Assembly (NCBI GenBank): GCA_024639325.1
Contig: JAHEIO010000033.1
Location: 1 to 32,071, forward strand
Origin: Gammaproteobacteria bacterium
Lineage (GTDB): Bacteria; Pseudomonadota; Gammaproteobacteria; Arenicellales; JAANXG01
Direction: 5' to 3'
Length of the DNA stretch: 32,071 bases
Position numbers and translations under genes: made by a program. This document shows, in pieces, positions 1 to 32,071 of the stretch. Every line of letters begins with the position of its first letter. Positions within the stretch are counted from its first letter, which is position 1. The notes beneath the pieces were generated by a model that searched no databases, was not told the DNA's origin, and saw only the letters and a list, made by a program, of their open reading frames with translations.

Positions 1-186
1 GATGCCGATGTCTTCCAGCACCGTAAGCGAGGCGTTGTGTATGGCCTCGATTTCATCCGCCGACAGGAGTTCTACCGGGTGGTACGGATTCCGAAGCTGG
101 CGAAAAGGCGGCTGATCCAGTCCTTTCCCCGCCCTGTCGGTACGGCGCCGCCGGCGGCTATCGGTCCGTGACCTTCTAGCCCGCAT
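1..186 (-). CDS. Trimethylamine methyltransferase (MttB)-family protein, N-terminal part (runs off the left edge)
   Basis: Only the first 62 codons are present. The minus-strand translation has an Arg-rich start (residues 1-20), then an NPYHPVELL segment and ADEIEAIHNASLTVLEDIGI, which is the characteristic N-terminal region of MttB-family methyltransferases as I recall them. Family members move a methyl group from trimethylamine or, in non-pyrrolysine relatives, glycine betaine and similar quaternary amines, to a corrinoid protein. Whether a pyrrolysine position exists cannot be seen here. The start chosen is the only in-frame ATG (184-186), preceded by GGTGAGAA at very short spacing. This start lies inside the left arm of an inverted repeat (175-197), so an adjacent repeat element may have altered the native 5' end. 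The family call is fairly secure; the start and substrate are not. Confidence 0.72.
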   Translation of the reverse strand, partial: MRARRSRTDSRRRRRTDRAGKGLDQPPFRQLRNPYHPVELLSADEIEAIHNASLTVLEDIGI

Positions 187-489
187 TTCTCACCAGGATC
201 CCGAGCGATGGCGCAGGACAGGTGCCGATGAACGCCGGGCTGAAAAAATCGCCAGGAGCGATTTTTCGCGGTAGCCCCGAAGGGGTGAGGCGCAGGGATG
301 CGTCGAGCCAGTGAGATGCATAGCCGGTGCTATGGATCGAATGAAGCCCAAGTACATCGGGGCCTGGACCAGCCAGCGCCGGCATAGGCGTTTCCAAAAC
401 ACACTGTTTTTTTCGACAAATCCATAGACCTCAATGTTTGCAATGCTTAACGAGATTCCATAGCCGCCTGGTGAGAAATGGGGGCTAGA
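175..489. repeat. Hairpin-rich segment bounded by 23-bp inverted repeats (MITE-like)
   Basis: Positions 175-197 and 467-489 are inverted copies of each other with 22 of 23 bases matching; the only mismatch is the ninth base from the outer end. The outer ends read TCTAG inward. Between them are several short perfect hairpins: a 9-bp stem at 244-252/258-266 with loop CAGGA, a CCCC-GAA-GGGG stem near 275-285, and a 6-bp stem CATAGC/GCTATG at 319-334. No credible gene lies inside; the open frames there lack coding character. The size, terminal repeats and internal structure suggest a small non-autonomous mobile element or a large intergenic palindromic repeat. I see no target-site duplication. 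This segment, with the 55 nt up to the hutU stop, accounts for the whole gap between mttB and hutU. Confidence 0.55.
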
Positions 490-544
490 CATCGTTTATT
501 AGTCCGAGGCGGAGGTGGCTTATCGAGTGAAGCGGATTTAGGTT

Positions 545-2236
545 TTACAGATCGATCCCCGGGAGATCCAGACCCTTTTCCCTGGCACATTCGATCGCCA
601 GTTCGTATCCCGCATCGGCGTGACGCATGACGCCGGTGGCCGGGTCGTTCCACAGCACCCGTTCGATGCGCTTCGCCGCCGCGTCCGTGCCGTCACACAC
701 GATGACCAGGCCGGCGTGCAGCGAGTACCCCATGCCTACGCCGCCGCCGTGATGGATAGACACCCAGGTAGCGCCGCTTGCGGTATTCAGCAGGGCGTTG
801 AGCAGCGGCCAGTCCGCGACGGCATCCGAACCGTCCCGCATGGATTCGGTTTCCCGGTTCGGGCTCGCCACCGAGCCGGAGTCCAGGTGGTCCCTGCCGA
901 TGACCACGGGAGCTTTCAATTCGCCGTTCCTGACCATCTCGTTGAATGCCAGACCAAGGCGGTGGCGGTCGCCGAGCCCCACCCAGCAGATCCGTGCCGG
1001 CAACCCCTGGAACGCGATGCGTTCACGGGCCATGTCCAGCCAGTTATGCAGATGTCGGTCGTCGGGCATCAGCTCCTTGACTTTGGCATCGGTGCGGTAA
1101 ATGTCCTCCGGATCCCCCGATAGCGCCACCCAGCGGAACGGTCCCTTGCCGCGGCAGAACAACGGCCGGATGCATGCCGGCACGAATCCCGGAAAATCGA
1201 AGGCGTTCTCCACGCCCATGTCCCTGGCTTCCTGCCGAATGTTGTTGCCGTAGTCGATGGTTGGGATGCCCTGGTGGTAAAAACCCAGCATGGCCCTGAC
1301 GTGAATCGCCATGGATTTTCGGGCCTCGATTGCCACCCGCTCCGGTTCGGTCTTTGCCGCTGTCCGCCATTTTTCGACGGTCCACCCGATGGGCAGATAG
1401 CCGTTGACCGGGTCGTGGGCGGAGGTTTGATCGGTCACCGCGTCCGGTTTGACGCCGCGCTCGAGCAATTTCGGCACGATTTCCGCGGCGTTACCGCACA
1501 AGCCGACGGAAAGAGCGTCGCCACGTTCGGTCGCGTCATCGATCAGCTTCAGTGCTTCGTCCAGGTTTGCCGCTTTTTTATCCAGGTACCTCGTGCGCAG
1601 CCGGAAGTCGATGCGGGTCTCGTCGCATTCGATTGCCAGCATGCTGAATCCGCTCAGGGTTGCGGCGAGTGGTTGCGCACCACCCATACCGCCCAGACCG
1701 GCGGTCAATATCCACCTGCCTCGCGCGTCGCCGCCGTAATGCTGACGCGCCAGCTCCACGAAAGTTTCGTAGGTGCCCTGAACGATGCCCTGGCTGCCGA
1801 TATAAATCCAGGAACCCGCCGTCATCTGGCCGTACATCATCAGGCCTTTCCGGTCGAGCTCGTTGAAATGCTCCCAGGTCGCCCATCTATGCACAAGATT
1901 GGAGTTGGCGATGAGCACACGTGGTGCATCCTGGTGCGACTTGAACACACCGACCGGCTTACCGGACTGTATCAGCAGACTTTCGTCCGATTCGAGGCGC
2001 GTCAGCGCGTCGCAGATTTGGTCGAAACACTCCCAGTTGCGGGCCGCGCGGCCGATCCCGCCGTAGACAACCAGTTCCTCGGGCCGCTCGGCGACTTCCG
2101 GGTCGAGATTGTTGTGCAGCATCCGGTAAGGGGCCTCGGTCAACCAGCTCTTGCAGGTAAGCCCCGCTCCGCGCGGCGAACGGATCACGCGCTGCTCGTC
2201 AAGTCGGTTGGGTACTGTTGCAGCTGTGACATTCAT
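545..2236 (-). CDS. hutU: Urocanate hydratase (urocanase)
   Basis: Cytoplasmic enzyme of the second step of histidine degradation: it hydrates urocanate to 4-imidazolone-5-propionate, using NAD+ as an electrophilic cofactor. The 563-residue protein has the normal family length. The glycine-rich NAD motif GLGGMGGAQ is at about residues 181-189. The [12 protein letters not shown] segment carries the catalytic cysteine at about residue 417, equivalent to Cys410 of the Pseudomonas enzyme. The ATG at 2236 is preceded by AGGAG seven bases upstream. It lies 161 nt downstream of hutI on the same strand and is probably co-transcribed, although the gap is wide enough to hold its own promoter; I found no clear one. 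Identification is secure. Confidence 0.98.
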
Positions 2237-2397
2237 GTGCTTGCTCCTGAGTTGACGCGCCGATTCTGTTGGGGCCGGCAGCGTGCCACCCGATCGTACC
2301 GGCTGTTAGTATAAAGTAAAGAGACACCGGGCACGCCGGGAGCGCATATCGCAGCAAAACCCCAGGCGATGGCGCCGGCGCCGATGAAGCAGGGTGG

Positions 2398-3624
2398 TCA
2401 CCTGAGCCGTCCCCGGTGCATGACCGCCTGGCAAGGGTTACCGCCCACCTGATAGCTGAGTTCCGACGGTTCGCGGACGTTCCACAACGCGAGGTCCGCC
2501 CATTTTCCTCGCTCTATGGTGCCTGTCTCATCCACCATCCGAAGGGCGCGGGCACCCTCCCGGGTCGCGCCGGCCAGGGCCTCCTCCGGCGTCAACCCGA
2601 ACAGCGTGCACGCCATGTTGAGCATCAGGGTCAATGACAAAACGGGCGAACTGCCAGGATTCGAGTCGGTGGCAATGGCCATCGGTACACCATGACGGCG
2701 CATGGCCTCGATCGGCGGCAACCGGGTTTCCCGCAGGACGTAGAACGCCCCGGGCAGCAGCACCGCGACCGTGCCCGCATCCGCGAGGACGGCCACGTCT
2801 CGCTCGTGCAGGTATTCGAGATGATCCACCGAGATGGCTCCGTGTCGCGCGGCGAGGACGGCACCACCCAGATGGCTCAGTTGTTCGGCGTGGCACTTGG
2901 TTTCCAGCCCGTGTTCCGCCGCCGCGACGAACACCCGCTCGACCTGTTGCGGAGAAAAGGCGATGCCTTCACAGAAGGCATCCACCGCGTCAGCCAATCC
3001 TTCCTCAACCACTCGTGGCAGCATTTCCTCGCACACTAGGTCGATGTATGCGTCGGCCCGGCCGTTATATTCGGTTGGTACCGCGTGTGCACCCAGAAAG
3101 GTAACCGTGATGTTTGCCGGTGTACTGTGCGCCAGCCGTTTCGCCACGCGCAGCATCTTGATTTCGGACGCCGTATCCAGACCGTAGCCGGATTTGATTT
3201 CGACGGTGGTGACGCCATTGTCGAGCAGTCCATTCATACGCAGCAGGGTCTGCTCGAACAACTGATCCTCGCTTGCCGATCGCGTGGCCCGCACCGTGGA
3301 CATGACGCCGCCGCCAGCGCGCGCAATGTCTTGATAGCTCGCCCCTTTCAACCGCATCTCGAATTCGCCGGCCCGATTTCCCGCATAGATCAGGTGGGTG
3401 TGACAGTCGACCAGCCCCGGCGTGACCAGTCTGCCGCTACAGTCCTTGATCTCCTTCGCGCGAGCGAGGGAACCTTCCGGGAGGGAGTGTGTCGGACCGA
3501 CCCGGTCGACGATGCCCTGTTGAACGCAGACCGCGCCATTTTCAACCATCCCGTAGGCATGGGTATCGGGTACCATCGTCGCGACGTTGGCGTTGTACCA
3601 AATCGAATCCCAGGTGATCTGCAT
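2398..3624 (-). CDS. hutI: Imidazolonepropionase
   Basis: Metal-dependent amidohydrolase for the third step of histidine degradation: it opens the imidazolone ring to give N-formimino-L-glutamate. The protein is 408 residues, typical for the family. Visible metal and active-site motifs are HTH at residues 75-77, KCHAEQ with a histidine at about 245, VDHLEYLHE with a histidine at about 268, and ATDSNPGS with an aspartate at about 320. The ATG start is preceded by AAGAGG at five-base spacing. It is the first gene of the minus-strand hut unit and is divergent from hutF. A TGTA-N2-TACA palindrome lies 20 bases upstream of the start, suggesting repression by a HutC-type regulator. Identification is secure. 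Confidence 0.98.
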   Translation of the reverse strand: MQITWDSIWYNANVATMVPDTHAYGMVENGAVCVQQGIVDRVGPTHSLPEGSLARAKEIKDCSGRLVTPGLVDCHTHLIYAGNRAGEFEMRLKGASYQDIARAGGGVMSTVRATRSASEDQLFEQTLLRMNGLLDNGVTTVEIKSGYGLDTASEIKMLRVAKRLAHSTPANITVTFLGAHAVPTEYNGRADAYIDLVCEEMLPRVVEEGLADAVDAFCEGIAFSPQQVERVFVAAAEHGLETKCHAEQLSHLGGAVLAARHGAISVDHLEYLHERDVAVLADAGTVAVLLPGAFYVLRETRLPPIEAMRRHGVPMAIATDSNPGSSPVLSLTLMLNMACTLFGLTPEEALAGATREGARALRMVDETGTIERGKWADLALWNVREPSELSYQVGGNPCQAVMHRGRLR

Positions 3625-3643
3625 CGTTGCCTCTTGACTGAGC

Positions 3644-3653
3644 TGTATTTACA
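3644..3653. promoter_or_regulatory. Candidate HutC operator between divergent hut units
   Basis: The sequence TGTATTTACA is a perfect TGTA-N2-TACA palindrome, the pattern described for HutC (GntR family) operators in pseudomonads. It sits in the hutI-hutF control region, 20 nt before the hutI start and about 180 nt before hutF. A TTGACG sequence on the minus strand at 3695-3700 could be a hutI -35 box, but no well-spaced -10 pairs with it. No hutC gene is in the window, so the assignment rests on motif and position only. Confidence 0.42.
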
Positions 3654-3829
3654 AATATATTCATTCGAGCCATTACCGGGCGTCTATGCAGGCTCGTCAA
3701 CGCATTGCAAATGTTAAGGAATTTGATGTTGTTTGAAAATCCATATTTATTGGTAGCGCTTGTCCCGGCTCTCGGTGGGAAATGTGGGCTAATGCGCAAT
3801 CCATCAACCCGCCGATGAGAGACGACGAG

Positions 3830-5215
3830 ATGGATGTCCGAATCTTGAGATTCAACCAGGCACTGCTGCCTTCGGGGTGGGCCCGGGACGTCGCCGTGTC
3901 CGTTGATCCTCGCGGCGACATCGTTGCCGTGGAATCCGGGGCCAAGGCTTCACACCTGGAGGCGCCTTTTTCCGGCTGCGTCCTTCCCGGCATGCCGAAC
4001 GTGCATTCCCATGCCCATCAGCGGGCGATGGCCGGACTTGCGGAATACTCCGGCCCGACCGCCGACAGCTTCTGGAGCTGGCGAACCGTCATGTACGACT
4101 TCGTAAACCGGATGACGCCGGATCAACTCGAGGCAATCGCCGCTCAGCTTTACCTAGAGATGCTTAAATCCGGATACACCTCGGTCGCCGAGTTCCAGTA
4201 CCTGCATCACGACGAGTATGGGTGTCCGTACCAGCAACCGGCGGAGATGTCTCTGCGCACTCTTGCCGCCGCCCGGACTACCGGCATCGCCATGACCAGC
4301 CTTCCGGTACTGTACCGATACGGCGATTTTGGGGCGTCGCCACCGCAGACTGGCCAGAAACGTTTCGTCAACGACGCCGATCGTTATTTGACCATTGTCA
4401 GCGCGCTCGAAGACGAGACTCGCAACGACCCGGATCACCGGGTGGGCATCGCACCCCACTCCCTGCGCGCCGTGAGCCTTGAACTGCTCGAGGAAGTGCT
4501 CGACGGTTGTCCAGACGACATTGGCCCGATCCACATCCACATCGCGGAACAGACTAAGGAAATCGAAGATTGCATTAGCTGGTCGGGGCAGCGCCCAGTG
4601 CAGTGGCTTCTGTCGAAATTCGAGATCGACGCCGGATGGTGTCTGGTCCACGCCACGCACATGAACGACGCGGAAATATCAGACGTTGCGTCCACGGGCG
4701 CCGTGGCGGGGCTTTGCCCGACGACCGAAGCCAATCTGGGTGACGGTTTCTTTCCCGCACGCGACTACCTGGACTGCGGCGGGCTGTTCGGCATTGGATC
4801 GGACAGCCATATCTCTGTGGATCCGGTGGAGGAACTGCGATGGCTCGAGTACGGTCAGCGACTCCTTCGACACTCACGCAACGTACTTGGCGATCCCAAT
4901 GCACAAGCGAGCACGGGTCGTTATCTGTTCGATGGCGCAGTGCTCGGCGGGGCGCGGGCCTGCGGAAGGTATACCGGGCGGATCGAACCAGGCTACCGGG
5001 CGGATCTGATCACGCTGGATACCGATCACCCCATCCTATACGGCCGCGAACGCGATGCGTTGCTGGACAGCTGGATATTCTCCGGCAACGCCGAACGAGT
5101 CCGGGACGTTTTCGTGGGCGGTCGGCAGATTGTGTCAAACGGGATTCATCCTTTGCAGGATACAATCGCCCTCGCCTTTAAAAGCGCACTCGATCAATTG
5201 GGAAACTTAACGTGA
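3830..5215 (+). CDS. hutF: N-formimino-L-glutamate deiminase
   Basis: Amidohydrolase-superfamily enzyme that deaminates formiminoglutamate to N-formylglutamate, the fourth step of the HutF/HutG branch. The protein is about 461 residues. Metal-binding signatures are HSHAHQ at about residues 59-64, HIHIAEQ in the middle, HATHMND, and GIGSDSHIS near the C-terminal third. Family members start close to an ALLPSGWA-like segment, which here begins at residue 11 if the ATG at 3830 is used; GAGAG lies about eight bases upstream of it. Longer in-frame starts at 3815 and 3782 exist, and 3782 is preceded by GGTGGGAA, so the exact start is uncertain. The stop overlaps the GTG start of hutH by four bases. 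Function is secure. Confidence 0.95.
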
Positions 5216-6744
5216 CCGAAACGCTACGAATCGAACCGGGGCAGCTCACCCTGTCGGATTTACGGCGGATCTATTACTCGGCAATCCCGATCGAAATGTC
5301 GGAAAACGCCTGGAAGCAGGTCGCTCGCAGCCGCTCAACCGTGGAAAGCGTCATCGAAAGGGGCGGTACAGCCTACGGCATCAACACCGGCTTCGGGCGG
5401 CTGGCACAGACCCGCATCGATGACGAGCAGCTGGGGGAATTGCAAACCAACCTCGTTTTATCCCACGCCACGGGCGTCGGCGACCTCCTGGACGACGACA
5501 CCGTAAGATTGATCCTGCTGCTCAAGATCAACGCGCTCGGGCGCGGCTACTCCGGGGTCAGCCGACAGGTACTCGATCTGTTGATCGCCATGTACAACCG
5601 CGGCCTCTACCCCGCGGTGCCCGCGAAGGGTTCGGTGGGCGCATCCGGCGACCTCGCCCCCCTGGCCCACCTGAGTCTGCCGCTGATCGGCCGGGGCCAG
5701 ATCAGAGCGGACGGCGGACTCATGGACAGCGTTACGGCGCTCGAAAAGGCCGGTCTGCGCCCGATCGACTTGGCGGCAAAGGACGGCCTGGGCCTGTTGA
5801 ACGGGACCCAGGTGTCGACGGCTCTGGCGCTCAAGGGATTGTTTCAGGGCGAACGCAACCTCGACGCCGCGTTCGTCGCCGGCAGCATAACGGTGGAAGC
5901 CGCGTTGGGCAGCCGTGTTCCGTTCGACGAGACCATCAATGCAATTCGGGGCCACCGCGGACAGATCGAAGCAGCCCGTATCTATCGTTCGCTGCTGGGT
6001 CCCAGCGAGATCGGGCGTTCACACACCAATTGCGACCGGGTTCAGGACCCCTACTCCATGCGGTGCCAGCCGCAGGTCATGGGTGCGTGTCTGGATCAGA
6101 TGACGAATGCGGCAGCGTGCCTCGAAACCGAGGCAAACGCCGTGTCGGACAATCCGCTGGTATTGTCCGACAGGGGTGAAATACTCTCCGGGGGCAACTT
6201 TCACGCCGAGCCCGTTGCCATGGCCTCGGATAACCTGGCGTTGGCTATTGCCGAGATTGGTGCGCTATCCGAGCGCCGCACCGCCCTGCTGATCGATTCG
6301 AGCCTGAGCCAGCTGCCGCCGTTCCTGGTCGACGATGCGGGCCTCAATTCCGGATTCATGGTGGCCCAGGTTACTGCCGCCGCGCTTGCCAGTGAAAACA
6401 AGTCCCTGGCACACCCGGCATCTGTCGACAGCCTGCCCACTTCGGCCAATCAGGAAGACCACGTCAGCATGGCCACCTACGCCGCACGGCGGCTGACCGA
6501 AATGAACGAAAATACGCGATACATTCTGGCGGTGGAGCTTCTTGCAGCCGCGCAGGGTATTGATTTAAGGCGGCCCATGCGTTCCAATGACGCCATTGAG
6601 AGAGCGTTCCGGACCATCCGGAACACCGTCCCGAAGTGGGAGCAAGATCGGTATTTTCAACCAGACCTCGAAGCGGTGTCGAAGCTGATCGGTGACGGCG
6701 CCTTCGGGGAGTGGATTAGCGGATACCTCGGAACCAACGCCTGA
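5212..6744 (+). CDS. hutH: Histidine ammonia-lyase
   Basis: Catalyses the first step of histidine degradation, the non-oxidative deamination of L-histidine to urocanate, in the cytoplasm. The 510-residue protein has the family length. The Ala-Ser-Gly triplet that cyclises into the MIO electrophile is at about residues 144-146 within [16 protein letters not shown] catalytic tyrosine is in YGINTGFG near residue 56, and SDNPLV and QEDHVSM are conserved active-site segments. The start is GTG at 5212, which overlaps the hutF stop (GTGA) with GGGA a short distance upstream, so translation is probably coupled. It is followed after 14 nt by hutG. Tyrosine or phenylalanine lyases share the fold, but the hut context settles the call. 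Confidence 0.98.
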
Positions 6745-6758
6745 CAGAGCTTAATAAA

Positions 6759-7562
6759 ATGACCGATCTCTTCGAGTTCCACAGCGGGCACCTACCCCTG
6801 TTGGTAAGCATTCCCCACGCGGGAACCAAAATACCGGACAACATCTTCGGTCGGTTCAGCAACGCCGGCAAGAAACTGCCCGATACCGACTGGTTCGTCC
6901 CGCGGCTATATGAATTCGTAAAGGACCTCGGAGCCTACCTGATTGTTGCTAACTACAGCCGTTACGTTGTCGATCTGAACCGGCCGCCGGACGACAAGAA
7001 TCTGTATGAGGATGAAAAAGGCTCGGGACTGATTCCCATGACCCTGTTCGACGGTTCACCGCTGTACGCGGCAGAGGAACCGTTCACCGAGGAAGATATC
7101 AACGAACGATTGGACACGTACTGGCGGCCTTACCACACCAAGATTACCGAGGTCGTGGCGCAGATGAAGGAGGACCACGGCTATGCACTGATTTACGACG
7201 CACACGCCATCGCGTCGCGCATTCCGAATCTGTTCAAGGGCAAACTTCCCGACCTGAACCTGGGTACCAACAACGCAGAGAGCTGCGCGCCTGAATGCGG
7301 TTATGCGATTGCCGAGGTCATCAGGGCCAGCGGTTTTACATCGACCATCAACGGCCGTTTCATCGGGGGTTACATGACGCGCCACTACGGAAAACCGGCC
7401 AAGCACGTCCACGCCGTCCAGATGGAAATCGGCCATGCGGCTTACATGGACGAAGCGTCACTCGAATACGACGAGGAAAAAGCCGACAAGTTGATCCCGG
7501 TATTGAAAAACGTTGTGAATGCCTATCTCGGCGCCATGAGCCCGGGAAGTCCGCCGGTATAA
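6759..7562 (+). CDS. hutG: N-formylglutamate amidohydrolase (deformylase)
   Basis: Last step of the pathway: hydrolysis of N-formyl-L-glutamate to L-glutamate and formate. The 267-residue protein shows the family segments SIPHAG near residue 18, DTDWFVPRLYEF near residue 43, SRYVVDLNRPPDD, a DAHAI motif, and QMEIGHAAYMDE near residue 225, which contribute the metal and substrate ligands. The ATG follows the hutH stop by 14 nt, with only a weak AGAG-type ribosome site. It is the third gene of the plus-strand hut unit. With hutF it shows that this organism uses the route releasing formate rather than formamide. It faces the Rieske gene across a 42-nt convergent gap. Identification is secure. 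Confidence 0.96.
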   Translation: MTDLFEFHSGHLPLLVSIPHAGTKIPDNIFGRFSNAGKKLPDTDWFVPRLYEFVKDLGAYLIVANYSRYVVDLNRPPDDKNLYEDEKGSGLIPMTLFDGSPLYAAEEPFTEEDINERLDTYWRPYHTKITEVVAQMKEDHGYALIYDAHAIASRIPNLFKGKLPDLNLGTNNAESCAPECGYAIAEVIRASGFTSTINGRFIGGYMTRHYGKPAKHVHAVQMEIGHAAYMDEASLEYDEEKADKLIPVLKNVVNAYLGAMSPGSPPV

Positions 7563-7575
7563 GTCTTCGAGAAGC

Positions 7576-7593
7576 TGAACGGTCATTCGTTCA
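7576..7593. terminator. Weak hairpin between convergent hutG and Rieske genes
   Basis: TGAACG and CGTTCA form a perfect 6-bp stem around the loop GTCATT, in the middle of the 42-nt gap between two genes that end toward each other. There is no clear U-tract on either side, so it may only protect or pause the two transcripts rather than terminate them efficiently. Confidence 0.3.
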
Positions 7594-7604
7594 AGAGCCG
7601 AATC

Positions 7605-8633
7605 TTAGGCCCCCAGCGCCCTCCTCACCAACTCCTGAAACCGCGCCACGTGAGTCTCCTGCAGCGGCGACAGCGGACCGTCGGTGTAAACACCGGCTTC
7701 GAGGTTGGCCTGCACACCCTCGCACGCGCCCAAGTCTTCGTGAACGACCAGTTCGCTCCAAGCGCAGGCGTCTTCGACCTGCTCCTCGCTGATACCCTGA
7801 TACCAAAGCCAGTTCATTGATCTCAGCCGGTTGGGCGCAGCCGGTTCGATGCGCTCGCCCTTGAACACGTTCGCGCTCGCGGTCAACTGAAATCCCGGGA
7901 AGCGATAGACCCAGACACCCTCATTGCCGCGCAGCCGGGCGCCCTCACTCTGACCGCCGTAGTTCACGTGGAACGCCACCACCCGGCCTTCGTCATACGA
8001 TTTGATTTCCACCGATCCCTTGGCAAGCGCCTGCGCAAGGCGCGGGTGCACCAGATTCAGGTGGTAACCTTCAAGCGTGTTATCACAGTAAGCCTTCCAG
8101 TTGGCGCTGCCCTGTATCTCGAACGACTTGTACAGTTCGAGATCCTCGGGGCCGGGAAACGGTGCACAGAGGGTGTCCACGCTGCCCAGCCAGGAAAGCA
8201 GGTCCGGGGATATTTCGCTCAAACAGACAAATACGAGGCCGCGCCAGTTTTCGACCCGCACGGGCAGCAGCCCATGCTCATTTGGATCGAAACCATCGTC
8301 ATCACCAAACAGCGGAGCCTTCTGCAACTTGCCGTCGAGCCCGTACAGCCAGCCGTGGTAGGGACAACGAATCGCACCGCAGGTCCCGGTACCCTCCTGC
8401 AACAGTGGCGACGCGCGGTGTCGGCACACGTTGTGAAAGGCCCGCAGCGTCTGATCGCGGCCACGGACCAGCAGCAGGGGATGTCCAAACAGTTTCAATG
8501 CGCAATATGCACCCGCTGCAACCAATGCGCGCTCTGGGCCTACCGGCCACCAGGCCTGTTTGAATATTTTATCTTTCTCTTGATTGTGGATCGAGGCGTC
8601 GTGGTACCAGTGCGACGGCAGTGTTCTGGTCAT
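7605..8633 (-). CDS. Rieske non-heme iron oxygenase, alpha subunit (quaternary-amine demethylase-like)
   Basis: Ring-hydroxylase alpha-subunit protein of about 342 residues. The [2Fe-2S] Rieske motif is C70-x-H72 ... C90-x2-H93 (CRHRAS and CPYHGW). The mononuclear iron site is formed by H191 and H196 in EGYHLNLVHP and an aspartate at about 300 in HEDLGACE. Length and layout match CntA/GbcA-type enzymes that demethylate or cleave carnitine, glycine betaine or proline betaine better than large aromatic dioxygenases; this is inference from family knowledge. The ATG at 8633 fits homolog starts; a TTG at 8681 would start inside the preceding gene and is less likely. It is 23 nt downstream of the amidotransferase gene. 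No cognate FAD/ferredoxin reductase is in the window. The substrate is undetermined. Confidence 0.88.
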   Translation of the reverse strand: MTRTLPSHWYHDASIHNQEKDKIFKQAWWPVGPERALVAAGAYCALKLFGHPLLLVRGRDQTLRAFHNVCRHRASPLLQEGTGTCGAIRCPYHGWLYGLDGKLQKAPLFGDDDGFDPNEHGLLPVRVENWRGLVFVCLSEISPDLLSWLGSVDTLCAPFPGPEDLELYKSFEIQGSANWKAYCDNTLEGYHLNLVHPRLAQALAKGSVEIKSYDEGRVVAFHVNYGGQSEGARLRGNEGVWVYRFPGFQLTASANVFKGERIEPAAPNRLRSMNWLWYQGISEEQVEDACAWSELVVHEDLGACEGVQANLEAGVYTDGPLSPLQETHVARFQELVRRALGA

Positions 8634-8656
8634 ATTATAAAAATCCGAGAGATTGA

Positions 8657-9394
8657 TCAGCCGAACGCATTCGTCTTCCAATTGACGTAAACAATTCGCG
8701 CGCAGCGGTTGAAATCATCCATGCTGGCGGCCGCTTCCGCCTCCATTTTTTCGACGGCATTGCCGCCGAGATTAAGCTCCAGCGCCTGCTTGTACTCGGC
8801 GACTTTCGCCCATTCGGAAACGGTCTCCGAGGAGATCTCGACGTGGTACTGCAAGCCCAGCGCGTTGCCATTGACCGACAGGGCCTGCACCCGGCACGCC
8901 GGTGTGGAAGCCAGCACTTCGACGTCATCCGGTATCTCGAGAACCTCCGCGCTGTGCCATTGCAGACACCGGGTTGTATCAGACAATCCTTTGAACAGTG
9001 GGCTGCGCTTACCCGCGTCGGTCAGGTACACCTCGAGAATTCCGATTTCCGGTTGGTCGGACGGTCCGACCCGGCCACCCAGCGCCTCCGCCAGCAGTTG
9101 ATGTCCGAGGCAGAGTCCCAGGTAAGGCAGCTTGCGTTTGGCCACGGCTTCGCGTATGACCTCGATCTCCGACTCGAGCCACGGATGTTCGAGCTTCTGC
9201 CACACATCCATCGGTCCACCCATGACCCACAACGCGTCGTAACCGTGGAGATCGGGAATGGTGTCTCCCTGGTCGAGTTGGACAGCATCCCAGGAGATCC
9301 CGTCTTCCGCCAGGAACGATCGGAAAATTCCGGGATGTTCTATGGCGATATGCTGCAGTACTAGAATTCGGAGTTGTTGTGAAGCCATGGCCAA
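8657..9394 (-). CDS. Class I glutamine amidotransferase-like protein (GuaA-type domain)
   Basis: A stand-alone GATase1 domain of 245 residues. The catalytic triad is visible: the nucleophilic cysteine at about residue 95 in GLCLGHQ, histidine at about 184 and glutamate at about 186 in QYHVE. The oxyanion-hole segment VMGGPMDV is near residues 57-64. Such proteins hydrolyse glutamine to supply ammonia, or act on gamma-glutamyl amides. No synthetase domain is fused or adjacent, so its partner is unknown. GAGGT lies six bases before a TTG at 9394 and twelve before the ATG at 9388; I use the TTG, but the ATG is nearly as likely. It sits directly upstream of the Rieske gene on the same strand and is probably co-transcribed. 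Confidence 0.85.
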   Translation of the reverse strand: MAMASQQLRILVLQHIAIEHPGIFRSFLAEDGISWDAVQLDQGDTIPDLHGYDALWVMGGPMDVWQKLEHPWLESEIEVIREAVAKRKLPYLGLCLGHQLLAEALGGRVGPSDQPEIGILEVYLTDAGKRSPLFKGLSDTTRCLQWHSAEVLEIPDDVEVLASTPACRVQALSVNGNALGLQYHVEISSETVSEWAKVAEYKQALELNLGGNAVEKMEAEAAASMDDFNRCARIVYVNWKTNAFG

Positions 9395-9421
9395 GACAAT
9401 ACCTCAAAAACAGGGTCGGTT

Positions 9422-9448
9422 GTAATCGGCGCGGGGTGCGCCTCCTAC
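9422..9448. repeat. REP-like palindromic element
   Basis: On the minus strand this reads GTAGGAGGCGC...GCGCCGATTAC, a GTAGGAG-headed, GC-rich imperfect palindrome like the REP sequences of pseudomonads and related gammaproteobacteria. It shares its head (GTAGGAG) and tail (CCGATTAC) with the copy at 15619-15644. It lies in the 114-nt gap between the MFS and amidotransferase genes. Confidence 0.55.
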
Positions 9449-9508
9449 AGTTCCAATCCGACACCATCTATTTTTTGCAGGAGCGGCGCCGCCGCCGCGA
9501 AATTGTCA

Positions 9509-10735
9509 TCAGGCATTGCTTGCAGCCAATCGTGCGACTGGACGTTCACGGATCGGCCAGTGCACTAATGCCGCGACCACCCCGAGGACAATTCCGGCCC
9601 ACCAGACCGGGTCGTAGCTGCCGGTCCGGTCGTACAGCCAGCCGCCCAGCCAGACACCGCTGAAGCTGCCCAGCTGATGGCCGAAAAACACCACGCCATA
9701 CAACATCGCCATGTAACGAGTGCCGAACATCACCGCCACCAGCCCGGAGGTCGGCGGAACCGTAGCCAGCCACAAGAATCCCATCACGGCGCTGAATGTC
9801 AGCACCGATACCAGGCTGAAGGGAATCAACAGGAACGCGCTGATGGCCACGGCCCGGCCCAGATAGATGATTACCAGCATGTACCTTTTGGGAAAGGTGC
9901 CCGACCACACGCCAGCCATGTAGGCGCCGACTACGTTGCACAGACCAATGATGGAAATACTCGATGCCCCCACCCAGTCCTCGAAACCGGCATCGGACAG
10001 GAAGGCCGGCATGTGCGCCGTGATGAATGCGACGTGAAATCCACAGACAAAGAACCCAAGCACCAGCAAGACGTAGGACCTGTGGCCCGCCGCCTCGCGC
10101 AAAGCCTCGGGCACGCTCTGGTCCCCGCCCCGCTGCCTCGATTCCGCATGGCCGGAATAGGGCGCGAGCGGTATGGCCAGCAGGGCCATGAACAAACACG
10201 ACACCGACAGGATGTGCAGCGCGTTGATCCAGCCAAAATCGGTGATCAGTCCCTGGGCAATCGGAACCATGGCGAACTGGCCCAGCGATCCCGCCGCGGT
10301 GCCGAGGCCGAGCGCCCATTGCCGGCGCTCTTCACCCACGGCCCGCGCCATTGCGGGCAGTACGATGCCGAAGGACGTGCCGGCCACTCCGGCGCCCACC
10401 AGTACTCCGGCCGAGGTGTGCAGCATCCACGGACTGTCGACTCCCGCCATGAGATACATGCCGAGTGCGTAGAGCACCGTGCTGACGACGATCACCTTGA
10501 CGTTTCCGAAGCGGTCGGCAAGTGCGCCGGCAAACACGGCTACGATGCCCCAGCAAAGATTTTGTATCGCGAGAGCCAGGGAGATGACCTCCCTGCCCCA
10601 GCCGTTAGCCTCCGTGATAGGTTTGACGAACAAACCGAATCCGGAGCGGTACCCAAACGACATCAGGAGCAGCAGGCAGGCGGTGCCGATCAGAAAAACG
10701 CCCGGGCCGTTTTCCTTCAATATCGCTCTTGTCAC
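9509..10735 (-). CDS. Major facilitator superfamily transporter
   Basis: Inner-membrane permease of 408 residues with about twelve hydrophobic segments in two halves separated by a hydrophilic loop near residues 200-220 (rich in R, G, D and E). The first-half loop motif appears as GALADRFGNVKVIV, matching the MFS A-like signature between helices 2 and 3; the second half has a repeat-like ERxxxGxxxGTAAG segment. It looks like the OFA/monocarboxylate branch of the superfamily rather than a BCCT carrier. The start is GTG at 10735 with GAGG about six bases upstream. It lies 97 nt downstream of the CaiD-like gene and may import the substrate of the CoA-dependent pathway. Substrate is unknown. Confidence 0.87.
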   Translation of the reverse strand: MTRAILKENGPGVFLIGTACLLLLMSFGYRSGFGLFVKPITEANGWGREVISLALAIQNLCWGIVAVFAGALADRFGNVKVIVVSTVLYALGMYLMAGVDSPWMLHTSAGVLVGAGVAGTSFGIVLPAMARAVGEERRQWALGLGTAAGSLGQFAMVPIAQGLITDFGWINALHILSVSCLFMALLAIPLAPYSGHAESRQRGGDQSVPEALREAAGHRSYVLLVLGFFVCGFHVAFITAHMPAFLSDAGFEDWVGASSISIIGLCNVVGAYMAGVWSGTFPKRYMLVIIYLGRAVAISAFLLIPFSLVSVLTFSAVMGFLWLATVPPTSGLVAVMFGTRYMAMLYGVVFFGHQLGSFSGVWLGGWLYDRTGSYDPVWWAGIVLGVVAALVHWPIRERPVARLAASNA

Positions 10736-10832
10736 GCAGACCTCGCCCTACTCAACGTTCGCAAACGTCTACCGAGCTCCTTTCCAGAGACTACTCCCAC
10801 CGTACATCCGGGCGTGCGCCGGGATCCAGTGG

Positions 10833-11618
10833 CTATCGTCCTTTCCATACCGGCTCTCGTTTCTCGGCGAAAGCCCGCGCCCCCTCTAGCTGGTCCTCAC
10901 TGGAATAGAGCGTGTCCACGGTGGGGAAACGTCGGCCGGTGATCATGTCCATGGCCTGCTGAAAACCCATTGCCTCGGTTTCGCGGGCCACCTCCTTGAT
11001 ACAGGCGAATACCAACGGCGGTCCCCCGGCCAGCAGTTGAGCCATTTCACGCGCCGACTGCATGATTTCGCCGGCCGGGACGATCTTGTTGACCAATCCC
11101 CAGCGCAGGGCCTCTTCCGCTTCCATCCACCGGCCCGTGAACAACAGATCCATCGCGACATGATACGGCATACGCCGCGGTACCTTGATGGTCGCCGCGT
11201 CCGCCAGCGTTCCAGCATTGATTTCCGGCAGCGCAAAGCGAGCGTGTTTTGCGGCAATGATCAAATCTGCAGACAACGCAATCTCGAAACCGCCGCCCAC
11301 GGCCATGCCGTTTACCGCGGCGATGATGGGCTTGTTCAGATCGGGCAATTCCTGCATACCGCCAAAGCCGCCCACCCCGTAATCCGAATCCGGCGCTTCC
11401 CCTTCGGCCGCCGCTTTGAGGTCCCACCCCGCGCAAAAGAACTTGTCGCCGGCCCCGGTTACGATCGCGACCCGCTTTTCCGAATCGTCCCGGAACGACT
11501 CGAATACCTTGCCCATGGCACGGCTAGTCGCCGCATCGATGGCATTTGCCTTGGGGCGGTTGATCGTGACTTCCACCACCGGGCCGTTTTCCTTAACTTC
11601 GATCGGATTTTCGCTCAT
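10833..11618 (-). CDS. Enoyl-CoA hydratase/isomerase family, CaiD-like (carnitinyl-CoA dehydratase-type)
   Basis: Crotonase-fold protein of 261 residues, unusually close to Escherichia coli CaiD in what I recall of that sequence: shared segments include RPKANAIDA, the AGWDLKAAAEGEAPD stretch, EEALRWG and the C-terminal AFAEKR-PVWKGR. The glutamates matching the CaiD catalytic pair are at about 112 (GGGFE) and 132 (FALPE). CaiD interconverts crotonobetainyl-CoA and carnitinyl-CoA. The usual P-D-A/S-G-G segment is altered here (TLADAATIKVPRR), so the true substrate may differ. The ATG has AGAGGAA upstream and overlaps the stop of the synthetase gene by four bases (ATGA), indicating coupling. 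Family is secure; the carnitine-type substrate is inference. Confidence 0.9.
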   Translation of the reverse strand: MSENPIEVKENGPVVEVTINRPKANAIDAATSRAMGKVFESFRDDSEKRVAIVTGAGDKFFCAGWDLKAAAEGEAPDSDYGVGGFGGMQELPDLNKPIIAAVNGMAVGGGFEIALSADLIIAAKHARFALPEINAGTLADAATIKVPRRMPYHVAMDLLFTGRWMEAEEALRWGLVNKIVPAGEIMQSAREMAQLLAGGPPLVFACIKEVARETEAMGFQQAMDMITGRRFPTVDTLYSSEDQLEGARAFAEKREPVWKGR

Positions 11619-13657
11619 GTGTTTTTCCTCTTCTTAAGCCAGATCATCCCGTCAACCGCACAGGCTCCGCTGCTGGCCGCGATGACCGGATTGATGTCGA
11701 GTTCGTGCAAGGTGTCACGATGTGCGAATGCCAAATTCTGCACCTTGAGTACGATCTCGACGACTGCGTCCAGATCGGCCGCGGGCTGCCCGCGCCATCC
11801 TTTGAGCGTGGGAGCAAACTGCAGAGAATCGATCGCGCCCCGGATTTCCTTCTCATTCGTGGGCAGAAGCAATACCCGGGAGCTTTTGAACACCTCCGCC
11901 ATGACCCCGCCCATACCGATAATGAGGTGCAATCCGACCACGGGGTCGCGGGACGCGCCAATGATAAATTCGGCAATCCCGTTCAGGAACATCGCTTCCG
12001 CCAGCACGCGGCGTTCGACTGCCGCAAGATTTTCGTATGCCGCAATGATGGCATCCTCGGAATCGAGATTGAGCGCAACGCCCCCGGCTTCCGTCTTGTG
12101 TACCAACGATTTGCTGACCGCCTTCATGACGATCGCCGAGCCGACATTGTGCCACAAATCAATCGCGTCCCCCGCACTTTCGCACGCGCAGTGTTTCGGA
12201 ACCGGCACATCGTATTTGCCGAGGAGTGCCTTCGTGTCGATCTCGTCGAGTACGGTAGGTTCACCAATGACCATCGTCGGCGAGGCAACCGGACAAGGTT
12301 CATGCGTACCGATAAACGCCGCGGCCTCGATCGCACCCAGCGCATCGTCCACGCCGAGCAGCGGGATCACGCCGGCCAGCAGCAGTCTTTCACAATGCGC
12401 TTCCGGCAGGCATTCAGGCAGTGTCGCAACCACGGCCGCCCTGCGTTTCGTGGTTCGCGCGGCGTTGGCCAACGCCCCCCAGGCCGCATCCCATGCGAAG
12501 GCATCCCCGGCTCGTTCCCTCGGAAAGTCCATCACCAGTACAGTCAGGTCGAATCCGCTTCGCATGACCGCGGTGAACGTCGCTTCCAACCGCTCGGCAT
12601 TGCCCCAGTCGAAAGTATGGTAATCGAACGGATTGGAAACGTGAACCAGGGGATTCACGGTCTCCCGTATGCGGCTTCGATCTTGTTCACTGAATGGGCG
12701 GAAATGAAGGTCCCGGTGGCGCGCGGAGTCGGACATGATGGAGGCCTCGCCGCCGGAACAGGACAGACTGGCGATGTTCTTCCCACTCAACGGTCCGCCG
12801 GCGTGGAGAATCTTGAGTGTCTCCAGCAGCTGCGGCACCGTTTCCACGCGTGCCACGGCGAGCCGCCTGAGATACTCGTCCATGATCGCGTCGGACCCCG
12901 ATAGAGACGCGGTATGGCTCAAGGCCATCGCCCGGGATGCCTCGGTCCGGCCGGTCTTGAGCACTACGATCGGCTTGCCTTTGGCACGGGCATACTCGGT
13001 TGCGGCGGAAAATGCCGCGCTGTTCGCGATGCCTTCGATGTAGACCCCGATTGCCGTGACGCGATCGTCATCACACAGGGAATGCACGATATCGTGCAGA
13101 CCAACCGCGGCCTGATTGCCGGCCGTAATCAGATAGGCCAGCGGGACACCACGTTGACTCATAGTCAGGTTGACACCGACGTTGCTGGACTGCGTTATCA
13201 GCGCCACGCCAAGTTGCCGCCGCTCGCCGCCGTGCACATCAGGCCACAGCAGCGCGCCGTCGAGATAATTGATCAAGCCGTAGCAGTTCGGACCCAGGAT
13301 GGGCATGGTGCCGGCCGCCGCCACGAGCTGATCCTGAAGTTCGTTGCCGTCATCACCCACCTCGCGGAATCCGGATGCATAACACACCGCACCACCCGCC
13401 CCAATTTCCGACAGCGACCGGATGACGGGTATGGTCGCGTGCCGGTTGACTCCAACGAATGCGGCATCCGGCGACCCGGGCAGCTCCTCCGCTCTGCGCA
13501 TGCACGATCTGCCCAGGACCTCTTCGCGCTCGGGATGGACAGGCCAGATATCACCCGCATAGCCCATCCGGTCACACTGCCTGACAACCGCCTCGGCAAA
13601 ATGGCCGCCGAAAACCGCGATGGATCGCGGTCTCAATATCCGGCGAATCGATTTCAC
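11615..13657 (-). CDS. Fused acyl-CoA synthetase (NDP-forming), acetyl-CoA synthetase/ACD type
   Basis: About 680 residues in the order CoA-binding Rossmann domain (1-130), two succinyl-CoA-ligase-like flavodoxin domains (about 145-440), and an ATP-grasp domain (about 465-675). The phosphohistidine that shuttles phosphate is H248 in the ALSHTASLSGSD segment. These enzymes interconvert acyl-CoA plus ADP and phosphate with acid, CoA and ATP, so they can either activate an acid or conserve energy. The usual P-loop-like turn near residue 16 is VFGGHF. I use the GTG at 13657, which overlaps the preceding gene's stop as GTGA; a longer frame to 13750 would overlap that gene by about 97 nt. It is encoded between an acyl-CoA dehydrogenase and a CaiD-like gene, taking the place of the AMP-forming CaiC ligase. 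Confidence 0.9.
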   Translation of the reverse strand: MKSIRRILRPRSIAVFGGHFAEAVVRQCDRMGYAGDIWPVHPEREEVLGRSCMRRAEELPGSPDAAFVGVNRHATIPVIRSLSEIGAGGAVCYASGFREVGDDGNELQDQLVAAAGTMPILGPNCYGLINYLDGALLWPDVHGGERRQLGVALITQSSNVGVNLTMSQRGVPLAYLITAGNQAAVGLHDIVHSLCDDDRVTAIGVYIEGIANSAAFSAATEYARAKGKPIVVLKTGRTEASRAMALSHTASLSGSDAIMDEYLRRLAVARVETVPQLLETLKILHAGGPLSGKNIASLSCSGGEASIMSDSARHRDLHFRPFSEQDRSRIRETVNPLVHVSNPFDYHTFDWGNAERLEATFTAVMRSGFDLTVLVMDFPRERAGDAFAWDAAWGALANAARTTKRRAAVVATLPECLPEAHCERLLLAGVIPLLGVDDALGAIEAAAFIGTHEPCPVASPTMVIGEPTVLDEIDTKALLGKYDVPVPKHCACESAGDAIDLWHNVGSAIVMKAVSKSLVHKTEAGGVALNLDSEDAIIAAYENLAAVERRVLAEAMFLNGIAEFIIGASRDPVVGLHLIIGMGGVMAEVFKSSRVLLLPTNEKEIRGAIDSLQFAPTLKGWRGQPAADLDAVVEIVLKVQNLAFAHRDTLHELDINPVIAASSGACAVDGMIWLKKRKNT

Positions 13658-14814
13658 GAACCGAGGGGTCTCAACAATTCCCGTGAAATGATATGACGCT
13701 GGATTTCGCTGGTGCCGTCCCAGATCCGCTCGACCCGGGCGTCCCGCCAAAACCGCGCGAGCGGCAGATCGTCCATGAGCCCCATACCGCCGTGGATTTG
13801 AATCGCCTCATCCGTGACGCGAGCCAGCATTTCCGAGGCATAGACCTTGGCGCTGGCGATCTCCCGGTTCGCGTCGAGTCCCTGGTCCAGCCGCCATGCG
13901 GACGCCAGCGTCAACCAGTCCGCAGCATCGATTTCGGTGATCATGTCGGCAAGCTTGAACGACACCCCCTGGAACCGGCCGATGGTCTGCCCGAACTGCT
14001 TGCGCTGGGACGACCAGTCCAGAGCGTAGTCGAAAGCCCGACGCGCCCTGCCCACACAGAACGCCGCGACGGATATCCGGGTGGCATAGAGCCACTCGTT
14101 GGCGACCTCGAATCCCTGACCTTCCTCGCCCAGGACCTGTTGGTCCGGCAGGCGACAGTTGTCGAAATTGAGAATACAGTTTTGATAACCGACGTGAGAC
14201 ACGGAATTGTAGCCTTTGCGGATCTCGAATCCGGGGGTATCGCGATCGACCAGGAAGCAGGTGATGCGCTTCTTCGGTCCACGGGGAGTCTTCTCCTCGC
14301 CGGTGGCGATAAACACGATAATGAAATCCGCCAGGTCGGCGTGACTGATAAAGTGTTTGGTTCCGTTGACGATCCAGTCGCCGCCGTCGCGCCGGGCGGA
14401 ACACTTCATGCCGCGCACATCCGAACCCGCGTCTGGCTCCGTCATCGCCAGGGCGTCTATCTTCTCTCCGTTGATTGCCGGGATCAGATACCGTTCCCGC
14501 TGCTGCGCATCGCTGGCGCACAGGATGTTCGACGGTCTTCCCCACCAGACCGACAAACCCATCGAAGTCCGGCCAAGTTCCCTTTCGAGCAATGTAAAGG
14601 TCAGGTGATCCAGGCCACCGCCGCCAAACTCTTCCGGCATATTGGGCGCATAGAAACCTAGCTCGATGACCTTGCGCTGTATTTCCTTGCCAACTTCCAG
14701 CGGCAGCATTCCAGACCGCTCAAGCTCGCCCTCCAGCGGGTACATCTCCTGCTCGACAAACTTGCGAACGGTATCGACAATCATTTCCTGTTCGTGGGTC
14801 AACCCGAAATGCAT
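13654..14814 (-). CDS. Acyl-CoA dehydrogenase family flavoprotein (Asp at the usual catalytic Glu)
   Basis: FAD enzyme of 386 residues with the family signatures AMTEPDAGSD (about 123-132), RKQFGQTIG(RFQG) near 271, QIHGGMG near 339 and the C-terminal WDGTSEIQRHII segment. It would introduce an alpha,beta double bond into an acyl-CoA and pass electrons to ETF. In medium-chain enzymes the C-terminal motif is Y-E-G-T and the glutamate is the catalytic base; here the equivalent residue is aspartate at about 366. AGAGGAA precedes the ATG. It is the first gene of the unit that continues with the acyl-CoA synthetase and CaiD-like hydratase, and is comparable in role to CaiA. Family is certain; substrate unknown. 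Confidence 0.93.
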   Translation of the reverse strand: MHFGLTHEQEMIVDTVRKFVEQEMYPLEGELERSGMLPLEVGKEIQRKVIELGFYAPNMPEEFGGGGLDHLTFTLLERELGRTSMGLSVWWGRPSNILCASDAQQRERYLIPAINGEKIDALAMTEPDAGSDVRGMKCSARRDGGDWIVNGTKHFISHADLADFIIVFIATGEEKTPRGPKKRITCFLVDRDTPGFEIRKGYNSVSHVGYQNCILNFDNCRLPDQQVLGEEGQGFEVANEWLYATRISVAAFCVGRARRAFDYALDWSSQRKQFGQTIGRFQGVSFKLADMITEIDAADWLTLASAWRLDQGLDANREIASAKVYASEMLARVTDEAIQIHGGMGLMDDLPLARFWRDARVERIWDGTSEIQRHIISRELLRPLGS

Positions 14815-14936
14815 GGCGTCTTCCTCTGGATGTCCGCATTGATAAAGCAGCGGCGGGAGCCTGGATGATCACTGTCAAGACCGCCCTGGTGAAAAATGCA
14901 CAGTTAGATTAATACAGAGTGACAGCGCACACAATC

Positions 14937-14953
14937 CGGGTTAAATTGACCCG
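14937..14953. promoter_or_regulatory. 17-bp dyad between divergent promoters
   Basis: CGGGT and ACCCG are perfect inverted 5-mers around a 7-nt AT-rich centre, located between the acyl-CoA dehydrogenase gene (minus) and the DUF1638 gene (plus). Position and symmetry suit an operator for a dimeric repressor. A consensus TTGACA on the minus strand near 14870 could be a -35 box, but no matching -10 was found. The regulator is unknown. Confidence 0.3.
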
Positions 14954-14980
14954 CGCAAAGTTCTGATTTCCCTGTTGCCC

Positions 14981-15601
14981 ATGAAGACACCCGGGTCAAT
15001 TCTGATCATCGCTTGCGGCGCCCTCGCCCACGAAATCACCGCCCTGAAGCGGCTCAACGGCTGGCACCACATCGACCTGCAGTGCCTGCGTGCGGACCTC
15101 CACAACCACCCCCAGAAGATCACAGGCGCGGTCAAGGAACAGATCGACAAGGCAAAGGGCAACTACGATCGCATCTACGTCGGATATGCCGACTGCGGTA
15201 CCGGCGGCCGGCTCGATGCCCTGCTGGAATCAGAGCAGATCGACCGACTGCCCGGTGCGCACTGCTACGAGTTCTTCGCTACCCGCCGGGTCTTCGACGA
15301 GCTGTCAGAAGCCGAGCTTGGGACGCTGTACCTCACCGATTACCTGACCCGGCATTTCGATCGGATTATTATCAAAGGCTTCGGCCTCGATCGCCACCCC
15401 GACATCCAGGCAATGATGTTTGCCCACTACAAGAAGCTGGTTTACCTGTCCCAGCTTCGGGATGATGGACTTGTCGAGCAGGCCCGCAAGGCGGCGGACC
15501 GGCTGGGTCTGGAGTTCGAACATCGATATACAGGCTATGGTGAACTTGAGTCCAGTTTGAACATGCTGGTTTCAAACCCTGTTCTACCCGACAACGTGTA
15601 G
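14981..15601 (+). CDS. DUF1638 family protein
   Basis: A 206-residue protein with the three conserved cysteine segments of the DUF1638 family: IACGAL (Cys12), a Cys at 35 followed by LHNHP, and YADCGTGG (Cys72). It has no signal peptide or membrane segment. From general knowledge the family is uncharacterised and is often found near corrinoid-dependent methyltransferase genes; the Cys/His pattern suggests metal or corrinoid binding, but that is inference. The ATG at 14981 is taken, with TTG at 14975 as alternative; neither has a good ribosome site. It is the only plus-strand gene inside an otherwise minus-strand catabolic region. The MttB-family gene at the left end is 15 kb away. Confidence 0.82.
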   Translation: MKTPGSILIIACGALAHEITALKRLNGWHHIDLQCLRADLHNHPQKITGAVKEQIDKAKGNYDRIYVGYADCGTGGRLDALLESEQIDRLPGAHCYEFFATRRVFDELSEAELGTLYLTDYLTRHFDRIIIKGFGLDRHPDIQAMMFAHYKKLVYLSQLRDDGLVEQARKAADRLGLEFEHRYTGYGELESSLNMLVSNPVLPDNV

Positions 15602-15618
15602 AACTAACACCGGCACGG

Positions 15619-15693
15619 GTAATCGGCCGGCGCGGGCCTCCTACCTGTCACCCAACCATCAGGACGGCGTAGGAGCGGCCCCCCGCGCGATAC
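15619..15693. repeat. Inverted pair of REP-like elements (REPIN/BIME-like)
   Basis: The segment 15619-15644 reads GTAGGAGG...CCGATTAC on the minus strand, and 15669-15693 reads GTAGGAGCGGCCCCCCGCGC on the plus strand, so two GTAGGAG-headed palindromes face opposite ways 24 nt apart. This arrangement is typical of REP doublets mobilised in trans by RAYT transposases; none is seen in the window. It lies between the convergent ends of the DUF1638 and CoA-transferase genes, the usual place for such repeats. Confidence 0.6.
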
Positions 15694-15766
15694 TAGGGCC
15701 TCAGCAGACAAAGATCCGCGTCCAAGAATCACTCTGTACTGTTTCAGAGGACAAATCGTCCACTGA

Positions 15767-16945
15767 TCACACCACTCCTATCCGCTCAAACAGTTCAATA
15801 TTCTCCTGCTCGTAACCCAAAGACCGAAGTATTTCTGCCGACTGCTCACCGACATTCGGGACCGATCCCATTCGTACATCCTCTCCGGAAACGGACACCG
15901 GCGGTTTAAGCACGTTTATAGGCCCTGCAGGCGAATCGATTTCCACCCAGCGATTGCGGGCAGCAAGCTGTACGTGTTCAAAAAATTCCTGCATCGTGTT
16001 CATCCGCCCGTATGCGATCCTCGCCTGTTCGAGCCGGTGGATCATTTCATCCAGTGATACCGCACCGAACTCTACATGCATAATCTTATCCAGCATCGCA
16101 CGGTTTTTATTGCGAGCCTGGTTGCCCTTGAAACGCTCGTCGTCGACGAGGTCGGGACGCAACAGGACCGTGCGACAAAACTCAACCCACTCCCGTTCGT
16201 TTTGCAATCCGATCACGACAGACTTACCACCCGCGATCATAATCGGACCGTAAGGCGCAATCGTGGCATGATGCGCCCCGGTCCTCGCCGGAGCTACACC
16301 GCCATACCCGGTATAATATGCAGGGTAGGACATCCATTCCGCCAAGGCGTCGAACAACGACACGTCGACGATTGTGCCCTGCCCAGTTTTCGAACGCCTC
16401 AGTAGCGCCGCCAGAATCCCACTGTAGGCGTACATGCCGGCAGCAATGTCCGCAATGGAGATGCCGGCCTTTGATGGCGTATCCTTCGTACCCGTTATGG
16501 ACAGCAGCCCGGCTTCCGCCTGCACCAAAAGGTCATAAGCCTTTTTGTCCCGATACGGCCCGTCATTGCCGTAGCCGGATAGGTTGCAGATGATGAGGCG
16601 CGGATGAGATTTTTGCAGTGCGTCACTGCCGAACCCCAGCCTGTCCACGGCACCGGGTGCTAGATTCTGGATGAACACATCGGCGTCGGCCAATAGACGT
16701 CCGAGAATTTCCTTGCCATCCTGTTTCTTGATGTCGAGGGTCAGACTCAACTTCGAGCGGTTGAGCCACACGAAGTGGCTGGACAATCCCTTGACGGTCT
16801 TATCGTAATTGCGCGCAAAATCGCCGCTGCCGGGACGTTCGATCTTGATAACTCGAGCACCCCAGTCCGCGAGGTGCCTGGACGCCAGGGGTGCGGCCAC
16901 CGCCTGCTCCAATGCCACGACGGTGATGTCCTCGAGTAATGCCAT
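15767..16945 (-). CDS. Type III (CaiB/Frc/BaiF family) CoA-transferase
   Basis: Family III CoA-transferase of 392 residues. The N-terminal segments ITVVALEQAVAAPLASRHLADWGARVIKIE and later NLSGYGNDGPY are signatures, and the catalytic aspartate that forms the mixed anhydride is at about residue 138 in KKAYDLLVQAEAGL. It would transfer CoA between an acyl-CoA and a free carboxylate, as CaiB does for carnitine or related enzymes do for itaconate and citramalate. The ATG at 16945 overlaps the upstream acyl-CoA dehydrogenase stop as TGATG, so the two are translationally coupled; a TTG three bases earlier is less likely. Paired with that dehydrogenase and the MaoC remnant upstream, it may process a short branched or dicarboxylic acid. 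Substrate is unresolved. Confidence 0.93.
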   Translation of the reverse strand: MALLEDITVVALEQAVAAPLASRHLADWGARVIKIERPGSGDFARNYDKTVKGLSSHFVWLNRSKLSLTLDIKKQDGKEILGRLLADADVFIQNLAPGAVDRLGFGSDALQKSHPRLIICNLSGYGNDGPYRDKKAYDLLVQAEAGLLSITGTKDTPSKAGISIADIAAGMYAYSGILAALLRRSKTGQGTIVDVSLFDALAEWMSYPAYYTGYGGVAPARTGAHHATIAPYGPIMIAGGKSVVIGLQNEREWVEFCRTVLLRPDLVDDERFKGNQARNKNRAMLDKIMHVEFGAVSLDEMIHRLEQARIAYGRMNTMQEFFEHVQLAARNRWVEIDSPAGPINVLKPPVSVSGEDVRMGSVPNVGEQSAEILRSLGYEQENIELFERIGVV

Positions 16946-18108
16946 CAATAGGATCGCGGCAGATTTAGAACGTGTTCGGCCACAAAGGAAAGTATGAGGT
17001 TGGTCGAAATCGGCGCGATCTGATAGAGGCGCGTCTCCCGAAACTTGCGCTCGATATCATAATCCCGGGCGAATCCATATCCACCGTGGGTCTGCAGCGC
17101 CACGTTGGCCGCCTCCCACGATGCGTCCGCGGCCAGCAGCTTGGCCATATTGGCCTCGGCACCGCTTTTCACCCCCTGATCGAACAGGTCGGCCGCCTGA
17201 TACCGCATGAGGTCCGCCGCGCGAAGATTGACGTAGGCGCGGGCAATGGGGAACTGGATTCCCTGGTTCTGTCCGATCGGCCGGCCGAACACCTCGCGCT
17301 CTCCGGCGTAGGCGGAAGCCCTGTCGATGAACCAGTAGCCATCACCGATGCACTCCGCGGCAATCAGCGTGCGCTCGGCGTTCATGCCATCCAGTATGTA
17401 TCTGAATCCCCTGCCTTCCTCGCCTATCAGGTTTTCCCGGGGCACCTTGAGGCCGCTGAAGAAAACCTGATTGGTCTCGTGGTTCATCATCGTCTGGATG
17501 GGGTGGACCTCGAGTTCATCTCCAGTCGCCCCCCTCAGATCCACCAGAAACACGGACAATCCCTCCGATTTCTTCTTAACCTGATCCAGCGGCGTCGTTC
17601 GGGCCAGCAGCAGCAACAAATCCGAATGCTGTACCCGGGAGGTCCAAACCTTCTCACCGTAGATTTCGTAGTAGTCCCCTTTGAATTCGGCGCGGGTGCG
17701 CAGTTTGGTGGTATCAGAGCCGGTGTTCGGCTCCGTCACGCCGAAAGCCTGGAGCCGCAACTGTCCGCTCGCGATTTCAGGCAGAAACTTATTCTTTTGC
17801 TCAGGCGAGCCATGGCGGAGTATCGTTCCCATGGTATACATCTGCGCGTGGCACGCGCCCGCGTTGCCGCCACAGCGATTGATCTGCTCCAGGATGACGG
17901 AGGCCTCGGCCATACCCAGTCCGGTACCGCCGTATTCCTCCGGGATCAGAGCGGACAGCCATCCCGCATCCGTCAGCTCTTTTACGAATGCCTCGGGATA
18001 GTCACGGCTATCATCCAGTTCACGCCAGTACTCGTCACCAAACCGCTCACATAGAGCCGAGACGGCCTCACGAAGTTCAGGATAACGATCGGTGTTCGCA
18101 TTTATCAT
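16945..18108 (-). CDS. Acyl-CoA dehydrogenase family flavoprotein (helix-G glutamate type)
   Basis: FAD-dependent dehydrogenase of 387 residues. Family signatures are GVTEPNTGSDTTKL (about 123-136), REVFGRPIGQNQG (about 271-283) and QTHGGYGFARDYDIERKFRETR. The C-terminal segment that usually carries the catalytic glutamate is instead LYQIAPISTNLI, with no acidic residue. A glutamate at about 245 in GMNAERTLIAAE aligns with the helix-G base of isovaleryl-CoA and long-chain dehydrogenases, so the enzyme is probably active using that residue (inference). A GAGG sequence lies about twelve bases upstream of the ATG. Its stop overlaps the CoA-transferase start, making a two-gene coupled unit. The gene upstream was once a MaoC-like dehydratase, now a fragment. 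Confidence 0.92.
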   Translation of the reverse strand: MINANTDRYPELREAVSALCERFGDEYWRELDDSRDYPEAFVKELTDAGWLSALIPEEYGGTGLGMAEASVILEQINRCGGNAGACHAQMYTMGTILRHGSPEQKNKFLPEIASGQLRLQAFGVTEPNTGSDTTKLRTRAEFKGDYYEIYGEKVWTSRVQHSDLLLLLARTTPLDQVKKKSEGLSVFLVDLRGATGDELEVHPIQTMMNHETNQVFFSGLKVPRENLIGEEGRGFRYILDGMNAERTLIAAECIGDGYWFIDRASAYAGEREVFGRPIGQNQGIQFPIARAYVNLRAADLMRYQAADLFDQGVKSGAEANMAKLLAADASWEAANVALQTHGGYGFARDYDIERKFRETRLYQIAPISTNLILSFVAEHVLNLPRSY

Positions 18109-18148
18109 TTTTGATAGTTGCCTCGCACAAATGGCTCATTCGGAGGGT

Positions 18149-18280
18149 TCAGCTACGGCATCTGGATTCACCCGCACTGATAACCGTGGATTCGGTCAAG
18201 GTCGTGCCGCCATCGAACACGGGATTGGGCAATCGCACCCCGCCCCAGCCGAGATTGGCGAACAGGTTGTGAGCCCGTAA
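18149..18280 (-). pseudogene. Fragment of a MaoC-like acyl dehydratase
   Basis: Read on the minus strand, about 44 codons give a TAHNLFANLGW segment, then RLPNPVFDGGTTLTES and an ISAGES ending before a TGA at 18149-18151. This order (AHNLFANLG, R-PNPVF-G, T--ES-V, ES-SR) matches the hot-dog-fold MaoC dehydratase family, as in mesaconyl-CoA hydratase-like proteins, from memory. A stop codon (TAA, 18296-18298) lies shortly upstream in frame and there is no start, so only an internal part survives. It sits 41 nt before the acyl-CoA dehydrogenase gene, where an intact hydratase gene would be expected in such operons. It is too short and uninterrupted to be certain. Confidence 0.55.
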
Positions 18281-18523
18281 GTTGAAATAAAGGAATTATG
18301 TTATCAGGAATCGAAGTGCGGCACATGACGCATAGACCGACCAAGCCTCATTTGTATCGACTACCCTGCTCTGTAAATCAGAAACCTGAGTATTTCACCC
18401 AACGTTTTCGCGAACGAAGTGAAGCGGTCCAATATCATTTACAATCCAGGAAACATTGGATTGCCGCATCGTTCCACTCCTCGCTAAGACACAATGAATA
18501 ACAATCACTTGATGACTTCATAA
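18281..18523. other. Intergenic region upstream of the Kef antiporter gene
   Basis: No convincing gene. It is more AT-rich than its neighbours and has an inverted repeat CAATCC/GGATTG at 18442-18463 separated by 10 nt. The open frame at 18298-18501 has no recognisable motif and is not supported. The promoter for the antiporter probably lies here, but no clear -35/-10 pair stands out. Confidence 0.4.
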
Positions 18524-20296
18524 ATGAGTATTCTGCTTGACGCGGCCATATTCTTCAGCGCGGCCATTATCGCGGTTCCCATCGCCAAGCGCTTTGGACT
18601 GGGATCGGTTCTGGGCTACCTCGCCGCCGGGATGGCGATTGGCCCCTGGGGACTGAGGCTGATCACCGATGTACAAGATATCCTGCACTTTGCGGAGCTT
18701 GGGGTCGTATTCCTGCTGTTTTTGATCGGCCTCGAACTCGAACCCAGGCGGCTGTGGGTCATGCGTCGCACCCTATTTGGGCTCGGCTTCACACAGGTAG
18801 CCATCACCGCCATCCCTATCGGATTTACCGCCTGGTTTTTTACGGATACGGTCACCGCCGCAATCATCATCGGCTTTACCCTTGCCCTGTCGTCGACAGC
18901 GTTTGCACTACAGACCCTGAGCGAAAAGAAGCAACTGACGACCCGACACGGCCGCGCGTCATTCGGGATCCTGCTATTTCAGGATATTGCCGTCATCCCT
19001 CTGCTGGCAATTATCCCCCTGGTCGGCGGCGACGATCCCGCCGGGTCTTTTTCATGGCTGGCGCTGGGCAAGACCATCGCAATCCTCGCCGTGGTCGTGC
19101 TTGCCGGGCGATACGTTGTCCGCTATCTGTTCAAGATCATTGCCGAGACCGAGGTGCGGGAAGTCTTCACCGCATTGGCTCTTCTCATCGTCCTGGGCAC
19201 CGCGATAGTTATCGAACAATCCGGATTGTCCATGGCACTAGGCGCATTTATGGCCGGGGTCCTGCTGTCGGAGTCCGAATATCGCCACGCAATCCAGGCG
19301 GACATCGACCCGTTCAAAGGACTGTTGCTGGGGTTGTTCTTCATATCGGTGGGAATGTCGGTCAATTTTGGCCTGCTGCAAACTCATCTTCCACAAATCT
19401 TACTCACGGCAATCGGACTGATGGGCGTGAAGTTCACGATACTGCTGGTGCTCGGGCGCGCTTTCGGATTGCCGTGGAACTCCGCGACCAGCCTTGCCGC
19501 ATTTTTGCCTCAGGGCGGGGAATTCGCATTCGTGATTCTAGGGCTTGCCACCCAAACGCTCATCGTGACGGAAAATATTGCCGATATCGTGATCCTGTCG
19601 GTGACCCTGACCATGGCGCTGACGCCGCTCCTGGTGTCTCTCGTCGAAGCGTTCCAACGTAGAACCGAAAGCGGCGCCGAACCCGGCTTCGATTCCATGC
19701 CGGAACACGAACCTTCGATCATCATCGCGGGTTTCGGCCGGGTGGGACAGATCGTAGCCCGCATTTTGCGCGCGAAGAAAATCGGTTTCACCGCGTTGGA
19801 CAACAGCCCGGGGCATGTGGACTTCGTCAAGCGCTACGGCAACAAGATCTACTACGGCGATGCGTCACGGATGGAACTCCTTCGCTCGGCCCATGCCGAA
19901 AAGGCTTCGCTGTTCATCCTCACCATCAGCAATGTCGAGAGTTCGCTGAAAACCGCGGAATTGGTGTCCCGGCATTTCCCGAACCTCAAGATCCTCGCCA
20001 GGGCCCGCAACAGAAAACACGCCTATCAGCTGATGGACCTGGGCATCACACACATCTGGCGCGACACCTTTTACTCCAGCCTCAAGATGGCGGAGGCCAC
20101 GCTCGAGTCACTGGGGATGCCGAGAAGCGAAAGCACGGATATCGTGGAAACATTCAGAAAACACGACGAACAACGACTCAAAGATCACCACCACACATAC
20201 ACCGACGAGGACCGCCTGATCTATCTGTCAAAGAAGTCGGCGAGTGAACTCGAAGAGATGTTTGAACAGGACGAGAGAGAGAAGAACGGCGGTTAG
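18524..20296 (+). CDS. Kef-type K+/H+ antiporter (CPA2) with C-terminal RCK/TrkA-N domain
   Basis: Inner-membrane monovalent cation:proton antiporter of 590 residues. Residues 1 to about 380 form roughly twelve hydrophobic helices of the Na_H_Exchanger fold, with conserved segments LGYLAAGMAIGP, LFLIGLELEPRRLW, SSTAFALQ and FQDIAVIPLLAI. From about residue 400 a Rossmann RCK_N domain begins with IIIAGFGRVGQIV, the NAD-binding GxGxxG motif, and ends near 515. A charged tail follows. KefB/KefC proteins release K+ under electrophile stress and are gated by glutathione adducts; no KefF/KefG ancillary gene is adjacent, so that regulation is not shown. The ATG has no strong ribosome site. It ends convergently with a small gene, separated by a strong hairpin. 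Confidence 0.93.
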   Translation: MSILLDAAIFFSAAIIAVPIAKRFGLGSVLGYLAAGMAIGPWGLRLITDVQDILHFAELGVVFLLFLIGLELEPRRLWVMRRTLFGLGFTQVAITAIPIGFTAWFFTDTVTAAIIIGFTLALSSTAFALQTLSEKKQLTTRHGRASFGILLFQDIAVIPLLAIIPLVGGDDPAGSFSWLALGKTIAILAVVVLAGRYVVRYLFKIIAETEVREVFTALALLIVLGTAIVIEQSGLSMALGAFMAGVLLSESEYRHAIQADIDPFKGLLLGLFFISVGMSVNFGLLQTHLPQILLTAIGLMGVKFTILLVLGRAFGLPWNSATSLAAFLPQGGEFAFVILGLATQTLIVTENIADIVILSVTLTMALTPLLVSLVEAFQRRTESGAEPGFDSMPEHEPSIIIAGFGRVGQIVARILRAKKIGFTALDNSPGHVDFVKRYGNKIYYGDASRMELLRSAHAEKASLFILTISNVESSLKTAELVSRHFPNLKILARARNRKHAYQLMDLGITHIWRDTFYSSLKMAEATLESLGMPRSESTDIVETFRKHDEQRLKDHHHTYTDEDRLIYLSKKSASELEEMFEQDEREKNGG

Positions 20297-20310
20297 TGAA
20301 ACAAAGAAGA

Positions 20311-20337
20311 GTACCGCGCCCGGTCAGGGCGCGGTAC
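20311..20337. terminator. Strong hairpin terminator between convergent genes
   Basis: GTACCGCGCCC and GGGCGCGGTAC form a perfect 11-bp stem around the loop GGTCA, 15 nt after the antiporter stop and 46 nt after the stop of the opposing small gene. On the minus strand it is followed by the T-rich TCTTCTTTGTTT, so it best fits a rho-independent terminator for the small gene; on the plus strand no T-run follows. Confidence 0.65.
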
Positions 20338-20383
20338 CAAGCCCAATAGCGAGGAATCTCAGGGACTCGAAAAGAATGGGGCT

Positions 20384-20626
20384 CTACCTCGCCAGGCTTT
20401 GCAGTGACGGTAGCCGCAGGGCTGCCAGCCACTGACGATACGCGGGAGTCCGGTTTCGGGTATTGTTGGCGGCCTTGATTGGAACATCATCCACCGGGTT
20501 CAACTCTACGGACAACCAATGGTGGCATGGTCGACCAGCCGAATACGGTAATACCGGTCCGTTGATCAACTCAGGGTGCTCGTACAGAATCTCATCTGTC
20601 AGCGGCACGAATACTGCTTTACCCAT
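20384..20626 (-). CDS. Small conserved-looking hypothetical protein (may start further upstream at ATT)
   Basis: An 80-residue frame from ATG 20626 with protein-like composition and segments such as AVFVPLTDEILYEHPELI and GRPCHHWLSVELNP; no known domain is recognised. GGAG lies about eleven bases before this ATG. The reading frame stays open for 32 further codons upstream, with coding-like content (PEDALERLGDFTK), to an ATT at 20722 preceded by GGGAG at four-base spacing, directly after an in-frame TAA at 20732-20734. No ATG, GTG or TTG occurs in that extension. The gene may therefore be 112 codons with a rare ATT start. It ends before a strong terminator. It could be cytoplasmic and regulatory, but no function can be assigned. 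Confidence 0.55.
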   Translation of the reverse strand: MGKAVFVPLTDEILYEHPELINGPVLPYSAGRPCHHWLSVELNPVDDVPIKAANNTRNRTPAYRQWLAALRLPSLQSLAR

Positions 20627-20740
20627 TTTGGTGAAGTCTCCCAGTCGTTCCAGCGCATCTTCCGGATTCGAGCAACGGGGCCTCCGTGCGTTCTGGACGA
20701 CTGCTGTTCTGCTAAGTTGAATTAAACTCCCTTAGTCTGT

Positions 20741-20759
20741 CTAATTCTGGGATAATTAG
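20741..20759. promoter_or_regulatory. Dyad upstream of the two-component system
   Basis: CTAATT and AATTAG form a perfect inverted repeat around a 7-nt centre, about 90 nt before the response-regulator start and just upstream of the small divergent gene. It could be an operator in the shared promoter region (20723-20849), which is AT-rich and otherwise without genes. A TTGTTT sequence near 20790 is a possible -35 box. Weak evidence. Confidence 0.25.
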
Positions 20760-20849
20760 TGGCAATTTCGTGGTGTCTACGATAGTTAAAGTTGTTTCAC
20801 TAGAATCTAATGTATCTTATTGTCTTAAAGAATAAACGCTGAGTGATCC

Positions 20850-21548
20850 ATGTTAAGAAGCATTGCAATTGTCGAGGACGATGTCGACCAACGCGAAAAT
20901 TACGCCGACGCACTGATTGCGAACGGGTTCAATGTCCGGACTTATGGGAATCGCGTGGATGCTTTCGCGGGCATGAAACTGAACCTTCCGGACTTAGCGA
21001 TCCTGGACATCATGCTGGAAGACGAGATTGACGGCGGCTTCGATTTGTGCCGTGACCTGCGCGCCATTGCACCCAAACTACCGATTATTTTTCTCACCGC
21101 GCGGGACACGGACATCGATCGCGTATCGGGGCTACGACTCGATGCATGGGACTACCTGACCAAGCCGGTGAACCTGCAATTTCTCTCCGTGCGCGTAACT
21201 TCCCTTTTCCGAATCGTTGACACTCTGCATACGCAGACTACCGAACTCGAGGCTATCCTGAGATTAGGTCCGCTGATGCTCGATCCAAATAGTATGTCGG
21301 TGAGATGGGACAACAACGAGGTCAATCTCACACTCACCGAGTTCTGGCTGGTGCAGGCCCTGGCCAAGCGCCCGGGTCATGTCAAAACCTATGAAAATCT
21401 GATGCAGATCACACGGCAGAGCTACGTGGAACGTAACACCATCAACGGCTACGTCCGCCGCATACGGAAAAAATTCAAGGAAGTCGATCCCAAATTTTCG
21501 ATGATCCAGACCGTATTCGGTGTAGGATACCGCTGGCAACCCGAGTAA
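20850..21548 (+). CDS. OmpR/PhoB-type response regulator, similar to the dedicated-sortase-system regulator family
   Basis: A 232-residue DNA-binding response regulator. The receiver domain spans about 4-120 with acidic pocket residues in VEDD (about 8-11), phosphoacceptor Asp53 in LAILDIML, and the conserved lysine in LTKPVN. A winged-helix trans_reg_C domain follows (about 140-230), with LTEFWLV, NLMQI, YVRRIRKKF and VFGVGYRW. The N-terminal pattern (QRENYADAL, DEIDGGFDLCRDL, RDTDIDRVSGLRL) resembles what I recall of the family called proteobacterial dedicated sortase system response regulator. It is followed after 15 nt by its kinase. No sortase gene is in the window, so the target is unknown. 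As a response regulator it is secure; the subfamily is inference. Confidence 0.9.
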   Translation: MLRSIAIVEDDVDQRENYADALIANGFNVRTYGNRVDAFAGMKLNLPDLAILDIMLEDEIDGGFDLCRDLRAIAPKLPIIFLTARDTDIDRVSGLRLDAWDYLTKPVNLQFLSVRVTSLFRIVDTLHTQTTELEAILRLGPLMLDPNSMSVRWDNNEVNLTLTEFWLVQALAKRPGHVKTYENLMQITRQSYVERNTINGYVRRIRKKFKEVDPKFSMIQTVFGVGYRWQPE

Positions 21549-21563
21549 GGGATACAATTACAT

Positions 21564-23741
21564 ATGGCCAAGGCCCAAGATTCCCGTGGTCTTAGCATTC
21601 GATCGAAGCTTCTCTTCGTAGCGTTAGCACTCATCCTGATCCCTTGGATGGGGTACGAATACGTTAAAGGCATGAAGACCTTCCTGCTGCAGGGTCAGGA
21701 GAGTGCGCTGAGCCTGACCGCACGCGCTGTCTCCACAGTCCTCAATGATCGTCCTGAATTCTTCGACCCAAAGACTGGTGCGTCGGAACTCATCGGTAAG
21801 CCTACCGATTTGTACGCTTACTCCCTGCCCAATTTCATACGTCTTGACGGCGATGTGAGCGACTGGGGGGAACTGCTTGAGCAGACACTGAGATATGATG
21901 GTTCGAACGGACTCACGTGTGATCTGGACTACGACCCCGATACGCTGAGCTATGAATCGATCATCGGCTACCGAGGATCCTATCTCTACGGTTTGTTTAA
22001 AGTCACCGATGACCATTGGGTGCCCCGCGACCTGGCAAGACGAAGCCTGGATAACAGCGACCACCTGCGCCTAGTGATCGAAAACCCAGGGGATCGGGTC
22101 AAGCGTTATGTGCTCACCGCGGCGGCGCCCGGACGGATGGCCGTATATCTCATGGACGAAAACTGGAAATACCCGCTGACCGGGGAACCCAACTACGATT
22201 TCGAGGCGGAGCTCACGCCTACCGAAAAAGGCTACGTGGTCGAGCTGCGCCTTCCCAGATTCCTTATCGACTCTCAATCAAGGTTGGGATTCATTGTCGC
22301 GGATGTCGACGATCCCAAGCAGCGGAAAATCGAGCGGGTAATCATCGCTTCAAAGTCTACGGAATCCGACGAACCATTGAGCCGTCTGCTCATCCACTCT
22401 CCCGAAGTCGCCAAAATATTACGGGGGCTCAACCGACCCGTTGCACGGATCTGGGTGCTCGATCGTCAGCAGCAGGTGCGTGCAGTCGTCGGAAAACTAT
22501 CCCGTGACCTGCCCGCAGAGCCAATACCGACATCGTTGGGAGAACGGTTCAAGCGCTGGTACGACGGCGTGCTCCACGACATCTACAACCGGATTATCGG
22601 AGGCACGGAGACTAATTTCGAAGATATCGCCACCGATGTTGCCGAACGTAACGATGAGATATTCAAGCGGGCCATCGCCGGGGTGCCCCAGACGGAACGA
22701 AGGCCGTCACTGGACGGAAAATCAGAGATATTGATGGCGGCAAACCCAGTCTGGTCCGCCGACCAGGTCCTGGGAGTGGTTGTCGTAGAACAGAGCAGCA
22801 ACGAGATCCTGAGCAGCCAGATCCAGATCCTGGAAAACGTAATCAGCGTGACCCTGCTGGTCATCGTCATCATCACGGCAGCGCTGATTCTGTTTGCGTC
22901 GCGGTTGACACTGCGCATCCACCGTCTGCGAAACGCCACGGATTCGGCTATTGGTCCTGACGGAAGGGTACGCAATCCCCAAATCAAAGAAGAGCAGAAT
23001 GCAGGCGATGAGATCGGCGATCTCTCCCGCAGTATCAGCGCCATGCTGGACAGATTAAGCCAGTATACACGCTACCTCGAGGGCCTGCCGGACACCCTCG
23101 CCCACGAGCTGAACAACCCGCTCAACGTAGTCAACTCTTCTCTCGATAATCTGCAGGAAGAGATACCGGCCACGCAAAACAGCAAATACATGACGCGAGC
23201 AAAGAACGGGATCATCAGACTGGGTTCCATTCTAACCAACCTCACCGAGGCGGCGAACCTTGAGGATGCCCTAAACAGCGAATCGCGGGAACGATTCGAT
23301 CTGGTACGACTCGTTTCAAGCTATATCGAGGGTTATCAACTGACCCACCCGGATCGTAAATTCGAACTCGTGATACGCGCTCATCCGCTCAACATCGAGG
23401 GCGTACAGGACCTGATTGCGCAGATGCTGGATAAACTGGCGGACAACGCCGTTGACTTCGGCAAGGAAGGATCCCCCATCCTGTTCAGGCTGGATGAACT
23501 CAACAACTATGCCCGGCTGACCATCATCAACCAGGGCCAACTCCTGCCCCACACCATGACGGACCGGCTGTTCGATCCCATGGTGTCCCTTGGTAAGAAG
23601 AACGCCAAGCAATCACGGCTTGGACTGGGACTTTATGTGGTCAAGCTCATCGCCGAGTTTCATGAAGGACAGGTCGAAGCGGCGAACCGACCCGATGATG
23701 CAGGGGCGATGTTTACGGTTTCGTTGCCGCTGGCGGCGTAA
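21564..23741 (+). CDS. Membrane histidine kinase with a CBM9-like periplasmic sensor (dedicated-sortase-system kinase-like)
   Basis: A 725-residue sensor kinase. TM1 is at about 14-30, followed by a long periplasmic region to about 424. Within it, residues 87-250 look like a carbohydrate-binding family 9-type fold: the opening FIRLDGDVSDWGE, then YLYGLFKVTDDHW and the FIVADVDD end segment. TM2 is at about 426-446, then a HAMP-like linker, and a HisKA domain with phosphoacceptor His514 in LAHELNNPLN. The HATPase end has DNAVDFG, NQG and RLGLGLYVVKL. AAGGGA precedes the ATG. It is paired with the response regulator 15 nt upstream and ends before a candidate terminator. It probably senses an envelope or polysaccharide signal. 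Confidence 0.88.
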   Translation: MAKAQDSRGLSIRSKLLFVALALILIPWMGYEYVKGMKTFLLQGQESALSLTARAVSTVLNDRPEFFDPKTGASELIGKPTDLYAYSLPNFIRLDGDVSDWGELLEQTLRYDGSNGLTCDLDYDPDTLSYESIIGYRGSYLYGLFKVTDDHWVPRDLARRSLDNSDHLRLVIENPGDRVKRYVLTAAAPGRMAVYLMDENWKYPLTGEPNYDFEAELTPTEKGYVVELRLPRFLIDSQSRLGFIVADVDDPKQRKIERVIIASKSTESDEPLSRLLIHSPEVAKILRGLNRPVARIWVLDRQQQVRAVVGKLSRDLPAEPIPTSLGERFKRWYDGVLHDIYNRIIGGTETNFEDIATDVAERNDEIFKRAIAGVPQTERRPSLDGKSEILMAANPVWSADQVLGVVVVEQSSNEILSSQIQILENVISVTLLVIVIITAALILFASRLTLRIHRLRNATDSAIGPDGRVRNPQIKEEQNAGDEIGDLSRSISAMLDRLSQYTRYLEGLPDTLAHELNNPLNVVNSSLDNLQEEIPATQNSKYMTRAKNGIIRLGSILTNLTEAANLEDALNSESRERFDLVRLVSSYIEGYQLTHPDRKFELVIRAHPLNIEGVQDLIAQMLDKLADNAVDFGKEGSPILFRLDELNNYARLTIINQGQLLPHTMTDRLFDPMVSLGKKNAKQSRLGLGLYVVKLIAEFHEGQVEAANRPDDAGAMFTVSLPLAA

Positions 23742-24331
23742 ATTAACGCTAAGTCTGAATTAGGCACTAGCCAGCATTTCGTCCGATCAAACTTGATACG
23801 GAAGGTATAGCAATCCTGTCACCTCGAACATCGTAATTGTGTGGTGCCCGGGGCCGGAATCGTGCCCCTTGTTTTATCAATAAGACACCAAATTCCATTT
23901 ACCCGTGTCTCGTTTCCATTCACAGGCTCCGATTGGTCAAGATCAGCCTGCATAGTTTCGTCAGTTGCGTTCGGGGCGTTTGTAAGTTCGCACAAAGATG
24001 GAAGCCACTACCCGAACTGACTTCGAAATCTCAGATCAAACCCCGTAGCACTCGTAGCGAAACTTGGCAATGGGTTTGCCCATGGCCAATCAAATCCATC
24101 TGCCGTTATGTGAGTATTTGATGGCATCGGCGCGTTGAGGCGCGCCGGGACAATCGGGAAAGGTAAGGCTGGCCGGTTACCAACCAACGCGGTCCAAAGA
24201 AATCTGCCCATCCAAAACTTTTTGCTCAGTGCGCTATGGTGGAGAAAGCCGTCGTTTGTTAACAAACAGGTGCTGGGAAATCAGATAGAGACAGTCTACC
24301 CCGTCGCCTATCCAGAGGATCATTTTTTTTC
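23742..24331. other. Intergenic region between convergent signalling genes
   Basis: About 590 nt with no gene I can support. Contents seen: the kinase terminator candidate (23850-23875), a CGGCGCG/CGCGCCG hairpin with 6-nt loop at 24128-24147, and the perfect 14-bp palindrome GTTTGTTAACAAAC at 24254-24267. Composition is less GC-rich than the flanking genes. The open frames at 23837-24121 (plus) and 24008-24265 (minus) show no recognisable domain or codon bias. It may be a decayed gene or insertion scar. Confidence 0.45.
23850..23875 (+). terminator. Candidate rho-independent terminator after the histidine kinase gene
   Basis: GGGGC and GCCCC form a 5-bp stem around a 9-nt loop and are followed at once by TTGTTTT. 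It lies about 108 nt after the kinase stop on the same strand. The stem is short but GC-only. Confidence 0.45.
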
Positions 24332-26479
24332 TTATACGCCAGCTTCGCGCCCTTGCCGGTCGGATAAAAACAAAGTCGCTTCCTGCTCTGGAACGGGCCT
24401 GCCATAAAGAAAGCCCTGGAACAGATCGCAGCCGTGCTGGCGCAGGAAATTGAGTTGCGCCTGGGTTTCAACGCCCTCCGCGACTACGCGAATACCGAGA
24501 CCGTGGGCCATACCGATTATGGCTGCGGTTAACTGGGTGCTATCCTTTGCCTGCGGCAGATCTTTGATGAATGATCGGTCGATCTTCAATTCGTCGATAG
24601 GGAACCGGGTTAAGTAGCTCAGAGACGAGTAACCCGTCCCGAAATCGTCCACCGAAAGGCCCACCCCAAGCTCTTTCAATTCCGCCAGCGTGCGAATATT
24701 GTCGTCCGAATCGACCATCAGGATACTTTCGGTGATCTCGACGGTGAGTCTTTCCACGGCCACCCCCGTTTCTTCAACGACGCTCTCCAGCGTCTTGGCG
24801 AAATCGCTACGATAAAACTGCCGGCCAGACACGTTCAGCGCCACATGGGGCCTTGAGTCGGTCAGCAAGTCCCAGGCCTTGATATGACGGCAGGTCTGCT
24901 CAAGCACCCACAAACCGATATCGACGATGATGTCTGACTGCTCCGCAACTGGGATGAATTCGGCCGGCGATACCATACCCAGCTCCGGATCCTCCCAGCG
25001 CAGCAATCCCTCGAAACCCACGGTGTTCCCCGTCGCGACTTCGCATTTTGGCTGGTAAAAGACGCGCAGCTGATTCTGCTCCAATGCCTTGTGCAGCCGG
25101 TTCTCCAGCTGCAGCCGCTTGCGCGAGCGGGAGTTCAACTGCTCCGAGTAGTAGTGATAGCAGTTGCCGCCGCCCCGTTTGGCCTCGTGGCACGCAAACT
25201 CGGCGTTTTTCAGAAGCGAGGGTCCATCTTTTCCGTCTTTAGGGTAGGTGGCGATTCCAACGCTTAAACTTAAAAAGAACTCCCGGCCCGCGACCTCCAG
25301 CGACTTCTGCGTACATGCCAGGATGCGCTTGGCTACGATAGACAGACCTTCCTCCATATTCATCTCGTGGAGCAGGAATGTGAATTCATCACCGCCGAAA
25401 CGAGCCAAATGAACCATCGGAACGTCCCTGCCCACAACGTCACTTTGCCGCACTACGCTACGCAGCCGCTTTGCCACCGTGGTAAGAACCTCATCTCCGA
25501 CATCGTGGGTGAACACATCGTTGATCTCCTTGAAACGGTCAACGTCGGCGTAGATGACGGCGAATTTCCGACCGTACCGGCCGTCGAGTGCGATGGTTTG
25601 CTTTAGTCGGTCTCTGAATAACTGCCGGTTGGGTAACCCGGTCAATGGATCATAATAAGCCAGCTGGTGGATACGCTGCTCCGCCTGCTTTCGCTCGGTG
25701 ATGTCTTGCACGGTTCCCAAAAGGCGATGAGCGACTCCTTGTTCATCGTGAATCATCTTCGCCCGCGCGTAGACGACGCGTACCTCACCTCCAGGTCGCT
25801 GTAGGCGGTACTCGAGACCAACCGGTTCACCAGTCTGCAACAGCGCACGAATCAGGGGTCTGACCTTGTCCCGATCTGACGCGTATATTCGCCTGTAGAA
25901 GGCACGGAATCCGGGCCGAACAGACGCCGGGCTAAGCCCGAGGATGTGAAATACCTGTTCCGACCAGCTAACACCGCCGAGGCCGCCTTCTTCGCCACGT
26001 TGCCACTCCCAGTGGCCGAGTCCGGCAACGCGCTGCGCGTCCGCCAGCCTTGCCTCACTCTCCTTCAAGGCCCGGAAACTCCGGCTCGAGCGTAGAATGT
26101 AACGAATACGATAGCCAAGCATTGCCCAGTTAACGGGTTTGCTGACAAAATCCGTTGCACCGACCTCGAACGCTTGGTTAATCGACTCGATGTCGTCGTG
26201 TCCAGTTACCATGACGATGGGCAGATCTTGCCCGACGCGGGTCGCACGGATCGACAGGCAGGTATCGAAGCCATCCATACCCGGCATTTCTACATCCAAC
26301 AGAATAATGTCTGGCGGGTGTGAGGCGACCTGCACGATGGCTTCCTCACCCGATTCGGCTTCCCGGATAAAAAAGCCCTTTTGTCGCAGGGATTCGGCGA
26401 TTAGCATTCGAATGGCCGGGTCATCGTCGACGATCAGCGCTACCGCTCGATCACTAGCCGGTGAATCGATCCTGATCAT
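24332..26479 (-). CDS. Response regulator with PAS, GGDEF and EAL domains (c-di-GMP turnover)
   Basis: A 715-residue cytoplasmic protein with a receiver domain (about 12-125, phosphoacceptor Asp62 in [12 protein letters not shown]), PAS (about 148-265), GGDEF (about 270-450) and EAL (about 455-705). The synthase motif is intact (GGDEF at 362-366). The EAL signature is E490-G-L, which keeps the glutamate, and the other catalytic segments [29 protein letters not shown] and AEGVET are present, so both activities look possible. An RQSD I-site-like motif at 344-347 is separated from GGDEF by an insertion. The ATG overlaps the hybrid-kinase stop by four bases (ATGA). It is the likely output of the phosphorelay encoded just upstream. 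Confidence 0.95.
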
Positions 26480-29247
26480 GCCTGTTTCCTTTCCACTTCG
26501 CTTGCCAGCACATCAGTGATCTGACCAAGTTCCTCTTCAATTTGGTCGACCAGCGTATCCGCATCGGCCAGTTTACCGACCCGTGCCTCGTCTTCGAGCC
26601 GCTTACACAGAGCGACGACGACCACGGCCCCAAGGTTGGCGCTGCTCGATTTCATGGTGTGTGCAGCCCTGCGTGTGCGGTCCGCGTCGCCTTCCTCGAC
26701 GCCTTTTCGGATGTCACTCAGCAACTGCGGTGCGCTGTTGCGATACATTTCTACAACCCGCGCCAGCATCCCGCTGGCCCCGTTGCGCTCTAGTTCCCGG
26801 ATATTGCGGAGCGCCACCTTGTCCAGGATTGAGGGATCTGCGGCGTCCGGGACATTCGATAATTCCGCCACTTCGAGGGAAACTTCGGTGATTACTTTAG
26901 CGGCCGGTAGCCAGCGCAGCATTACCTTGCGAAGCTGCTCCTGGGTGAACGGTTTGGAAACGTAATCGTCCATACCTGCGGCCAGACAGGTTTCCCTGTC
27001 ACCTTTCACCGCGTTCGCGGTCAAGGCGACGATCGGTAATCCAGACCCGGCGTTATCTTCCTCCTCACGTCTGATCCGGCGTGCGGCCTCGTAACCATCC
27101 ATCTCGGGCATCTGGCAATCCATCAGGACAAGATCGTACTTCGTTTGTGCCACTGCCCGGACGGCGGCAACACCGTTATCGACCACGTCGACCTGGCATC
27201 CCATTACCCTGAGATGCTGACTCGCGACCTCCTGGTTGATAGGGCTGTCCTCCGCGACCAACACTCGAGCGTTGCCGAGCGTGTGCATGGATACGATATT
27301 GGTTTCGACTGGTTCTACCGACTCGGTGGCCAGTGCCCGCCACAGTTCCGCGCGGCGCGTCGGCTTTGTGAGCAACGCGTCGATGCCGCAGGCTCGTCGA
27401 GTATTTTGGCCGACAAGTTCTGTGGTTGAACTCAGGAGTACGATACGCAAGACTTCGGGACCGAATTCGGCGCGAATCCGCCGCGCCAATTCGATCCCGT
27501 TCATGCCCGGCATGTTAAAGTCGGCCAGCACCACATCGAAAGGTGCCGCTCCGTGCGGATTCTGCTCGATCGCCGCCAGGGCTTCCGAGCCGCTCTCCGC
27601 GCTGCAGTGGTCGATCCCCCAACTGTCGAGGTGCGCCGCCAGAATCTCCCTGTTGGTCGCATTGTCGTCCACCACCAGCGCCCGCATCCCATCAAGATCG
27701 CGCTTCCGCTCTACGCCCGCAGTAGAAGAACGCGGCAGAGTCACCCGGAAACAGAATGAGGACCCCTCGGCCGGACGGCTCACCACACCGATCTCGCCCC
27801 CCATCGCCTCGGACAGGTTCTTGGCTATAGCCAGACCGAGACCCGTTCCGCCGTACTTGCGCGTGGTCGAGCCGTCGGCCTGGGAAAACGATTCGAAAAT
27901 ATGCTCCAGCTTCGAGGGGTCGATGCCGATGCCCGTGTCGCGAACCTCGATCTCGAACCGAGCCTCCTTCCCGCTGGACCGCAGAAGCTCCACCCGCATG
28001 TCCACCTCGCCCTCGGAAGTGAACTTCACGGCGTTATTCAGCAGGTTCATCATGATTTGTCGCATCCGCGACCGGTCACCGATAAACAGGCCCTCGATCT
28101 CGGGAGACACGAAGCAGGTGAGTTCAAGCCGCTTCTTGGCGGCCTGCTCCGCGAAGATGGAGGTGACGTCCTCGGCGAGCTCCCGGATATCGAAGTCGGC
28201 GGTCTCCAGTTCGAGCTTGCCCGCCTCGATCTTCGAGAAATCGAGAATCTCGTTGATGATGTCCATCAGGGCATCCGCCGAGTGCCGGACCGTCTCGGCA
28301 TAACCGCGCTGTTGGTCGTCGAGTCCCGTGTCGAGCAGCAGTTCGGTCATGCCCGTCACGCCGTTCATCGGTGTTCGAATCTCGTGGCTCATGGTGGCGA
28401 GAAACTCGCTTTTGGCCCGGCTCGCGGCTTCAGCTGCCTCCTTGGCCTCCTGCAAGCTGGCGGTACGCTCAACGACCTTCTGTTCCAGTTCTTCCCGGTA
28501 GGAAGAGAGCTTCCCGTCGCGCTCCTCAATCTGCGCCAGCATCCCGTTGAACCGTTCGATGAGTGTGCCGATCTCATCGTTATCACCCGCTTGCAGCCGG
28601 AAGCTGAAATCCTGCTCATCGGCTACCTTCCGCATGCCATTGACCAGATTTTGAATGGGCGCGGACACACGGCGCTGCAAGGCAGAGGAGAGCAAGTAGA
28701 CACCCAGCATGATGCACAGGAGCAATATTGCCACAATCTGTAGATAATCGATGACCTGACCGTATAGAGTTTCCAGGCTCGCGTGGATGAACAAATACCC
28801 GATCACCTCGCCATCCAAATTGACCGGTTTGAGTAGATATAAGTCGTCCTTGTCAAAGTGATATTCGGTTCTACGAAGCGGATATGACCTGCTTGGCCAG
28901 GTCCCGAATTCTTGCTCGAACTTCGCTTTTATCTCGGGCTTTATGGGATAAGAAGCAAACTTTTGCCAGTTACGCTGAAAGAGAATAGCGCCATGGACCG
29001 CCGCTTCGAACTCCAGCGACCGAAGGAGTTTGTTCGCCGTACTCTTGTCGTCGAATGAGAGTGCGGCAGTAGAGTTGGTGCCGATGAAGTCTGCCAGCAC
29101 CGAAATGCGCTCAACCAGTTCCTTACGATAGGAGACAACTTCGAGGGCAACAAAACTTGCAGAGGCGACAACCAACGCGATGCCGCTGATCAGCAGGATT
29201 ATGCGTCTGAGTTTTTGCGCAATACTGATGTTGCTCAGAAATGTCAT
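26476..29247 (-). CDS. CHASE8 hybrid histidine kinase with HAMP, two receivers and Hpt
   Basis: A 923-residue inner-membrane kinase. TM1 is at about 15-37 and TM2 at 168-188; the periplasmic part between them begins with the [11 protein letters not shown]...[11 protein letters not shown] pattern of CHASE8, the sensor type of the diguanylate cyclase YfiN/TpbB. Then come HAMP (about 190-243), a coiled coil (245-285), HisKA with His288 in [10 protein letters not shown], HATPase_c (about 390-510, [24 protein letters not shown]), receiver 1 (Asp576), receiver 2 (Asp710 in [12 protein letters not shown]) and Hpt (His863 in [13 protein letters not shown]). The start overlaps the YfiR-like gene stop (ATGA) and the stop overlaps the GGDEF-EAL gene, so the three are translationally coupled. 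YfiR binding to its CHASE8 domain is inferred by analogy. Confidence 0.94.
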
Positions 29248-29825
29248 GGCTCTGTCTGTCTATGCTGCGATCCGATGATGGTAGCCAACTCTAAAAGCGG
29301 GGCCGCGAACTTGAGGCCCGATCGTTCGGCGCTCTCGAGGTTGATTTTGAAGCCTATGTGCTTGCCCCCGCGGGTGAACTCAATCATGCCGCCTTGTTCT
29401 GCGAAACCTTCTGTGTCACCCAGGGTTAATATTGGCTGACCTCCCAGATTCTTCAGGATAGAGCGAATAAAGGCCCGTTTGGATTTGCTGACGAACACCA
29501 CCTGGCACTCGGTGCCAATGCCCTCGGACTGGAAAACATATTTGATACGGATGGGTAGACCGCCGGTCTCGCGGGTTTCCAGCACCTCCAAAGCAGGACC
29601 GAAGAAGTCTTCGCCCAACACACAGATCCCAAAATCATGGACCGTGCCGGCCTCTGCAGGATCAGGCCATTCGACAAACTTGCTCAGCTTGTATATCAGC
29701 GCCGCCTTGAGCTTGTACTCCTCGGTGGGGGGCGCGGCGAAGACTTGCCACGGCAGAATAACCAGCAGCAGCAGCACGCCGTACTGCTTGAGGTCGCATG
29801 GTCTTCGGCCGGTGGAGTGCGACAT
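29244..29825 (-). CDS. YfiR-like periplasmic protein (DUF4154)
   Basis: A 193-residue protein with a signal peptide: positively charged start, hydrophobic core VLLLLVILP and a likely cleavage after VFA at residue 30. The mature part shows the family opening [19 protein letters not shown], then [12 protein letters not shown], a [10 protein letters not shown] segment and a late GGMIEF...IGFKINL. Cys68 and Cys107 are 39 residues apart, the spacing of the conserved cysteine pair in Pseudomonas YfiR that responds to redox state (family knowledge). YfiR represses the CHASE8 diguanylate cyclase YfiN in the periplasm. I use the ATG at 29825, which has GAGG nine bases upstream; an ATG at 29840 adds five residues and has a poorly spaced site. 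Its stop overlaps the kinase start. Confidence 0.9.
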
Positions 29826-29875
29826 TGTTACAGGCCTCATGCTCCGGGCTATATCCGAATCCGACCCGGAACGAT

Positions 29876-31954
29876 TCAGAAATCCCAGCGGATCTGACCG
29901 TATACGGATCGCTCGACCTCTGTCGGGGTAATGAAATTCTCCCCGGCGAATTCCGCATGGCGCTCATCGAGTAAATTGTTCGCGACGAGCGAAAACTCCA
30001 CGTCCTTTTTGGGCTGCCAGGCCAGGCGAAGATTCACGCTGGTGTAGCCCGGAATGTCAACCGGTTCAAGGGAGAAGCTGGTTGCAGACAGATCATCCAC
30101 GTAGTTGACCCATACATCTAGCGACCAGTCGCTGGCCAGATCCATGATGGAACGGACGTAAAACTGATGTCTCGGACTGGAGCCCTCCACAACGGCAGCG
30201 GAGAACTGGTCGTTGCTGTCGCTTGCGATATTGGCCGAAATATCAAGAAAGCTGTAGTTGGCCTGCAGCCGCCACCATTCGCGCACGCGCCAATCCATGG
30301 CCAGCTCCAGACCGCGGCTCGTGGAATCCCCTTTGCTGTCGAAGTTGAAATCGACGAAGCTCAGCTGTTCGAACGTCTGCAGATTTTTGTATTCGTTGTA
30401 AAACAGGGCCAAATCCAGGGAGAGGGCATCCGCCGGCTGCACGCGGTAGCCCAGTTCGATCGCGGTCAGGTCTTCCGAGTCGAAATCTTCACTTCCAAGG
30501 ATAGCCAGGATCGCAGGCGGCGTTCCCGGCGGGGCGGGTGGCATAGCAGGAATTACGCTGGCCACGATGCGCGAACTCCTCTCCACTCGTGAAGGGGTAC
30601 GCACCGCTCTCGAGATAGACGTCCACAGCGTGTGTCCCGGCCGCGGCAGCCAGAGCAGGCGGACGCTCGGCAGGATCTCCAGCCCGGTGTAGTCGTTGTG
30701 CTCGAATTTGGAACCCAGCGTCAGGCGCAGAGTTTCCGGCTCGATATCGATCTCATCCTGGATAAACGCACTGGTGAGATTAATGGTTCGGGTGCTCGGC
30801 AGCAAGGAAACCCCAAAGGTGTTGTCGAACTCATCCTCGATGCGGCGGTAGCCGAGTCCCCAGACGATGTCATGTCGTGCCAGAGGGCGGAACTGGTGCT
30901 GAAACTCGATATCCAGAGTGTCATGGGTCTGACCCAGTATTTCTTCCTTACGTTCGTTGTGGTCGTAATAGACCTGCAGCATAGCGTGAGAGCGCTCCGC
31001 TAACTGACGGTCCCACCGGCCCAACAGATTCCACCCGGAAGCATCGAAATTGTCCGGTACATTCAATTCCGAGTAAGGCGACGCCGGGTCGGGTGGATTG
31101 TTGGCCGGGTCGCTGGGGTCACGAAAAACGGACCGCACGATCTGATTCTCGTCCGCATCGTAAACATCGCCCTGCAAAGTCCACTGGTCCGAACTTACCG
31201 TGCCATCCACTCGAAAACCACCGCGCAGAACCTGCCATTCGTCTCCGGCATCCCGATCGAGCGTTGGTGCGAAGCTGCTGTCGCGCTTGTTGTATTTAAG
31301 ATAGCCGCGCCCGTAGGTCCCTTCGCTCAGCTTCCCGCCGTAGCGCAGGTGGGTAAAGCCCTTTTCCTCATTTCCGGCACCGACCACCAGAAGGCCGCCC
31401 TGCGTATCGACGGCCTTTTTAGTGATGATATTGATTACACCATTTACCGCGTTGGCGCCCCACAGCGTGGCGCCGGGACCGCGAATTACCTCAATGCGGT
31501 CGATGTCCTCCAGCAAGGTGTCCTGCACCTCCCAGTAGACGCCGGAGTAGGCGGGGGTGTAGACGGTGCGTCCGTCGATCAGCACCAGGAGCTTGTTGGC
31601 AAACTGGGCATTGAAGCCGCGGCTCGAGATCGCCCACTTGTTGCTGTCCAACTTCGCCACCTGCAGGCCAGGCGCCATGCGCAGGGCTTCGGGAATGGTT
31701 GTCACCCCGGTGCGGCGAATATCTTCCTGTGTGATAACGAACACCGCCGCGGCCGCCTCGGAGAGCCGCTCCTTTTTCCTCGAGACCGAGGTTATCTCAA
31801 TAGAGAGTAGGTCCTTTAGGTCAAGACTCAGATAGGACTCCACCGACTCGTCGGCTGAGGCCGGACCTGTCAGTATCGTAAGTAAGACCAGCGTGCACGG
31901 AAATAGCCGGCCAATAATATGAAATGTTATCGTGCGCATATAACGGGTGTGCAT
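29876..31954 (-). CDS. TonB-dependent outer-membrane receptor
   Basis: A 692-residue receptor. A signal peptide (residues 1 to about 34, ending near GPASA) is followed by a plug domain with ITSVSRKKERLSEAAAAVFVITQEDIRRTG, a RGFNAQFANKLLVLIDGR segment and IEVIRGPGATLWGANAVNGVINIITK, then a barrel with alternating aromatic strands ending in the C-terminal phenylalanine (IRWDF). The TonB-box region is not obvious. Family members move large ligands such as siderophores, cobalamin or glycans, or transduce signals; the ligand is unknown. It heads the operon that continues with the YfiR-like gene 50 nt downstream. GGGGGG lies about five bases upstream of the ATG at 31954; an internal ATG at residue 6 is an alternative. 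Confidence 0.93.
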   Translation of the reverse strand: MHTRYMRTITFHIIGRLFPCTLVLLTILTGPASADESVESYLSLDLKDLLSIEITSVSRKKERLSEAAAAVFVITQEDIRRTGVTTIPEALRMAPGLQVAKLDSNKWAISSRGFNAQFANKLLVLIDGRTVYTPAYSGVYWEVQDTLLEDIDRIEVIRGPGATLWGANAVNGVINIITKKAVDTQGGLLVVGAGNEEKGFTHLRYGGKLSEGTYGRGYLKYNKRDSSFAPTLDRDAGDEWQVLRGGFRVDGTVSSDQWTLQGDVYDADENQIVRSVFRDPSDPANNPPDPASPYSELNVPDNFDASGWNLLGRWDRQLAERSHAMLQVYYDHNERKEEILGQTHDTLDIEFQHQFRPLARHDIVWGLGYRRIEDEFDNTFGVSLLPSTRTINLTSAFIQDEIDIEPETLRLTLGSKFEHNDYTGLEILPSVRLLWLPRPGHTLWTSISRAVRTPSRVERSSRIVASVIPAMPPAPPGTPPAILAILGSEDFDSEDLTAIELGYRVQPADALSLDLALFYNEYKNLQTFEQLSFVDFNFDSKGDSTSRGLELAMDWRVREWWRLQANYSFLDISANIASDSNDQFSAAVVEGSSPRHQFYVRSIMDLASDWSLDVWVNYVDDLSATSFSLEPVDIPGYTSVNLRLAWQPKKDVEFSLVANNLLDERHAEFAGENFITPTEVERSVYGQIRWDF

Positions 31955-32048
31955 ATCAACCCCCCAATTAAACTGAGTTTAGACCAAATCTGAGGAGTTA
32001 CTCTTAGACTCCGATTTACCCCATCCCGTATATGGTCTCCTCCCGAGT

Positions 32049-32064
32049 TGCAAGTGCAATACCA
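32049..32064 (-). promoter_or_regulatory. Candidate sigma-54 (-24/-12) promoter of the receptor operon
   Basis: On the minus strand TGGTATTGCACTTGCA has TGG and TTGC with the exact spacing of the sigma-54 consensus (GG to GC with ten bases between), although three of the weaker consensus bases around the -24 element differ. It lies about 95 nt upstream of the TonB-dependent receptor start. No enhancer-binding protein gene is visible, and the right edge of the window cuts off the upstream region. Confidence 0.28.
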
Positions 32065-32071
32065 CGGATGC

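Follow-up and report, generated by a model that had tools for sequence, protein, structure and literature searches.

The window analysed here, that is, the whole stretch of 32,071 nucleotides, is contig 88 of a 352-contig, 4.69 Mb gammaproteobacterial genome. An open reading frame list combined with a Pfam scan placed all five enzyme genes of the original prediction at positions 10833-18108, in agreement with the families proposed for them and on the minus strand throughout. Read along that strand from 18108 to 10833, they encode an acyl-CoA dehydrogenase (ACD1, 16945..18108, assigned by Pfam), a family III CoA-transferase (15767..16948; PF02515, CoA_transf_3, 352 bits), a second acyl-CoA dehydrogenase (ACD2, 13654..14814, with Pfam Acyl-CoA_dh domains), an NDP-(ADP-)forming acyl-CoA ligase with fused alpha and beta parts (11615..13657; CoA_binding_2, Succ_CoA_lig and ATP-grasp_5) and a crotonase (ECH) resembling the crotonobetainyl-CoA hydratase CaiD (10833..11618; PF00378, ECH_1, 207 bits). 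The genes had been described as tightly overlapped, which is true inside two groups: ACD1 and the CoA-transferase overlap by 4 bases, as do ACD2 and the ligase and also the ligase and the hydratase, given the ligase start GTG 13657, which was preferred from comparison with relatives over the TTG at 13750 reached by the longest open reading frame. Between the two groups, however, the description does not apply, as they are separated by 952 bases in which a divergent DUF1638 gene sits on the plus strand (14975..15601; PF07796, 108.9 bits). This gene was absent from the earlier description.

The same order, DUF1638 gene included, is kept in three loci of the same genus (L038-L040, with the ACD1 of L038 cut by a contig end), so the placement of the DUF1638 gene is not due to chance; the ligase is 95% identical to that of the window in L040, from an uncultured gammaproteobacterium, and 65% identical in L038, from an Arenicellales bacterium. 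In excerpts of a previous study, the DUF1638 family was tied to cobalamin recharging in betaine demethylation (PMC12478193). Downstream of the hydratase, the minus strand continues with an MFS transporter (9509..10735; PF07690), a class-I glutamine-amidotransferase-like protein, a Rieske oxygenase and a hut-type set of five genes (545-7562). The MFS transporter, which adjoins the hydratase in L038-L040 too, is a possible uptake protein. As background, PDB 3vca is stachydrine demethylase.

Comparison with other genomes demonstrated that the five genes form two modules which are neighbours in the window's genus: module A (10833-14814), composed of ACD2, the ligase and the hydratase, and module B (15767-18108), composed of the CoA-transferase and ACD1. 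This follows from the occurrence of the pair without the trio ligase elsewhere and of the trio without the pair elsewhere. CoA-transferase relatives at 58-60% identity were found in eight genomes outside the genus, and in seven of these eight places in other genera the gene is paired with an ACD1 relative (72-78%); at the eighth, in G048, its neighbour is an acyl-CoA dehydrogenase 34% identical to ACD2. In the seven genomes of the family that carry the pair (G001, G002, G004-G008), no match to the module A ligase was obtained at E 1e-130, and neither carnitine dehydrogenase (CDH) nor a close trio ligase was found in the stretches covering the eight CoA-transferase places (14 loci). Conversely, the ACD2-ligase-hydratase row is widespread without the ACD1/CoA-transferase pair of the window. 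Regarding the transferase itself, its identity to CaiB of E. coli is 27%. Against solved structures it scores best with formyl-CoA transferase, at 219 bits, followed by succinate-HMG CoA-transferase at 214 bits, with CaiB at 92 bits. It is a member of the CaiB superfamily, as had been proposed, and not a CaiB orthologue. ACD1 aligns with no acid at the usual catalytic base position and with a Glu at the isovaleryl-type position. Module B is a separate neighbouring pathway, and the grouping of the CoA-transferase and both dehydrogenases in one carnitine set, as the original prediction had it, finds no support, given the seven genomes in which the pair lacks the trio ligase. At locus L123, among the 14 loci of the CoA-transferase places, a distant ligase fragment (26%) and a HutG-like match (41%) were also observed.

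Aligned along its entire length with CaiD of E. coli, the module A hydratase shows 53% identity, which bears out its description as CaiD-like. Its best NCBIfam model is crotonobetainyl-CoA hydratase, with 334 bits, under the cut-off of 500. Glu is found at the positions equivalent to CaiD 111 and 131, which we take to be the catalytic ones, in the window protein and in 86 of 86 aligned relatives; such alignments were limited to relatives of at least 45% identity, giving 86 hydratases and 78 dehydrogenases. As to the dehydrogenases, both had been assigned the role of CaiA, a view that is not sustained, since they are 29% (ACD2) and 27% (ACD1) identical to the E. coli protein and ACD1 lies in the separate module. 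ACD2 scores against many short-chain dehydrogenases, and an ACD2 relative adjoins the ligase in 31 of the 36 named loci and, among the 60 loci examined from the order, in 46. At the column which presumably corresponds to the usual catalytic Glu of acyl-CoA dehydrogenases, as in MCAD, ACD2 carries Asp, as do 33 of its 78 relatives, with Glu in the other 45. Both base types occur near carnitine dehydrogenase, for instance Asp in L047 and Glu in L137, which argues that the Asp is probably a variant of the same reaction and not a new one. ACD2 is proposed to be a gamma-butyrobetainyl-CoA dehydrogenase.

The ligase is, as judged from its domains, an NDP-(ADP-)forming acyl-CoA synthetase of the ACD superfamily, and its earlier identification as a fused NDP-forming enzyme is confirmed by three Pfam class domains, all above cut-off. 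The phosphohistidine is present in 103 of 103 ligase relatives, and both His248 and the ATP-grasp His520 are invariant across 19 aligned sequences. A FastTree phylogeny gathered 100 trio-type ligases in one clade that excludes DddX (support 0.989); this tree was built from a single alignment and its root was chosen, so that nothing beyond the separation from DddX is read from it here. The clade is marked by a four-residue insert, with the motif DYHT[FY]xW in most of its members. The substrate of the ligase is proposed to be gamma-butyrobetaine, crotonobetaine or carnitine.

The neighbours of the trio point in this direction. A carnitine dehydrogenase of at least 150 bits was found in 54 of 96 loci carrying the module A ligase, with loci cut by contig ends kept in the denominators, and in none of 54 control loci. 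The controls total 286 kb in about 45 distinct places; with a mean length of 5.3 kb they are shorter than the ligase loci (14 kb), and they include some overlaps, 14 CoA-transferase loci standing for 8 places and 3 of 22 other-ligase loci repeating a gene. In the stretches examined for the remaining 42 of the 96 ligase loci no CDH was found, partly because contigs end. The 96 loci comprise 36 named ones and 60 of the 71 listed places of the order; of the 11 omitted, five belong to the window's genus or to G009 and the other six were simply not included. Since L041 and L136 are identical in sequence, counts were also made by ligase groups, with L071 left out as partial (95 of 96 loci alignable), and CDH was then present in 49 of 91 groups at 97% identity and in 43 of 71 at 80%. 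An earlier count with other thresholds had given CDH in 35 of 60 loci of the order. Among the 36 named loci, 20 have CDH, 19 have BKACE and 13 have a relative of GlxA/AraC-type regulators. Four of the five CDHs scored passed the cut-off of an NCBIfam carnitine dehydrogenase model (cut-offs in brackets): L067 with 440.8 bits (414), L058 with 656.4 (592), G009 with 420.6 (414) and that of the window's own genome with 448.4 (414); the CDH of L137 falls short, with 388.3 against 414. For the sole regulator scored, from L045, the best model was GbdR, below its cut-off. Neither of the two BKACEs scored passes any NCBIfam cut-off, and their dehydrocarnitine role therefore rests on the literature.

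Within the window, CDH and BKACE are not adjacent to the trio; in the same genome, they lie side by side on another contig (contig 248), where the CDH has 327 residues and fits the shorter model that lacks the extra thioesterase-like domain, a fused domain which we take to be a betainyl-CoA thioesterase. In G009, which belongs to the window's family, the row is continuous: the end of a BKACE gene, CDH, ACD2, ligase and hydratase. Module A is carnitine-linked. The original prediction of a carnitine-type chemistry with an NDP-forming synthetase as ligase is supported both by the CaiD-like hydratase and by the CDH counts in ligase and control loci.

The row can also be seen in annotated records. 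On plasmid p42c of Rhizobium etli, the row consists of a GlxA-type regulator, a BKACE-family '3-keto-5-aminohexanoate cleavage protein', carnitine 3-dehydrogenase, an acyl-CoA dehydrogenase, an 'acetate--CoA ligase family' protein, carnitinyl-CoA dehydratase and an ABC transporter. An Alloyangia plasmid holds the same enzymes (the BKACE-family protein, carnitine 3-dehydrogenase, acyl-CoA dehydrogenase, ligase and dehydratase) in another order, and Ruegeria pomeroyi has a regulator, an acyl-CoA dehydrogenase, the ligase, a DJ-1/PfpI protein and carnitinyl-CoA dehydratase, with no CDH in the 20 kb covered. The ligase orthologues of the two named species are RHE_RS23490 in R. etli CFN 42 and SPO_RS21275 in Ruegeria pomeroyi DSS-3. 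In these three records the clusters are not assigned to another substrate: all have 'carnitinyl-CoA dehydratase' and two also have 'carnitine 3-dehydrogenase', with the ligase named 'acetate--CoA ligase family protein' in each. Other bacteria of marine and root-nodule origin have related sets too, and there the ligase likewise bears no carnitine-type name. A search of 72,556 plasmid records gave ligase relatives in 159 of them, and within the window's order 64 of 109 genomes had a match.

Other readings of the locus were weighed against these data. The ligase AlphaFold model (pLDDT 87.6) has DddX (7cm9), an ATP-dependent DMSP lyase of the ADP-forming acyl-CoA synthetase superfamily, as its best full-length fold match: VIA-align gave Z 39.8 across 670 residues at an rmsd of 2.9, and the TM value is 0.89. 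In the VIA-align ranking, PH0766 is tied in score (Z 39.1) but across 422 residues only, and an ADP-forming 4-hydroxybutyryl-CoA synthetase comes next (36.9 over 570 residues). This match prompted the idea that the ligase could be a DddX-type DMSP lyase, making DMSP-CoA and releasing DMS from it to leave acryloyl-CoA, which an acyl-CoA dehydrogenase would then reduce or the crotonase hydrate. The two enzymes share the full-length fold, the domain order and the phosphohistidine, and DddX also takes a cationic acid; furthermore, the acryloyl-CoA reductase AcrC is the best NCBIfam model of both acyl-CoA dehydrogenases, under its cut-off, and the ligase relatives are largely marine by their record titles. 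However, identity to DddX is about 25%, under the >30% that its authors set in the excerpted text of their report (PMC8163506). Moreover, of the conserved DddX residues His292, Trp391 and Glu432, the His is kept, but the window ligase lacks the catalytic base Glu432, having Asp there in the MAFFT column and Ala in the HMMER pair. The four-residue insert, the position of DddX outside the 100-sequence clade and the different gene partners also speak against it, CDH neighbours being unexpected for DMSP. The DddX reading was thus rejected on identity, the missing Glu432, the tree and the neighbours, and is considered highly improbable. DddX Trp391, considered as a sign of a cation pocket in the ligase, was likewise dropped, because HMMER and MAFFT disagree on its equivalent and because the distant paralogues L024 and L033 also have Trp there. 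It is also conceivable on paper that ACD2 acts as a trimethylamine lyase, turning gamma-butyrobetainyl-CoA into crotonyl-CoA and trimethylamine, with the crotonase hydrating the crotonyl-CoA; BbuA, an acyl-CoA-dehydrogenase-like protein, is described as performing this reaction in excerpts of a previous study (PMC8364193), and the unusual Asp at the base position of ACD2 would fit such a departure. Nevertheless, this is very unlikely, considering that the relatives with the ordinary Glu occur in the same kind of operon, that the hydratase is CaiD-like and that many operons hold a CDH, which trimethylamine release would make pointless; BbuA itself was set apart by description only.

A picture close to the original prediction, in which all five genes belong to a single pathway that handles a single quaternary amine, with CaiB-type recycling of CoA and two dehydrogenation steps, draws on the presence of both modules in the three same-genus loci and on CaiB-type matches of at least 60 bits in 9 of the 54 CDH loci, some of which, such as L185, L188, L189 and L191, combine CDH, ligase and hydratase. 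Such matches are absent from the other 45, and the occurrence of the ACD1/CoA-transferase pair without the trio ligase, the lack of CDH in the stretches of the eight CoA-transferase places and the divergent gene between the modules make a single pathway very unlikely. Finally, the hut-type genes next to the trio would be accounted for if the set acted on an imidazole acid, for example imidazolepropionate, and fed urocanate to the neighbouring Hut enzymes, and hutH and hutU adjoin the trio in L070 too. Against this, Hut relatives were found in 0 of the 60 loci of the order and in 4 of the named set of 36, of which three are from the window's genus, CDH is present in more than half of the ligase loci, and L070 has BKACE and CDH as well. 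Since hut neighbours are confined to the window's genus and L070, this reading was rejected and is regarded as extremely improbable.

In the preferred reading, which is likely to be correct, module A makes L-carnitine aerobically by way of CoA esters, starting from gamma-butyrobetaine or crotonobetaine, a substrate and direction that we infer from sequence and gene context. Telling against it are the absence of CDH and BKACE beside the trio in the window and of CDH from the 42 other ligase loci, the low identity of ACD2 to CaiA together with its Asp and its scores with many short-chain dehydrogenases, the scores below cut-off of the hydratase, of the L137 CDH and of the BKACEs, and the shorter, partly overlapping control stretches. 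In this route, the NDP-forming ligase would use ATP, by way of its phosphohistidine, to form gamma-butyrobetainyl-CoA, ADP and phosphate; ACD2 would oxidise this ester to crotonobetainyl-CoA, with electrons passing to ETF; and the CaiD-like hydratase would add water to give L-carnitinyl-CoA. L-carnitine would then be freed, most simply by the ligase working in reverse (carnitinyl-CoA, ADP and phosphate giving carnitine, CoA and ATP), or else by a thioesterase or CoA transfer, the enzyme of this step being putative. L-carnitine dehydrogenase and BKACE, encoded on the other contig, would take carnitine towards glycine betaine. With respect to the release step, five complete five-gene operons (L063, L065, L068, L070 and L169) lack both a CaiB-type match at 60 bits and, at 40 bits, the thioesterase-like domain fused to CDH, and reverse ligation is therefore the simplest local answer in them, a thioesterase of another type or at a distance being also possible. 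ADP-forming ligases are reversible, and ATP conservation by this enzyme would be a sound inference from its class. It is tentatively suggested, at rather low probability, that a single ADP-forming ligase, working reversibly, takes the place of both CaiC and CaiB, spending ATP when gamma-butyrobetaine is loaded and regaining it when carnitine is released, in which case the oxidation of gamma-butyrobetaine to carnitine would cost no net ATP. Where an operon has neither thioesterase nor CoA-transferase, the ligase might harvest betainyl-CoA too.

The E. coli cai system (CaiA, CaiB, CaiC and CaiD) runs a CoA cycle of gamma-butyrobetaine, crotonobetaine and carnitine in which CaiC is AMP-forming. 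Module A resembles it in its CaiD-type hydratase, in having an acyl-CoA dehydrogenase and in the CoA-ester chemistry expected. In contrast, its ligase is NDP-forming, the CoA-transferase and dehydrogenases of the window are just 27-29% identical to CaiB and CaiA, and the direction is probably oxidative, unlike that of E. coli cai. Among the 20 window proteins scanned, no member of the AMP-binding (CaiC-type), BCCT (CaiT-type) or ETF (Fix-type) families was found. The pathway through CDH and BKACE to betainyl-CoA and glycine betaine, as in Pseudomonas and Sinorhizobium, is represented by the downstream genes of the window's genome and by those near the trio in relatives, although the genus of the window has these genes on a separate contig and the CDH of the window's genome is of the short form.

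As for other entries into carnitine, excerpts of a review describe how strain HK4 turns gamma-butyrobetaine into carnitine by a fatty-acid-like route, and a table of the same review places HK4 under gamma-butyrobetaine hydroxylase (PMC2131755). This industrial strain, of the Rhizobium/Agrobacterium type, is likened to the present route by description only, and rhizobial plasmids carry the R. etli-type gene row. Patents by Lonza are also said to cover genes for gamma-butyrobetaine metabolism. In Arctic SAR11, excerpts of a recent study report a gamma-butyrobetaine dioxygenase (BBOX) with CDH and BKACE (PMC12421898), which is another aerobic entry to the CDH route where an oxygenase replaces the ligase, the dehydrogenase and the hydratase, and the bbu route of E. 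timonensis is, from the excerpted account, another CoA route for gamma-butyrobetaine (PMC8364193). In the open-licence PMC literature, as distinct from patents and subscription journals, no ADP- or NDP-forming ligase was found in a gamma-butyrobetaine or crotonobetaine role; two papers that came up deal with other subjects, as judged by their titles and the first lines of their abstracts. A CoA-type gamma-butyrobetaine route is already on record for the industrial strain, and the new part would be the ADP-forming ligase, where gut bacteria have an AMP-forming one.

As osmolytes rich in nitrogen, gamma-butyrobetaine and carnitine supply glycine betaine and methyl groups and, in guts, trimethylamine. 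Assigning the ligase would provide a marker for the use of carnitine precursors in sea and soil. It would also reveal whether activation and release can both be performed by a single reversible enzyme of the ADP-forming type. If the proposal is true, marine and rhizobial bacteria would share a widespread, unrecognised and energy-saving carnitine route, hidden under the name 'acetate--CoA ligase family protein'.

The family III CoA-transferase and the acyl-CoA dehydrogenase ACD1, encoded as a gene pair on the minus strand (15767-18108), constitute an independent module within the window's family. The solved CoA-transferases closest to it are of the formyl-CoA and succinate-HMG CoA-transferase types, and the second NCBIfam match of ACD1 is a glutaryl-CoA dehydrogenase model, which scored under its cut-off. 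Between this pair and the carnitine trio (ligase, hydratase and the acyl-CoA dehydrogenase ACD2) is situated a DUF1638 gene on the plus strand (14975-15601). This family is described as a partner of RamA-like proteins in cobalamin recharging and as upregulated during growth of Ruegeria pomeroyi on N-osmolytes (PMC12478193, PMC5764234). It is possible that the DUF1638 gene is tied to demethylation of the carnitine-derived betaine.

Within the trio, the catalytic-base position of ACD2 (13654-14814, minus strand) was examined in 78 relatives sharing one gene neighbourhood, being Asp in 33 and Glu in 45. The space between ligase and hydratase is occupied in some relatives, by a SAM-dependent methyltransferase gene in L041 (12034-12708), by a gene of similar size in L137 (8073-8750) and by a DJ-1/PfpI protein gene in R. 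pomeroyi.

Hut-type histidine-degradation genes (545-7562) adjoin the trio in the window, in the loci of its genus (L038-L040) and in the alphaproteobacterial L070, and were found beside it in none of the 60 ligase-bearing loci of the window's order; the arrangement in L070 perhaps arose independently. The Rieske oxygenase gene (7605-9394, minus strand) overlaps an amidotransferase-like gene, and the closest solved relatives of its product, carnitine monooxygenase included, score 117-118 bits. No reductase family was found in the scanned neighbours of the oxygenase, and G011, a genome of the window's genus, gave no Rieske match. Outside the genus, within flanks of only about 1.5 kb, 4 of 12 Rieske relatives have a family III CoA-transferase and none has the amidotransferase.

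Finally, two genomes of the window's genus (G010 and G012) carry fragments of a second, divergent set (L197-L200), comprising L-carnitine dehydrogenase, crotonase-type hydratase, acyl-CoA dehydrogenase and ligase at 34-54% identity, which suggests two related substrates.
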